The notes under the pieces were generated by a model, which saw only the letters and a program-made list of their open reading frames with translations, made no database searches and was not told the DNA's origin. The translations under genes and the position numbers were made by a program. A stretch of DNA of 64,000 nt from Candidatus Paralachnospira caecorum (GTDB lineage: Bacteria > Bacillota > Clostridia > Lachnospirales > Lachnospiraceae), in assembly GCA_904379015.1 (NCBI GenBank), contig CAJFHG010000005.1, positions 32,699 through 96,698 of the forward strand. Direction: 5' to 3'. Position 1 is the stretch's first letter, and each line of letters begins with the position of its first letter. This document shows positions 1-64,000 of the stretch, in pieces.

Positions 1-2
1 TT

Positions 3-155
3 GAGCTTTCCGCGGATACGGTTCAGGTAACCGTTACCTCGTCAGACAGCGGAACGGAGCCTTCGGGCTCCGCGCAGGCCAGTGAAAGCGAATCAGAAAG
101 CAGTAGCACGGGCACGGAAACAGGCGGAGAACCGCAGAGTACAGAGCGGGAGTAA
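3..155 (+). CDS. C-terminal fragment of an unknown protein with a Ser/Glu/Thr-rich low-complexity tail (5' truncated by window edge)
   Basis: Frame 3 is open from the window edge to TAA at 153-155: ...ELSADTVQVTVTSSDSGTEPSGSAQASESESESSSTGTETGGEPQSTERE*. Confidence 0.45.
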   Translation, partial: ELSADTVQVTVTSSDSGTEPSGSAQASESESESSSTGTETGGEPQSTERE

Positions 156-199
156 TGGTTTCAGGAATTAATAAGAGAAAGTGAAACGGAGGGTTTAGT

Positions 200-463
200 A
201 TGGTAAGTGAGAAGGTAGTTTTGAAAAATCCGACCGGACTTCATCTGCGTCCGGCGGGAGTTCTTTGTAAGGAGGCAATGAACTACGCTTCTTCGATTAC
301 ATTTCGCTGCAACAATGTTACGGCGAATGCCAAAAGTGTGCTGAGCGTATTGGGAGCCTGCATCAAGACAGGCGATGAACTGGAATTCATCTGTGAAGGA
401 CCGGATGAAGAAGAGGCGCTCAAAGCGATCATCAATGTGGTAAAAAGCGGCCTGGGTGAATAA
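200..463 (+). CDS. HPr family phosphocarrier protein
   Basis: 87 aa; GLHLRPAG motif with His15 and Ser at position 46 (NAKSVLSVLG); GGAGG RBS upstream. Confidence 0.93.
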   Translation: MVSEKVVLKNPTGLHLRPAGVLCKEAMNYASSITFRCNNVTANAKSVLSVLGACIKTGDELEFICEGPDEEEALKAIINVVKSGLGE

Positions 464-466
464 GAC

Positions 467-1798
467 ATGAAAAAACATGACAATGGGGCGATCATTGTAA
501 ATCTGGCAGTTTACATACTGGTGTATGTACTGGCCGCTGCGCTTGGCAGAACCGGAGAATATCTGTTTTCCGGTTCTGCTTTGCTTCTGCTGGCAGCCGG
601 AGAGTATCTGTATTATTATAAAAAGCACCGTTCCCTGCTTCACATGGAAGCGGTTTTTTCTCTGTTCTGGACAGGGGGAGTGGGACTTTCTGCCATGAAG
701 CTTTCCCGCCTGGCCCAGGAATGGGAAATCCTGTCCTGGATTTGCTTCTGCGGTGTCTATGTGGCCTTTATCTGCGGCTATGAATGGATCGGACCGGGGA
801 TCCGGTGGCCGGAAAAATGGAAGCTCAGAAAATGGACGGAGAGGAAGAAGCCGGATGATCAGGTGATGGCCAGGCGGCTGCTGGTCAGCATTTTCGCGGT
901 GCTTCTGGTTTCTGTGGCCTGTTTCCTCCTGGAAGCGGCCTTTAAGGAGATCCCGCTGTTTTCTGATAAGCCCCACGCTTATTCTGAATTTCATCTGTCG
1001 GGGGTCCATTACTTTACGGTGAGCAGTATCTTTGTGCTGCCCCTTTCTGTTCTGTACAGGAAGATGAAAGGAAAACTCAGCAGGAGAGAATGGGTGGTTC
1101 TGGGAATCTGCTGCGCGGCCGCGCTGGCGATCCCGATTCTCTGCGTCTCCCGTTTCCAGCTGATGATGGCGGTGCTCCTTTCCGTCTGTGTGGTGATGGC
1201 AGTCTGGCCGGATATCAGGCTCCGGTATATCATCCTGGCGGTTGTGGTTCTGATCCCTGTGTATGTGGGACTGACAGTGGCCAGAAATCATGATGTGTCC
1301 TATCTCAACGGCATTTTTGAGATGAAGAATGAGAATACGCCTATTTTTATCACCCAGCCGTATATGTACGTGGCCAATAACTATGACAACTTCAACTGTC
1401 TTGTGAAAGAGCTGCCGGCCCATACCTTCGGCCTGCGCCAGCTTTTTCCCGTATTTGCTCTGACAGGGCTGAAGTTCCTGGCGCCGGGGCTGGTGAATTT
1501 CCCGATTTACGTGACAAAGGAGGAACTGACGACCGTAACGCTCATATATGACGCGTATTATGATTTTGGCGTCGTCGGCGTGCTGCTGTTCGGGCTGATT
1601 TTGGGAACGGCATGCCGGAAGCTGTCGGATATGCAGAAAAGGAGCGGGAATCCCGTGTCCTGCCTCTTATACGCCCAGATCGCCATGTATCTGGTCTTTT
1701 CCTTCTTCACCACCTGGTTCAGCAATCCCACGACCTGGTTCTGGCTGGCCCTGACCGTTATAATTTATATTTATGTCGGATATAGACAGAAGGAATAA
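467..1798 (+). CDS. Oligosaccharide repeat-unit polymerase (Wzy-like), polytopic membrane protein
   Basis: 443 aa, many hydrophobic segments; starts 3 bp after the HPr stop; C-terminal YDAYYDFGVVGVLLFGLILG resembles O-antigen-polymerase-type proteins. Confidence 0.7.
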   Translation: MKKHDNGAIIVNLAVYILVYVLAAALGRTGEYLFSGSALLLLAAGEYLYYYKKHRSLLHMEAVFSLFWTGGVGLSAMKLSRLAQEWEILSWICFCGVYVAFICGYEWIGPGIRWPEKWKLRKWTERKKPDDQVMARRLLVSIFAVLLVSVACFLLEAAFKEIPLFSDKPHAYSEFHLSGVHYFTVSSIFVLPLSVLYRKMKGKLSRREWVVLGICCAAALAIPILCVSRFQLMMAVLLSVCVVMAVWPDIRLRYIILAVVVLIPVYVGLTVARNHDVSYLNGIFEMKNENTPIFITQPYMYVANNYDNFNCLVKELPAHTFGLRQLFPVFALTGLKFLAPGLVNFPIYVTKEELTTVTLIYDAYYDFGVVGVLLFGLILGTACRKLSDMQKRSGNPVSCLLYAQIAMYLVFSFFTTWFSNPTTWFWLALTVIIYIYVGYRQKE

Positions 1799-1817
1799 TC
1801 GGGAAAAGGATTGCCAA

Positions 1818-1846
1818 TTGTAATCTGAAATCCCCTGTGTTATAAT
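1818..1846 (+). promoter_or_regulatory. Putative sigma-A promoter upstream of leuA
   Basis: TTGTAA (1818-1823), 17 bp spacer, TATAAT (1841-1846). Confidence 0.55.
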
Positions 1847-2069
1847 GAAACAGCATAACAATATGATTACAGAGATGGGAATGATGGCTCATGGGGCTGG
1901 ATCTGAGAAGAGCAGCATAAAAAGCAAGATGTATATTATCAGGAAGTACGGCGTGATTTATCGACTATGAAGCGGCGGAGCGGTCAGGTAAAAGCAGCGC
2001 GGCGGCAGGATTCCCGGCGGGACCGGGGATTCAGAATCAGTGACAGACAGATGGAAAGGACGATAAATC

Positions 2070-3731
2070 ATGTTAAATTATCAGAGATATAAACGTGTAC
2101 CTGTAGTTCATTATCCTGAAAGGCAGTGGCCCAACAAGGAGATAGAGAAGGCGCCGGTCTGGTGCAGTGTGGATCTGCGTGACGGCAATCAGGCGCTCAT
2201 TGAGCCCATGGTGGTGGAAGAGAAGGTGGAGATGTTCAATCTTCTTATCAAACTGGGGTTCAAGGAGATCGAGGTCGGGTTTCCCGCGGCGTCGCAGATC
2301 GAGTACGATTTTTTAAGACAGCTGGTTGACAGGAACCTGATTCCTGACGACGTGGTCGTGCAGGTGCTGGTGCAGTGCAGGGAGCATCTGATCGACAGGA
2401 CCTTTGATTCCCTGAGGGGGATCAAGAAGGCAATCGTTCATATTTACAATTCCACATCTACCCTTCAGCGGGATGTGGTGTTCGGCAAGGATAAAGAGCA
2501 TATCAAACAGATCGCCGTGGACGGGACCAGGATGGTCAAAGAGCGGGCGAAGGACTTTGATGGTGAGATCATACTGGAGTATTCGCCGGAGAGCTTTACG
2601 GGGACTGAGCTCGATTACGCGCTGGAGGTGTGCACCGCGGTACAGGAGGAGTGGGGCCCCACAAAGGAGCATCCCATGATCTTCAATCTGCCCGCGACGG
2701 TCGAGATGACCACGCCCAATGTTTACGCGGATCAGATCGAGTGGATGAATACCCACTTCAAGGACAGAGAAAGCATCATCCTGAGCGTACATCCCCACAA
2801 CGACAGAGGGACGGGCGTGGCAGCCACAGAGCTGGCGCTCCTGGCAGGCGCTGACAGAGTGGAGGGAACGCTGTTCGGAAACGGTGAGCGGACCGGAAAT
2901 GTGGATGTGCTGAATGTAGCTTATAATATGTTTTCCCAGGGGATCAACCCGGAACTCAACATTGAAAATATCAAAGAGATCATTGATGTATATGAGAGAT
3001 GCTGCAAGATGGAGATCGATCCGAGGCATCCTTATGCCGGAAAGCTGGTGTTCACCGCTTTCTCCGGTTCTCATCAGGACGCCATCAACAAGGGCATCAA
3101 GGCGCTCAAGGCAAGAAAGAATCCTTACTGGGAGGTGCCTTATCTGCCGGTGGATCCTTCCGATCTGGGGAGAGACTACGAGCCCATCGTCCGCATCAAC
3201 AGCCAGTCCGGAAAGGGCGGCGTAGCCTTTGTCATGGATACCTTCTACGGCTTCAAGCTGCCGAAGGATATGCATAAGGAATTTGCCGATGTGGTCCAGA
3301 AGGTGGCGGAGGAGCACGGAGAAGTGGCGCCCGAGCAGATCATGGAGCTGTTTAAGGCCGAATATCTGTCGGCGAAGGAGCCCTTCAACTTTATCCGCTG
3401 CGAGGTGACGGATATTGGAGAGACCGACACCCAGGCGCGTCTGACCTTCCGTTACGACGGCAGTATTCTGGGGGCGAAGGGCATTGGAAACGGCCCCATC
3501 GACGCGGTGCGAGATGCCATTGAGCAGACGGTGGATGTCCATGTGAAGGTGCTGGATTATTCCGAGCATGCGCTGGGAGAAGGTTCTCATGCCCAGGCCG
3601 CGGCCTATATCAAGGTCATGGATGTGAAGAGCGGACGCGTCACCTACGGCGTAGGCGTAAGCCCCAATATCACCAGGGCGTCCCACAGAGCGCTGTTCAG
3701 CGGTCTGAACAGACTCTTCCACAAAGAATAA
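2070..3731 (+). CDS. leuA: 2-isopropylmalate synthase
   Basis: 553 aa; N-terminal WCSVDLRDGNQALIEPM, catalytic HPHNDRGTGVAATELALLAGADRVEGTLFGNGERTGNVD, C-terminal LeuA allosteric-like domain. Confidence 0.96.
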   Translation: MLNYQRYKRVPVVHYPERQWPNKEIEKAPVWCSVDLRDGNQALIEPMVVEEKVEMFNLLIKLGFKEIEVGFPAASQIEYDFLRQLVDRNLIPDDVVVQVLVQCREHLIDRTFDSLRGIKKAIVHIYNSTSTLQRDVVFGKDKEHIKQIAVDGTRMVKERAKDFDGEIILEYSPESFTGTELDYALEVCTAVQEEWGPTKEHPMIFNLPATVEMTTPNVYADQIEWMNTHFKDRESIILSVHPHNDRGTGVAATELALLAGADRVEGTLFGNGERTGNVDVLNVAYNMFSQGINPELNIENIKEIIDVYERCCKMEIDPRHPYAGKLVFTAFSGSHQDAINKGIKALKARKNPYWEVPYLPVDPSDLGRDYEPIVRINSQSGKGGVAFVMDTFYGFKLPKDMHKEFADVVQKVAEEHGEVAPEQIMELFKAEYLSAKEPFNFIRCEVTDIGETDTQARLTFRYDGSILGAKGIGNGPIDAVRDAIEQTVDVHVKVLDYSEHALGEGSHAQAAAYIKVMDVKSGRVTYGVGVSPNITRASHRALFSGLNRLFHKE

Positions 3732-3754
3732 AAAATCATTGTTTTTGAAATCAC

Positions 3755-3803
3755 AAACAGCCCGCGGGCGCTGCCGAGAGGCAGATTCCGGGGCTGTTTT
3801 TTT
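3755..3803 (+). terminator. Rho-independent terminator after leuA
   Basis: Hairpin AACAGCCC...GGGGCTGTT followed by a T run. Confidence 0.7.
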
Positions 3804-3945
3804 GCCGTACAGGAAATTCTGGATTTCCAAGTTTGAGCTCGAATGTTAAAATTAAAGTAAATGAAATCGAAAAAATCAATAAATGTGATTTTTTTTATTA
3901 TATTTAATGTTTACTTGTGATATACTATTTACGGAGGTGGTTTCA

Positions 3946-5247
3946 ATGTTGATTGAATTTCGTTTTAAAAACTACCGCTCTTTTCGCGATGAAGCAACAC
4001 TTTCTATGGAGGCAACCGGGCTGAGTTCATTGAAAAATAGTTTGATTCCCTTGTCTTCGACGGTTAAACTGTTACCTGCCGTTGCGATTTATGGTAAAAA
4101 TGGCGGTGGTAAAAGTAACGTAATTCGCGCATTTTGGCTAGCGGTACAATTTGTTCGTAATGCGCAAAGGACTCAGCATGAAGGCGCAAATATTCCGGTA
4201 AACTGTTTTGCTCTCAATGATTATTCAAAGGAAGACCCCACGGAATTTCATTTTGTGTATACCGTAAATGGAATTAAATATTGGTATGGTTTTTCTGCTA
4301 CAAGAGAAAAGATATTTACGGAGTACCTTTATCATGCGCCCAAAGGACAAAAAGCACTTATTTTTTCTAGAGAAGGACAAAAATTCACATTTACGGAAGA
4401 AAAAACAAAACGTGGCATGATCAGCGAAATGGTTGCCGAAAACCAACTGTTTTTTTCCGTTGCCTGTACTATGAATGACAGACCTTGTATTTCAGCTATG
4501 CACTGGTATCGGAACCATGTGTTCTTTTCAAGAGATTATTCGGATATTCCTAAACAGCTTCTGGCGTACTCGGAAGACAAAAATATGCTTAGAGTAATTT
4601 CCGAATATGCCAAAACAGCGGATCTCGGTATTCAAGATATGCATTTCGAATTTGACAGCAAAGAAATTAGAGATGATATATCTTTGCCGGATAACATTCC
4701 AGATGGTATTAAATCAGCCCTGGTGCAATTTATGCATGCATTAACAGAAAGTACAATGAATAGTAATGTTCAGCTAAAAGTTGGAAAAGTTTCTGCGAAA
4801 GCTTGTCACTTAGGTGAAAACCGTGATGGACAACAATCAAATTATATGCTAGAACTTGAGGACGAATCTGACGGCACACGGAAATTGATGGCATTGGCGC
4901 CGGCAATCGAATCTGCGCTGCGCACAGGCGGAATTTTATTAGTTGATGAATTAGAACGAGAATTGCATCCCAAGCTAGTAAATTTTATTGTTGCGAAATT
5001 CCAAAGTAAGACTGCAAATCCCAATGGGGCGCAGATTGTCTTTACCACGCATAATACTGAATTGATGAATCTGGAATTACTGCGTAAAGACCAGCTGTAT
5101 TTTGTGGATAAGTATGATAAAGATGGCACGTCTGAACTATACAGTATCAGTGAATTTGCTACACGAACAACAGAAAATGTTCGAAAAGGGTATCTTGTTG
5201 GAAAGTATGGCGCTACACCTGATATTGAAATTGAGGAGGTGGAATAA
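3946..5247 (+). CDS. AAA family ATPase, RloA/AbiLi-like (SMC-like ATPase of a two-gene abortive-infection type module)
   Basis: Start placed at MLIEFRFKNYRSF (ATG 3946, RBS GGAGG); Walker A AIYGKNGGGKSN, signature-like ESDGTRKLMALAP, Walker B GGILLVDELERELHP, QIVFTTHNTELM. Confidence 0.85.
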   Translation: MLIEFRFKNYRSFRDEATLSMEATGLSSLKNSLIPLSSTVKLLPAVAIYGKNGGGKSNVIRAFWLAVQFVRNAQRTQHEGANIPVNCFALNDYSKEDPTEFHFVYTVNGIKYWYGFSATREKIFTEYLYHAPKGQKALIFSREGQKFTFTEEKTKRGMISEMVAENQLFFSVACTMNDRPCISAMHWYRNHVFFSRDYSDIPKQLLAYSEDKNMLRVISEYAKTADLGIQDMHFEFDSKEIRDDISLPDNIPDGIKSALVQFMHALTESTMNSNVQLKVGKVSAKACHLGENRDGQQSNYMLELEDESDGTRKLMALAPAIESALRTGGILLVDELERELHPKLVNFIVAKFQSKTANPNGAQIVFTTHNTELMNLELLRKDQLYFVDKYDKDGTSELYSISEFATRTTENVRKGYLVGKYGATPDIEIEEVE

Positions 5248-5901
5248 ATGCCTCGTCAATTGAAGCGAGAGAAGCCGTATATTGTTGTTTTTTGCGAGGG
5301 TGAAAGTGAACAAGCATATACAGACTTTCTGAAAAAAGAATTTAAGGATGTTGCATCTATTAAACGCCCCAGTTCCACTGGACTTTTCGAAGAAGCCGAT
5401 AGCAAATTCAAGAAAGACAAATCTTATCGAGATTATGCTGAGGTAACGGATGAAATCTGGTTTTTCTTTGATGTAGAAACAAAAGATGTTCAAAAATGGG
5501 ACAGTCGTTTGAAAATAATCAAGCGACTGCGTTCCTTACGAAAAAAGCCTGGCATCAAAGTAAGACTACTGATGACAACAGGGTGTGTCGAGTATTGGTT
5601 TATGCTGCACTATAAGATGTTTACTCCACCCATTCAGACTGTTGCAGAAAAAGAACGTATAATAGCCGAGTTGATCGAAAAAGTTCCTGATTACCAAAAA
5701 GGAGATCATCATTCTATTTCAAAAATTGCGCACAATTATCCAGAAGCAGTCAAAAATTCTAAAAGGACACTTTCCAATCTGCTTCAAGATGGGCTTCCGG
5801 GCTTAAACGATACTGATGAACGCAATTGCTGGCTTTGTAGAAACTGTCTGACCTTTTCTAACGTTTATGAGGCTATTGATTTTTTAACAAGTTTATCATG
5901 A
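5248..5901 (+). CDS. RloB domain-containing protein (AbiLii-like, TOPRIM-type N-terminus)
   Basis: Directly abuts the ATPase; IVVFCEGESEQAYTDFLKKEF, EIWFFFDVETKD, TGCVEYWFMLHY are RloB-like motifs. Confidence 0.82.
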   Translation: MPRQLKREKPYIVVFCEGESEQAYTDFLKKEFKDVASIKRPSSTGLFEEADSKFKKDKSYRDYAEVTDEIWFFFDVETKDVQKWDSRLKIIKRLRSLRKKPGIKVRLLMTTGCVEYWFMLHYKMFTPPIQTVAEKERIIAELIEKVPDYQKGDHHSISKIAHNYPEAVKNSKRTLSNLLQDGLPGLNDTDERNCWLCRNCLTFSNVYEAIDFLTSLS

Positions 5902-5911
5902 TTATTTTTCT

Positions 5912-5945
5912 AAAGTACCGTGAGCTAAGTATCACGACACTTTTT
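5912..5945 (+). terminator. Putative terminator after the RloAB-like pair
   Basis: Imperfect inverted repeat AAAGTACCGTGA...TCACGACACTTTTT (two mismatched pairs) with a T run. Confidence 0.4.
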
Positions 5946-6011
5946 CTCGTACATTTCCTCCAGAGAAACGCGCTTGTGGTTGAAATAGAACTATGTTCCG
6001 CGATCCGATTG

Positions 6012-7460
6012 TCATGATTTACGCGTTTGATCGGATTTCCTGAACAGCTTTCCGATCCTGCGGAGGGGGGCCGTCGCCTTCCAGCTGGTAGAGCCTGTCA
6101 CTTCGGACAGCGACTGCTGCAGCTGCGCGATGACGGCCTCCTGGTCGGAGCCGGCCTGCCGCAGGGCGGCAATGCGCTGTTCCAGAGCAGCAACCGTCTC
6201 TCTGTTCTGCGAGGCGGCCTGCTCCATCTGCTGTTCTTTTTCAGCCAGCAGTCCGTTGAGCCTGCCGATATGGGCCTGCGCCATCTGATCCTGATCTTTC
6301 AGAGCCTGGATTTCCAGCTTGTTTTTTTCAATGGTGTACTGCCGTTCATGGACCTGGCCGTTCAGTTCCATGATTTTCTGTTCTCTTTCGTAAGCCGCCT
6401 GGTGCAGGTCGTGCAGTTCCTTTTCCAGATGGGGGTGCTTGAAAGAGATTCCCTGGATGTACCGGTCATTATAAAGATGAAGGCCGGTGAGCTGTCCGCA
6501 TTCTCTGGTGGAAAAATGGTATTTGTCTTTTAACAGCCGCGCGGTTTCCGGACGGTCGAGCAGCGCTTCGATTTTCAGAAGGGCGAGAGGCGTACCCAGA
6601 AAGTCTTTGCGGCAGTCGCCTGCCAGCAGCGCCTTCTCGCAGGCAAGCTCATCCGGAGAAGCGGAGTCGGGGCAGCGGAAATAATCCCCGAAGGCCCGTA
6701 TAAACAGATCGTCATCCATATCGTCAAACATGTGATAGCGGATATGCATGTATTCGTTATAAAACCGGGCATCGTGCTCCTCAGAGGGACTGCTCACATT
6801 TGCGTCGGAGGAAAGGATCCGCCGGTATTTGACAAGGGGTTCTTCTACGATGCCGAAGGTGAATTTTTTTGTGAACCGTACCCACCATTCCATGTCCATG
6901 GCCTGAATATAAAACAGGCTGTGATCGCCCACCACGGGGATCGTGGAGGATTCGATCAGAGAAGAAGGATTGTTCAGCCGGTTTCCATAGAAGAAGAAGA
7001 AGCGGAGCCATTCTTCCCGGCTGTCGGTGGAAGATTCAAAATATTTTTTCAGATCAGCGAGTCGGTCGTTGCAGAGGTCCCCGTTTTCGTCGATCAGATC
7101 CACCCAGGTAAAGCAGCCGTTTAATTCGGGGTGGGCCTTCAGGAACGCGAGCTGTTTTTCCAGCTTATCCGGATACCAGATGTCGTCTCCGTCGATGATG
7201 GCCGTATAGGCTCCTTTGATCTTGCGGAAGGCATAATTGGTCGCGTAGGCGATATGCCGGTTTTCGGGAAGCTGATGCAGCTCGATGCGGGGATCGGAAA
7301 AACCGCGCACGATATCTGCCGTATGGTCTGTGGAGCCGTCGTCCACGATAATAAACTGAAGATCTGTGTAGGTTTGGGACAGTACACTTTCTATGGATTC
7401 TTTCAGATATTTTTCTGCGTTATATACCGTCATGATCACACTGATGGTTGAGTTTGCCAT
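6012..7460 (-). CDS. Glycosyltransferase family 2 with C-terminal coiled coil
   Basis: Start placed at MANSTISVIMTVYNAEKYLKESIESVLSQTYTDLQFIIVDDGSTDHT (the ORF-track extension upstream is not GT-like); C-terminal coiled coil ending GSTSWKATAPLRRIGKLFRK. Confidence 0.9.
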   Translation of the reverse strand: MANSTISVIMTVYNAEKYLKESIESVLSQTYTDLQFIIVDDGSTDHTADIVRGFSDPRIELHQLPENRHIAYATNYAFRKIKGAYTAIIDGDDIWYPDKLEKQLAFLKAHPELNGCFTWVDLIDENGDLCNDRLADLKKYFESSTDSREEWLRFFFFYGNRLNNPSSLIESSTIPVVGDHSLFYIQAMDMEWWVRFTKKFTFGIVEEPLVKYRRILSSDANVSSPSEEHDARFYNEYMHIRYHMFDDMDDDLFIRAFGDYFRCPDSASPDELACEKALLAGDCRKDFLGTPLALLKIEALLDRPETARLLKDKYHFSTRECGQLTGLHLYNDRYIQGISFKHPHLEKELHDLHQAAYEREQKIMELNGQVHERQYTIEKNKLEIQALKDQDQMAQAHIGRLNGLLAEKEQQMEQAASQNRETVAALEQRIAALRQAGSDQEAVIAQLQQSLSEVTGSTSWKATAPLRRIGKLFRKSDQTRKS

Positions 7461-7585
7461 ATTAATCAGACACTCCTTGCTGTTAAAATAAGACTGATGT
7501 GAGTTTATGGGGCTATTATAACCTGAAAGAGCAGGAAAACACAATAGGATAAAAGCAGTTCGCGGGCATTTGCCTGACGGCGGTG

Positions 7586-7614
7586 TTGTGAATTGACCAA
7601 TTCTGTGATATGCT
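7586..7614 (+). promoter_or_regulatory. Putative sigma-A promoter
   Basis: TTGTGA (7586-7591), 17 bp spacer, TATGCT (7609-7614). Confidence 0.4.
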
Positions 7615-7659
7615 TTCACTATTCTGGAACAGACCGGTTTCAAAAGAGGAGGTACCCTT

Positions 7660-9240
7660 ATGAAGGGAACGAGAGACAGAGTATTCTATTTCATGATCGC
7701 GGGCTTTCTGATCTTGCAGATGGCGTTCTGCGCCTACTGGGGAGTGCGCAAATGCAATTTTCATGTGGATGAGTATTTTACATATGGACTGGCGAATAAC
7801 AGAGGCGCGATCCATCCGGTGCTGGAGGATGGAACCGTTTATTCCGGGGATGATATTTTTCTGGAATATCTGGCTCCGGATGACAGTGAGTGCTTTGATT
7901 ACAGCATTATCAGGGAGAATATTTCCCAGGATGCGCATCCGCCCCTTTATTATACTCTGATCCATACGATATGTTCGTTTTTCCCGGATTCCTACAGTAA
8001 GTGGGAGGGGCTGATTTTGAATTTTCTCCTCCTTCTGCTGATCGACGGCCTGGTATATTTCCTGGCGAATTGCCTGCTGCATAACAGGAAAATGGCCCTG
8101 GTGCTGACCGCGGCTTATGGATTCTGCGCCCTCTGCGTGAGCATGGTGCTGTTTATCCGCATGTATACGCTGATGACGGTGTTTACGCTGGCTGTCACTT
8201 TGCTGTTTACTTTCTATTATAAAAAGAAAAAGGATATCCGGTTCTGGGCGGGCCTGTTTTTCCTGGCAGTCGGGGGAACCATGACCCAGTATTATTTTCT
8301 GATCTATCTGTTCTTTCTTTGTCTGGTATATGGCATCCTGATGCTGATGGAGAAGAACTGGAAGGATGTGGCCGCTTACATAGGGACCCTGGCGCTGGCG
8401 GGGATCGCCTGCGTTCTCATCTGGCCGGCCATGCTGACGCATATCCTGGGGGACGCATCTTCGGAGCGCGGCGCTCAGGCCTTTGAGAACGCGAAAAATC
8501 TTCCGGATCTGTGGCCCCACATCAAGTCATATTTTAACATTATCAACGGAGAACTTTTCGGAGGATGTCTGCCGGTCCTGCTGGTGCTTCTGGTCATCGC
8601 GGTGATTGCCGCCCGGAGAATGAAGCGGGGAAGGCGAAAGGATTTTCGTGCTGTGACCCTGCTGTGCCTTCCCGGCGCGTGCTACTGCCTGGTGATCGCG
8701 GCCATTGCCCCCTATCAGTATGACCGGTATATTATGGCAGTGGGGCCGATCCTTTTCCTGGGGGTTCTGTGCATGCTCTTTCAGGCAGCCAGACAGGCAG
8801 TCAGAGATCCATTTATAAAATCCGCGGCGGCCTATGTGATCCTTGCGGCTGTTGTGATTTTATCCTGGAGATCGGTTGGCTGGAAACCGGAATATATCAT
8901 GGAAAATACAAAGGACAGACTGGAGATCGCAGAGGAATACGCGGAGGAATCCGTGATCTTTGTATATGGCTATTCCTGGACGGTGCTGGAAAATATCAGG
9001 GAGCTGCAGCAGTATCAGGATTTTACCTTTGTAAAGCCTCAGGATCTGGCCGCGCTGCTGGAAGAGAGGCAAGAAGATTCTTATGTATTGTATTGCATCT
9101 CCGGGCTTGATTTTAATGAAGTGTCTTCTGCCATTATGGCCCGGGACAGCGGAACCGAGATCGAGAAACTTTATACCCGGAATCATCAGGCATATGCGGA
9201 TATTTATTATGTCAGCCGGCAGGCGGTAAGTTCTGAGTAA
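7660..9240 (+). CDS. GT-C-fold (GT39/ArnT-like) membrane glycosyltransferase-like protein
   Basis: 526 aa, multi-TM; N-terminal FHVDEYFTYGLANN and DAHPPLYYTLIHTICSFFPDSYSKW are typical of GT39-like integral membrane proteins. Confidence 0.7.
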   Translation: MKGTRDRVFYFMIAGFLILQMAFCAYWGVRKCNFHVDEYFTYGLANNRGAIHPVLEDGTVYSGDDIFLEYLAPDDSECFDYSIIRENISQDAHPPLYYTLIHTICSFFPDSYSKWEGLILNFLLLLLIDGLVYFLANCLLHNRKMALVLTAAYGFCALCVSMVLFIRMYTLMTVFTLAVTLLFTFYYKKKKDIRFWAGLFFLAVGGTMTQYYFLIYLFFLCLVYGILMLMEKNWKDVAAYIGTLALAGIACVLIWPAMLTHILGDASSERGAQAFENAKNLPDLWPHIKSYFNIINGELFGGCLPVLLVLLVIAVIAARRMKRGRRKDFRAVTLLCLPGACYCLVIAAIAPYQYDRYIMAVGPILFLGVLCMLFQAARQAVRDPFIKSAAAYVILAAVVILSWRSVGWKPEYIMENTKDRLEIAEEYAEESVIFVYGYSWTVLENIRELQQYQDFTFVKPQDLAALLEERQEDSYVLYCISGLDFNEVSSAIMARDSGTEIEKLYTRNHQAYADIYYVSRQAVSSE

Positions 9241-9261
9241 AAGGAAGGACAGGTATCAGGC

Positions 9262-10875
9262 ATGAACCCAATCAAACACTTCTGTATTGTAATTCAGAAA
9301 GGAATCCGATGGTGCGGCGTGATTTGTTTCGCGGTGATTCTGTTGCTGCTGCTGTTTGGAGCAGGCAGGATCCCTTACGCGTACCGGACGGAATTTCCCT
9401 GTTCCAATTGGCTGTATTTGTTTTTCGGGATCCTGATCTGCGGGGCTGTCGGGACGGCGGAGTATGTTTGTCCGGAAGCTGTGAAGCGGTATTTCAGAAA
9501 TAACAGCAGGAGACTCATCGGATTTTTATCGATTTTGTTTTTCGGCGTGCAGCTGTATGTGGTCAGCAACTATTATTTTATAACAGGCTGGGACGCTGGC
9601 GTGCTCTGTGACGCGGCGCGGGGAATCGCGGAGGGACAGACGTATGGGAAGGGATCTTTCCTGAGCTATTATTTCTCCACATATCCCAACAATCTGTTTC
9701 TGCTGTCTGTCTTTTCCGGCATCATGAAACTGGACCGTTTGTTTGGCTTTCTGGATGTGGAAAGCGGCATTATGGGGATCCTGACGGTGCAGTGCATGAT
9801 TTCGGCGCTGACAGGGGTTTTGGTCTTTTATACGGCACTTCTGTGGAAGTCCTCAGTCAGGACGGCCTGGAACAGCTGGGGGCTTTATGTGTGCTCGGCC
9901 GGGATATCGCCGTGGGTCTCAATTCCCTATTCTGACGCATTTGGAATGTTCGTGCCGGTTCTGATTTTGTATCTGTATCTGTCCATGGGAAACGGCCGGA
10001 GAACGGGGGTCAAATGCTTTGCCTTGGCGGCCGTGGCTGCGGCCGGCTTTTGGATCAAGCCGCAGCTCGCGGTTATGGGGATCGCGGCAGGTCTGACAGC
10101 CGTGATCAGGCTGCCGCGGAAGCATGAGGGCGGCAGACGGCGGATCGGAAAAAATGTGGTGTCATTGGCGGCGGGAGCTGCTGCTGCCCTGCTGGCCGTG
10201 CAGGCGGCAGTTTCGTCAGTGCCGGTGGAGGTGGACCGTGAGGAAACATTCGGTCCGGCGCACATACTCATGATGGGCCTGAATCCTGTGACCAACGGAG
10301 GATATCTGGAGGAGGATGTTCTGTATTCTCATGAACAGCCTGCTGATGAGCGGACACAGGCCAATCTGGACCGGATTGGGCAGAGACTGGCAGAGTACGG
10401 ACCGGCGGGACTTTCAGCACATCTGGCAAAGAAGCTGCTGACCAGTTTTTCGGACGGGACCTGGGCCTGGGGGCGGGAAGGCGGATTTTACAGGGAACTG
10501 AAGACGGACAGAAATCAGAAAATGTCCCCTTTTCTGAAATCGGTCTATTATGAGGACGGGAGCAGACATGAGTGGTTTCAGAACTGGTCTCAGACTGTGT
10601 GGATGCTGATCCTTGCGGGATGCTTCCTGTCATTTTTCGATCGGAAAAATGACGGAAACAGTCCGGCCGGTCCGGCTGCGCTGCTGGCGCTGATGGGACT
10701 GACGCTGTTTGTTCTGCTGTTTGAAGCGAGAGCCAGATATCTGTACTGTTATGTGCCTGTCTTTGTACTCCTGTCTGTCAGCGGATGGGAAACGGCAGGG
10801 CAGTTTCTGGCAGGAAGCATACGGAGGGCCGGAAAAGTCAGGAAGATGGAAGCGGAGACGAAGGCAGAGCCCTGA
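9262..10875 (+). CDS. GT-C-like integral membrane protein
   Basis: 537 aa, multi-TM; WDAGVLCDAARGIAEGQTYGKGSFLSYYFSTYPNNLFLLSVF, ARARYLYCYVPVFVLLS. Confidence 0.6.
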   Translation: MNPIKHFCIVIQKGIRWCGVICFAVILLLLLFGAGRIPYAYRTEFPCSNWLYLFFGILICGAVGTAEYVCPEAVKRYFRNNSRRLIGFLSILFFGVQLYVVSNYYFITGWDAGVLCDAARGIAEGQTYGKGSFLSYYFSTYPNNLFLLSVFSGIMKLDRLFGFLDVESGIMGILTVQCMISALTGVLVFYTALLWKSSVRTAWNSWGLYVCSAGISPWVSIPYSDAFGMFVPVLILYLYLSMGNGRRTGVKCFALAAVAAAGFWIKPQLAVMGIAAGLTAVIRLPRKHEGGRRRIGKNVVSLAAGAAAALLAVQAAVSSVPVEVDREETFGPAHILMMGLNPVTNGGYLEEDVLYSHEQPADERTQANLDRIGQRLAEYGPAGLSAHLAKKLLTSFSDGTWAWGREGGFYRELKTDRNQKMSPFLKSVYYEDGSRHEWFQNWSQTVWMLILAGCFLSFFDRKNDGNSPAGPAALLALMGLTLFVLLFEARARYLYCYVPVFVLLSVSGWETAGQFLAGSIRRAGKVRKMEAETKAEP

Positions 10876-10927
10876 TCGATCATCAATGCGTGGATATGGC
10901 AGACAGAAGAAAATGAAGCATAAAGAA

Positions 10928-10966
10928 GTCCCGCGGGACCGGCAAGGCTGCCGGTGTCCGCGGGAC
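10928..10966 (-). terminator. GC-rich hairpin, probable terminator of the CAP-SLH gene
   Basis: GTCCCGCGGGACCGGC...GCCGGTGTCCGCGGGAC in the tail-to-tail gap; only a weak U tract on the minus strand. Confidence 0.45.
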
Positions 10967-11019
10967 AAAGTCGTTTCCGATCTGATCGATACCGTCCGGG
11001 AGCGGACGCAGGGAGCAGA

Positions 11020-12366
11020 TCAGGAATAAAGATTCAGGAACCGGGTCATGATGGTGGCGCATTCAGCGCGGGAGGTGCTGCCCTGGGGATCCAGGAGGGT
11101 CTGGTCATATTTTCCGGAGATCAGTCCGGTCGCCACTGCCCAGCTCATGGCTTCTTCCGCGAAATCCTGTACGTTTGCGGCATCCTGGTAGTGGGCGTAG
11201 GAGGCTCTTTGAGATGTATCCAGTCCAAGATAATTGGCGTAACGGAACATCATGACAGCCATCTGTTCCCGGGTGATGCTGTTCAGGGGATCGAAGCGGC
11301 CGTTGGAATATCCGGTTACGATCCCGGCGTCATTCGCCCAGAGTACGGCGTCCGTATACCAGTCGCCATTTGGCACATCGGGGAAGGTGTTTTCGATGTC
11401 AACCTCGGGAAGCCCCTCCAGACGGTGGAGCATCAGGGTGAACTCGGCGCGGAGAACCGGGCTTAAGGGTTCAAAAACGGTGCCGTTGTATTTGCCCTGC
11501 ATAATGCCCAGCATGTAAACATATTCCACATAATCATGGAACCATGCGTCTTCCGGTACATCAGGGAAGGTCATGGGCGTATAGGATACGAGATCAACAG
11601 TTGTCTGCAGTCCGTAGCAGGATACGGTCACGGACTGGTATTCGCCCACTCTGGAGGGATCATATCCGCTGCACATCTCCTCCGTCACAGGCAGATAGCA
11701 GATGCCATGGTCGCATTCGGCGATCAGTACCAGTCCCGCCGCGTCGATGGGTTGGTCGGAGGGCAGGAAGTAATAATACAGATCGGCGCCGTCCACGTAG
11801 ATCCTGTCGGGAGTACAGCCGCCTGTAAACAGCTGGACCCAGAAGGCCGTATATCCGGAGGTGGAGTAAGAGTTTTCCAGATACCCCACTCCCATATGCG
11901 TATAAAGGGATGACATGATATTCGCGCGGTGGCCGGGGCTGTTGAGCCAGAGGTTCATGACGGTGACCGGATCAATGTTTCCCATGTAGCCGCCGGCGAT
12001 GTTTTCTCCGCTGGAGCTCCGCGAGATGCCGGCCTCATCCAGCGCGGTCGAGTAGGAACTGCCGTCCGGTCGCGTATGGTCGAAGTTGAGCGGAAGCTCG
12101 TTTTCGCGTACGTCGGCGGCGGACTGAAGGGCAGAAAAGGTGGAGAGCGGCTGACCGTCGGATGCCATGCGCATTTTATTGGTCAGATACAGGACGGCCC
12201 ACTCATAGTCGGTAAACAGGGCGCTGTCCTCCGCCTGAGCCGTGATCTTCCCCTCTTTTTCGGGAAGGACGACGGGCTCTTTGGCAAAGGCCGTGAGGGA
12301 TGACATCAGAAGAAGCGCGGCGCAGACACAGGCTGCAGCTTTCTTCCAGAAACGATGGATTTTCAT
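11020..12366 (-). CDS. CAP/SCP-domain exoprotein with three C-terminal SLH domains
   Basis: Signal peptide; CAP motifs FDHTRPDGSSYSTAL, GENIAGGY, WLNSPGHRANIMSSLYTHMGVGY; SLH modules FPDVPEDAWFHDYVEYVYMLGIMQG and FPDVPNGDWYTDAVLWANDAGIVTGYSNGRF plus a third. Confidence 0.9.
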   Translation of the reverse strand: MKIHRFWKKAAACVCAALLLMSSLTAFAKEPVVLPEKEGKITAQAEDSALFTDYEWAVLYLTNKMRMASDGQPLSTFSALQSAADVRENELPLNFDHTRPDGSSYSTALDEAGISRSSSGENIAGGYMGNIDPVTVMNLWLNSPGHRANIMSSLYTHMGVGYLENSYSTSGYTAFWVQLFTGGCTPDRIYVDGADLYYYFLPSDQPIDAAGLVLIAECDHGICYLPVTEEMCSGYDPSRVGEYQSVTVSCYGLQTTVDLVSYTPMTFPDVPEDAWFHDYVEYVYMLGIMQGKYNGTVFEPLSPVLRAEFTLMLHRLEGLPEVDIENTFPDVPNGDWYTDAVLWANDAGIVTGYSNGRFDPLNSITREQMAVMMFRYANYLGLDTSQRASYAHYQDAANVQDFAEEAMSWAVATGLISGKYDQTLLDPQGSTSRAECATIMTRFLNLYS

Positions 12367-12405
12367 ACACAGATACTCCTTTCTTTTTTCAGTAATTGTT
12401 CGTTT

Positions 12406-12434
12406 ATTATATCATTTTTTCTGATATCCCGCAA
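12406..12434 (-). promoter_or_regulatory. Putative sigma-A promoter of the CAP-SLH gene
   Basis: Minus strand TTGCGG, 17 bp spacer, TATAAT. Confidence 0.5.
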
Positions 12435-12457
12435 TGTTTGGGATTTCCATTTCAGGG

Positions 12458-12486
12458 TTGGTTTTTCCCAGATCTCCCTTTATAAT
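12458..12486 (+). promoter_or_regulatory. Putative sigma-A promoter of the CHAP-SLH gene
   Basis: TTGGTT, 17 bp spacer, TATAAT (12481-12486). Confidence 0.45.
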
Positions 12487-12526
12487 AAAAACAGCATAAG
12501 AAGTATGACAGAATGGAGGAAAGAAA

Positions 12527-14266
12527 TTGAAGACACACAGGAGGACAGCAAGGATTGCCGCGATGCTGCTGGCGGTCTGCACAGTACTGATGACCATGCC
12601 GGGGGCGGCGGCTCTGGCAGCGGCTCCGGCAGGAATCGCCGGAAACGGGACGGGAGGCGTTTATATCGACGTCAACGTCGATCCTTATACCTATTACGCG
12701 CAGATGCCCACCTGGGGGCAGTACGCCTATACCAGGGAAGGCTGCGCCTGGTATGCCACATCACGGGCGGCGGAGCTTACGGGACAGAGGATTTCTCAGA
12801 TCTACAGCGGAGTGAACTGGTACAATTCTCAGTACAGCCGGTATGGATTTTCCAGGGGATCCCAGATCCGGGAAAAATCACTGGCCTGCTATTCCGGACA
12901 TGTATCCGTGGTGGAGAAGATCGAAGGGGACCGGGTGCTGGTCAGTGAAGGAGGAATGGCGGGATACAGCGGCGCGGAAAACGGCTATACGGTGCTCCGC
13001 TGGAGGGACATCAGCGAGATGGGAAGCGTCAGCTCTTCTCAGCCGGATACGCTGTTAGGCTATGTATATCTGACGGCGGCGGATACGGAGGCGCCTTCTA
13101 TTTCCAATATCCGCGTGACGGATGTGACGAGGGACGGATACACGGTTTCCTGTACAGTGACCGATCATACCGGAGTGGCCTGGGTACAGTTCCCGACTTA
13201 TTATCCCGGAGAAAGTGAGGCAGTCTGGCTCACCGGATCCGTATACGGAAACGAAGCGTCCGTGAGAGTGAGCGCGGACCGGGAGGGCTGGTATATCACT
13301 CAGATTTATGCCGGAGACGCGGCGGGAAATATAGGACGCAGCGAAGGCGCAGAGGAGATCTGGATCGACAGGACAGGTTCTGTCATTACCAATATCCGGG
13401 TGGAGAATGTCACATCGGAGGGCTATACCATCGGCTGCGATATAATAGAAGACGGTGCCAGCGCCCCGGCCGGCGTATACTTTGTGACCTGGACGGAGCG
13501 GAATGGACAGGATGATCTGGATCCTGACTGGACCAGGTACGGCGCGGAGGCGGTTCAGACGGGGGATCATACCTATCACGCGCAGTTTCAGGTGGACCGC
13601 GGTGAGTATGACGGCGAATACGGCCTTTATAATACGCTGATCTATGTCTGTGATACAGCCGGCAACTGGAGCGCGGCCGGAGTGTCCGGCATATGGGTCA
13701 GGGAAGACAACGGACTTCCCTTCTGGGATATTATGTCCTCCGACTGGTATTATGACGCCGTACAATATGTGTATGACAGAGGGATCATGACGGGAATGGA
13801 TGAGAATACCTTCGCGCCGGACAGTGCAGTGGCGCGGGCGCAGCTGGCGCTGATGCTGCACCGGATGGAGGGAACGCCGGAAACGGAGAATGAGAATCTG
13901 TTTCCGGATGTATCAGAGGGAGACTGGTACGCAGAGGCCGTACAATGGGCCAGTGAAGCCGGGATCGTAACAGGCTACAGCAATGGCCGGTTTGGCCCGG
14001 CAGACAGCGTGACCCGTGAACAGCTGGCGGCCATGCTGTACCGCTACGCGGGTTACCTGGGGCTGGATACTTCTGTAAGCGCTCCCTATGACCAGTATCT
14101 GGACGCCGCAGGCGTGCAGGATTTCGCGAAGGAAGCCATGGGCTGGGCTGTGGGGACCGGAATCATTTCCGGAAAATATGACCAGACCATCCTGGATCCC
14201 CAGGGGAACGCGACCCGGGCAGAATGCGCGACGATGATCAGACGGTTCCTGGAAGGAGCCGCCTGA
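12527..14266 (+). CDS. CHAP-domain exoprotein with GBS-Bsp-like repeats and three SLH domains (TTG start)
   Basis: Signal peptide; CHAP-like region PTWGQYAYTREGCAWYATSRAAELTG...GHVSVVEKIEGDRVLVSEGG; repeats SNIRVTDVTRDGYTVSCTVTDHTG and TNIRVENVTSEGYTIGCDI; C-terminal SLH triplet; GGAGGAAAG RBS. Confidence 0.88.
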   Translation: MKTHRRTARIAAMLLAVCTVLMTMPGAAALAAAPAGIAGNGTGGVYIDVNVDPYTYYAQMPTWGQYAYTREGCAWYATSRAAELTGQRISQIYSGVNWYNSQYSRYGFSRGSQIREKSLACYSGHVSVVEKIEGDRVLVSEGGMAGYSGAENGYTVLRWRDISEMGSVSSSQPDTLLGYVYLTAADTEAPSISNIRVTDVTRDGYTVSCTVTDHTGVAWVQFPTYYPGESEAVWLTGSVYGNEASVRVSADREGWYITQIYAGDAAGNIGRSEGAEEIWIDRTGSVITNIRVENVTSEGYTIGCDIIEDGASAPAGVYFVTWTERNGQDDLDPDWTRYGAEAVQTGDHTYHAQFQVDRGEYDGEYGLYNTLIYVCDTAGNWSAAGVSGIWVREDNGLPFWDIMSSDWYYDAVQYVYDRGIMTGMDENTFAPDSAVARAQLALMLHRMEGTPETENENLFPDVSEGDWYAEAVQWASEAGIVTGYSNGRFGPADSVTREQLAAMLYRYAGYLGLDTSVSAPYDQYLDAAGVQDFAKEAMGWAVGTGIISGKYDQTILDPQGNATRAECATMIRRFLEGAA

Positions 14267-14331
14267 CAGGACAGGCAGAGAAAAACAGAAAAGGAGGGGA
14301 ATGCCGGGAATCTCTGCCCCGGCCGAGCGAT

Positions 14332-17300
14332 ATGAGAACACACAGACGGATCAGATACAGACTGACAAGCCTGATCCTGGCCGCAGCTTTGCTGTGGGGC
14401 CAGGCACCTCAGGTACAGGCGGCCGGGGATACGGCTGCCGTACGCGATACAGAGGCGGTGCGCGAGACTGCCCGGCTGACTTCTGATACAGAGGCGGAAG
14501 AGGGGACGACACTGGTAATTCCGGACGGCACGACAGAAATCGGGGATTTCGCCTATGCCTATACAACTCAGTATCAGCATGTGATCATACCGGACAGTGT
14601 AAAAAAGATCGGAAAAAACGCGTTCCGGCAGAGCAGTATTGTCAGCGTAGAGATGGGAGACGGTGTAGAAGAAATTGGAGAGAGAGCCTTTTACGGCTGC
14701 AGCCGGCTGACCCGGGCAGAGCTTTCGGAATCCCTGGTTTCTGTTGATTACGCTGCTTTTCAGAGCTGTGAAGCTCTGGAGGAGGTCCGTCTTCCGGCCG
14801 GCCTGAGGACGCTGGGGAGCAGTGCCTTTGAGTATTGCTCATCCCTGAGACGGATCGAACTGCCGGGCGGGCTGAGTGATTTTGACGGCGCGTTCCGCAG
14901 CAGCGGACTGGAGGCGGTGGAGCTGGGAGAAGGAATCACGGAGATTCCTCAGTATGCCTTCTATAATTGTCTGTCTCTGAAGCAGGTGACATTTCCCGGT
15001 TCTCTTGTTTCTGTAGGGGATAACGCCTTCGGATATTCGGGGCTGGAGGAATTGGTCCTTCCGGATACGGTGGAGGTATTGGGAGACTATAGCTTTCAGT
15101 CCTGCAGTCAGCTTACGCGGGTTGTTTTTCCGGAGGGGCTTACGCAGATCGGACAGCAGGCTTTTTATCGATGCGGAAGCCTGACAGAGGTTCTGATCCC
15201 TGACTCGGTGACGAAGCTCGGAAGACAGGCCTTTGAGGAATGTACCGGGCTCACCTCTCTGGAGATCGGAGACGGTGTCGAGGTGGTCGATTATGATATT
15301 GTGAAGAAATGCAGCGCGCTGAAGGAGCTGACATTGGGAAAATCGGTGCGGACCTTCAATCGGAACCGTGAGCTGTTTGAGGACTGTACCGCGCTGGAAC
15401 GGATCTGGGTGGATGAGGAGAACCCGTATTACCATTCGGATGATCATGGAATGCTCTATGATACGCAGAACAGAATTCTGGTGCAGTGTCCTGCCGCTGT
15501 GGGGGACAGCCGGGTGACGGTTGAGGAAGGAACGGTCCGGATCCGGGATTATGCCTTCAAGTTCTGCTACGAGCTGGAGGAGGTCATCCTTCCCGATACG
15601 GTGACAGAGATCGGGGTTTATGCGTTTGAGGAAAATCACGCGCTGGCGGTGCCCGATTTCCCCGCCGGACTTACGAAGATCGGGAATTATGCCTTTAAAG
15701 GCTGCCGGTCCTTTACGGAGCTGTCTCTGCCGGAGGGACTGGAGTCGATCGGTGAAAGCGCCTTTACGGGCTGTACATCGCTGAACAGGGTGATCATCCC
15801 TGCGGGAACTGTCAGTGTGGGAAGGTATGCCTTTGAGGACTGCCCTGTGACCTATGCGCAGCTTCCCGGAAGCCTGACCGCGTTTGAATATCTCTTTGAA
15901 CACAATACGGATCTGACAGACGTGGTTCTGGAGGAGGGTCTGACATCCGTTGCCCGGAGCGCTTTCCGGGGATGCACGGATCTTGCCCGGGTGGAATTTC
16001 CCCAGAGTCTCACCTCAGTATATTATTACGCCTTTGCCGATTCCGGCCTGACGGAGGCAATTCTTCCCGACAGCGTGACGCGTCTCTGGCCGGGAGCCTT
16101 TGAAAACTGCGTTTCTCTGGAACGGGTGGAATTTCCTTCAGAGCTTCAGGATATCGCGGAGGCGGTATTCCTCGGCGGCGTCAGTCTGACAGAGGCGGAT
16201 CTGTCCGGCTGTTCTTCTCTCGGCAGGATCGCCAACCAGGCTTTTGAAAACTGTACGTCCCTTCAGGCGGTCATGCTACCTGAAAATCTGGATACGCTGG
16301 GGAACGGGGCTTTCCGGAACTGCACGTTGCTGAAGGAGCTGACCGTATACAGCGAGAAAGTTTCCCTGGGCCAGTACCGGAGCGCTTTTGAAGGCTGTAC
16401 TGCCCTGGAAACGATCCGCGGGATTTCCGGCTCTGCGGCAGAGGACTACGCGGCCGAAATGGGGATTGCCTTTGTTTCCATAGGAGAAGCCAGCGTGCCG
16501 GAGCTGACCGGCATGACGGTCAGCCTGAATCGTTGGAATGAGACCAGCAAGAATGTGGATGTCCGTGTCAGTGTTTCCGGGGAATCCGTGTATGAGGCGG
16601 CCGTTCTGGAGTATTCCCATGACGGAATCCGGTTTGAGGAGTATGAGCGGCAGGATGACAATGATGAACGGCAGCATATCTGGCGGATGATCATCGACGG
16701 GCCGGATTATGACAGACTGTATCTGCGGGTGGTCCTTTACAATGATACGGCGTCGGCCGTGTCGGAAACGGCAGAGCTGGAAATTGATACGGAACGTCCG
16801 CCTGTGCCGGGGAACTTTACGGCGTCGGCGGATGAATCCTATATCCATCTGGGATGGAGCTACAATGAAGTGCCTTCCGATTTCGGAGAATTCCGCGTTT
16901 ATCGTGGGCTCTCCCCCGATGGGCCCTTCGAGCAGATCGGCGCCCTGCGTTCGATCGGATTTTATGATACGGATATTGAGACGGGTGGTACTTATTATTA
17001 TTACATGACCGCTGTGGATCAGTGGGGGCATATATCAGAGCAGACACCGGTCATTTCGGAAACGTATCTGGATGAGGAAGCGCCCTATGTCTCTTCGTCC
17101 ACGCCCGGCGAGAACGAGACGCAGTATGAGAGCATGCGTCTGGGATTCGGCGCCGGCGACAACTGGAGACTTGCATCGGCGCGTCTTTCCTTCAGACGGC
17201 AGGGAACAGAATCGTATACGCTGCTTTCTGAGTATGAACTGTCCGGAAAATCGGACACCTTCTACTATAACTGGGATATCAGCGGTCTGGAAAGCGGATA

Positions 17301-20300
17301 TTACGAGGTTTTGGTGGAGCTGACAGACGGAAGCGGCCTGACGGGGCGCTATACCTATACCTTCGCGGTGGAACAGTACGAAGAAATGCAGACACCGCAG
17401 CCGGAAGCCGTCAGCGGATTCAAAGAGGTGTCCCTTACCTGGGATGCCTGTGTGAGCGACAGACTGCTGGCGGGGTACGCGGTTTACCGGCAGCCGGCGG
17501 ACGGATCGGGAAGCCTGGTGAAGGTGGCCGAGGTCCGGGAGCCGGAATATACGGATCGTGTGAATCCGGGAAGTTATGATTATGTGGTGGAAGTGCGCAA
17601 TATTTTCGGGGACCGGTTAAGAGGAGCTCTGATCACGGCGGACTCCCTGTCCAATGACAGCGAACCTCCGAAGGCGCTGGCGTCTCCCGGGGAGGCGAAG
17701 GTGTGGCCGGGCGCGGCAGTTTCCTTTGACGCGTCGGCATCCTCGGACAACGATGAGATCCTGTCCTGGCACTGGGACTTCGGAGACGGCAGCGAGGCGG
17801 AAGGCGTCGCGGCGGAGCATGTTTATGAGGAAAAGGGAAGCTTTGAGGCAGTGCTGACCGTGACGGATGTTTCCGGAAATGCTTCCGCGTTCGCGATTCC
17901 TGTGGAGGTGGCGGAACCCGACGCGGCTTCCGGCAAACGGGCCGTAGCCCTGACCGTGACGGACGACAGCACGGGAGAGGTCATAAGCGGAGCGCAGCTG
18001 ATCCTGGAGAAAGCAGACGGGGCGCCGGCTTCCGCCGCCTCGGTGACGGCGGTGACCGATGAAAACGGAAATGCTTCTGTGGTGCTGGACGGCGATCAGA
18101 CCTACCGTATGGTCGTGGTCAAGCAGAACAGCGAGTATCAGGCGGAGGAACGGGAGCTTTATGTGGAGCCGCCGACGGATGATCCGGAGCCCCAGAAGGA
18201 GGATGTTGCTTTAAGCCGCGTCCATTTTCTGGTGGGAGAGCTGACCGCGAAGGAGCTTTCGGCGGAAGAGATCGCGGATGCCGGCATCGATACGGAGGAT
18301 CCCATGAACCGGGAGGTCACAGAGTTTACGCTGGTGCTGGTCTATCAGAAAGAAGAACCTGTCACCCTGCCCATCACCTATTATGTGAACGGCGCGGGCG
18401 GCATCGTGGAGGGCGCCGGCTCCGGCTGGACAGCCACCGACGGCCCGGGCTCCGGATTTGCCGGGAGCGTTTCTTCCGGCGGAAAGAAAAGCGCCTATTA
18501 TGTGGCGGGAGTCGCGAAGGATGCTCACGATACGACTTATGTAATGGTGGTGAACGGCGGGATCAGCTGGCTCAAGCAGATGTTCGAGGTCTCGCTGGTG
18601 GTCGTCAATACTTCGGAGGAGGACTGGGTTGAGGGCGCCTCCGCGACTCTGAATCTGCCGGAGGGCATGTCCCTGGCCGGCATGACGGAGGAAGCGGGAG
18701 AGCAGACCATGTCCATTGCTCTCGACAGGCTCGGGCCGGGCGAGCAGAAAAACGCCACCTGGTATGTGCGCGGGGACGAGCCGGGCAGTTATGACCTGAG
18801 CGCCGACGTGACCGGGACTTATTATCCGGAACCGGCGGAGAATTTCCGGGTGCGCTTTGCCACAGCGCAGCCGGTGGAGGTCGTGGATACTTCAGACGCC
18901 CTGTCTCTCCATGTGGGGAATATTCCGAGACACGCGGCCAACGGACAGGCTTATCCGTTGACCTTTACTCTGACCAACAATTCGGACAGAACGCTGAACT
19001 ATGTCAACCTGTCCTTAAAATCGGACCATCTGGACAAAACCTTTGAGGTTACAACGCTGGAGCCCGGGCAGAGCGAGACCTTTGAATACAATCTTGTGAT
19101 CCTGGCCGAAGGCGAGGAGCTCGATACAGAGCTGAAGCTCAGGGACGTCATTTATGTGTGCGGCGGACGGATCCCGATCACCTTCAGCTACAGTCCGGAA
19201 GCTTATGACGTGCTTCAGCATGAGATGAGTCTTTATACCGATGAGGAGGAACCGGTCAAGGTAGAACGCTTCCGTTACAGCATGGGAAGTTATTCCTTTG
19301 AAACCAGGGATGAAACCAGCACAGGCTATGATCATCTGTATCTTCGTTCCCAGGTGACAAACCCCATCCCTGAGGGCGGGGTCGGCTCGAGGGCGGAAAA
19401 CGTATCTGTGAAGATTACGGCTCCGGAGGGATTCAGCTTCCGGGAATATGAGATCGTGACGGAATATGAATACACGATTGATGCCATTGAGATCGGGGCT
19501 TCCAGTCCGGTCCGTGAAATCGATCTTTATCCGATCTACCATGCGGAGGGAGATCTGCCGGAAGAAGCAGAATTTTCGTATCAGATCCGGGCCGACAGAA
19601 GACAGGAGCTGGCAGATACTTATGCGGTGCCTGTGGAGATCAATCCGGATATGGGCAGGATCCCTTACCGCGCCACGGCGGCGGTATCCTCCCGTGTCAC
19701 CTCAGAGGCTGTGTGGGGACAGGATGATCTGGGGTATTATCCCAATCAGTTCGCGGAGAGCTTCGCAGAGTCTTCCACTTCCTACCGCAGGGGCATCGCG
19801 GCGCTTTCTCTTTACCTGAGTTCTTCTGTGTACCGCTATGACGATATCAGAGAAGCGCTTTTGAATCTGGGATTTTTCGATATTCAGGGATACGCGTTCA
19901 ATCCGGCTGATACGGACGAGGTTCAGGAGACCCTGGATCAGGACAGCGTCGCGAATGTGGTCGCGTCGAAGAAACTCATCATAGACGGAGAGGTATGCGT
20001 CCTTGTCGCGGTCATCGTGAGAGGCACGGTAGGACAGGAATGGTACGGGAATTTCAATGTGGGAACCGGAAGCGAGCACGCAAGCTTCTATCAGTCCTGT
20101 CTGGATGTGGAGGAACGGCTTGCCGGATATATGAGCGAGGCCGGGATACCGAGGGAGAAAACAAAGCTTCTGGTTACCGGCCACAGCAGAGGCGCGGCGG
20201 CGGCGAATCTTCTGGCGGCAGAGCTTGACGGATCGCTCACATACGCGGATCAGGAAGATATTTATGTCTATACCTACGCGACGCCGAATGTGACCAGAAA

Positions 20301-22344
20301 GAGCGGCACAGATTCCTCCGCTTATGATAATATTTTCAATATCATCAATCCGAAGGATCTGGTCGCCTGTGTTCCCCTTCCTGAATGGGGATATGGAAAA
20401 TACGGGATCACGCTTTCCTTCCCGGAGGAAGGCACGTCGGAATATCATGAGAATATTTCGGGCGCGCGGCAGGTATTTGCCGCGATCACGGGCGTGACCC
20501 AGGCAACGGCCTATGGCTTGAGCATACCGGGAAATGTGGACGCCGTGCGCGGAATCCTTTCTGAGCTGGCGCCGACTGTGGAAGATTATGAAAACAGACA
20601 GCTGGTGAAGGTGGAAGTATCAGATCTGTTCAAAACCATACTGAGCTGGCAGCTGGCATCGGTATCCAACCCTGTGTTCGGGGGCATCCTGAGCGGCATG
20701 ACGCCGCTGTATAAGGCGTGTTATGAGAGGCTGGCAGGGATTGTGGACCAGATAGACGGAGCAACGGTCACGCCCCATGATGTCGGGAACGCGGTCGCCG
20801 CGGCGACGCTGAGCATTCCCGCCCAGATCCAGCGTCCGGTTTCCTTTTCCCATGCGGTGGAAACCTATATCAGCTGGCTGCATACAGTGGATCCGGAACC
20901 GGTCCGCAGCATGAAGAACGGCAGGCTGATCACTGCGAATTGTCCGGTGGATCTGGAAATCTATGACGCCGAAGGGAATCTGGCAGGGCGCGTGACAGAT
21001 GGAAGGCCGGATCTGACCATAGAGAACCGGGTATCGGCTGTCGTGACAGCGGATTCAAAGTCTGTATGGCTGCCCGGCGAAGATCCGTATTCGATTGTGT
21101 TCACCGGGACCGGCGAGGGCGTTATGACCTATACAGTGGCGGAATATGATGAAACAGGAACCCGCGTAAGGCAGATGGTCTTCAGGAATATTCCTCTGAC
21201 AGAGGGCTGCAGATATACGGAAACCCTGGGCGGAGCCGCGGGCGCCCCGGCGGAAGATTATGCGCTTCGCGCGCCGGAGGGAACGCTCTGGCTGCCCGAT
21301 GCCGATCTGAAGGGAGAAGCGCTGGAGGGGCTGGATATTCAGGTGCGGATCACAGGGCAGGGGGATGTTTCCGGTTCCGGATCCTGTGCGGAGGGGGACT
21401 ATGTGACTCTGACGGCACTGGCAGTGCCGGGGTATCGGTTCGAGGGCTGGTACATAGACGGACAACTGGTCAGTGAGGCACAGGAATATGCCTTCGTGGC
21501 GGCCGGAAATCTCCTTCTGGAGGCGCGGTTCACGTCGCCGCTGACCATTCCGGATCCAGACGAGGTGTACCATGAAGGCATGACGCTGGGAGATATCGCG
21601 CTGCCGGACGGCTGGGAATGGCTGCTGCCGGAGACAGAGCTGATTTCCGGGGAAAACGGGCATCTGGCAATCTATACGCCGTCTGTCGGGGAAGTGTCTG
21701 TCTGTGAGAGCCTGGCCGGATGGGACAGCGGGACGGGGACAGTAACGGCGCTGATTCCCGTGACTCTGACGGAACGTCTCCCCTTCCCCTTCAAAGATGT
21801 GGCGGAGAATGACTGGTATTATGATGCAGTGGACTATGTTTACCAGAGGAACATCATGACCGGGATGGGAACGGACCGGACGTTTTTCGCTCCGCTGGAT
21901 ATCCTCTGCCGGGCCCAGTTTGTCACAGTGCTCTGGCGGATGGAGGGGGAACAGGAAGCTGAGATGCCCAGCGTGTTCCCGGACGTGCGGGACAGCGACT
22001 GGTACGCGGACGCGGTCATATGGGCCAATGAGAACCGGATTGCCACGGGCTATTCCAACGGATATTTCGGCCCCGCGGACAATATCACCCGCGAGCAGAT
22101 GGCGGTGATGATGCAGCGCTACGCGAGATATCTGGGCTATGCCGCGGACGCGCAGACTGACATAAGCGGCTATGAGGATGCCGGAAAGGTCAGCGAGTTT
22201 GCGGAGGAGGCCATGCAGTGGGCAGTGGCCGAGGGGATCATAAGCGGCAAATACAACCAGACGCAGCTGGATCCCCAGGGAAACACAAGCCGGGCGGAAT
22301 GCGCGGTGATCATCATGAGATTTATGCAAACATACGGACTGTAA
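14332..22344 (+). CDS. Giant secreted multidomain protein: BspA-type LRR array, FN3-like, PKD, lipase class 3-like, InlB-type repeat and three SLH domains
   Basis: Start placed at MRTHRRIRYRLTSLILAAALLWGQAPQVQA (signal peptide). LRR_5 repeats; PKD WHWDFGDGSEAEGVAAEHVYEEKGSFEAVLTVTD; lipase elbow LLVTGHSRGAAAANLLAAEL; YRFEGWYIDGQLV repeat; SLH triplet. Confidence 0.9.
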   Translation: MRTHRRIRYRLTSLILAAALLWGQAPQVQAAGDTAAVRDTEAVRETARLTSDTEAEEGTTLVIPDGTTEIGDFAYAYTTQYQHVIIPDSVKKIGKNAFRQSSIVSVEMGDGVEEIGERAFYGCSRLTRAELSESLVSVDYAAFQSCEALEEVRLPAGLRTLGSSAFEYCSSLRRIELPGGLSDFDGAFRSSGLEAVELGEGITEIPQYAFYNCLSLKQVTFPGSLVSVGDNAFGYSGLEELVLPDTVEVLGDYSFQSCSQLTRVVFPEGLTQIGQQAFYRCGSLTEVLIPDSVTKLGRQAFEECTGLTSLEIGDGVEVVDYDIVKKCSALKELTLGKSVRTFNRNRELFEDCTALERIWVDEENPYYHSDDHGMLYDTQNRILVQCPAAVGDSRVTVEEGTVRIRDYAFKFCYELEEVILPDTVTEIGVYAFEENHALAVPDFPAGLTKIGNYAFKGCRSFTELSLPEGLESIGESAFTGCTSLNRVIIPAGTVSVGRYAFEDCPVTYAQLPGSLTAFEYLFEHNTDLTDVVLEEGLTSVARSAFRGCTDLARVEFPQSLTSVYYYAFADSGLTEAILPDSVTRLWPGAFENCVSLERVEFPSELQDIAEAVFLGGVSLTEADLSGCSSLGRIANQAFENCTSLQAVMLPENLDTLGNGAFRNCTLLKELTVYSEKVSLGQYRSAFEGCTALETIRGISGSAAEDYAAEMGIAFVSIGEASVPELTGMTVSLNRWNETSKNVDVRVSVSGESVYEAAVLEYSHDGIRFEEYERQDDNDERQHIWRMIIDGPDYDRLYLRVVLYNDTASAVSETAELEIDTERPPVPGNFTASADESYIHLGWSYNEVPSDFGEFRVYRGLSPDGPFEQIGALRSIGFYDTDIETGGTYYYYMTAVDQWGHISEQTPVISETYLDEEAPYVSSSTPGENETQYESMRLGFGAGDNWRLASARLSFRRQGTESYTLLSEYELSGKSDTFYYNWDISGLESGYYEVLVELTDGSGLTGRYTYTFAVEQYEEMQTPQPEAVSGFKEVSLTWDACVSDRLLAGYAVYRQPADGSGSLVKVAEVREPEYTDRVNPGSYDYVVEVRNIFGDRLRGALITADSLSNDSEPPKALASPGEAKVWPGAAVSFDASASSDNDEILSWHWDFGDGSEAEGVAAEHVYEEKGSFEAVLTVTDVSGNASAFAIPVEVAEPDAASGKRAVALTVTDDSTGEVISGAQLILEKADGAPASAASVTAVTDENGNASVVLDGDQTYRMVVVKQNSEYQAEERELYVEPPTDDPEPQKEDVALSRVHFLVGELTAKELSAEEIADAGIDTEDPMNREVTEFTLVLVYQKEEPVTLPITYYVNGAGGIVEGAGSGWTATDGPGSGFAGSVSSGGKKSAYYVAGVAKDAHDTTYVMVVNGGISWLKQMFEVSLVVVNTSEEDWVEGASATLNLPEGMSLAGMTEEAGEQTMSIALDRLGPGEQKNATWYVRGDEPGSYDLSADVTGTYYPEPAENFRVRFATAQPVEVVDTSDALSLHVGNIPRHAANGQAYPLTFTLTNNSDRTLNYVNLSLKSDHLDKTFEVTTLEPGQSETFEYNLVILAEGEELDTELKLRDVIYVCGGRIPITFSYSPEAYDVLQHEMSLYTDEEEPVKVERFRYSMGSYSFETRDETSTGYDHLYLRSQVTNPIPEGGVGSRAENVSVKITAPEGFSFREYEIVTEYEYTIDAIEIGASSPVREIDLYPIYHAEGDLPEEAEFSYQIRADRRQELADTYAVPVEINPDMGRIPYRATAAVSSRVTSEAVWGQDDLGYYPNQFAESFAESSTSYRRGIAALSLYLSSSVYRYDDIREALLNLGFFDIQGYAFNPADTDEVQETLDQDSVANVVASKKLIIDGEVCVLVAVIVRGTVGQEWYGNFNVGTGSEHASFYQSCLDVEERLAGYMSEAGIPREKTKLLVTGHSRGAAAANLLAAELDGSLTYADQEDIYVYTYATPNVTRKSGTDSSAYDNIFNIINPKDLVACVPLPEWGYGKYGITLSFPEEGTSEYHENISGARQVFAAITGVTQATAYGLSIPGNVDAVRGILSELAPTVEDYENRQLVKVEVSDLFKTILSWQLASVSNPVFGGILSGMTPLYKACYERLAGIVDQIDGATVTPHDVGNAVAAATLSIPAQIQRPVSFSHAVETYISWLHTVDPEPVRSMKNGRLITANCPVDLEIYDAEGNLAGRVTDGRPDLTIENRVSAVVTADSKSVWLPGEDPYSIVFTGTGEGVMTYTVAEYDETGTRVRQMVFRNIPLTEGCRYTETLGGAAGAPAEDYALRAPEGTLWLPDADLKGEALEGLDIQVRITGQGDVSGSGSCAEGDYVTLTALAVPGYRFEGWYIDGQLVSEAQEYAFVAAGNLLLEARFTSPLTIPDPDEVYHEGMTLGDIALPDGWEWLLPETELISGENGHLAIYTPSVGEVSVCESLAGWDSGTGTVTALIPVTLTERLPFPFKDVAENDWYYDAVDYVYQRNIMTGMGTDRTFFAPLDILCRAQFVTVLWRMEGEQEAEMPSVFPDVRDSDWYADAVIWANENRIATGYSNGYFGPADNITREQMAVMMQRYARYLGYAADAQTDISGYEDAGKVSEFAEEAMQWAVAEGIISGKYNQTQLDPQGNTSRAECAVIIMRFMQTYGL
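14512..16470 (+). repeat. BspA-type (LRR_5) leucine-rich repeat array inside the giant CDS
   Basis: Repeated units such as IGENAFxxCxSLxxVxLPxxLxxIGxxAFxxC across roughly 650 residues. Confidence 0.85.
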
Positions 22345-22376
22345 GGGAACGCAGGTTCCTATGAAACAAAGGAACG

Positions 22377-22416
22377 GGTCCGGTTTTCAGGCGGGTTTCC
22401 GCCCGGAGACCGGACC
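22377..22416 (+). terminator. Putative terminator after the giant SLH protein
   Basis: Nested hairpin GGTCCGGT..GGCGGgtttCCGCC..ACCGGACC followed by a short TTT. Confidence 0.55.
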
Positions 22417-22464
22417 TTTGCCGTGGGATGAGCCGCGGGAACCACGGAATGAATCCTACAATCC

Positions 22465-22493
22465 TTGCATTTACAGGCGATCTGTAGTAGAAT
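22465..22493 (+). promoter_or_regulatory. Putative sigma-A promoter upstream of glf
   Basis: TTGCAT, 17 bp spacer, TAGAAT. Confidence 0.5.
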
Positions 22494-22563
22494 GATAACC
22501 AACTATTGGCATTGACAGGGGAGAAGTGCGCCCTGGCTGAGAAGGCGCGGAAAGGGATATCCA

Positions 22564-23679
22564 ATGAAGAGATATGACTATGTGATTGTAGGCGGCGGCC
22601 TCTTCGGGGGCGTGATGGCATGGTATGCCAGGAAGAACGGAAAAACCTGTCTTGTGGTCGAAAAGCGGGATCAGCTGGGCGGAAATCTTTACTGTGAGGA
22701 GATAGAGGGCATTCCGGTCCACCGGTACGGCGCCCATATTTTTCATACTTCCAATAAGACTGTGTGGGATTTCGTGAACAGTCTGGCGGAGTTCAACCGC
22801 TACACCAACTGTCCGGTGGCCAACTACAAAGGGCAGATGTACAACATGCCCTTTAATATGAACACCTTCAGCAGGCTGTGGGGCGTCTGCACGCCTGAGG
22901 AGGCCAGACAGAAGATCGAGGAGCAGCGGGCGGGCATTGCCGGCGAGCCGAGAAATCTGGAGGAGCAGGCCATTTCCCTGGTGGGACGGGATATTTATGA
23001 GAAGCTGATCAAAGGATATACGGAGAAGCAGTGGGGGAGAGACTGTAAGGATCTGCCCAGCTTCATTATCAGGCGGCTGCCGGTCCGCTATACTTATGAC
23101 AACAATTATTTCAACGACCGGTATCAGGGGATCCCTGTGGGCGGCTACAACGGCCTGATCGGGAAGCTGTTTGAGGGCTGCGATGTGCGCTGCGGGACAG
23201 ATTATCTGGCGGATAAGGAAACGTATGATGCCATGGGAGAACGGATCATTTATACGGGAACCATCGACGCCTATTTCGGCTACTGCTTCGGGAAGCTGGA
23301 GTACAGGAGCCTGAGGTTTGAGGATGATCTGTACGACACGGATAATTATCAGGGCGTAGCAGTGGTGAACCATACAGCGAGAGAGGTGCCTTACACCAGG
23401 ACCATCGAGCACAAGCACTTCGACTGCACCAGGGATTACAAGGAGACACCCAGGACTGTGGTGACCAGAGAATATCCGGTGACCTGGGAGGAAGGCATGG
23501 AGCCTTATTATCCGGTCAACGATGAAAAGAACCAGGCTCTGTACCGGCAGTACGCGGCGCTGGCTGAAAAAGAAGAGCGCGTTCTGTTCGGAGGGCGGCT
23601 GGCCGAATATAAATATTATGATATGGATAAGGTGATCGAATCGGCCATGAAAGCGGCCGGACAGGAATTTGGGAGGTAA
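22564..23679 (+). CDS. glf: UDP-galactopyranose mutase
   Basis: 371 aa; YDYVIVGGGLFGGVMAWYARKNGKTCLVVEKRDQLGGNLY, YGAHIFHTSNKTVWDFVN, FNMNTFSRLWGV, YTEKQWGRD. Confidence 0.96.
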   Translation: MKRYDYVIVGGGLFGGVMAWYARKNGKTCLVVEKRDQLGGNLYCEEIEGIPVHRYGAHIFHTSNKTVWDFVNSLAEFNRYTNCPVANYKGQMYNMPFNMNTFSRLWGVCTPEEARQKIEEQRAGIAGEPRNLEEQAISLVGRDIYEKLIKGYTEKQWGRDCKDLPSFIIRRLPVRYTYDNNYFNDRYQGIPVGGYNGLIGKLFEGCDVRCGTDYLADKETYDAMGERIIYTGTIDAYFGYCFGKLEYRSLRFEDDLYDTDNYQGVAVVNHTAREVPYTRTIEHKHFDCTRDYKETPRTVVTREYPVTWEEGMEPYYPVNDEKNQALYRQYAALAEKEERVLFGGRLAEYKYYDMDKVIESAMKAAGQEFGR

Positions 23680-23681
23680 TT

Positions 23682-25496
23682 ATGCAGGCAGTCATACTGG
23701 CGGCGGGAATGGGAAAGCGGCTGAAGGAGCTTACAAAGAACGCGACAAAGTGCATGGTGCGGGTCAACGGCGAGACACTGATCGAACGGGCGCTGAAGAG
23801 CCTGGACAAACTGGGGCTTTCCCGGATCGTCATTGTGATCGGCTATGAAGGGCAGAAGCTGAAGGACTTTATCGGGACCCTGCCTGTGAAAACGCCGGTC
23901 GTCTATATCGACAATCAGATTTACTACAAGACCAACAACATCTATTCCCTTTATATGGCGAAGGATTATCTGGTGCGGGAGGATACCCTGCTCCTGGAAT
24001 CCGACCTGATCTTTGAAGAGGCGGTCCTGAAAAAGCTGGTGGAGAATCCCTATCCCAGCCTGGCCCTGGTGGCAAAGTATGAAAGCTGGATGGACGGAAC
24101 CGTGGCGGTGCTGGATGAAGAGGACAATATCCTGGACTTCATCGGCAAAAAGAATTTCCGGTTCGCGGACCGGGACAAATATTATAAGACGGTCAATATT
24201 TATAAATTCAGCAGGGAATTTTCCGCGACCCATTATGTGCCGTTCCTGGAAGCCTACTGCAAGGCGCTGGGGAACAATGAATATTATGAGCAGGTGCTCA
24301 AGGTGATCTCGATCCTGGACAGGCCGCTGATCAAGGCTCTGCGGCTGGAAGGCGAGGTCTGGTATGAGATCGACGACGAGCAGGATCTGGATATTGCCGA
24401 GTCCCTGTTTGCGGAGGGAGAGGAAAAGCTCCGGAAGATCTCGTCCCGGTACGGCGGCTACTGGCGATATCCCCATCTGAAGGATTTCTGCTATCTGGTC
24501 AATCCTTTCTATCCGGGAGAAAAGCTGATCGAGGAGCTCAAGGCCAGCTTTACGGAGCTGCTGGTCAATTATCCCTCAGGCATGGCGGTCAACAGCCTGG
24601 TGGCGGCCAAATATTTCGGACTGAAGAGAGAGCAGGTCTGCGTGGGAAACGGGGCGGCTGAGCTGATCAAGCTGCTGACAGAGATGATTCCGGGCAGGAT
24701 GGGCTGTGTTTATCCGACCTTTGAGGAATATCCCAACCGGAAAAAGGAGGAGCTGGAGCCCTTCATGGCCCAGGCACCCGATTTTTCCTATACGGCGGAC
24801 GGCCTGATGGAGTATTTTGAGAGCAGAGATATTTCCATGCTGGTGCTGGTCAATCCGGACAATCCTTCCGGAAACTTTATTTCCAGGGACGATGTGCTGC
24901 GGATGGCGGAATGGGCAGGGAAGAAGGGCATTTGGCTTGTGGCGGACGAGTCCTTTGTGGATTTTGCCGACGGGGATATGGAAGACAATACCCTCCTTCA
25001 CAGGGAGATTCTGGACGCGCACCCGTCACTTCTCGTGGTAAAGAGTATTTCCAAATCCTACGGCGTGCCGGGGCTCAGGCTGGGTATCATTGCCGGAAGC
25101 GATACAGATTTTATCGGGAAAATGAAAAAGCAGGCCGCTATCTGGAACATCAATTCCTTTGGTGAATATTACATGCAGATCGCAGAAAAATATAAAGGCG
25201 ATTACCGGACGGCCATGGAGCGCTTCAAAGAGGTGCGCAGAGCGTATGTGCAGATGCTTTCCGGCGTGTCCCATCTCCGGGTCATTCCCAGCCAGGCCAA
25301 TTATGTGCTGTGCGAGCTTCTGGACGGAAAAGAGAGCCGTGACCTGACAGTACGCCTTCTGGACCGGTATCAGCTGCTGATCAAAGACCTGTCTTCCAAG
25401 AAGGGGCTGGAAGGCGGTCAGTATATCCGTCTGGCGGTGAAGCGCCCGGAGGAGAATGAAATGATGGTGCAGGCTCTGAAGAAGGAGCTTTCGTAA
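23682..25496 (+). CDS. Bifunctional protein: N-terminal LicC-like nucleotidyltransferase fused to C-terminal fold-type-I PLP enzyme (HisC/CobD-like)
   Basis: 604 aa; MQAVILAAGMGKRLKELTKNATKCMVRVNGETLIERAL, IYYKTNNIYSLYMAKDYL, EIDDEQDLDIAE; then LVNPDNPSGNFIS, VADESFVDFAD, VVKSISKSYGVPGLRLGI with the presumptive PLP lysine. Confidence 0.88.
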   Translation: MQAVILAAGMGKRLKELTKNATKCMVRVNGETLIERALKSLDKLGLSRIVIVIGYEGQKLKDFIGTLPVKTPVVYIDNQIYYKTNNIYSLYMAKDYLVREDTLLLESDLIFEEAVLKKLVENPYPSLALVAKYESWMDGTVAVLDEEDNILDFIGKKNFRFADRDKYYKTVNIYKFSREFSATHYVPFLEAYCKALGNNEYYEQVLKVISILDRPLIKALRLEGEVWYEIDDEQDLDIAESLFAEGEEKLRKISSRYGGYWRYPHLKDFCYLVNPFYPGEKLIEELKASFTELLVNYPSGMAVNSLVAAKYFGLKREQVCVGNGAAELIKLLTEMIPGRMGCVYPTFEEYPNRKKEELEPFMAQAPDFSYTADGLMEYFESRDISMLVLVNPDNPSGNFISRDDVLRMAEWAGKKGIWLVADESFVDFADGDMEDNTLLHREILDAHPSLLVVKSISKSYGVPGLRLGIIAGSDTDFIGKMKKQAAIWNINSFGEYYMQIAEKYKGDYRTAMERFKEVRRAYVQMLSGVSHLRVIPSQANYVLCELLDGKESRDLTVRLLDRYQLLIKDLSSKKGLEGGQYIRLAVKRPEENEMMVQALKKELS

Positions 25497-25508
25497 GGAG
25501 CGGAAACG

Positions 25509-26366
25509 ATGTTTAAGGAATACGACGAGGAGACCCTGAAAAAGCTGCAGAGAACCGAACTGGAGATTCTGAAGGATTTCCTCTGGATCTGTGAACAATA
25601 TGATCTGACTTATTTTTCTTTCGCGGGCACTGCCATCGGCGCGCTGCGCCATAAGGGCTTTATTCCATGGGACGATGACATTGATGTCTGCCTTCCCAGA
25701 AAGGATTATGAAGCCTTTATCCGGGCGGCAAAGAAAGAATTTCCTGATAAATATACGGTGATGAACGCGGAGGAAAATGAAAATTATCCGCTGACTACCA
25801 CCAGATGGATGCTGAAGGGGACCAGCTTCCGGGAGGAGGCGCTTAAGGATATTGACTGCGAGCTTGGCGTCTTTCTGGATATCTATCCCTTTGACAATGT
25901 CTCTGATGATGAGAAGGAGTATAAAAAACAGGCATGGGACGCCTGGTTCTGGAGCAAGATCCTGATCCTGCGCTGTATCAGGGAGCCTGTGATCCTGGGA
26001 ACGGGATTCCGGGTGTCAGCCGTGAAGGCCGCGTGCAGGGCGGGGCACTGGTTCCTGAAGACATTTGGATTTTCAAAAAAGAAAATTTACCGGAAATGCA
26101 AAGCGGCCATGACCCGCTGCAACGACCGGGAGACGAGACGCCTGAGCTATCTGTGCGATACGGACCGGTTCTGGAATACCATTGACAAACAGGATCTGTA
26201 TCCGCTCAGGAAGGAGCCCTTTGAGGATGTATATTTGAATTTTCCGGCCAATATTGAAAAGATGCTTTCCCAGATGCATCCGGATTTTATGACGCTTCCG
26301 CCGGTGGAAAAACGGAAGAACCATTATCCGTACCAGCTGGATCTGGGGCAATATGGGAGAGATTAG
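25509..26366 (+). CDS. LicD family phosphotransferase
   Basis: 285 aa; FAGTAIGALRHKGFIPWDDDIDVCLPRKDYEAFI and LGVFLDIYPFDNV are diagnostic. Confidence 0.93.
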   Translation: MFKEYDEETLKKLQRTELEILKDFLWICEQYDLTYFSFAGTAIGALRHKGFIPWDDDIDVCLPRKDYEAFIRAAKKEFPDKYTVMNAEENENYPLTTTRWMLKGTSFREEALKDIDCELGVFLDIYPFDNVSDDEKEYKKQAWDAWFWSKILILRCIREPVILGTGFRVSAVKAACRAGHWFLKTFGFSKKKIYRKCKAAMTRCNDRETRRLSYLCDTDRFWNTIDKQDLYPLRKEPFEDVYLNFPANIEKMLSQMHPDFMTLPPVEKRKNHYPYQLDLGQYGRD

Positions 26367-26372
26367 GATCAG

Positions 26373-27641
26373 ATGAAAAAATGGAAAGCTCTGATCCTCG
26401 GAAACGGGGAAAATCAGGGAAAGAAAAATGTATTTTGGAACATGGTGGGAAGCCTTCTGTTCGCTCTGGCGAGTATTGTGCTCTTCGCGGCGGCGACCCG
26501 GGCGACGGGAGAGTATTACGGCGGGATTTTTTCCATTGCCTTTACCACCGGCCAGCAGCTTCTGACCATCGGCTATTATGAGGTGCGCCCCTTTCAGGTG
26601 ACGGATGTGAGCGGCCAGTATTCCTTCCCGGAATATCTGTCGGCCAGGGCGGTCACCAGCGCGGCCATGGCCGTCGCCGGTATTGTCTATGTGCTGGTCA
26701 CGGGGCCTGATTTTGTAAAAGGGACCGTGATCCTTCTCATGTGCCTTTACAAAATGGTGGACGGCATCGCCGATGTGTTTGAGGGAGAGTTCCACAGAAG
26801 AGGACGTCTGGATATTGCGGGAAAGTCCATGGCTTTCCGGACGGCATTTTCCGGCGGCGTTTTTATTTTGACGGTGATCCTGTCGCGGGATATTGTCATT
26901 GCCAGCGCGGCGGCGGTGGCGGCGGCGGTGTTCGCCTTCGCGGTGTTCGACCTGGTCCTGATCGGGGAGTTTGAGCCGCTTCAGTTTTCCAGGACCTGGA
27001 ACCGGGTGCTCAGCCTTCTGAAGGACTGCTTTTTTCTTTTCGTTGGGAGCTTTCTGTATCTTTATATCTGCAACGCCTCCAAATATGCCATCGACGCGCA
27101 TATGACGGCGGAGGCGGTCACTTATTACACGGATATTTATCTGCCTACTTCGACGATCAATCTGCTTTCCGGCTTTATTTTCAAACCGCTTCTGACGGTT
27201 ATGGGGATCAGCTATGAAACGGGAGAGTGGAAGCGGTTCCGGTCGATCGTGGGCAGGCTGCTCATAGGGATCGTGGGACTGACGGCGGTCTGCTGTCTGG
27301 GAGCCTTCCTCCTTGGCGTGCCGGTCCTGTCCTTTATTTTCGGCCAGGATCTCGCACCCTACAGAATGGCTCTGGTGATCCTGATCCTCGGAGGCGGATT
27401 CAACGCGGCGGCCATGCTGCTGTACTACGCGCTGACGACCATGCGCAGGCAGCGCCAGATCCTGTTCTGCTATGGAGCGGCGTTCCTTGCGGCCCTGGCT
27501 GTGCCGTCCATTCTGGTGAAACAGTTCGGAATCAATGGCGGCGCGCTGGGATATACGCTGGTCATGGGACTTCTGGTGGTCCTGTTCTTCATAAGCGCTT
27601 GGAGGCAGTACAGGAAAGCGGCTGCCGGTTCGGAGGTGTAA
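26373..27641 (+). CDS. Polysaccharide flippase (Wzx-like, MATE/MOP superfamily)
   Basis: 422 aa, about 12 TM segments; position within the glycan operon. Confidence 0.75.
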   Translation: MKKWKALILGNGENQGKKNVFWNMVGSLLFALASIVLFAAATRATGEYYGGIFSIAFTTGQQLLTIGYYEVRPFQVTDVSGQYSFPEYLSARAVTSAAMAVAGIVYVLVTGPDFVKGTVILLMCLYKMVDGIADVFEGEFHRRGRLDIAGKSMAFRTAFSGGVFILTVILSRDIVIASAAAVAAAVFAFAVFDLVLIGEFEPLQFSRTWNRVLSLLKDCFFLFVGSFLYLYICNASKYAIDAHMTAEAVTYYTDIYLPTSTINLLSGFIFKPLLTVMGISYETGEWKRFRSIVGRLLIGIVGLTAVCCLGAFLLGVPVLSFIFGQDLAPYRMALVILILGGGFNAAAMLLYYALTTMRRQRQILFCYGAAFLAALAVPSILVKQFGINGGALGYTLVMGLLVVLFFISAWRQYRKAAAGSEV

Positions 27642-27642
27642 A

Positions 27643-28647
27643 ATGACAGAAGAAAACGGAGAAAACACAGACAGGATCAATATACTGGTGCCGGTTTACC
27701 GGCCGGATGAGAAACTTGCCGGACTCATTTATATGATGAACAGGCAGAGCCTGAAGCCGGACAAGATGGTCTTTATGGTGACGGTGGACGCGGATTCCAC
27801 AGAGGAGGACCAGGCCCGGGCGCTTTCCGGCACGGTCCGCGGAAGTGATATTCCCATTGAGTGCCGGTTTGTCAGAAAGGCTGAATTTGACCACGGAGGC
27901 ACAAGAAACCGGGGAATGGAATACTGTGACGGACAGATCGTCATCTGCATGACTCAGGACGCGGTGCCGGAGGATGATCACATGGTAGAGGAACTGACGC
28001 TTCCCTTCCGGGGAGAGTTCTGCGGTGCGTCGGGGGGCGTGGCGGAGGGACGGGAGATCATTGTTTCCTATGCCCGTCAGATGCCCGCGAAGGACTGCAG
28101 GCCGGTGGAGCGGTTTACAAGGAATTTCAATTATCCTCCGGTGAGCAGGATCAAGACGGAGGAGGATCTGAAAACGCTGGGCATCAAGACCTTTTTCGCT
28201 TCCAATGTATGCGCGGCTTATAAAAAGGATCTGTTTCTCGCCCGCGGCGGTTTTCCGGAACAAACCATTTTCAATGAAGATATGATCTTCGCGGGAAGGG
28301 CGGTCAGGGCCGGCTACGCGGTGGCCTACGCGGCCGGCGCCAGAGTCATCCATTCCCACAACCTGCCTTTCCGGGAGCAGTTCAAACGGAATTTTGACCT
28401 GGCTGTGTCTCAGGCGGATTTTCCCGATGTGTTCGAGGGCGTTCCCTCCGAGGGCGAGGGGATCCGGCTGGTGAAAAGCACCATGAGATATCTGGCTTCT
28501 CAGGGAAAGATTCATCTGATTCCCGGCCTGATCTGGGGATCGGCCTGCAAATACGCCGGCTATTTTCTGGGAAAGCGGTACCGGAAGCTTCCGAAAAAGC
28601 TGGTGCGGGCATTCAGCCTGAATAAATATTATTGGAGGAACAGGTGA
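27643..28647 (+). CDS. Glycosyltransferase family 2 (rhamnosyltransferase-like)
   Basis: 334 aa; INILVPVYRPDEKLAGLIYMMNRQSLKPDKMVFMVT, DHGGTRNRGMEYCDGQIVICMTQDAVPEDD. Confidence 0.85.
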   Translation: MTEENGENTDRINILVPVYRPDEKLAGLIYMMNRQSLKPDKMVFMVTVDADSTEEDQARALSGTVRGSDIPIECRFVRKAEFDHGGTRNRGMEYCDGQIVICMTQDAVPEDDHMVEELTLPFRGEFCGASGGVAEGREIIVSYARQMPAKDCRPVERFTRNFNYPPVSRIKTEEDLKTLGIKTFFASNVCAAYKKDLFLARGGFPEQTIFNEDMIFAGRAVRAGYAVAYAAGARVIHSHNLPFREQFKRNFDLAVSQADFPDVFEGVPSEGEGIRLVKSTMRYLASQGKIHLIPGLIWGSACKYAGYFLGKRYRKLPKKLVRAFSLNKYYWRNR

Positions 28648-29372
28648 TGGCAGAGGTTCTGGTCGTGATACCGGCCTATAATGAGGAACTGAATATCGAG
28701 CGGGTGGTGGATAATCTGATCCGGAATTATCCCCAGTTTGACTATGTGGTGGTCAATGACGGATCCAGAGACAAAACGGCGGAAATCTGCCGCAGGAAGG
28801 GGTATCATCTTCTGGATCTTCCGGTGAACCTGGGACTGGCCGGCGGTTTTCAGGCGGGACTGAAATACGCGTACCGCCATCATTATTCCTATGCCATCCA
28901 GTTTGACGGAGACGGCCAGCACCGTCCGGAATTTATCCAGGCCATGCGGGACAAAATGGAAGAAGGATATGATATCGTGATCGGCTCCCGCTTTGTGACG
29001 GAGAAAAAGCCCCGGACTCTGCGGATGCTGGGAAGCAATCTGATTTCCGCGGCGATCCGTCTGACGACAGGGGTGAGGATCAAGGATCCCACTTCCGGTA
29101 TGCGCATGTTCAGTCGTAAAATGGTGGAGGAATTTGCCCTGAGCTTAAACTACGGCCCTGAGCCGGATACGGTTTCCTATCTTCTCAAACAGGGAGCAAA
29201 GGTGGCGGAGGTGCAGGTCAGGATGGATGAGCGGATTGCCGGGGAGAGTTATCTGAATCCGGTCAATGCCATGAAATATATGAGCAAGATGCTGTTTTCC
29301 ATTCTGTTTATTCAGAATTTCAGAAAACGGGACAAACGGTACCGCAAGAAGGAGGGAGGAAAGCAGTCATGA
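28647..29372 (+). CDS. Glycosyltransferase family 2 (DPM1-like)
   Basis: MAEVLVVIPAYNEELNIERVVDNLIRNYPQFDYVVVNDGSRDKT, QFDGDGQHRPEFI; start overlaps the previous stop (TGATG). Confidence 0.9.
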   Translation: MAEVLVVIPAYNEELNIERVVDNLIRNYPQFDYVVVNDGSRDKTAEICRRKGYHLLDLPVNLGLAGGFQAGLKYAYRHHYSYAIQFDGDGQHRPEFIQAMRDKMEEGYDIVIGSRFVTEKKPRTLRMLGSNLISAAIRLTTGVRIKDPTSGMRMFSRKMVEEFALSLNYGPEPDTVSYLLKQGAKVAEVQVRMDERIAGESYLNPVNAMKYMSKMLFSILFIQNFRKRDKRYRKKEGGKQS

Positions 29373-29728
29373 CAATGGTGCTTCGGGTGGTTCTGATCGT
29401 GATGTCGGTCCTGGTTCTGGTGGTGATGTTCCGGAAGATACGTCAGGCGAAGGCTAGGATCGAGGATTCTATGTTCTGGGTGTTTTTTGCCCTGCTGCTG
29501 GTGCTGTTCAGTGTGTTTCCGGGGGCGGCCGACTGGCTGTCCGGTCTGGTGGGCACCATGTCCACCGCCAATTTTATCTTTCTCCTGATGATCTTCCTTC
29601 TGCTGGTGAAGAGCTTTTCCATGTCTCTGCGGATTTCCCAGCTGGAAACAAGACTGAAGGATCTGGTGCAGAGAATTGCTCTGGACAACAATGACCGAGA
29701 GGAAGAAAAGGAGGAGAAGGACTCATGA
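29369..29728 (+). CDS. DUF2304 domain-containing small membrane protein
   Basis: 119 aa, three hydrophobic segments plus coiled C-terminus (ISQLETRLKDLVQRIAL); ATGA overlaps on both sides. Confidence 0.8.
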   Translation: MTMVLRVVLIVMSVLVLVVMFRKIRQAKARIEDSMFWVFFALLLVLFSVFPGAADWLSGLVGTMSTANFIFLLMIFLLLVKSFSMSLRISQLETRLKDLVQRIALDNNDREEEKEEKDS

Positions 29729-30561
29729 ATCCGCTGGTGAGTGTATGTATTCCCGCTTACAACAGCGCGGTTTACATCGAAAAAACCATGGAGTCGGTGC
29801 TGGCTCAGAAGTATGAGCACCTGGAGCTGGTGGTGGTGGACGACTGCTCCAGGGATGAGACGGTGAAGATCGTGGAGCGGATCCGGGAGAGAGACAGCCG
29901 GGTGCGCCTGGTGCGGAATGAAACGAATCTGGGGATGACTGGAAACTGGAATAAATGTCTTGAAGAGGCCAGGGGCGAGTATATCAAGCTGATCTGTGCT
30001 GACGACATTCTGTATCCGGACAGCATCGAAAAGGAGCTGGCGGCGCTTCTGGAGCATCCGGAAGTGGCCATTGCCATGAGCGATACGGCGCTTATCGATG
30101 AAAATGGAGTGCGGACAGGATGCTTCCGGCGCTATCCCAGATCAGGCGTTCTGGACGGAAAAAAGGTGGCCAAACGGGCCCTGATCTTCAAAAGCTTTTT
30201 CGGAGCGCCCTGCAATACGCTCTTTCCCCGGAAAAGCTATGAGCGGGTGGGCGGCTTTGACCCGGAATTTCCTTATATCCTGGACTTCGATATGTGGCTC
30301 CGGATGGCCTGTCTCGGAAAGATCTATGTGATCCATGAGGAGCTGAACGGCTTCCGGGTCCGCAATGATTCCAACACGGGCAATCTGATCAATGACGACA
30401 GAAAGACCTACAATGAGGAGCACAGAAAGCTTCTGAAAAAACACAATGCTTTGGGGGAGGTGCATCTGAACCGGTTTGAGCTCTGGGTGAGTATGATGAT
30501 ACGGCACTGGAGGAATGAACTGATTCAGATTTATCTGAAGATCAACGCGAAGAAAAAGTGA
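29725..30561 (+). CDS. Glycosyltransferase family 2
   Basis: 278 aa; VSVCIPAYNSAVYIEKTMESVLAQKYEHLELVVVDDCSRDETVKIVE. Confidence 0.92.
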   Translation: MNPLVSVCIPAYNSAVYIEKTMESVLAQKYEHLELVVVDDCSRDETVKIVERIRERDSRVRLVRNETNLGMTGNWNKCLEEARGEYIKLICADDILYPDSIEKELAALLEHPEVAIAMSDTALIDENGVRTGCFRRYPRSGVLDGKKVAKRALIFKSFFGAPCNTLFPRKSYERVGGFDPEFPYILDFDMWLRMACLGKIYVIHEELNGFRVRNDSNTGNLINDDRKTYNEEHRKLLKKHNALGEVHLNRFELWVSMMIRHWRNELIQIYLKINAKKK

Positions 30562-32585
30562 GTTTGTTTATGGAAGAGAAAAAAAACTGGATCAAAAGCA
30601 GAAAAGAAAAGAAACCGGCGGGCGGCGGCAGCAAAAAGCGCGCCGGGAAGAAGGAGGGCCTGGCCTGGTGGCAGAAGCTGCTGGCGGGACTGGCTGTCAC
30701 TGTGGCGGCTGTGCTGCTGGTGGAATTATTTGCCAACCTGGACTGCCTGCGTCTGTCTCCGGAGGAGCGGGGGCAGCGGCAGATCAGCAGTGAAGATATC
30801 ACGGCGACCGGATATGAGGTCACAGATCAGGGATATGTCTATAATGGAGAGAGCGGCCTGCTCCGGATCGACCTGGGCGGCCGATATGTGGACAAGCTGA
30901 TCTATACTTATGATTATGACGGCCTGCTGGATATGCATGTGACGGTCCAGTACGTCAATGATTTTGACAAATCAGAGCAGAAGGTCTTTTACGACCGGAA
31001 CAGCGCCGTCCTCGGCAGATCAGTGATGAACATCGGCAAACGGGTGGAATGGATCGAGCTCTATACGGATACCAATCTTCTTCTGGAAACAGGGGTAGAA
31101 TATATGGACCTGGAATCCCTTCCGCTGACCATTACCGGATTCTCTGTGGAGAATGCGTTCCACTGGAATCCGGTGAGAATGCTGTTTGTGTTCGCGGCGG
31201 GCGCGGCGATCACAGCGGTCATCATCTGGCGGGACTTGTTTGGAAAGAAGCTGGAGTACGCGTTTCTGCTGGTCAGTCTGGCGGGGGGGATCGTATTCCT
31301 CGCCTGCATGCCGGCTTCCAAAGTGGGATGGGATGAGGAAATCCATTTTATGCGCGCCTATTATCTTTCCCTCTATCCCGGCGGAGAGGAAACATCGGCA
31401 GAATTCCCGGAGCTTTTTACGGCGGGGATCAAAACCTGGCCTCTGAACCTGCCCCAGTCTGCCGAGGAAAAGGAAGAGATGCAGGCATATTTTGACGAGA
31501 ACTGCTCGTCCGGGGGCGAGGGCGCGGTGGTGCAGAGCGACGGTGTGGGCATTTATACCACCGGATATGTGGTGCAGGCGCTGTTCCTGAAAGTGGGAAG
31601 ACTGCTTCACATGCCGTTTTCCATGCTGTATCAGTTCGGAAGGCTTGGCGGGCTTCTCCTTTACAGCCTGATGATGGCGCTGGCCATCCGGATCCTGCCG
31701 GCGGGCAAGCGGATTCTCATGGCGGCCGGACTGATGCCGACGCCCATCTTTATTGCCTGCTGTTATTCCTATGATTCTGTGGTGACAGCGTTTATCTCAG
31801 TGGGGCTGGCGCTGATCCTGCGGCAGGTGATGGAAAAGGAGCGGAAGTTCTCCTGGAAGGAATATCTGGCGGCCCTTGCCTGCCTGATCTGGGGAATCCT
31901 GCCGAAGGCAGTCTACGCGCCGCTGGTGCTGACGGCATTCCTGATCCCGGCCTCCAAATTTGAAGAGAACCGGAAGGGCAAATGGATGATGCGGGCCGGA
32001 GCGGCAGTGGTTTTCCTGGCGCTCATGTCCACCTTTGTGCTTCCGAGCCTTCTTTCGCCGGGCAGCTTCGGAGATACGAGGGGCGGCGATGTGAATGTGA
32101 TGGAACAGATGATGAACGTTCTGACCCAGCCCTTTGCCTATATCAAAGTGCTGGCCTCCAGCATATGGAAAACCCTGCCCTCCTTCCTGTTTGGAGAAGA
32201 TGCCTTCCGCATGCTGGGCCACTGGGGGCTTGCCGGTTTCGGTACTGTGACTATGATGTATTTTGCCGCGGTGGTCCTGACGGACGGATCCGGCATTGTA
32301 AGACCGGTGCTCGGAAAATGGCAGAAAGTGATCCTGGCAGTCTTTACGGCGGGAACCATTGTACTGGTCTGGACTGCGTTCTATCTGACTTATACAGAGC
32401 CGGGCAGCAGCTGCATCCAGGGCGTTCAGGGACGGTATTTCCTGCCGGTCCTGCTGCCGCTCTGCCTGCTGGCAGGGAACAGAAGGATCGGACTGAGGAT
32501 CACCGACAGGGCTCAGAATCTGTGCATCATCGGCATGTCCGGATTCCTGCTGTTCGCCATGGTGTGGTCAAAAATTCTGGTATAG
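30558..32585 (+). CDS. DUF2142-like polytopic membrane protein with an extra N-terminal extracytoplasmic module (GTG start, or ATG at 30570)
   Basis: 675 aa; one N-terminal TM, about 170-residue soluble segment, then multi-TM with VGWDEEIHFMRAYYLSLY and GVQGRYFLPVLLPLCLLAGN. Confidence 0.75.
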   Translation: MSLFMEEKKNWIKSRKEKKPAGGGSKKRAGKKEGLAWWQKLLAGLAVTVAAVLLVELFANLDCLRLSPEERGQRQISSEDITATGYEVTDQGYVYNGESGLLRIDLGGRYVDKLIYTYDYDGLLDMHVTVQYVNDFDKSEQKVFYDRNSAVLGRSVMNIGKRVEWIELYTDTNLLLETGVEYMDLESLPLTITGFSVENAFHWNPVRMLFVFAAGAAITAVIIWRDLFGKKLEYAFLLVSLAGGIVFLACMPASKVGWDEEIHFMRAYYLSLYPGGEETSAEFPELFTAGIKTWPLNLPQSAEEKEEMQAYFDENCSSGGEGAVVQSDGVGIYTTGYVVQALFLKVGRLLHMPFSMLYQFGRLGGLLLYSLMMALAIRILPAGKRILMAAGLMPTPIFIACCYSYDSVVTAFISVGLALILRQVMEKERKFSWKEYLAALACLIWGILPKAVYAPLVLTAFLIPASKFEENRKGKWMMRAGAAVVFLALMSTFVLPSLLSPGSFGDTRGGDVNVMEQMMNVLTQPFAYIKVLASSIWKTLPSFLFGEDAFRMLGHWGLAGFGTVTMMYFAAVVLTDGSGIVRPVLGKWQKVILAVFTAGTIVLVWTAFYLTYTEPGSSCIQGVQGRYFLPVLLPLCLLAGNRRIGLRITDRAQNLCIIGMSGFLLFAMVWSKILV

Positions 32586-32650
32586 AATTTCTGATATGGA
32601 AGATTCTGATAACAGAAGGATAAGAATTCCGGAAAAGAAAGGAAATAGCT

Positions 32651-35137
32651 GTGATTAAGGAAAAACATGCATTGGACCAGGTACTCTGCGGGATCAGAGA
32701 CCACCGCGTTATGATGAGCTTCAGAGGCTGGTGTGTGATGGACGGGACAGATGAGTATGAGCTGTCTGTCTTTGTGGATGAGAAGCGGATCCCGCTGAAA
32801 TATGAGGCCAGGTCTCTGAGAAAGGACGTGGGGGAGGCATTTGCCTCCGAGGGTGCCATTGAGGAGACAAGAGGGATCGGTTTTATGGCATTCGCGGAAC
32901 TGCCTGAGGACGGGCTGACGGGGACGCTCTCGCTGACGGCCGAGCAGAATGGGAGAAAGCTGGTTCTTGGCAGCTACAGTCCGGAAGAGGTCCGGAAGCT
33001 GGCTGAGACAAATGGGATGGCGTACGCCATTGACAGAATGGATATGGATGAAAACCGGATGATCATTTCCGGATGGGTCATTTCCCTGACAGGAAGCGAA
33101 CTTTCGTACACGCTGTTCGGCAGTGACGGAACGGCGATTCCCATGAAGCTGAAAAAGACGGCACGTCCGGATATCAACCGTTCTTTTCTGGGAGAGCCTT
33201 ACCGGTGCATGGCCGGATTCAGCATTGAATTTGAGGGGAAAAAGAATGGTCTGTATACCCTGGAAGCGGGAGACGGAGAGCATCAGATCCGGATTCCCGT
33301 ATCGGGAAAGGAAATCGCAAAAGCGGCCCAGAAGAAGCAGAGAAAGTATCAGAGCGCGGGAGAGATCATCCGGAGCACCGGATGGAAAGATGTGGGGTCT
33401 GATTTAAAGACCCTGTTCCGGAAGGGGCCTTCCGCTCTGAAGGAGGTCTGGGCAGAGCGGTACACCAATGAATTCCATCAGTATGAACGGTGGTTCCGCG
33501 CTCAGGCGCCGGGGGAGGAGACGCTCCGGGCCCAGCGGGAAGAACGATTTCCGCGTATGCCCAAAATCAGCATCATTGTACCGGCCTACCATACGCCGGA
33601 ACTGTTCCTGAAGCAGATGGTGGACTCTGTGCGCAGTCAGTCCTATGAGAACTGGGAGCTGTGCATCGCCGACGGAGGAGCGGATGATCCGGCGGTCGGC
33701 CGGTTCCTGGAACCGCTTCTGAAGGAGGATCCCAGGATCCGTTACCGGAAGCTGGAAGAAAACAAAGGCATTTCCGGCAACACCAATGAGGCGGCGGCCA
33801 TGGCGGAGGGCGATTTCCTGGCGCTTCTGGATCACGATGATGTGCTGACGCCCGACGCCCTGTATGAGGTGGTCCGGGCCGCCAATCAGAATCCGGACGC
33901 GGACGTGTTCTATACGGATGAGGACAAGACCTCCAGGGATCTGAGCACCTTTTATGATCCCCATTTCAAGTCGGATTTCAACCGGGATCTGCTGCGGTCC
34001 AACAATTATATCTGTCATTTCTTTGTCGCTTCCATGGAAGTGGTAAAGAAGGCGGGCTTTTTCGATCCGGAGTATGACGGATCCCAGGATTACGATTTTA
34101 TCCTCCGGTGCACGGAGGCGGCAAAGCAGGTGGTGCACATCCCGAAGATCCTCTATCACTGGCGGGTGCACAACGCTTCCACCGCGGCTGATTCGGAGAA
34201 TAAGATGTACTGCTTTGAGGCCGGGAGAAAGGCGGTGGCCGCGCATCTCGGCCGGTGCGGACTGGAGGCGGAGGTGGCGATGTTCCCGGAGCATCTGGGA
34301 TATTACCAGGTTCATTACAGACTGACCGGGCAGCCCTTTGTTTCGATCATCATTCCCAATAAGGATGAGAAGGAGAGCCTGGAGACCTGCATCCGTTCGA
34401 TCCGTGACAAGACAGAGTATGAAAATTATGAAATCATCATTGTGGAGAACAACAGCACCACAGAGGAGATTTTTGAATATTACAGGGAGCTTTCCCGGGA
34501 CGAGAAGATCCGGGTGCTGTACTGGAAGGAAGGCTTCAATTATTCCGCTCTCAATAATTTCGGTGTGCGGGAGAGCAGAGGGGACTATCTTCTGTTCCTC
34601 AACAACGACACAGAGGTGCTTTCCGGCGACTGGCTGACGGTGATGACGGCCGACTGCCAGAGGGAAAATATCGGAATGGTGGGCGTGAAGCTGTGCTATC
34701 CCGACATGACCCTCCAGCACTGCGGCGTCATGCTGGGGCTGGGCGGAGTGGCAGGCCATATTTTTACCAGCTATCCGGGCGAATATATGGGCTGTTTCGG
34801 AAGAGCGCAGCTGCAGCAGGATGTGAGCGCGGTGACCGCGGCCTGCATGATGGTGCGCCGCAGCGTCTATGAAGAAGTCGGGGGATTCGAGGAAGCCCTG
34901 GCGGTGGCCTTCAACGACGTGGACTTTTGTCTGAAGGTGCGGGAAAAAGGATATGACATTCTGTATGAGCCGCTGGTCTGCCTGAAGCACTATGAGTCCA
35001 AAAGCCGCGGAAGGGAAGATACAGCTGAAAAGCAGCTCCGGTTCCAGAGCGAAGTGGATTATATGCAGGAAAAATGGAAAACCGTTCTGGAGAAGGGTGA
35101 TCCGTACTACAGCAGAAATATGCTGATGGAGGGCTGA
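32651..35137 (+). CDS. Glycosyltransferase with two N-terminal beta-rich modules and two GT2 domains (GTG start)
   Basis: 828 aa; GT2 motifs at ISIIVPAYHTPELFLKQMVDSVRSQSYENWELCIADGG and VSIIIPNKDEKESLETCIRSIRDKTEYENYEIIIVENNST. Confidence 0.9.
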   Translation: MIKEKHALDQVLCGIRDHRVMMSFRGWCVMDGTDEYELSVFVDEKRIPLKYEARSLRKDVGEAFASEGAIEETRGIGFMAFAELPEDGLTGTLSLTAEQNGRKLVLGSYSPEEVRKLAETNGMAYAIDRMDMDENRMIISGWVISLTGSELSYTLFGSDGTAIPMKLKKTARPDINRSFLGEPYRCMAGFSIEFEGKKNGLYTLEAGDGEHQIRIPVSGKEIAKAAQKKQRKYQSAGEIIRSTGWKDVGSDLKTLFRKGPSALKEVWAERYTNEFHQYERWFRAQAPGEETLRAQREERFPRMPKISIIVPAYHTPELFLKQMVDSVRSQSYENWELCIADGGADDPAVGRFLEPLLKEDPRIRYRKLEENKGISGNTNEAAAMAEGDFLALLDHDDVLTPDALYEVVRAANQNPDADVFYTDEDKTSRDLSTFYDPHFKSDFNRDLLRSNNYICHFFVASMEVVKKAGFFDPEYDGSQDYDFILRCTEAAKQVVHIPKILYHWRVHNASTAADSENKMYCFEAGRKAVAAHLGRCGLEAEVAMFPEHLGYYQVHYRLTGQPFVSIIIPNKDEKESLETCIRSIRDKTEYENYEIIIVENNSTTEEIFEYYRELSRDEKIRVLYWKEGFNYSALNNFGVRESRGDYLLFLNNDTEVLSGDWLTVMTADCQRENIGMVGVKLCYPDMTLQHCGVMLGLGGVAGHIFTSYPGEYMGCFGRAQLQQDVSAVTAACMMVRRSVYEEVGGFEEALAVAFNDVDFCLKVREKGYDILYEPLVCLKHYESKSRGREDTAEKQLRFQSEVDYMQEKWKTVLEKGDPYYSRNMLMEG

Positions 35138-35139
35138 AT

Positions 35140-36117
35140 ATGGACAGACTGTATATCATCATTCCCTGTTACAATGAAGAAAAAGTACTTCCGATCACCA
35201 GCGGAATGTTCCTGGATAAGCTGAACCAGCTGGTGCGGGAGGGGAAAATCAGTGATGAGAGCCGGATCCTTTTTGTCAATGACGGCTCCAGGGACAGAAC
35301 CTGGGACATCATCTGCGAACTGGCCGGACAGGATCCGCATTTTATCGGGATCAGCCAGAGCCGCAACAGGGGCCACCAGAACGCGGTCCTGGCAGGACTG
35401 ATGGAGGCTAAGGACCGCTGCGAGATTACCATTTCGATTGACTGTGACGGACAGGATGACATCAATGCCATGGATGCCATGATAGACGAATACCACAACG
35501 GCTGTGAGATTGTCTATGGCGTCCGCAAGAAAAGAACGACAGATACCTGGTTCAAGCGGTCGACTGCGGAGGGATTTTATAAGCTTCTCAACTGGATGGG
35601 AGCCGAGGTAGTGTATAACCATGCGGACTACAGGCTTGTTTCTTCCAGAGTGCTGCAGGAATTCGCGAACTTTAAGGAGGTTAATATTTTTCTCCGTGGA
35701 ATGATCCCGCTGGTGGGATTTAAGAGCACCAGCGTCTATTATGACAGGGCGGAACGGATCGCGGGCGAAAGTCATTATCCCCTGAAAAAAATGCTGGCCC
35801 TTGCCTTTGACGGAATCACAAGCCTGTCAGTCAAGCCCATACGGATGATCACCGCTTTTGGGATGCTTGTGGCGCTCCTGAGCTTTGTCGGAATTGTGTG
35901 GGCTGTGATCGGAAGCCTGATGGGAAATACGGTTTCCGGATGGGGCAGTACCGTTTGCATTGTCTGTTTTATGGGCGGAGTCCAGATGCTGTGTCTGGGG
36001 ATCATAGGAGAATATGTGGGAAAAATATATCTGGAAACAAAAGCAAGGCCCAGATATATCATCAGTGAAAGAACCTGGGAAGAAGAAAAAAAGTCAGACA
36101 GAAATTGTAAACAATAA
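35140..36117 (+). CDS. GtrB-like glycosyltransferase family 2 with C-terminal TM segments (polyprenyl-phosphate sugar synthase type)
   Basis: LYIIIPCYNEEKVLPITSGMF, SIDCDGQDDINAMDAMIDEY, C-terminal two-TM tail ending IIGEYVGKIYLETKARPRYII. Confidence 0.9.
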   Translation: MDRLYIIIPCYNEEKVLPITSGMFLDKLNQLVREGKISDESRILFVNDGSRDRTWDIICELAGQDPHFIGISQSRNRGHQNAVLAGLMEAKDRCEITISIDCDGQDDINAMDAMIDEYHNGCEIVYGVRKKRTTDTWFKRSTAEGFYKLLNWMGAEVVYNHADYRLVSSRVLQEFANFKEVNIFLRGMIPLVGFKSTSVYYDRAERIAGESHYPLKKMLALAFDGITSLSVKPIRMITAFGMLVALLSFVGIVWAVIGSLMGNTVSGWGSTVCIVCFMGGVQMLCLGIIGEYVGKIYLETKARPRYIISERTWEEEKKSDRNCKQ

Positions 36118-36138
36118 GTAAGCAGATGGGAAACCCGG

Positions 36139-36167
36139 TTGATAAACCGTTCAATAAATGCTATAAT
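36139..36167 (+). promoter_or_regulatory. Strong putative sigma-A promoter upstream of rmlC
   Basis: TTGATA (36139-36144), 17 bp spacer, TATAAT (36162-36167). Confidence 0.65.
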
Positions 36168-36193
36168 CTTGAAGTCTTAAAGGAGGAAATCAA

Positions 36194-36748
36194 ATGGGAA
36201 AAATAAAAGTTACAACTTGTGATATTGAAGGTCTGTATGTGATCGAGCCGACGGTCTTTCCGGATTCCAGAGGCTATTTTATGGAAACCTATAATTACAA
36301 TGATTTTAAGGAAGCCGGTCTTGACATGGTATTCGTGCAGGACAACCAGTCGATGTCTGTCCGGGGCGTTCTGAGAGGCCTGCATTTCCAGAAGCAGTTT
36401 CCTCAGGGCAAGCTTGTGCGGGTCGTGAGAGGAAAAGTGTTCGATGTGGCTGTGGATCTGCGCGCGGATTCAGCCACATATGGAAAGTGGTTCGGAGTGG
36501 AGCTGTCCGCGGAAAATAAAAAGCAGTTTTATATTTCTCCGGGCTTTGCCCACGGATTTCTGGTGCTCAGTGATGAGGCCGAGTTTGTATATAAATGTAC
36601 AGACTTCTATCATCCGGGCGATGAAGGCGGCGTGGCGTGGAATGATCCGGATATCGGGGTGGAGTGGCCACTGGAGGACGGCGTGTCCCTGATCATTTCT
36701 GACAAAGATCAGAAGTGGAAGGGTCTGAAGGAAACATTTAAGTTTTAA
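36194..36748 (+). CDS. rfbC: dTDP-4-dehydrorhamnose 3,5-epimerase
   Basis: 184 aa; PTVFPDSRGYFMETYN, QDNQSMSVRGVLRGLHFQ, GKLVRVVRGKVFDVAVDLR, ISPGFAHGFLVLSD. Confidence 0.95.
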   Translation: MGKIKVTTCDIEGLYVIEPTVFPDSRGYFMETYNYNDFKEAGLDMVFVQDNQSMSVRGVLRGLHFQKQFPQGKLVRVVRGKVFDVAVDLRADSATYGKWFGVELSAENKKQFYISPGFAHGFLVLSDEAEFVYKCTDFYHPGDEGGVAWNDPDIGVEWPLEDGVSLIISDKDQKWKGLKETFKF

Positions 36749-36777
36749 AGGACGGCGATTCAGGAGAGAAAGGTTCA

Positions 36778-38232
36778 TTGTCGATGAGTCAGAGAAAAAT
36801 CAGTTCAAAAAAGATATGCGCGGTGATCCTGGCAGTATACGCGGTATGCGCGGTACTGTTTCTGGTGATCGCGAGAGATCAGATCATCTATACCTCCGAT
36901 GAAACGTATCAGCTGGCTAACTCCGCGCAGAGAGACCTGGGAGAACTCACGGACGGGATGGAGATCCTCCAGACCTTCCGGAGCAAGCACAGATATCTGA
37001 AAAATGTGGAGGGATATTTTCTTACTTACGGGCGTGAGAACAGTGGAACAGTCCGCCTGGAAGTACTGGATATGGAAGACGGAAGCGTTCTGTCCGAAAG
37101 CTCGGCGGATCTGTCGCAGCTGGGGAACGGGGAATGGCAGACCTTCGCGCTGGATTCCCCCATTGATACCTGGGAGCTGAAGGACGGGATCGTGGGCCTC
37201 AGATTTATGTTTGAGGGATGCGAGGCAGGCAGCACGGTGACGATGACCGTGCAGGATATCCAGACTGACGGAGGAAGTCTGACGGTAAACGGCGAGGCAG
37301 TGGAGGGCAGCTCTCTGTGCGTCGGGGCCGTGCAGTACAATGATTCCGGCCATGCCGTCTGGTATCCCATCGCGCTGGGGATCGGACTTGCGGTCCTGCT
37401 TGTTTTCTGCGTCTGGAATATCCTGGCGGAGAAAAAGGGAAAGATGACCATCGGGCTCAGGTTCCTGTATATGCTGGAGCGCTACGACTTTCTGCTCCGG
37501 CAGCTGGTCTCCAGAGATTTTAAAACCAAGTACAAACGCTCCTTTTTCGGCGTGCTCTGGAGCCTTCTGAACCCGCTGCTGACCATGGGTGTGCAGTATG
37601 TGGTATATTCCAGGATCTTCCGGTTTGATATTCCGGCCTATCCGGTCTACCTGCTGACTGGCGTTGTGTTTTTTAACTTTTTCACGGATTCTACGACTCA
37701 GGCGATGAATGCCATCACGGGCAACGCGTCTCTGATCACCAAGGTATATGTGCCGAAATACATTTATCCTGTTTCAAAGGTGCTGTCCAGTTCGATCAAC
37801 CTGTTTCTGTCGCTGATTCCGCTGTTTCTGGTGGCATGGCTTACCGGATGCGGGATATCATGGGCTTACCTCATGATTCCCTTCGGACTTGTATGCTTCC
37901 TGCTGTTTGTGACAGGCGTTTCCTTTTTCCTGTCCGCGGCGATGGTGTTTTTCCGGGATATTCAGTTTTTGTGGGGCGTGTTTACCATGCTCTGGATGTA
38001 TGCGACTCCGATCATTTATCCTCTTTCTCTGCTGGAAGGAACCTTCCTTCTGCCGTTCCAGAGGGTAAATCCCATGTATTATTTTATGACCTTTTTCAGG
38101 ACGATCATCATGGACGGAGTGTCTCCCGAGCCGACCCAGTATCTGATGTGTCTGCTGTCTGCCCTGATTGTGCTTCTTCTGGGCGGCCTGTTTTTCCGCA
38201 AGACACAGGATCAGTTTATTCTGCATATCTAA
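36778..38232 (+). CDS. ABC-2 type polysaccharide exporter permease (Wzm/RgpC-like) with extra N-terminal TM plus extracytoplasmic domain (alternative ATG at 36784)
   Basis: 484 aa; canonical permease part starts near LLRQLVSRDFKTKYKRSFFGVLWSLLNPLLTMGVQYVVYS; about 210 extra residues precede it. Confidence 0.88.
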   Translation: MSMSQRKISSKKICAVILAVYAVCAVLFLVIARDQIIYTSDETYQLANSAQRDLGELTDGMEILQTFRSKHRYLKNVEGYFLTYGRENSGTVRLEVLDMEDGSVLSESSADLSQLGNGEWQTFALDSPIDTWELKDGIVGLRFMFEGCEAGSTVTMTVQDIQTDGGSLTVNGEAVEGSSLCVGAVQYNDSGHAVWYPIALGIGLAVLLVFCVWNILAEKKGKMTIGLRFLYMLERYDFLLRQLVSRDFKTKYKRSFFGVLWSLLNPLLTMGVQYVVYSRIFRFDIPAYPVYLLTGVVFFNFFTDSTTQAMNAITGNASLITKVYVPKYIYPVSKVLSSSINLFLSLIPLFLVAWLTGCGISWAYLMIPFGLVCFLLFVTGVSFFLSAAMVFFRDIQFLWGVFTMLWMYATPIIYPLSLLEGTFLLPFQRVNPMYYFMTFFRTIIMDGVSPEPTQYLMCLLSALIVLLLGGLFFRKTQDQFILHI

Positions 38233-38246
38233 AGAGGTAAGCGAAA

Positions 38247-38993
38247 ATGGTAATGATAAGAGTCAACGATGTGTCGATGCGGTTCCTGATGGCCAATGAC
38301 AATATTACCAGCATTAAGGAATTCGTCACAGCGTTTTTGAAAAGGAAACTGAAGTTCAAAGAGTTCTGGGCGCTGGACCATGTGAGCTTTGAGGTGAACA
38401 AGGGCGAAGTGGTCGGGATCATCGGCCGGAACGGCGCGGGAAAAAGCACCACCCTGAAGATCATTTCCGGTATTCTGAAGCCCACCAGGGGAAATGTGGA
38501 GCGGTATGGGAATATTGTGCCCATGCTGGAGCTGGGATCCGGCTTTGATATGGATCTGAGCGGAAAAGAGAACATCTTTCTGAACGGCGCCATCCTGGGA
38601 TACTCAAAAGAATTCCTGGAAAGCAAATATGATGAGATCCTGGCGTTTTCTGAGCTGGGAGATTTTATATACAGCCCGATCCGGAATTATTCTTCCGGTA
38701 TGCTGATGAGGCTGGCGTTTTCCATCGCGACGGTGGTGGAGCCTGAGATCCTGATCGTGGATGAGATCCTGGCCGTGGGAGATGAAAATTTCCAGAAAAA
38801 GAGCAAGCAGAGGATGATGGAGCTGATGAGCGGCGGCACGACGGTGCTCTTTGTGTCTCACAGCATGTATCAGATCCGGGAAATGTGCGACAGGGTGGTC
38901 TGGCTGGAGGGCGGTACGGTGAAAATGTTCGGCCCGACGGCAGAGGTGTGCGACGCCTATGACATTTCCGGGACCGACCCCAGAAGGCAGTAG
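38247..38993 (+). CDS. ABC transporter ATP-binding protein (Wzt/RgpD/TagH-like, short form)
   Basis: 248 aa; Walker A GIIGRNGAGKST, signature NYSSGMLMRL, Walker B EILIVDEILAVGD; ends soon after the NBD. Confidence 0.93.
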   Translation: MVMIRVNDVSMRFLMANDNITSIKEFVTAFLKRKLKFKEFWALDHVSFEVNKGEVVGIIGRNGAGKSTTLKIISGILKPTRGNVERYGNIVPMLELGSGFDMDLSGKENIFLNGAILGYSKEFLESKYDEILAFSELGDFIYSPIRNYSSGMLMRLAFSIATVVEPEILIVDEILAVGDENFQKKSKQRMMELMSGGTTVLFVSHSMYQIREMCDRVVWLEGGTVKMFGPTAEVCDAYDISGTDPRRQ

Positions 38994-39005
38994 GGGATTT
39001 TAGAA

Positions 39006-39034
39006 TTGAAACGGAATAGTAAAGGTAGTATAAT
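39006..39034 (+). promoter_or_regulatory. Putative sigma-A promoter upstream of the epimerase/rgpF-like genes
   Basis: TTGAAA, 17 bp spacer, TATAAT. Confidence 0.6.
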
Positions 39035-39078
39035 GAGAATAATATAGTTTGTAAAACCAGAGATGACGAGGTGAAAAA

Positions 39079-39930
39079 ATGCAGAAAAGAACGGTATTGG
39101 TAACGGGTGCGAATGGCTATATCGGACGTCATGTTGTGAAGGCACTTCTTGATATGGGAAACCGGGTAATTGCGGACGATCTGGTGCTGGACAACATTGA
39201 TGACAGAGCAGAGAAAATTTCCGTTCCCATTTTTTCAGGCGATGAAGATATTTACGAGCAGCTGGGACGCCCGGATGTGGTGCTGCACATGGCGTGGAGA
39301 AACGGTTTTGTCCATAAGGCGGATTCTCATATCCTGGATCTGCCCGCCCACTATACATTTATCAGGAATCTTCTGAAGGGCGGCCTGCGCCATATCGCGG
39401 TCATGGGAACCATGCATGAGATCGGATACTGGGAAGGAGCCATTGACGAGAATACGCCGGCCAATCCCAGCTCTCTGTATGGAATTTCCAAAAACGCGCT
39501 CAGACAGATGACACTTTTAATGGCTCAGGAGTACGGTGCCGTATGCTACTGGCTGAGAGCCTACTATATTTGCGGAGATGATCTGAAGAGCCACTCCATT
39601 TTTACGACCATCAGCCAGAGAGAGCAGAATGGAGAGGCCACCTTCCCCTTTACAAGCGGAAAGAACCTGTATGATTTTATCGAAGTGGACGTGCTGGCGT
39701 CCCAGATCGCGCACGCGGTCAACCAGGACGAAGTGACTGGCATCATCAACTGCTGCACAGGCGTTCCGGTATCGCTGGCCGATAAGGTCGAGGAGTATAT
39801 CCGGAAAAATGGTTATAAGATCAGACCGGAATACGGCGCTTATCCGGACAGGCCGTATGATTCGCCGGGGGTATGGGGGAATCCTGAAAAAATACAGAAA
39901 ATAATGGGATCAGGCAGCGAAAGGATATGA
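39079..39930 (+). CDS. NAD-dependent epimerase/dehydratase (extended SDR)
   Basis: 283 aa; VLVTGANGYIGRHVVKALLDMG, SSLYGISKNALRQM (YxxxK). Confidence 0.9.
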   Translation: MQKRTVLVTGANGYIGRHVVKALLDMGNRVIADDLVLDNIDDRAEKISVPIFSGDEDIYEQLGRPDVVLHMAWRNGFVHKADSHILDLPAHYTFIRNLLKGGLRHIAVMGTMHEIGYWEGAIDENTPANPSSLYGISKNALRQMTLLMAQEYGAVCYWLRAYYICGDDLKSHSIFTTISQREQNGEATFPFTSGKNLYDFIEVDVLASQIAHAVNQDEVTGIINCCTGVPVSLADKVEEYIRKNGYKIRPEYGAYPDRPYDSPGVWGNPEKIQKIMGSGSERI

Positions 39931-39931
39931 T

Positions 39932-42118
39932 ATGAAGCTTTTACAGGGGACGAAAAACAGAGGAGTCATTTATTTTTTCTATGACGGAGACGGGATCGTG
40001 GACCGCTATGTGACCTGTATGCTCCGAGAAATGAAGAAATGTGTGAAAGATCTCTATGTGGTCATAAACGGCACGCTGACGGATGACAGCAGAGAGACGC
40101 TCCTCGGGCTGACCGACTGTGTGTGGGAAAGAGAAAACAAAGGACTGGATGTGGGCGCTTATCAGTACGCGCTGAAGAGGATCGGCTGGGAGAAGCTGGA
40201 AACCTACGATGAGGTGATCCTCATGAACCACACCATCATGGGGCCTGTTTTCCCTCTGCAGGAAATGTTTGACACGATGGCGGAGCGGGACCTGGATTTC
40301 TGGGGTTCCAATATTTTCTATCAGGTGGATTATGATCCTTACGGACTGATCGAATGCGGTTATATCAGAACACATCTGCAGTCTCATTTTATCGCGGCGA
40401 GACGGTCTCTGGTGAGCAGTGCCGATTACCATGATTACTGGGAAAATATGCCTGTAATGAACAACTATGCGGAATCGGTCGCTTATCATGAGACGTATTT
40501 TACGCATCATTTTTCTGAGCTGGGTTATCAATGGGCCGGATACGCTCATTTTGACGGACTGGATGAATACAGTGAATATCCGCTTTTAAAAGTGCCGGCG
40601 CTGCTCCTGGAGCGGACCAGATGTCCTTTTTTCAAGCGCCGGAGCTTTATGCACAATTATGACGATTTTCTGAATTCCACCGGAGGAGAGTCTACATCAG
40701 AGCTTCTGCGGTTCCTGGAAGAGAAAACCGGTTATGATACAGATCTGATCTGGGAAAATATTCTGCGGACTGCCAATCAGGCCGACATCAAAGCCTGCCT
40801 GAATCTGAATTTTACCGTGGCGTCGGACCATTCTTCGGATATGAAGGCCGTGATCGATGAAAAAAAGGTCGCGTTGATTTATCATTTTTATTATGAGGAC
40901 TGTCTGGAGGAGCTTCTGCACTATGCGTCTTCCATGCCGGAAAACGCGGATATTTATCTGACTGTGGGAAATCCGGAGAAGGAAAAGCTTCTGGAAAAAG
41001 CCTTCGCCTCCTTCCCCAACCGGGTCAGGATCCTGCCGGTGGAAAACAGAGGGCGGGATGTGAGCGCGCTCCTGATCGGAGCCAGGGATGTGGTGTCCCA
41101 GTATGAATACGTCTGCTTCGCGCATGACAAAAAGGTGGTTCAGCTGAAGCCTCAGTCACAGGGGGCTGGCTGGGCCTATAAGTGTTTTGAAAACGTGATG
41201 GGCAGCCGGCATGTGGTCAACAATATCATCCGGCTGTTTGAAGAGAATCCCAGGATGGGGCTGCTGTCTCCGGCACCGCCCAACCATGCGGGATATTATT
41301 CGCTCCTGGGTGAGGAATGGACTGTCAATTTCAAACATGTAAAAGAACTGGCGGAGCGTCTGGGCGTTCATGTGCCCATGGATCCGGACAAGGAGCCGAT
41401 CGCGCCGATCGGCACCATTTTCTGGTTCCGGACGAAAGCCTTTGAGCAGCTGTTCTCAGCCGGCTGGACTTATGAAGATTTTCCGGCGGAGCCCGCCAGG
41501 AACGACGGGACTCTGTCCCATGCCATAGAGCGGTATTATCCTTTCGCGGTTCAGGCCGCCGGTTATTATCCGGCCTGGATTTTCAGCGACCGGGGCGCTT
41601 CTCTGGAGCTTAATAATCTGGATTATATGCTGAGAGAATTCAACAGCATTCTGTACCGGGGCGGCATCGGCGGTCCTGATTATCTGAATACAAGAGCGAA
41701 TCTGGAAAATGTCCTGAAGGAGAACAAAAAGGAGATTTTCCTGACCCCTACTTTATATCTGGATCATGGAAAAGGATATAATGAGACGGAAACGCTGCAT
41801 GTGGCAAACAGGGGAAACAGCGCCTGGCTGAAGGCTGTGTTTGAATGGCCGGAGGGGCAGCCAGACCCCCTCAGGGCGAGATTCGATCCCTGTGAAGAAG
41901 GCGGCGCGGAGCTGAGCGGCGTGAAGATCTTCGCGCTCCTTCCTTCCGGAAAAAGAAAGGAGATTCCGCTTGATGCCTGTGTCTGCAACGGAGCCGTATC
42001 CGGGGACAGGATACGGTTTGAGAACCCGGATCCCTGGATCGATATTTCCTGGAATTGCCGCGGGAGAATATCAGGACTGGAAATACGGGCCAGAGTATCT
42101 CTTTTAGAAGCTGAGTGA
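39932..42118 (+). CDS. Rhamnan synthesis F (RgpF)-family protein, copy 1
   Basis: 728 aa; GVIYFFYDGDGIVDRYVTCML, WERENKGLDVGAYQYAL, VENRGRDVSALLIGARDVV, CFAHDKKV. Confidence 0.88.
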   Translation: MKLLQGTKNRGVIYFFYDGDGIVDRYVTCMLREMKKCVKDLYVVINGTLTDDSRETLLGLTDCVWERENKGLDVGAYQYALKRIGWEKLETYDEVILMNHTIMGPVFPLQEMFDTMAERDLDFWGSNIFYQVDYDPYGLIECGYIRTHLQSHFIAARRSLVSSADYHDYWENMPVMNNYAESVAYHETYFTHHFSELGYQWAGYAHFDGLDEYSEYPLLKVPALLLERTRCPFFKRRSFMHNYDDFLNSTGGESTSELLRFLEEKTGYDTDLIWENILRTANQADIKACLNLNFTVASDHSSDMKAVIDEKKVALIYHFYYEDCLEELLHYASSMPENADIYLTVGNPEKEKLLEKAFASFPNRVRILPVENRGRDVSALLIGARDVVSQYEYVCFAHDKKVVQLKPQSQGAGWAYKCFENVMGSRHVVNNIIRLFEENPRMGLLSPAPPNHAGYYSLLGEEWTVNFKHVKELAERLGVHVPMDPDKEPIAPIGTIFWFRTKAFEQLFSAGWTYEDFPAEPARNDGTLSHAIERYYPFAVQAAGYYPAWIFSDRGASLELNNLDYMLREFNSILYRGGIGGPDYLNTRANLENVLKENKKEIFLTPTLYLDHGKGYNETETLHVANRGNSAWLKAVFEWPEGQPDPLRARFDPCEEGGAELSGVKIFALLPSGKRKEIPLDACVCNGAVSGDRIRFENPDPWIDISWNCRGRISGLEIRARVSLLEAE

Positions 42119-42155
42119 CGATGAAAACAGAGACCAAGGGAGAGAACAGAAGGGT

Positions 42156-44321
42156 ATGAAGCTGAATCGAGGATCAATGAACAGAGCGGTCATTTACTTT
42201 TTTTATGACGGCGAAGGGGTAGTTGACCGCTATGTATCCTATATGCTGAAGGATCTGAAGACCTGTGCCAGGGATATTTATGTGGTAACGAACGGCAGCC
42301 TGACTCCGGAGGGGCGGAAGACCTTTCTGGAATTTACGGACTGTGTATGGGAGCGGGAAAACAAGGGACTGGATGTGGGAGCCTACAGGCACGCGCTGAA
42401 TATGATCGGCTGGGACAAGCTCAGGGAATACGACGAAGTGGTCCTGATGAACCATACGATCATGGGGCCTGTTTATCCGCTCAGGGAAATGTTTGATGAA
42501 ATGGGATCGCGGGATCTGGATTTCTGGGGTTCCAATATTTATTATAGGGTGGGCTTTGATCCCTACGGTATCATTGAGTGCGGGTATATCAGAGAGCACC
42601 TGCAGTCTCATTTTATAGTGGCGCGGAAATCGCTTTTTGACACAGAGGATTACAGAACTTACTGGGATACACTGCCGCCCATCAACAGCTACCGGGAATC
42701 GGTCGCTTATCATGAGACTTATTTTACCCATCACTTTGCCGAACTCGGATACAAATGGGATGCCTACGCTGTCTGGGACGGACTGGAGGATTATGGAGAA
42801 TATCCTCTGCTGCGCAGGCCGGTGGAGCTGATGAAGCGGGCCAGGTGTCCGTTTTTCAAGCGCAGGAATTTTATCCATGATCATTACGGAGATTTCCTCT
42901 GCGCCACCTGCGGAGAGTCCACGCCGGAGCTGATGCGGTTTCTCCGGGAGGAAACAGATTATGACGTGGATATGATATGGGAAAATATCCTGCGTACCGG
43001 GAATATGGCCGATATCGTGACCAGTCTGGATCTGACTTATGTGGTGCCTTCAGGGGAGTCTGAGGGAGCGGATGGGAAAAAGGCAGCCTTTTTCTGCCGG
43101 ATTTCCCGGGAGGACAGTCCGGATCTTTTGCTGCGGTATGCCGCGGCGCTGCCGGAAACGGTGGACTGCTATATCGCGGTATCGGACGAAGAGAAAGAAA
43201 AAGAGGCTGAAAAAGCATTTGAAGCGATCCCCAATAAAACACGGATCTTCCGGACGAAGGAGAAGGACGGCGCCGCCGTACTGGCCGGAGCCCGGGATAT
43301 CATACGGAATTACGAATATATCTGTTTTGCCCGGAGCCCGAAGGATCTTCTGTTAAAACCCCGGTCTCAGGGACTGAGCTGGGCCTGCAGATTTTTTGAA
43401 AATACAATGGGAAGCCCCTCCGTGGCGGAAAATGTGATCCGGCTGTTTGAGGAGAATCCCCGTCTGGGCCTCCTGACGCCGGCGCCGCCCAATCATGGAA
43501 GGTATTATCCTCCTGTTCAGTCCAAATGGGCCGGATGCTGCGAACAGGTAAAACAGACGGCGGAAAGGCTGGGCCTTCATGCTCCCATGTCAGAGGAGAA
43601 GGAACCGGTCGCGCCGCTCGGGGCAGTCTTCTGGTTCAGAAGCCGGGCCATGGAAAAGCTGCTGGCTGCCGGCGGGAACGGCGGGGAACGTTCCGCGGAT
43701 CATGCCGGGAACGGAGAGGAGGGCTCTGACCTGTCAGAATGGCTGTATCCTTTTGTGGTGCAGGACGCGGGATATTACCCTGCCTGGCTTTTCAGCGACA
43801 GGGGAGCGGCCGCGGAGCTGACGGCGCGGAGCTATATGGTCCGGGGGCTGGCGCGGACAGCCCGTGAAAACGGCGTGAAAGGGGCTTTTCATAATGAGGT
43901 GTGCCGCGCTCTGAGCCTCGTGCTGGGACTGGAAAAGGATCAGCAGCTGACGCCTGTTCTTTATCTGGATTACGGCGCGGGCTACAGTGAGGAAGAAACC
44001 CTGCGGGTTGAAAACTGGGGCGAGGCAGGATATCTGGACGCGGATTTTGACTGGCCGGAAGAGAAAGGAGCGCCGCTCCGAGTGCGGTTTGATCCCTGTG
44101 AGCGGGGCCAGGTGGTTCTTGAAGACCTTTCCATTTTCCTGCTGCTTCCTTCCGGAAAGAAAAAAGCGCTGCGTCTTGACGCATGCGCCTGCAACGGTAC
44201 CCGTTCGGGAGACAGCGTACGGTTTGAAGATCCGGATCCATGGGTCGACATTCCCATGAAGGGGAAGAGAAAGACAGAGGGACTGCGGATCCATGCCAGA
44301 GTGTCTTTTTACGGGGAATAG
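42156..44321 (+). CDS. Rhamnan synthesis F (RgpF)-family protein, copy 2 (tandem paralog)
   Basis: 721 aa; collinear with copy 1 throughout (WERENKGLDVGAYRHAL, MNHTIMGPVYPLREMFDEM, SVAYHETYFTHHFAELGY). Confidence 0.86.
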   Translation: MKLNRGSMNRAVIYFFYDGEGVVDRYVSYMLKDLKTCARDIYVVTNGSLTPEGRKTFLEFTDCVWERENKGLDVGAYRHALNMIGWDKLREYDEVVLMNHTIMGPVYPLREMFDEMGSRDLDFWGSNIYYRVGFDPYGIIECGYIREHLQSHFIVARKSLFDTEDYRTYWDTLPPINSYRESVAYHETYFTHHFAELGYKWDAYAVWDGLEDYGEYPLLRRPVELMKRARCPFFKRRNFIHDHYGDFLCATCGESTPELMRFLREETDYDVDMIWENILRTGNMADIVTSLDLTYVVPSGESEGADGKKAAFFCRISREDSPDLLLRYAAALPETVDCYIAVSDEEKEKEAEKAFEAIPNKTRIFRTKEKDGAAVLAGARDIIRNYEYICFARSPKDLLLKPRSQGLSWACRFFENTMGSPSVAENVIRLFEENPRLGLLTPAPPNHGRYYPPVQSKWAGCCEQVKQTAERLGLHAPMSEEKEPVAPLGAVFWFRSRAMEKLLAAGGNGGERSADHAGNGEEGSDLSEWLYPFVVQDAGYYPAWLFSDRGAAAELTARSYMVRGLARTARENGVKGAFHNEVCRALSLVLGLEKDQQLTPVLYLDYGAGYSEEETLRVENWGEAGYLDADFDWPEEKGAPLRVRFDPCERGQVVLEDLSIFLLLPSGKKKALRLDACACNGTRSGDSVRFEDPDPWVDIPMKGKRKTEGLRIHARVSFYGE

Positions 44322-44382
44322 GAATGATTGAAGGATGAAACAGTGAAAATACGGATTCTCTGATAGAGGTGGAGACTGGAGT

Positions 44383-47300
44383 ATGAGAAAAAAACTGATA
44401 TTTGCGGTGCTTGTGCTGATGATGATATGCGGATTCAGCCTGACTGCGGGTGCGGAAGGTCAGGGCAGCCTGACACTCGGGAACCTGCCGGAGATCATCA
44501 TGAACGGCGGAAGGATGGTCAGCGATGAAGCCGGAACCATATATACATCTGATACGCCGGACGGGAGACTGTATGTTTACGAGGACGGGACGGCGGCGCT
44601 TCTGTCCGGCGACCGGGCTTCCTGGCTGAATCTGATTGAAGACCGGCTGTATTATACCGTCTCTGTCGGAAGTGAGACGGTTGTCCGGGAACGGAATCTG
44701 ACAGACGGGACCAGCTCGGATCTTTACAGGACTGGAGAAGAAATCAGGCAGCTCTATGTTTCATCTGACCAGACTCTGTATTATCTGTCCTCCGGCAGGA
44801 TCTGCCGCTATGACCTGGCGGAAAAAACGCTGGAAAGGGAGCAGTTGAAAGGCACAGTCAAAGCCTTTATTCCCCTGGAAACGGGATATATTTACAGCCA
44901 GGGGGCATTTCCCCGGGCAGATGTGTATTATAACGGAAAGCTGCTGGCTGAAGAGGTAAGCTCTTATTATCTGTCAGACGGTCATCTGATTTTTGTATCC
45001 GGCGGCGACACCTTCCAGGCGGAGCTGGACGCGCTTGCGGCAGCCGGAGATCCCGCGTCCGCGGCGGAGCCTTATGATGAAGGGGATTACGCGGATCCGG
45101 CGACGGCCCTTCAGGGCACGGATGAGGAGCAATGCCCTTACTGCGAGGCGGCGGCTGCCGATGTGTCCTGGGTGGAGGAAGAAACTGCCGGTTCCCTGCA
45201 GGCGTATAGCTCTGCCGGTACGGTTTCCGGATTTGATTCCGCCACAGAACGGCAGCAGAATATCGTAAAGCGGGCCAGGCAGATGGCGGAGGTCTCCTGG
45301 ACGCCTTTGCAGGACATTTCCGGCTGGGACAATGCATATACATTTAAGAAGGGGACTTCTTACACCGGGCTTCCCTACGGACAGCCCATAGACGGTGTGT
45401 TCGTTCCCTGGGGAACGACGCTGACCGGGTTTGTCAAGGCGGTCAATGATCTGCAGAGCAAGATGTATACCTCCTATTCGGATTATAATACGTCGATCGC
45501 GCCCTATTATTCCAGTGACTGCAGCTCATTCGTTTCCTGGGCCTGGAATCTGAACGGCCGGAGGACGACCAGAAGCCTTCCCACCTACAGCGACAAGGTC
45601 GCGTCCCAGAGCGTGTACAGCGCGCAGCTGGGCGATTCGTTCATCGCCTACGGCATCCATGCGGTGATGGTGTCGGATGTGGGATATGATTCAGAGGGAG
45701 AAGTGGTTTATATCGAGATCACTGAGTCCACGCCGCCCAAAACGAAGGTGACCCGGTACGGGGAGGGCGGTTCTGAAACGCTGGCGGACCTGCAGAAAAA
45801 ATATCTGGAAGACGGATATATCCTTTACCGTCTGAAGAAACAGTATTCGGTTTCCTATACCCATGACTGCGCGGTTCCCATCGACGGCGATTACTGCGAA
45901 GACTGCGCGGCGCTTACGAAGCCGGTTATTTCAGCCGTGGAGCAGACAGGGGATGGAGCACTGAAGCTTTCCTGGGACAAGGTGGAATACGCGGATGCCT
46001 ACGGCATCCTCCGGTCAGATGATTCCGGAAGCGGGTTCGCGTGGGTCGGGACAGCCTGGGAGCTTTCCTATACGGATGAGGATGTCCGGGCGGGAGATAC
46101 TTATCAGTACCAGGTATTTCCCATGCGGTACATAAACGGGGTCTGGGTCAGCGGCCCGCACTCAGATACGACAGAGCTTCCCTGTATGGAGGCGCCGGAG
46201 AAACCGACCATTACGGCTTCGGCAGATGCGCTGACGATATCCTGGCCGGCAGTGGAGAATGCCGGCGCCTATGGGATCGTGCGGGCCGAGGCGCCGGAAG
46301 GCCCTTATGTCTGGCTCGGTTCAGTGGGCACAACCAGCTATACGGATGAGACAGCGGAGCCGGAAACGGTATATTATTATAAAGTCTATGCTGCTCACGC
46401 CACAGACAAAGGATGGCTGAACAGTGCCTATTCTGAAGCAAAGGCGGCGATTACAGTACTGCCGCCGGTCCGGAATGTGCAGACAGAGCCGGGCGCGGGA
46501 AATGCGGCTGTGAAGCTCACCTGGACGGCGCAGCCCCATACGTCAGCCTACGGGATCATGCGCGCGGAGTCAGAAAACGGTCCTTACAGCTGGATCGCTT
46601 CTGTAGGAGGGACATCCTATACGGACCAGGGGCTGAAGACGGGACAGACCTATTATTATAAAATTTATGCGAGCGCGCTGCTGGACGGAACATGGTATAA
46701 CGGCGCCCTGTCCAGTCCGGTTCCGGGCGAGGCGCTCCGGGCTCCAGCCTCTGTGCAGGTGAAAAGCTATGAAGGAAATGCCTTTCAGATCAGCTGGGAA
46801 CCGGTGGAAGGCGCGGATCTCTATCGGGTCTATTATGCGGACTCAAGAGGAGGCGCGCTGACAGAGGCTGCGACTGTGAGCGGCACGGAATATCTTCACA
46901 GAGGCTTTGAGGAGGGAGATCGGGTCTATTATGTGATTCAGTCTCTCTGTTATGTGGATGGTCTCTGGGGAGGCGGAGGTTATACCGGCTACACAGAAGG
47001 CGTACTGAAGATGCCGGCTCCGACAGGAATCAAAACCGGGCCGGGAAGGGGAGATTATACCGTCAGAATTTCCTGGGATCCGGTGCCGAAGGCAACCATG
47101 TATGGGATCATGCGCGCGGATTCAGAGGAAGGGCCTTATGAGTGGATCGGCCTTTCAGACAGTCTGGAATTTACAGATGTCAGACATGTTCTGGACGGAA
47201 ATCTTGATACGCGGTGCTATTACAAAGTCTATGCGACCAGGCGGGTAAACGGAGGCTGGGACAACGGAGAGATGTCCGATGCAGTGCCGGGAAGCGTATG

Positions 47301-48492
47301 CGGAGCGCCTGAGAATCTTTCTGTGATCACACAGACTGCCAGTTCCATGAAGCTTTCCTGGGATCCGGTTCCCGATGCGACGGGCTACGCGGTCTTTCGG
47401 GATGCGGGACAGGGATATGTCCTTCTGGGGATCATCAGTCAGACGGAATATACGGACAGTGACTGCATACTGGGCGGCACTTATACCTATATGATCCGTT
47501 CGGTCGCCAATGTAAATGGATACTGGGGATATGGATTGTATTCAAAACCTGTTTCGGCGGTGCTGATCCCGCAGACCCCCGCCGGACTTTTTGCGGAACC
47601 GGACTGGGATACGCAGGCAGTGAATATAAGCTGGGAAGCAGCGCCGGGGGCCAGTACTTATGGGATCCTGCGGGCAGAGAGCGAAGACGGACCATATGAA
47701 TGGCTGGGCGCGGTGAACAGCCTGAGCTACCGGGATACGTCCTGCCAGGCAGGGAAGACCTATTATTATAAGGTTTACGGAGCGGCGTTGGGGACGGATG
47801 GCGTCTGGTACAACAGCGCGAACAGCGGAGCGGCAGCTGCGGAAGCCCCCCGGATCAAGGCGCTGGGCGTGGATGTTTCCTACTATAACGGGAACATCGA
47901 CTGGCAGCAGGTGGCGGACAGCGGAGTATCCTTTGCCATGATCCGGATTGGTTACAGGCGGAATGCGGACGGCGTGATCATTGAGGACGTATGCGCCGCC
48001 CAGAACATCCGGGGCGCTCTTGACGCGGGACTTGAGGTTGGCGTTTATTTCTTTTCTACAGCCGTCAATGAGGCGGAAGCCATAGAAGAAGCCGCGTGGA
48101 CAGTGAATTATATCAAAGATTATCATATTACATTTCCGGTCGCGTATGACTGCGAAGGATACAATGACGAGACAAGCCGTATGTATCAGGCAGGTCTGAC
48201 CATTGATCAGAGATCCTGGCATGCCAGTGTTTTTCTGACCACTGTGGCCGGACAGGGGTATACGCCTATGATGTACGGCAGCAGTTATCATCTGACCAAC
48301 AGCTGGAGAATCGAACATCTGGAGCAGAATTATCAGATCTGGGTGGCGCAGTGGCCGTCAGAGGTTCCTGTTTATCCGGATGAAGGCAGTTCAAGTTATG
48401 GAAGGACACACAAAATGTGGCAGTATACGGACAGGGGAACTGTGCCCGGAATTTCCGGAGCAGTAGATCTGGATGTATTTTATTATGAGTAG
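44383..48492 (+). CDS. Secreted wall hydrolase: DUF5050-like N-terminus, NlpC/P60-like domain, seven FN3-like repeats, C-terminal GH25 lysozyme
   Basis: 1369 aa; signal peptide; SSDCSSFVSWAWNLNGRRTTRSLPTYSDK...GIHAVMVSDVGY; GH25 KALGVDVSYYNGNIDWQQVADSGVSFAMIRIGYR...FPVAYDCEGYND...MWQYTDRGTVPGISGAVDLDVFY. Confidence 0.87.
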   Translation: MRKKLIFAVLVLMMICGFSLTAGAEGQGSLTLGNLPEIIMNGGRMVSDEAGTIYTSDTPDGRLYVYEDGTAALLSGDRASWLNLIEDRLYYTVSVGSETVVRERNLTDGTSSDLYRTGEEIRQLYVSSDQTLYYLSSGRICRYDLAEKTLEREQLKGTVKAFIPLETGYIYSQGAFPRADVYYNGKLLAEEVSSYYLSDGHLIFVSGGDTFQAELDALAAAGDPASAAEPYDEGDYADPATALQGTDEEQCPYCEAAAADVSWVEEETAGSLQAYSSAGTVSGFDSATERQQNIVKRARQMAEVSWTPLQDISGWDNAYTFKKGTSYTGLPYGQPIDGVFVPWGTTLTGFVKAVNDLQSKMYTSYSDYNTSIAPYYSSDCSSFVSWAWNLNGRRTTRSLPTYSDKVASQSVYSAQLGDSFIAYGIHAVMVSDVGYDSEGEVVYIEITESTPPKTKVTRYGEGGSETLADLQKKYLEDGYILYRLKKQYSVSYTHDCAVPIDGDYCEDCAALTKPVISAVEQTGDGALKLSWDKVEYADAYGILRSDDSGSGFAWVGTAWELSYTDEDVRAGDTYQYQVFPMRYINGVWVSGPHSDTTELPCMEAPEKPTITASADALTISWPAVENAGAYGIVRAEAPEGPYVWLGSVGTTSYTDETAEPETVYYYKVYAAHATDKGWLNSAYSEAKAAITVLPPVRNVQTEPGAGNAAVKLTWTAQPHTSAYGIMRAESENGPYSWIASVGGTSYTDQGLKTGQTYYYKIYASALLDGTWYNGALSSPVPGEALRAPASVQVKSYEGNAFQISWEPVEGADLYRVYYADSRGGALTEAATVSGTEYLHRGFEEGDRVYYVIQSLCYVDGLWGGGGYTGYTEGVLKMPAPTGIKTGPGRGDYTVRISWDPVPKATMYGIMRADSEEGPYEWIGLSDSLEFTDVRHVLDGNLDTRCYYKVYATRRVNGGWDNGEMSDAVPGSVCGAPENLSVITQTASSMKLSWDPVPDATGYAVFRDAGQGYVLLGIISQTEYTDSDCILGGTYTYMIRSVANVNGYWGYGLYSKPVSAVLIPQTPAGLFAEPDWDTQAVNISWEAAPGASTYGILRAESEDGPYEWLGAVNSLSYRDTSCQAGKTYYYKVYGAALGTDGVWYNSANSGAAAAEAPRIKALGVDVSYYNGNIDWQQVADSGVSFAMIRIGYRRNADGVIIEDVCAAQNIRGALDAGLEVGVYFFSTAVNEAEAIEEAAWTVNYIKDYHITFPVAYDCEGYNDETSRMYQAGLTIDQRSWHASVFLTTVAGQGYTPMMYGSSYHLTNSWRIEHLEQNYQIWVAQWPSEVPVYPDEGSSSYGRTHKMWQYTDRGTVPGISGAVDLDVFYYE
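45918..47855 (+). repeat. Seven FN3-like repeats within the GH25 protein
   Basis: Repeated AYGIxRAExxxGPYxWxGSVxxTSYTDxxxxxGxTYYYKVYA units alternating with a second class. Confidence 0.8.
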
Positions 48493-48516
48493 AAAAAGTA
48501 GTAAAGAAGGAGGAAA

Positions 48517-51372
48517 ATGATGGGCAGAAAAGGGAAACAAGGGTCTTTATGGCTGATTCTCCTGCTGATTATGAGTCTGACTCTGCAGAGCACGGTCGGA
48601 ATGGCGGCAGGAATCCAGACAGAAGAGCCGCTGCAGGAAACAGCTCTGGAATCTTCAGCAGATGCCGAAGAAGCGGAGCCGGAGCAGATCACGCATCAGT
48701 CTTTACAGACAGATGAGATCATAAGCCTCAGCTCTGTGCCGGCCGCTCCCTCAGGCGTTCAGGTTTCTTCAGCCAGCATGAAGGGACTTGAGCTGCGGTG
48801 GGAAGCTGTATCAGGAGCGACAGCTTATTATGTATATCGCGCTGATGACAGCGGACAGTCCTGGAGCTGTATTGCTACAGTCTGGACAAACCAGTATTCA
48901 GATATGAGCGCGCTGCCGGGAAAGAATTACAGATATCAGGTTCAGAGTATTGCTTATGACGGGAGCCAGTGGATCGGAGGCGGCTTCAGCAGCGCGGTGG
49001 AGGGAAGCTATCAGATCGGTGTGCCGGCAGGCCTTCGGGCAGCTTCAGACGGAACGGCGGGTGTTCAGCTTTCCTGGTCTTACGGCGGACAGGCGGACGC
49101 TTTCGGAATCCTGCGGGCTCAGTCGCCGGAGGGTCCTTACGAGTGGATCTCTTCAGTCGGCGGAACTGCATATTCCGATACACAGGTGAGCGTAGGCGGC
49201 ACTTATTATTATCAGGTTTACGCGGCTGTTATGATAAACGGCGCCTGGAGCAACGGAACGAAATCGGAACCTGTATCAGTGACGGTGCCGGATCCCAATG
49301 CGCTGCAGGTACCTCAGAATGTGAAGGTAGAAAACAAAGATGATCGGGGATTGACGATCAGCTGGGATGCATCGCGGAATGCTTCAGGATATATTGTATA
49401 CCGGGTGGACGAGGAAACTGGCGCTCTGACATGGCTGAATTCTCTGAGCGGGACATCTTACTGCGACAGTGATGTGAAACTTGGGGATACCTGTACATAT
49501 CAGGTTCAGAGTATCCGCTATGTCAATCAGGCCTGGGAATACGGACCGAGCAGTGCCGCTGCGGAGGGAAGGTTCCTTCCTTCGGCTCCTTCCAATCTTC
49601 GGGTTGTTCCCGGGGCAGGGACAAATGCGGTGAAGATCACCTGGCAGCCGACGGGAAATGCTTCTCTGTTCGGGGTCGCGAGGTCGGAAAGCGCGGAGGG
49701 ACCTTATGAGTGGATCGGCGCCGCGGCTTCCGCGTCCTTTACAGATGCCGGACTGGAAGCGGGAAAGACCTATTATTATCGGGTTTATGCATCTGTCAAT
49801 GAGAATGGCGTATACTATAACGGTGATTATTCTGCCGCGGCTTCCGGTCATGTTCAGGAAGCGCCGTCCACAGTAGAAGTACTGTCAGAAAGCTTTTCAT
49901 CTGTCCGTGTGAGATGGTCGGCTGCTGCAGGAGCAACGGGCTATATTGTATATCGCCTGTCAGGAGACGGAACAACATGGATCTCGCTGGGAAGCACGAA
50001 TCAGACAGAATTTGTAGACAGAAATCTGGACATCAACTCAGCATATACCTATAAAGTGCAGTCTATCAACTTTGTAGACGGACAGTGGGGGTATGGAGCG
50101 TATTCAGGAACCGCTCAGGGAAAACCCGGCGTTGGGATTCCGTCACAGCTGAGCGCAAGACAGGACAGCAAATCTTATTATGGGATCGCGCTGTCATGGG
50201 CGGCTCTTTCCGAGGTAGACGGGTACGGCATTATGAGGGCCGTGCATGGAACCGATCAGTATCAGTGGATCGGCTATACGCAGTCCACTTCGTATCTGGA
50301 TGCCAGCGGAAATTCTGATACCCAGTATGATTACAAGATTTATGCGACCGTCAACAGGAATGGAGTATATTATAACGGAGCTTATTCTTCGGCGGTTACC
50401 TGCATGACCCGTACCTACGGCGGTCCGCCTGTGGTGTCAAATCTCCGCGCCACGTATGTGAGCGGACAGGGATATTACGTAACCTGTGATATCGCGTCGG
50501 CTTATCCGATCACGCAGGTGACGTTCCCCAGCTGGACAACATCCGGCGGACAGGATGATATTGTCTGGAAATATGGTACCGTTAACGGAAATGAGGCGTC
50601 CTGCTGGATTTATGCCAGTGAGCACAGTTATCAGATTGGCCAGTACGAAACATGCGCGTATGCGTATGATACAATTGGCCAGTACAGCGGAACCTGGTGC
50701 GGCGTTAATGTTCCTGTGTATTCAAACGGGAGCGGAACAGGCTGGTATGACACAAATGGAACATCCGGAGAACGGTTCTATCTGCTCAACGGAACGGCCG
50801 TTACCGGCTGGAAGTACATTGGCGGACTGAAATATTATTTTTATCCCAACGGAGTCCTGTGCCAGGATCTGGACAATCTGATCGGAGTACAGAGCAGGTA
50901 TGAGATCAAAGTCAACAAAGAAGCCAACTGTGTTACCATTTACGCGTCTGACGGCGCGAACGGATATATCATACCGGTAAAATCCATGCTGTGTTCTACC
51001 GGGGACGATACGCCTCTTGGTACGTTCTATACGCCCCAGAAGTATCGCTGGAAGGCTATGTATAACGGTACTTATGCTCAGTTCGCGACAAGACTGACAG
51101 CCGGAGAAGGGTTCCTGTTCCATTCGATCACATATGAGGTGAACGGAGATAACAGAACTTTGATCACAGAGGGCTACAATGGACTTGGCGTGACAAGATC
51201 TGCCGGCTGTATCCGCCTCCTCTGCATCAATGCTTACTGGATTTACAGCCGCTGCGTGCTGGGAACAAAGGTAACCGTTTACAACAGCAGTACGCCGGGG
51301 CCTTATTACAGACCTGTGCTGGTACCGATTCCTGCGGATCAGAGATATGACCCGACGGATCCGTTCCTGTAA
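48517..51372 (+). CDS. Secreted L,D-transpeptidase (YkuD family) with six FN3-like repeats and a GBS-Bsp-like repeat
   Basis: 951 aa; catalytic region GEGFLFHSITYEV...GVTRSAGCIRLLCINAYWIYSRCVLGTKVTVYNS; FN3-like repeats; VSNLRATYVSGQGYYVTCDI GBS-Bsp-like unit. Confidence 0.87.
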   Translation: MMGRKGKQGSLWLILLLIMSLTLQSTVGMAAGIQTEEPLQETALESSADAEEAEPEQITHQSLQTDEIISLSSVPAAPSGVQVSSASMKGLELRWEAVSGATAYYVYRADDSGQSWSCIATVWTNQYSDMSALPGKNYRYQVQSIAYDGSQWIGGGFSSAVEGSYQIGVPAGLRAASDGTAGVQLSWSYGGQADAFGILRAQSPEGPYEWISSVGGTAYSDTQVSVGGTYYYQVYAAVMINGAWSNGTKSEPVSVTVPDPNALQVPQNVKVENKDDRGLTISWDASRNASGYIVYRVDEETGALTWLNSLSGTSYCDSDVKLGDTCTYQVQSIRYVNQAWEYGPSSAAAEGRFLPSAPSNLRVVPGAGTNAVKITWQPTGNASLFGVARSESAEGPYEWIGAAASASFTDAGLEAGKTYYYRVYASVNENGVYYNGDYSAAASGHVQEAPSTVEVLSESFSSVRVRWSAAAGATGYIVYRLSGDGTTWISLGSTNQTEFVDRNLDINSAYTYKVQSINFVDGQWGYGAYSGTAQGKPGVGIPSQLSARQDSKSYYGIALSWAALSEVDGYGIMRAVHGTDQYQWIGYTQSTSYLDASGNSDTQYDYKIYATVNRNGVYYNGAYSSAVTCMTRTYGGPPVVSNLRATYVSGQGYYVTCDIASAYPITQVTFPSWTTSGGQDDIVWKYGTVNGNEASCWIYASEHSYQIGQYETCAYAYDTIGQYSGTWCGVNVPVYSNGSGTGWYDTNGTSGERFYLLNGTAVTGWKYIGGLKYYFYPNGVLCQDLDNLIGVQSRYEIKVNKEANCVTIYASDGANGYIIPVKSMLCSTGDDTPLGTFYTPQKYRWKAMYNGTYAQFATRLTAGEGFLFHSITYEVNGDNRTLITEGYNGLGVTRSAGCIRLLCINAYWIYSRCVLGTKVTVYNSSTPGPYYRPVLVPIPADQRYDPTDPFL
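48744..50408 (+). repeat. Six FN3-like repeats of two alternating classes
   Basis: GYIVYR-type units alternate with FGxxRxxxxEGPYEWIxxx-type units. Confidence 0.8.
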
Positions 51373-51429
51373 GAAGATAAAGCTGCATGAAAGAGAAGGT
51401 CAGACGGAAGAACCTCTGATCTTGAGCAT

Positions 51430-51486
51430 AAATGATCCCGTGAACTCCAGGTTTTATACACTGGATGGTCACGGGATCATTTTTTT
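51430..51486. terminator. Strong bidirectional terminator between convergent genes
   Basis: AAATGATCCCGTGAACTCCAG...CTGGATGGTCACGGGATCATTTTTTT. Confidence 0.75.
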
Positions 51487-51507
51487 CTGCGGCCGATGGC
51501 CGGTATT

Positions 51508-52869
51508 TTACAGGGTGATCAGCGTGCTGAAGAAGGACCAGACGGCTCCGGCAAAGATGACACATCGGATGCCGCTGTTCAGCTTTTTCAGAGAAGCCTG
51601 TTCGGGGGCCGCTGTCTCCATCTGGTTCAAATCCTGTATCAGCAGAAAAACGAGCGCGATCAGGCAGAAATACATGGCGCAGAACGTGCGGGTACTGGAT
51701 GCGTAAAGAGAAGGAGAAAAACTCATGATCATCCTGGTAGCGATTCCACCCAGGAAAATCAGTTCGCCGAGAACCGTTTTCATAGTCGCGCCCCAGATCA
51801 GATAAATGCTGATCAGGATGAAGCAGACAGTCAGGATGTAGAAGGCCAGCGGAACATATTCCGCCGGATTGCTGAAATTGTCAATTGTAATGAACCCGTC
51901 CTCAAACAGCGTGAATCCGTAAAGCTGCGAAGAGGAAGCGCTGGAAAACAGAGCGATTCCCAGACAGGACAGGAAAGGAACAGCCGGGATGGCGCGGTAC
52001 ATCTTCTCTTTGTGTCTGATCCATACCTGAACTGTAAGAAGTCCCAGCAGCAGCAGAAACACAAGATTCGCGTACCGGATAAAATGGCTCATCGTTGCGA
52101 TGAAAGCTTCTGAAATATGAGCCAGTGTATTCAGATTGTAATAATCAGGATAATAGCTGCCGGAAATCGTGCGGTTTACAATTTCATTGGAAGGTCCTGT
52201 CACTTTGAATATGAACATGAAGATCAGTATAGCCAGATGCAGGATATAAGAAAATCGAAACTGTTTTTTTGACACAGTCAGGTAAGCCGCGGTCAGTATA
52301 TAAAAAACGAGCAGGAGGCAAACGGTCTGTTCGGCGTTTCCCGCATAGATGAAGGCAGGAATGTAGAGCAGATACTGCCACCAGCGGATCCGGGTACCAT
52401 CATAAACCCGGCGCAGGTAAGTCATGCCGTACAGTCCCAGCGCCATGGGCCATGTATAGTTGGCGGAGGTAGAGATCCAGCCTGTATTTGCCATATGGAT
52501 CATGGGGTATAAAAGGACCAGTACACAGCTGATATAAGCGGCTCTTTGATCCTTTGTCCCGGCAAAAAGACGCATGATAGAATATGCCATCAGGACCATA
52601 ACCGCAGAGTCCAATACATACCATACTGCAATGGGAAGGTGGTACAGGTGGTAGTAGACGAATTCGATTACCAGACGGGTTGACCAATTGTGATAATTCC
52701 ACTGCAGCCGTCCCAGAATATCGGATACGCTGATCTGTGAAAAAACCAGGTCGTCATTGTAATTAGCGGTACAAAGCAAATGCATGCCCAGATACAGCAT
52801 AAACAGAAGAAAATAAGGGACAAAGAGAGAATCCTTCAGAGATGATCTGACAGATTTATTCAGCTTCAT
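51508..52869 (-). CDS. Polytopic membrane protein, DUF6056-like (GT-C-like)
   Basis: 453 aa multi-TM; NYNDDLVFSQISVSDILGRLQWNYHNWSTRLVIEFVYYHLYHLP is characteristic of this class. Confidence 0.65.
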   Translation of the reverse strand: MKLNKSVRSSLKDSLFVPYFLLFMLYLGMHLLCTANYNDDLVFSQISVSDILGRLQWNYHNWSTRLVIEFVYYHLYHLPIAVWYVLDSAVMVLMAYSIMRLFAGTKDQRAAYISCVLVLLYPMIHMANTGWISTSANYTWPMALGLYGMTYLRRVYDGTRIRWWQYLLYIPAFIYAGNAEQTVCLLLVFYILTAAYLTVSKKQFRFSYILHLAILIFMFIFKVTGPSNEIVNRTISGSYYPDYYNLNTLAHISEAFIATMSHFIRYANLVFLLLLGLLTVQVWIRHKEKMYRAIPAVPFLSCLGIALFSSASSSQLYGFTLFEDGFITIDNFSNPAEYVPLAFYILTVCFILISIYLIWGATMKTVLGELIFLGGIATRMIMSFSPSLYASSTRTFCAMYFCLIALVFLLIQDLNQMETAAPEQASLKKLNSGIRCVIFAGAVWSFFSTLITL

Positions 52870-53464
52870 TTGTTACCTCCAGTTCACCGGAATCGTCAAG
52901 TTTGACAGTATACGCAGTCTCAACAAGTTCCTGAGTTTTCAGATCATTTCCAAAGAGAAAAAATACCTGGTATTCCGCGCCTGTTTCCAGATCGCTTTTA
53001 GAAATAACGCTTCGGAAAAAAGCGTAATCGTAATTATAAGTATCATTTCCTATGTGATCGGTCAGCCATTCATTGGTTTCAGCATAGGTTTTCAGCGCGA
53101 GGGCCTGATCTTCGCCTTTTTTGCAGAGAAGCATTTCTGTGTTGAAATATTTGTTGCTCTCTTCGGGAATATAAATATATCCGTCGAATTCCAGATAATC
53201 CGCGGTATGGCTGCTTCCGGAGATATAGGAGAGCTGAGTGACTTCATCTGAAGTTTCCAGATTGGACAGAACAGTGGACTGTTTCAGTTCGCCGCTGTAT
53301 TGAATTCCGTAAATCGCCTCTTCGGCGCACGGTTCATAGTCGGAGAGCCTGACTGGCGTGGATGCAAAGGTATTGCGGTATACAAGAAAGCAGAGAACAC
53401 CTGTGATCAGCGCTGTCAGGCACAGAAATAAAATCACATATTTTCGGGAAACGGACTTGCTCAT
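52856..53464 (-). CDS. Hypothetical membrane-anchored protein
   Basis: 202 aa; single N-terminal TM (YVILFLCLTALITGVLCFLVY) then soluble domain; overlaps the next gene's start by 14 bp. Confidence 0.7.
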   Translation of the reverse strand: MSKSVSRKYVILFLCLTALITGVLCFLVYRNTFASTPVRLSDYEPCAEEAIYGIQYSGELKQSTVLSNLETSDEVTQLSYISGSSHTADYLEFDGYIYIPEESNKYFNTEMLLCKKGEDQALALKTYAETNEWLTDHIGNDTYNYDYAFFRSVISKSDLETGAEYQVFFLFGNDLKTQELVETAYTVKLDDSGELEVTNEAE

Positions 53465-53555
53465 GAAATACTCCTTTTTTGATTTTTATGCATGATTAGT
53501 CTATATGAGTATGCGAATATTATACATGAATGGTTTTCATAAAGCAATGTACAGT

Positions 53556-54593
53556 TTATGCGGCGCGGCGCAGCGGGTTTTCATGCAGGGCTTTTATGAG
53601 CCGGTCATGAAGTCTGTGAAGCAGATTGGCGGCCAGGGCAGTCAGGCAGCAGTACAGGATAAACAGAAGATACCGCTCGGAACGGTTCAGCTCCTCCATG
53701 GGAAAATGAAGCGCCAGCTGGTCGATGATCACATGATGCACGAGAAAGACCGCGTAGGAATATTTGCTGGCCGTTTTTACAATGCCGCCGATGAGAGGAG
53801 ACGTTATGAAACTGCTGATCCAGGCCAGAACCAGGAAAAAACTGATGCCGACATAGGTGGTTTCAAAGCTTTCCGGAAACGCCGGATGGAAAATCGTGGT
53901 GGCAGCCAGTATAACTGCCCCGGCCGCGGCCATCCACCAGCGCGGCTTTTTGATCTTCCAGACAAACAGCATGCCGAATATGATTTCCGGAAAACGGACC
54001 ATCAAAAGCTTTGCGGATCCGAAATTGGGAAACCATTCGTAAAACGCGAAAGGAATATACAGCGCCGTGATGAAGACGCAGAAGATGACCGGATGAGAAA
54101 GGAGGCATTTTCTGAGCAGAGGGAATACCAGATAGATCAGGATAATGCATCCCAGAAACCATTCGCCGATGATATAAAAAACCGGAACGGCGCCGGCCAG
54201 GTAACCATCCATCCCGAGAATGGTCCAGAGAAAATTCATTTTGGGAAGTTCTTTAAAAGGCATTTGCCCTGTACAGAAAAACAGATACAGGAAGATGATA
54301 AAATAAGCGATCCAGAACATGGGATAAATGGAACAGAATCGTTTCCTGTAAAAATCCCTCAGCCGGCACTGATTTTGGTATACATACATCAGGGCGGCGC
54401 CGGAAATGATAAAGAATAAGGATACGCCAAGATTGCCTATATAAATGTCAAAGGGGAAGAGCGTAAGAATCGCGCTTTCCGGCCTTTGAGGATTCATGTA
54501 GAACAGATAATGAGCGTTGTAATGGGTCAGAAGGATCAGAAACATGGCAATTGCCCGGATAAAGTCAAGGTAAAAAAGTCTTTCTTTTTTCAT
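53556..54593 (-). CDS. Acyltransferase 3 family protein
   Basis: 345 aa; RLFYLDFIRAIAMFLILLTHYNAHYL, GNLGVSLFFIISGAALMY. Confidence 0.9.
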   Translation of the reverse strand: MKKERLFYLDFIRAIAMFLILLTHYNAHYLFYMNPQRPESAILTLFPFDIYIGNLGVSLFFIISGAALMYVYQNQCRLRDFYRKRFCSIYPMFWIAYFIIFLYLFFCTGQMPFKELPKMNFLWTILGMDGYLAGAVPVFYIIGEWFLGCIILIYLVFPLLRKCLLSHPVIFCVFITALYIPFAFYEWFPNFGSAKLLMVRFPEIIFGMLFVWKIKKPRWWMAAAGAVILAATTIFHPAFPESFETTYVGISFFLVLAWISSFITSPLIGGIVKTASKYSYAVFLVHHVIIDQLALHFPMEELNRSERYLLFILYCCLTALAANLLHRLHDRLIKALHENPLRRAA

Positions 54594-54687
54594 ACTCGTA
54601 AGATTTATCCCCCGTCATATATTTTAAAGAATATCCAGATTATATCATGAATACACAGAAGGCGTCAAACGGGCGGGAGAGTCGTGG

Positions 54688-54716
54688 TTGAGGATTGGAG
54701 CGGGATATGCTATGCT
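54688..54716 (+). promoter_or_regulatory. Putative sigma-A promoter of the downstream GT2 gene
   Basis: TTGAGG, 17 bp spacer, TATGCT; lies inside the ORF-track extension, supporting the start at 54759. Confidence 0.5.
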
Positions 54717-54758
54717 ATTAAAGAAAATGATCCCAGAAAGGCTTTGAGAGGAAAAAAT

Positions 54759-56993
54759 ATGAGATACTATATTGACAATGTGAAAATACAGAATTCAACC
54801 ATGGTGATCCTGGGCTGGGCAGTCAGCGCGTCTCCTGACGTGCCGGTCAAAATTGAGGTCTGCGACCAGAAGGGGAATCCGGTCGCCATGAACAGGACGG
54901 ATACAGAGCGGTACGATGTCAACCAGGACGCGTTTCACGGGGAAAGTACGCTGAAGCTGGGGTTCTGCATCCTGATCGATTATCAGCCGGAAAATACGTA
55001 CTATATGGTTTTCAGCGCCGACGGAAAGAGACGGAAGGAAAAGCTGGAGCCCGGTGACCGGCAGAAGGACAAGCGGGACCGGCTTCTGAAGCTTCATGAG
55101 ATGTTCCGGACCGACACCATAGAAAGAGGCTTTTCATTTCTGAGGCAGTATGGCCTCCGCGCTTTTTTCAAGAAGCTGAACAGGAAGATCAAAGGAAATC
55201 AGATCGACTACAACGGCTGGAGAAAGCAGATCCTTAGAACCCCGGAGGAGCTGGAAGCCCAGAGAAAAGCGGTTTTTCCGATCATGCCGAAATTCAGCAT
55301 CGTGGTTCCCCTGTACAGGACGCCGGAGCCTTTCCTGCGGGAAATGATCGATTCTGTGCGGGCGCAGACCTACGGAAATTGGGAGCTGTGCCTGGCGGAC
55401 GGCAGCCATGAGGCCGGAGAGACAGAGGCGGGCGTTCCGGACAGGAACGCCGCGGAGGCGGAGCGGAGCGTCCGGAAAGTTGTAGAGGAATACCAGAAGG
55501 CGGATCCGAGGATCCGCTGCCGGGTGCTGCCGGAAAACCTGGGGATCGCGGGCAATACCAACGAAGCGCTTTCCATGGCGGAGGGAGACTATATCGTGTT
55601 TCTGGACCACGACGATATTCTGACGGAGGACGCTCTGTATGAGTGCGCCCTCTGCGTCAGCCGGACCGCGGCGGGCGGGAAAAGCGCGGATGTGCTGTAT
55701 TCCGACGAGGACAAGCTGTCGGTGAAGAATAGAAAGAAGTATTATCTGGATCCTCATTTCAAGCCCGATTTTAATCCGGATCTTCTGCGGAGCATGAACT
55801 ATATTTCCCATCTGTTTGTGGTGAAAAAGGAGCTGGCCGACGCGGCGGGCGGGTTCAGGCAGGAGTTTGACGGAGCCCAGGATTATGATTTTATATTCCG
55901 GTGTACGGAAAAGGCGGAGTGTATCTGCCATATTCCCAGAGTGCTGTATCATTGGCGGGTGAATGCCCAGTCGACGGCCGAGGATCCCAGGAAAAAGCTG
56001 TATGCCTTTGAGGCCGGCGCCAGGGCCATCAAAGCCCACTGCAGAAGAACGGGCATCGGTGAGGTGGAGGTAAGGCAGAATGAAGTGCTGGGGGCCTATC
56101 GGGTTGTCTATCCGGTGAAGGGCTGTCCCAGGGTTTCTGTGATCATTCCCAACAAAGACCATACGGAGGATCTGCGTGTCTGCGTGCGTTCTGTGCTGGA
56201 AAAGGCTTCTTATAAAAATACGGAAGTGATCGTGGTCGAAAACAACAGCACAGAGGAAGAAACCTTCCGCTGCTATGAAGAGCTGGAGGCCCGCTATGAA
56301 AATCTGAAGGTGGTCACCTGGAAGGGCAGCGGCGGCTTCAACTTCTCCGCCATCAACAATTACGCGGTCACCTTCGCGTCGGGGGAGTACCTGCTGTTTT
56401 TAAACAATGATACGGAGTTCATCAACGAAGACTGTATCGAGGAAATGCTCGGTTTCTGTCAGAGGGACGACGTGGGGATCGTGGGGGCGAAGCTGTTTTA
56501 CGATGACGACACGATTCAGCACGCGGGTGTGGTCGTGGGCTACGGGGGGATTGCGGGACATACCTTTATCGGATTCCACAAAGGCGAAAAGACTTACTTC
56601 CTGAGAGCCTTCTGCGCTCAGGACTACAGCGCGGTGACGGCGGCCTGCATGATGACAAAAAAGAGCATTTTTGAAGAAACGGGAGGATTTTACGAGGGGC
56701 TTGCGGTTGCCTTCAACGATATCGATTACTGCATGAAGGTGAGAAAGGCCGGAAAGCTGGTGGTGTTCAATCCCTTTGCGCAGCTTTACCATTATGAATC
56801 AAAATCGCGGGGGGTGGAAGACACACCGGAGAAGGTGCTGAGATTTGAACGGGAAGTGGAAACCTTCCGGAGCCGCTGGCCGGGAATCCTGAAAAACGGG
56901 GATCCCTATTACAATCCCAATCTGACGCTGTTAAATTCGGACTTTTCACTGAGAAATTTTGAAAAAGAACCGCTCAGGGAGGGCGGAAGATAA
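54759..56993 (+). CDS. Glycosyltransferase with one N-terminal beta-rich module and two GT2 domains
   Basis: MRYYIDNVKIQNSTMVILGWAVSASPDVPVKIEV module; FSIVVPLYRTPEPFLREMIDSVRAQTYGNWELCLADGS; VSVIIPNKDHTEDLRVCVRSVLEKASYKNTEVIVVENNST. Confidence 0.9.
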   Translation: MRYYIDNVKIQNSTMVILGWAVSASPDVPVKIEVCDQKGNPVAMNRTDTERYDVNQDAFHGESTLKLGFCILIDYQPENTYYMVFSADGKRRKEKLEPGDRQKDKRDRLLKLHEMFRTDTIERGFSFLRQYGLRAFFKKLNRKIKGNQIDYNGWRKQILRTPEELEAQRKAVFPIMPKFSIVVPLYRTPEPFLREMIDSVRAQTYGNWELCLADGSHEAGETEAGVPDRNAAEAERSVRKVVEEYQKADPRIRCRVLPENLGIAGNTNEALSMAEGDYIVFLDHDDILTEDALYECALCVSRTAAGGKSADVLYSDEDKLSVKNRKKYYLDPHFKPDFNPDLLRSMNYISHLFVVKKELADAAGGFRQEFDGAQDYDFIFRCTEKAECICHIPRVLYHWRVNAQSTAEDPRKKLYAFEAGARAIKAHCRRTGIGEVEVRQNEVLGAYRVVYPVKGCPRVSVIIPNKDHTEDLRVCVRSVLEKASYKNTEVIVVENNSTEEETFRCYEELEARYENLKVVTWKGSGGFNFSAINNYAVTFASGEYLLFLNNDTEFINEDCIEEMLGFCQRDDVGIVGAKLFYDDDTIQHAGVVVGYGGIAGHTFIGFHKGEKTYFLRAFCAQDYSAVTAACMMTKKSIFEETGGFYEGLAVAFNDIDYCMKVRKAGKLVVFNPFAQLYHYESKSRGVEDTPEKVLRFEREVETFRSRWPGILKNGDPYYNPNLTLLNSDFSLRNFEKEPLREGGR

Positions 56994-57020
56994 GGAAAGC
57001 GGCGCGGAAGCCGGGGGGGA

Positions 57021-57203
57021 TCAGGGGCCGGGAGAGCGGAAGGTTTTGCCGCTTTCGTGGATATCCGGCTGTATATAGACGGAAATCAATTTCTGAAGTG
57101 TGGAATTCAGCTGCTGGATAATTTGGTAAAGCTCTCTGTTTTCTGTTTCCAGTTCGGATATTCTCAATTGCAGAGACTGATCAGTCCCGAGAACCCTGTT
57201 CAT
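57021..57203 (-). CDS. Small coiled-coil protein, function unknown
   Basis: 60 aa, heptad pattern LRISELETENRELYQIIQQLNSTLQKLI; minus-strand promoter TTGATA-17-CATAAT (57261-57289) and GGGGG RBS. Confidence 0.45.
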   Translation of the reverse strand: MNRVLGTDQSLQLRISELETENRELYQIIQQLNSTLQKLISVYIQPDIHESGKTFRSPGP

Positions 57204-57340
57204 GATAATAATACCCCCATAACCGCCGATTGTGTATAAAATTTATTATAATTATAATAGATTATGTATTTTTTGTACAGTTTTATCAATCGACAAATAT
57301 CAACAAAAACCGGGGAAGACATCAATTCTCCGGCGAAAAC

Positions 57341-57369
57341 TTGCTTTTTGCGCTGCTTTCCGCTATAAT
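57341..57369 (+). promoter_or_regulatory. Putative sigma-A promoter of the downstream GT2 gene
   Basis: TTGCTT, 17 bp spacer, TATAAT. Confidence 0.55.
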
Positions 57370-57460
57370 ATGTGCTTGTGCAGCGAAAATTGGACGATTT
57401 TGCGGCGAAAGCCGGGATCAGCGCGGAAGGCAGTACCGGGGAAGAGGGAGAACAGCGCAG

Positions 57461-58477
57461 ATGGAAATGAAAAAAGTGACGATTGTCATTCCCAATTACA
57501 ACGGAAAAAAATTTATGGAAGACTGCATGGAAGCGCTGGAGAAACAGACAGGCAGGGACTGTCATGTGATCCTGGTGGACAACGGCTCTTCCGACGGCAG
57601 TGTGGAATTTATCAGGGAGCGCTGGCCGCAGCTGGAGATCATTGCCCTGAAGGAAAATTACGGCTTCAGCAGGGCGGTGAATGAGGGAATCCGGGCTGCC
57701 AGGACCCCTTATGTGATTCTTCTGAACAATGATACCAGAGTCCGGCCGGGCTATGTGGAGGCGCTGGCGCGGATGATGGATGAAAATCCGAAGGCTTTTT
57801 CTGTCAGCGCGAAAATGATCCAGATGTATCATCCGGAGCTGATCGATGACGCGGGAGACCAGTATACGGTGCTGGGCTGGGCCTTTCAGCGGGGCGTCGC
57901 ACATCCCGTCAGCCGGTATGACAGGCCGGCCCGGGTCTTTTCTGCCTGTGCCGGCGCGGCGATTTACCGGCGGGAGGTATTTGAAGAGATCGGATATTTT
58001 GATGAGAGGCACTTCGCCTATCTGGAGGATCTGGATGTGGGATATCGGGCCAGGATTTTCGGATGGCAGAACCTGTACTGTCCCGACGCTCAGGTGGAGC
58101 ATGTGGGAAGCGGTACCAGCGGTTCCAAATATAATGCCTTTAAAGTAAAGCTGGCGGCCCGCAACAGTATTTATCTCAATTATAAAAATATGCCGCTGCT
58201 GCAGCTGATCATCAATTCCCCCGCCCTTTTGGTGGGCTTTCTGGTAAAAAGCCGGTTCTTTAAAGGAATCGGATTTGGAACGGAATACAGAGAAGGCCTG
58301 AAGGAAGGGCTTCGGACCAGACGGGAATGCCGGAAAGTTCCGTTCCGTTTCCGGCATCTGTGGAATTATTTCTGCATTCAGGGCAGACTGATAGGGGGGA
58401 CCGTTCTCTATGTCTGCGAGTTCATACAGCGCAGGATCATGGGGGCGGAAAAGGCCGGAAAAGCCGGAAATTCCTGA
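57461..58477 (+). CDS. Glycosyltransferase family 2 (rhamnosyltransferase-like)
   Basis: Start placed at MEMKKVTIVIPNYNGKKFMEDCMEALEKQTGRDCHVILVDNGSSDGS (downstream of the TATAAT). Confidence 0.9.
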   Translation: MEMKKVTIVIPNYNGKKFMEDCMEALEKQTGRDCHVILVDNGSSDGSVEFIRERWPQLEIIALKENYGFSRAVNEGIRAARTPYVILLNNDTRVRPGYVEALARMMDENPKAFSVSAKMIQMYHPELIDDAGDQYTVLGWAFQRGVAHPVSRYDRPARVFSACAGAAIYRREVFEEIGYFDERHFAYLEDLDVGYRARIFGWQNLYCPDAQVEHVGSGTSGSKYNAFKVKLAARNSIYLNYKNMPLLQLIINSPALLVGFLVKSRFFKGIGFGTEYREGLKEGLRTRRECRKVPFRFRHLWNYFCIQGRLIGGTVLYVCEFIQRRIMGAEKAGKAGNS

Positions 58478-58531
58478 TAGAATCAGGGGTTTCGGTTAAG
58501 AAAACATTAAGAATAGTTCACAATTTTTCTG

Positions 58532-58560
58532 TTGCCCTTTGGCGGCGGATACAGTATGAT
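58532..58560 (+). promoter_or_regulatory. Putative sigma-A promoter of the initiating transferase gene
   Basis: TTGCCC, 17 bp spacer, TATGAT. Confidence 0.5.
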
Positions 58561-58606
58561 ATAAAACGACAAATACAAAAGTTCTCAGACAGAAAGGTGA
58601 AGTGCC

Positions 58607-60007
58607 TTGATCAAAGATAATCAGAAACATCTGAACCGGCTGCATGTCGTGATCGATGCGGTGATCATTACGGTATCATATCTGATCGCGTACTGGATGG
58701 TATTCGGATGGATGGGAAGATATCCGGGACTTCCCAGAGATATATATTTCAGCGCACTGTTTTATCTGGTGCCCGGCGGATTAATTTTATATTGGGTGTT
58801 TCATCTGTATGAGCCCATGCGCGCCATGGGAAGACGTCTGGAGCTTTTCAATGTACTGAAGGCAAATCTGACGTTTCTGCTTCTGATCACCCTCGTTCTT
58901 TATCTGGCGAAGGAGCGGCTTCAGCATTTTTCCAGACCTATGATCTTCCTGTTCGTCGGACTGAATTTTACTTTTGAAGCGGCGTTCAGAGTGACGCTGC
59001 GGAGCATTCTCCGGAATTTCAGGAGGAAGGGATATAATCTGAAGCATGTGCTGCTGATCGGCTACAGCCGGGCGGCCCAGGGATATATCGACAGAGTGCT
59101 TGCCAACCCGGAATGGGGCTATCTGATCCGCGGGATCCTGGATGACCACGCGGAGCGGGGAACCGAATACAAGGGGATCCGTGTGCTGGGGCCCATCGCG
59201 AATCTGGAGGAGATTCTTCCCATGAACCGCCTGGATGAGATCGCGATCACCCTGAGCATCAACGAATATGACAAGCTGGAGAAGATTGTCAATGCCTGTG
59301 AGAAATCCGGCGTGCATACGAAGTTCATTCCGGATTACAATAAAGTTATACCGACAAAGCCCTACACGGAGGATCTGCAGGGCCTGCCGGTCATCAACAT
59401 CAGGAATGTTCCGCTGACAGATTCATTCAACGCGGCAGTTAAGAGAATTGTGGATATTCTTGGAGGAACATTTGCCCTGGTGTTGTTTTCGCCTGTTATG
59501 CTGGTCGTGGCCATTGCCGTGAAGGTCTCTTCTCCCGGCCCTGTGATTTTCAGTCAGGAGAGAGTGGGACTTCATAATAAATCCTTTAAAATGTATAAAT
59601 TCCGTTCCATGGAGGTGCAGAAGCCGTCAGATGAAAAGACGGCATGGACCACCAAGGGCGATCCGAGAGTGACCGCAGTGGGAAAGTTTATCCGGAAGAC
59701 CAGCATTGACGAGTTGCCGCAGCTGTGGAACATTGTCAAAGGCGATATGAGCCTGGTGGGGCCCCGGCCCGAGCGGCCGCATTTTGTGGAAAAATTCCGG
59801 GAGGAAATACCACGGTACATGGTCAAGCATCAGGTGAGGCCGGGACTGACCGGATGGGCGCAGGTCAATGGATACCGGGGCGACACGTCTATCACGAAAC
59901 GGATCGAATATGATCTGTATTATATAGAAAACTGGAGTTTGGGACTGGATTTCAAAATTATTTTTCTAACGTTTTTTAAGGGGTTCGTCAATAAAAATGC
60001 CTATTAG
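58607..60007 (+). CDS. Undecaprenyl-phosphate sugar phosphotransferase (WbaP/WcaJ-like polyprenyl glycosylphosphotransferase; TTG start)
   Basis: 466 aa; [88 protein letters not shown]. Confidence 0.95.
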
Positions 60008-60033
60008 ATCAGGCGTGAGGAAAGGAACAGAAA

Positions 60034-61530
60034 ATGGAATACAGAGACGAAGATTATGAATATGAAAAACGCAGACGAGAAGTAGAGCAGAGAAAGAGAG
60101 TGCGTCCGGATGCGCAGATGGCCTCCCAGAGGAGAAAAAGCGCGGCGGGACAGCAGACCGGACGGTCTGCGGGAGGCCAGGATCTTTACAGAAGCGGAAG
60201 GATCAGGACATCGGGAAGCAGCGCAGGAAGAACGTCACAGTCCTACAGCGGCAGATCTTCACAGGGAAGCGATCCCCGCAGAAGAACTGCTCAGGGGGTG
60301 TCCTCCCAGAGGAGCGGCGCGGGTACGAGGCGGCTGGGAACAGACCCCTATGACAGAAGCTCCAGCGCCGGCAGGAACGCGTCCGCGGGATATTATGAGG
60401 ATATGTCCTCCAGAAAAAGAAAGAGCACTTTCCAGGAGACCCCGTCCGGGAAGAAAGGCAAAAAACAGCTTTCTCCGAAGGCAAGGAAAAAGCGCCGTAC
60501 CAGGAGGATCCTGTTCGCGGTGGAAGGCGTACTGCTGTGTCTGGTGCTGCTGTGTCTGTTCGTGCTGTCCAAATGGGATCTGATCCAGAAAGCCTCTTTC
60601 GGAAAGAAGGACGTGTATGTCAATGAGCTTTCCGCGGAGGTCCAGGAAAATATGGAGGGATACCGGACCATCGCGGTGTTCGGCGTGGATACCCGCAACC
60701 TGGAGACAGGACGAAGTGACGTGATCATGCTCATCAACATCAACAATGCCACGAAGGAAGTCAAACTGGTGTCAGTGCTCCGCGATACTTACTGGAATGT
60801 ACCGGACGCAACCACCGGCGATGAAGAAAAGTATGCGAAGGCAAACAACGCTTATCATACAGGCGGCGCTGAGAACGCGCTGAAGGCATTAAATAAAAAT
60901 CTGGACCTTTCCATTACGGAGTATGTGACCGTAAACTGGTACGCGGTATCGGTCGCGATCGATCAGCTGGGCGGCATTATGGTTGACGTGCCGGAGAGCA
61001 TGATGGATGAGATCAACGGGTATATTACGGAGACCGTTAATTCCACAGGACGGGGCAGCAACCAGCTGGAAGAGGCCGGATATCAGCATCTGGACGGCAT
61101 TCAGACAGTGGCTTACTGCCGCATCCGCCACAACAACGGCGGCGATGACGGCCGTGCCCAGAGACAGAGAGAGGTTGTGGGGCTGATGCTGGAGCAGGCG
61201 AAAAAGGTGGATCTGGCAACCCTGAATGATATCTGCAATACTGTATTTCCGGAAGTCAGCACAAACCTGAGTCTGGCAGACGTCATCTCACTGGCCATGA
61301 GCTACCATGACTATCAGATCGCTGACAGCATTGCCTTCCCTTATCATCAGGTGGATGCGCTGGTGGGCAGCGCTTCGGTGAAGGTACCGCTCGGCCTGGC
61401 GGAGGATGTAACGCAGCTCCATCAGGACCTGTTCGGAGATACTGCCTATACACCTTCCGCGACAGTTCAGCAGATCAGTGATGAAATCGAGCGTCAGACC
61501 GGGTACAGCGCGGCTGACAGAACAGAATAA
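60034..61530 (+). CDS. LCP (LytR-CpsA-Psr) family glycopolymer transferase with long basic N-terminal cytoplasmic tail
   Basis: 498 aa; TIAVFGVDTRNLETGRSDVIMLININNATKEVKLVSVLRDTYW, AYCRIRHNNGGDDGRAQRQREVVGLM. Confidence 0.93.
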   Translation: MEYRDEDYEYEKRRREVEQRKRVRPDAQMASQRRKSAAGQQTGRSAGGQDLYRSGRIRTSGSSAGRTSQSYSGRSSQGSDPRRRTAQGVSSQRSGAGTRRLGTDPYDRSSSAGRNASAGYYEDMSSRKRKSTFQETPSGKKGKKQLSPKARKKRRTRRILFAVEGVLLCLVLLCLFVLSKWDLIQKASFGKKDVYVNELSAEVQENMEGYRTIAVFGVDTRNLETGRSDVIMLININNATKEVKLVSVLRDTYWNVPDATTGDEEKYAKANNAYHTGGAENALKALNKNLDLSITEYVTVNWYAVSVAIDQLGGIMVDVPESMMDEINGYITETVNSTGRGSNQLEEAGYQHLDGIQTVAYCRIRHNNGGDDGRAQRQREVVGLMLEQAKKVDLATLNDICNTVFPEVSTNLSLADVISLAMSYHDYQIADSIAFPYHQVDALVGSASVKVPLGLAEDVTQLHQDLFGDTAYTPSATVQQISDEIERQTGYSAADRTE

Positions 61531-61580
61531 TAAAAGGCAGAGAAACAGAGATAGAGAAAATCCATTTTCTTTCCGCTGTG

Positions 61581-61609
61581 CAGGCGGCCGCAGATACAGC
61601 GGCCGCCTG
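61581..61609 (+). terminator. Hairpin between the LCP and protease genes (possible attenuator/terminator)
   Basis: Perfect CAGGCGGCCGC...GCGGCCGCCTG, no immediate U tract. Confidence 0.35.
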
Positions 61610-61730
61610 TCTGTGCGCAAATTTACATTTTTTTTCACGGGAATAACACAATTTCATCACAATTAACTGATATTCTATGGTCATAAACCAAAAGGAAGAT
61701 AAAAATCCATTCAGGAAAGGAAATGATCAT

Positions 61731-63122
61731 ATGAGCGAATACTTCAACACAAACGGTTTCCAGGAGGACAATGGAACCGGAGAACCTTATCAGCCTTCTG
61801 CATACACATACATTCCGACAGACCCCATAGAACCGGATTCTATTAAGAAGCCGGAAAAGAAGAAAAAGAAAAAGGGCGGCATCGGAAAGAAAATCGGTCT
61901 GTTTCTGCTCTGCGGCGTGATCGTTGGCGGCGCGGGCGCCGGTACCTTTATCGGTGTGATGAAGGCCAGCGGATATGAAGATATGCTGCAGAACGCGGTC
62001 AGCACCGCAAACCAGAGCAGTCAGACTCAGATAGCGCAGGCCGAGACGACCAATACTTCGTCCTCATCAGGCTCCAGCTCCGCAGGGAGCAGCACAGTGG
62101 CCGATGTGGCGGAAGCGGCAATGCCTTCTATCGTTGCCATTACCAATACGCAGATTTATCAGAACAATGACTGGAGCTACTTTTTCGGCGGCAGCAGCAG
62201 CCAGGAGGTAACGGGCAGCGGTTCCGGCATTATTATCGGACAGAATGACACAGAGCTGCTGGTCCTGACCAATTACCATGTGATCGAAGGGGCGAACGCG
62301 CTGACGGTTACATTTATTGACGACAGTACGGCAGATGCCCAGATCAAAGGCACGGCCGAGAGCAATGATCTTGCTGTGGTAGCAATTCCGATTGACTCTC
62401 TGAGCAGTGATACATTAAGCCAGATCAAGATCGCCACGCTGGGCGATTCCAACGCGCTGCGGGTAGGCGATGAGGTAGTCGCCATTGGGAACGCTCTTGG
62501 TTATGGCCAGTCCCTGACATACGGCCATGTGAGCGCGCTGAGCCGTGAAGTAACGATCAACAATGAAACACTGACTCTTCTTCAGACAGATGCGGCCATC
62601 AACCCCGGCAACAGCGGCGGCGCTCTGCTGAATATGAACGGCGAGGTAATCGGAATCAATTCCGCAAAGTATTCAGGAGACGGCGTGGAAGGCATGGGCT
62701 TCGCGATTCCTGTATCAGAAGCTCAGGACATCATCAACAGTCTGATGAATAAGGAAACCAGGACAGAGGTGGCAGAAGAGGATGCTTCCTGGCTGGGAAT
62801 CCAGGGCGTGGACATCAATTCTTCAAATGCTCAGATGTACAATATGCCCGAAGGAGTTTATGTATATTCGATCGTAGAAAACGGACCGGCAGCCAGCTCA
62901 GACCTGCAGGAGAGAGATATCATTACAGCGCTTGAAGGTACAGGAGTATCCAGTATGGATGAGCTTCAGACACAGCTTTCCTATTACGCTGGAGGAACGA
63001 CAGTGGAGCTGACCGTGCAGAGACTGGTTGACGGACAGTATCAGGAGCAGACGATCTCCGTAACACTGGGATACAGAAGCGACTATCAGTCCGGCAGCAC
63101 AAACGGCAGCACCCAGCAGTAA
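61731..63122 (+). CDS. S1C family serine protease with PDZ domain (HtrA/DegP-like)
   Basis: Start placed at MSEYFNTNGF (RBS AGGAAAGG); LTNYHVIEGA (His), SNDLAVVAI (Asp), TDAAINPGNSGGALLNMNGEVIGIN (Ser), C-terminal PDZ. Confidence 0.95.
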   Translation: MSEYFNTNGFQEDNGTGEPYQPSAYTYIPTDPIEPDSIKKPEKKKKKKGGIGKKIGLFLLCGVIVGGAGAGTFIGVMKASGYEDMLQNAVSTANQSSQTQIAQAETTNTSSSSGSSSAGSSTVADVAEAAMPSIVAITNTQIYQNNDWSYFFGGSSSQEVTGSGSGIIIGQNDTELLVLTNYHVIEGANALTVTFIDDSTADAQIKGTAESNDLAVVAIPIDSLSSDTLSQIKIATLGDSNALRVGDEVVAIGNALGYGQSLTYGHVSALSREVTINNETLTLLQTDAAINPGNSGGALLNMNGEVIGINSAKYSGDGVEGMGFAIPVSEAQDIINSLMNKETRTEVAEEDASWLGIQGVDINSSNAQMYNMPEGVYVYSIVENGPAASSDLQERDIITALEGTGVSSMDELQTQLSYYAGGTTVELTVQRLVDGQYQEQTISVTLGYRSDYQSGSTNGSTQQ

Positions 63123-63225
63123 TGGAGTCTGAACCGTTCCGGAGGCCTTCAGACTTCGGCACTGAGCCGCAGCGGCTGAAACAGAAAAAATAAGATCCGC
63201 GAAGGGATCATAAAAAGAGATTACA

Positions 63226-63275
63226 AAAAGAGATCACGACCGGCAGAGACCCAAAACGCCGGCTGTGATCTCTTT
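63226..63275 (+). terminator. Terminator-like hairpin after the htrA-like gene
   Basis: AAAAGAGATCACGACCGGC...GCCGGCTGTGATCTCTTTCT. Confidence 0.6.
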
Positions 63276-63335
63276 CTCATAAGGGAAAACGTCAGATGCC
63301 GTAAAGCCTGATTTTATGCAGATTTTCGGCTCTTT

Positions 63336-63800
63336 TTAGATCCATGGGAATTTATTTTGGCTGACTTGAAATTTTAAATTCCAGTGCAGAGTTAAATTCC
63401 ACTGACCGTCTTTAAAAAAATTGATATGGTTCACGATCAGGTTTACGTCCCATTGCGTAAGGAATTCAAAACTAAAACTGGTTCCTTTTGGGAGGATCAT
63501 CCGCAGTATTGTATGAGCCTGTTCCAGCCCGTCCTTCTGCCCGCTCTGCATAGGATCACAATAATAAATGCCGGAACTCTATATCCCGGTCACGCCAGTT
63601 TCCAGAGCATCCGGATCACCGAATTCAGTGCCGCGGTCAGTCAATATATTCAAACACAGAGGCGAACTCGTAGGTGCCCATACGCTTTTCCAGACGATCC
63701 AAAATAAGACAGACAGCGCCTTTGGTGCAGCGGTTCATCAGGAATGCAAGAAGCAGCTTTTCATAAGAATACAGGGTGCGGACAGACATATCTGATTCCG
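63336..63800 (-). pseudogene. Decayed IS30-family transposase fragment
   Basis: Minus-strand pieces LAFLMNRCTKGAVCLILDRLEKRMGTYEFASVFEY / LTDRGTEFGDPDALETGVTGI*SSGIYYCDPMQSGQKDGLEQAHTILRMILPKGTSF...FLTQWDVNLIVNHIN, with a frameshift, an internal stop and a truncated C-terminus. Confidence 0.75.
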
Positions 63801-64000
63801 GATTTTATTCTATCAGTGCTATAGAAGCTATAGAAAAAGAAGTGGCTCAATATGGTTAAACGCCTCTACTGGACAAATACAAAGCCACAGGGGCATATCT
63901 GCCTGCCGCCTACTGGTTGTCAGAAGGGGTGCTGGAATCACGTTCCATTTTAGGGTGTCCGAAATGTCACGAAAGAACTGCAATAGTCCTTTTGGGGATC

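Follow-up and report, generated by a model that had tools for sequence, protein, structure and literature searches.

A single gene of Candidatus Paralachnospira caecorum, in which a nucleotidyltransferase (NTase) is joined to a PLP enzyme next to licD, probably encodes a bifunctional phosphoserine decarboxylase and phosphoethanolamine cytidylyltransferase that feeds LicD. The gene lies in the window, the whole analysed stretch of 64,000 nucleotides, to which all coordinates refer. The sequences themselves show the fused gene, its family placement and conservation, its catalytic residues, the gene order and partner families, and the lack of competing routes in the genome; we infer the substrate, the reaction order, the products, and both the donor and the acceptor of LicD to be as follows. 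The C-terminal PLP domain would convert O-phospho-L-serine, which arises during serine synthesis, to phosphoethanolamine, the N-terminal domain would combine phosphoethanolamine with CTP to give CDP-ethanolamine, and the adjacent LicD would attach phosphoethanolamine to a sugar in the rhamnose/galactofuranose-type polysaccharide expected from the surrounding cluster. Such a route would let the cell carry a zwitterionic decoration while taking up neither choline nor ethanolamine and needing neither a kinase nor phosphatidylserine decarboxylation, and a LicD-family transferase is known to use CDP-ethanolamine in vitro (PMC11982090). The original prediction proposed a self-contained CDP-amino-alcohol pathway with either ethanolamine or aminopropanol; the activity is still a predicted one, the ethanolamine version is now favoured by the SMUL_1544 clade of the PLP domain and by serC context, and the aminopropanol version is disfavoured.

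The gene itself, its domains and its two closest neighbours are arranged as follows.
22564..23679, + strand: UDP-galactopyranose mutase gene (glf), TIGR00031 at 415.5 bits against a cut-off of 303.75
23682..25496, + strand: putative bifunctional cytidylyltransferase / SMUL_1544-type PLP enzyme, 604 aa, single uninterrupted ORF
23682..24416, + strand: N-terminal nucleotidyltransferase domain, residues 1-245, with LAAGMGKRL signature
23997..23999, + strand: codon of the invariant Glu106, aligned with PntC Glu104 (amine contact) and LicC Asp105
24417..25493, + strand: C-terminal fold-type-I PLP domain, residues 246-604, with GGYWR and YPSG motifs
25053..25055, + strand: codon of Lys458, the PLP-binding lysine, equivalent to CobD Lys216
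25509..26366, + strand: LicD family phosphotransferase, 285 aa, PF04991 at 131.8 bits (5.3e-38) against a cut-off of 22.6, with WDDDID motif

The early observation of a nucleotidyltransferase-PLP fusion beside licD is confirmed: both domains are read in one ORF (23682-25496), and licD starts 12 bp downstream, at 25509, while only 2 bp separate glf from the fusion. The ATG of the fusion is preceded by a GGGAGGT-type ribosome-binding site, and that of licD is also good. Residues 1-243 match PF12804/PF00483 and residues from about 250 to 604 match PF00155, and the automatic annotation of the fused protein is class I/II aminotransferase only. The AlphaFold2 model consists of two confident domains (mean pLDDT 91, pTM 0.86). 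Fused homologues were found in about 28 of 250 Lachnospiraceae genomes and in a GTDB contig scan, from which the best 80 of at least 571 candidate loci were kept (one of them, L087, is cut by the contig end); thus the fusion is not an accident of sequencing or assembly. The listed GTDB matches include records named Bacillota, Bacteroidota, Akkermansia, treponeme and Actinomycetota and one archaeal MAG, with the reservation that MAG labels may be wrong; more remote fusions were found in plasmid records of Fusobacterium, Gloeothece, Rahnella, Erwinia, Priestia, and Pseudonocardia. Among the invariant columns of the family alignment are the NTase signature, E106, D108, WYEI, the GG.WR motif, PSG, DESF, K-S-I-S, and R583.

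The PLP domain groups with SMUL_1544 of Sulfurospirillum multivorans, to our knowledge the only biochemically characterised member of this clade, which reportedly, from the work of Keller and colleagues, acts on L-serine phosphate as a decarboxylase. In a sequence search of solved structures SMUL_1544 (6oux) was the best match of the domain at 4e-42, and CobD (1lc5) followed at 1.5e-25. In the structure-based comparison proposed with the original prediction, Foldseek with the fusion model placed the PntC-AEPT fusion and SMUL_1544 at the top, ahead of CobD and, after it, HisC, with a TM of 0.78-0.85 on target for SMUL_1544. The entry 6oux is titled "Structure of SMUL_1544, a decarboxylase from Sulfurospirillum multivorans", and the title of Keller et al. 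2016, cited in PMC6461909, names SMUL_1544 as governing norcobamide synthesis. In a maximum-likelihood tree, a branch with 100/99 support separates all fusion PLP domains and SMUL_1544 from 17 CobD-type and 12 HisC sequences, and grouping of SMUL_1544 with CobD is rejected by a topology test (p-AU 0.00015), the SMUL_1544 branch being a long one of 1.3 changes per column. When the tree was enlarged by distant fusions and standalone rhizobial enzymes, with the Bradyrhizobium enzyme left out, support for the SMUL_1544 clade was 100/100. Seven residues (C270, Y271, L272, S299, S424, S455, and K573) are common to the PLP domain and SMUL_1544, whereas CobD and HisC have them seldom or never.

The domain, labelled "HisC/CobD-like" in the original prediction, is neither HisC nor CobD. 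It scores 170.9 bits with TIGR01140 (CobD; curated cut-off 290.55) and 134.1 bits with TIGR01141 (HisC; curated cut-off 276.55), well short of both, it falls outside the CobD group and away from HisC in the tree, and the CobD motifs HGG and SAN are replaced by YGG and CYL. The genome has a bona fide, separate CobD adjoining CbiB, and a separate HisC on another contig, so the fusion is a third paralogue. The catalytic PLP set (Lys458, Asn394, Asp422, Tyr297, Arg466, and Arg583) is kept in the window protein and in 29-30 of 30 family rows; together with the grouping beside a decarboxylase this speaks against a domain that acts only as a transaminase. In one locus, L019, the PLP lysine is lost (K458 to D) and the NTase half is retained. 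Lys568 is invariant in the fusion family at a position where CobD (Arg323), HisC, and SMUL_1544 all have Arg, so that the anion site probably differs somewhat from that of these three enzymes.

A probable substrate of the nucleotidyltransferase domain is suggested by its relatives and by one pocket residue. In PntC residues Glu104 and Glu196 touch the primary amine of aminoethylphosphonate, and their LicC counterparts are Asp105 and Asp192 (PMC6697681). By sequence the closest solved structures are Tde-PntC (6pd1, 4e-17, the alignment covering only the NTase half, residues 2-243) and LicC (1jyk, 8e-14), and in profile comparison the values are 1.2e-22 and 7.5e-22, respectively. The residue aligned with Glu104, Glu106, does not vary in either of the two family alignments. 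A single bridging oxygen sets phosphoethanolamine apart from aminoethylphosphonate, and because of this and of the PntC-type Glu106 the pocket would fit a small primary amine over choline.

The rest of the genome, which is 95.7% complete, is consistent with an internal supply of the head group. SerC is encoded (over cut-off), followed by SerA and then by an adjoining DUF1015 gene on the same strand, so phosphoserine is expected to be made in the cell. No match was found in this genome to choline kinase (PF01633) or to phosphatidylserine decarboxylase (PF02666), and the LicD beside the fusion is the only one (a single match), which agrees with the earlier idea of a decoration made without choline uptake. 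A phosphonate mutase partner, which had been named as a sign against the proposal, did not appear either: PEP mutase (PF13714) had no match over cut-off in this genome, and its frequency in carriers of the fusion (4/25) is not enriched over the Lachnospiraceae background (15/120). Among the 25 carriers, 16 are without CbiB, 19 without phosphatidylserine decarboxylase, and 21 without a PEP-mutase-family protein over cut-off.

Downstream of licD the window continues with the following genes.
26373..27641, + strand: putative flippase-like membrane protein, 6 bp after licD, its role taken from hydrophobic sequence and context, with no Pfam or NCBIfam match
27643..28647, + strand: family 2 glycosyltransferase, PF00535
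28632..29372, + strand: family 2 glycosyltransferase, PF00535 at 1.3e-29
29725..30561, + strand: family 2 glycosyltransferase, PF00535 at 2.4e-34
32651-35137 and 35140-36117, + strand: two family 2 glycosyltransferase ORFs, PF00535
36194..38993, + strand: dTDP-4-dehydrorhamnose epimerase (PF00908), then ABC-2 permease (PF01061) and ATPase (PF00005), the latter two predicted to export polysaccharide
39932..44321, + strand: two RgpF-type rhamnan synthesis glycosyltransferases, PF05045 at 2.4e-183 and 1.1e-133

Because glf, the dTDP-rhamnose epimerase, the ABC-2 exporter, the family 2 glycosyltransferases, and the RgpF families stand together, the cluster probably makes a surface polysaccharide of the rhamnose/galactofuranose type.

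The neighbourhoods of 81 carrier loci were surveyed with stop-to-stop ORFs and an iterated LicD profile. LicD was found within 10 kb of the fusion in 37 of them, the others being cut off or having other transferases. Within 5 kb, a TagF-like protein of the CDP-glycerol transferase family occurs in 14 loci, a SAM methyltransferase in 5, an octopine-dehydrogenase-like protein in 25, and an OCD/mu-crystallin-family reductase in 15. A CDP-alcohol phosphatidyltransferase (CDP-OH_P_transf) is the next gene in L071 and L085 (Herbinix and a Desulfotomaculaceae MAG), and thus three families of transferases for CDP-activated alcohols accompany the fusion. The adjacent methyltransferase, a candidate phosphoethanolamine N-methyltransferase, gave weak and general methyltransferase matches in PDB comparison. 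In a Coriobacteriaceae MAG (L101) the genes licD, fusion, octopine dehydrogenase, and serC follow each other on one strand with gaps from -6 to about 20 bp, and in L042 and L045 (Planomicrobium and Inconstantimicrobium) the fusion is directly followed by a DUF1015 gene, a member of the family that follows serC-serA in the window genome. These loci are few, and as gene context both arrangements point to phosphoserine.

The opine-type reductases are the partners for which the neighbourhoods suggest a further step. The octopine-dehydrogenase-like protein matches solved octopine dehydrogenases at 1e-30. It adjoins the fusion directly (less than 150 bp) in 23 of the 72 loci with enough flank; for the OCD-family reductase the count is 14, and no locus has both (37/72 together). 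This mutual exclusion has a one-sided Fisher p of 0.002, uncorrected for phylogeny. Both families reduce imines formed from amino compounds and keto acids, and for this reason both may N-alkylate the same amine; their adjacency suggests an N-alkylated ethanolamine phosphate. As a tentative extension, which we hold possible rather than probable, a widespread and undescribed pathway would use an opine-type reductase and a keto acid to alkylate the nitrogen of phosphoserine-derived (CDP-)ethanolamine phosphate before transfer, placing N-(carboxyalkyl)ethanolamine phosphate on bacterial surfaces. The window cluster, where neither opine-type gene lies within 5 kb of the fusion, would then be the unalkylated version. 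A Proteus O-antigen (O14) is reported to contain N-(1-carboxyethyl)ethanolamine phosphate, and no confirming paper on N-carboxyethyl-ethanolamine phosphate in O-antigens was found in the open-licence literature.

Relatives of the PLP domain in rhizobia stand in another context. In Rhizobium sp. 007, Mesorhizobium loti 582, and Bradyrhizobium sp. 187 a separate cytidylyltransferase and a standalone PLP gene of the clade type occur with PEP mutase (aepX), accompanied by a further aminotransferase in two of the three stretches and by a CDP-alcohol phosphatidyltransferase in two of the three; phosphonopyruvate decarboxylase is annotated in none of them in the PLSDB gene table, which is incomplete. 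The simplest reading of these genes would be a pathway that begins with PEP mutase, goes on by transamination to phosphonoalanine, which the clade member decarboxylates, and ends with CMP activation. This context favours decarboxylation as the reaction type of the clade and indicates that some lineages or distant relatives may act on a phosphonate analogue. It is mainly because these relatives adjoin PEP mutase that our confidence in phosphoserine decarboxylation by the fusion is not higher.

Among the other explanations, it is unlikely that the PLP domain decarboxylates O-phospho-L-threonine, which would lead to CDP-(R)-1-amino-2-propanol and to transfer of aminopropanol phosphate by LicD. 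CobD is indeed the nearest well-known relative beyond SMUL_1544, and phosphothreonine may exist in the cell because the genome has its own CobD and CbiB for making the B12 nucleotide loop; however, the domain clades with SMUL_1544 and has YGG and CYL instead of the CobD motifs, CbiB is absent from most carriers and no homologue of it was found within 10 kb of any of the 81 fusions, and serC belongs to the L101 operon. Decarboxylation of phosphonoalanine to 2-aminoethylphosphonate, followed by formation of CMP-AEP by the nucleotidyltransferase with no need of phosphonopyruvate decarboxylase, is very improbable for the fusion. The rhizobial clusters, PntC as the closest NTase structure, and a PEP mutase about 8 kb from the fusion in L089 and L113 are in its favour, but the PEP mutase protein of L089 carries its own nucleotidyltransferase domains, and a pure phosphonate reading of the window was rejected on the missing PEP mutase and the lack of enrichment among carriers.

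There is similarly little probability that the PLP domain is a transaminase, HisC- or AEP-transaminase-like as in Tde-PntC, which makes or uses a phosphorylated aldehyde. The automatic aminotransferase annotation and the precedent of an NTase-transaminase fusion (6pd2/6pd1), the top full-length Foldseek match, would agree with it; against it are the separate HisC of the genome, the exclusion of HisC by the tree, the restriction of the 6pd1 sequence alignment to the NTase half, and the rhizobial clusters, since two of the three already carry another aminotransferase and a second would be redundant. Hardly credible is a PLP domain that is inert or acts on another small substrate, with the cytidylyltransferase using imported phosphocholine or phosphoethanolamine: the L019 protein, with Asp for Lys458 and its NTase half retained, would agree with it, yet 29 of 30 rows, that of the window among them, retain the lysine and the other PLP residues, and the genome is without a choline/ethanolamine kinase. 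According to these data phosphoserine decarboxylation coupled to CDP-ethanolamine synthesis is the preferred reading of the fusion.

Host pentraxins and antibodies recognise phosphocholine and phosphoethanolamine on bacterial surfaces; as far as we know, these groups are thought to need scavenged choline or ethanolamine or phospholipid donors. If the preferred reading is true, a single enzyme starting from phosphoserine would add to the routes that lead to CDP-ethanolamine, the LicD genes of genomes without choline kinase would be explained, and a family present in hundreds of gut and environmental bacterial genomes, now annotated only as aminotransferase, would obtain a function.

No description of the fusion enzyme was found in the open-licence literature, including searches on LicD with CDP-ethanolamine and on DUF1015. 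The closest described fusion is PntC-AEPT, which has a different PLP half and a phosphonate context. Tde-PntC (6pd1, CMP-2-aminoethylphosphonate synthase with AEP transaminase) has the same domain order, the nearest NTase structure, and a like active-site Glu, whereas its PLP half is a class V transaminase, that of the fusion being of CobD/SMUL-type class I/II (PF00155), and it depends on PEP mutase, which the window genome lacks over cut-off. SMUL_1544 (6oux) of norcobamide synthesis shares with the fusion the PLP clade and the CYL/YPS/DES/VKS residues; its solved chain of 393 aa has no fused nucleotidyltransferase and serves cobamide synthesis, while the fusion has K568 for Arg and a surface polysaccharide context. 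CobD, the threonine-phosphate decarboxylase, has the same fold as the PLP domain and probably the same chemistry, that is, PLP decarboxylation of a phospho-amino acid. The LicC/LicD systems of Streptococcus and Haemophilus activate an alcohol as its CDP derivative and transfer it onto glycan by LicD, as is proposed here; the fusion genome differs in having no LicA-type choline kinase, in a head group predicted to be made internally, and in Glu for the choline-pocket Asp105. The LicD-family protein mf1 of Mycoplasma fermentans transfers phosphoethanolamine from CDP-ethanolamine to glucosyl diacylglycerol (PMC11982090), while the acceptor in the window is presumed to be polysaccharide.

Among the 81 loci formed by the neighbourhoods of the fusion homologues, an octopine-dehydrogenase-like reductase lies beside the fusion (within 5 kb) at L100:11764-12813 and in 24 further loci, while an OCD/mu-crystallin-family reductase takes this place at L066:8730-9728 and in 14 more, and the two types are mutually exclusive as direct neighbours of the fusion. 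It is possible that ethanolamine phosphate is N-alkylated by either of these reductases.

At L095:15236-17110 a nucleotidyltransferase and a choline-kinase-like domain are joined in one 625-aa protein near a phosphoserine-type fusion, and on a Gloeothece plasmid (L174:8977-12439) the fusion, a SAM methyltransferase and LicD are encoded consecutively, so that N-methylated head groups may be synthesised internally there.

In the genome of Candidatus Paralachnospira caecorum itself (contig C15) a DUF1015 gene (L164:23-1282) follows serC-serA, and homologues are found immediately 3' of the fusion in two other genera, Planomicrobium and Inconstantimicrobium (L042:12138-13190 and L045:2138-3187); these positions together suggest a role of DUF1015 in phosphoserine metabolism.

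In the window one large gene precedes glf:

14224-22344, just upstream of glf: 2706-aa secreted-looking protein (translation read by eye)

As read from the translation, it combines a leucine-rich-repeat-like N-terminus, PKD/fibronectin-like stretches and an SLH-like C-terminus.

A relative at L019:1501-3300 has lost the PLP-binding lysine (K458 to D) together with further residues of the PLP site (Y297 to Q, N394 to K), and its nucleotidyltransferase half appears intact. Listeria phages (OR848233 and OR846747 among other records) encode a protein that matches only the PLP half of the fusion, at about 26-28% identity.

PEP mutase proteins at L089:19778-21796 and L113:18571-20634 are about 8 kb away from the fusion; in the former, the PEP mutase forms the C-terminus and is preceded by a sugar-nucleotidyltransferase-like domain at the N-terminus and a middle part that resembles cytidylyltransferases, and the latter is its presumed counterpart, the domain annotation being taken from L089 only. 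On three rhizobial plasmids (L168, L169, L175), where no phosphonopyruvate decarboxylase is annotated nearby, PEP mutase and cytidylyltransferase are accompanied by a standalone enzyme of the SMUL_1544 type, and aminoethylphosphonate may be formed there via a phosphonoalanine decarboxylase.
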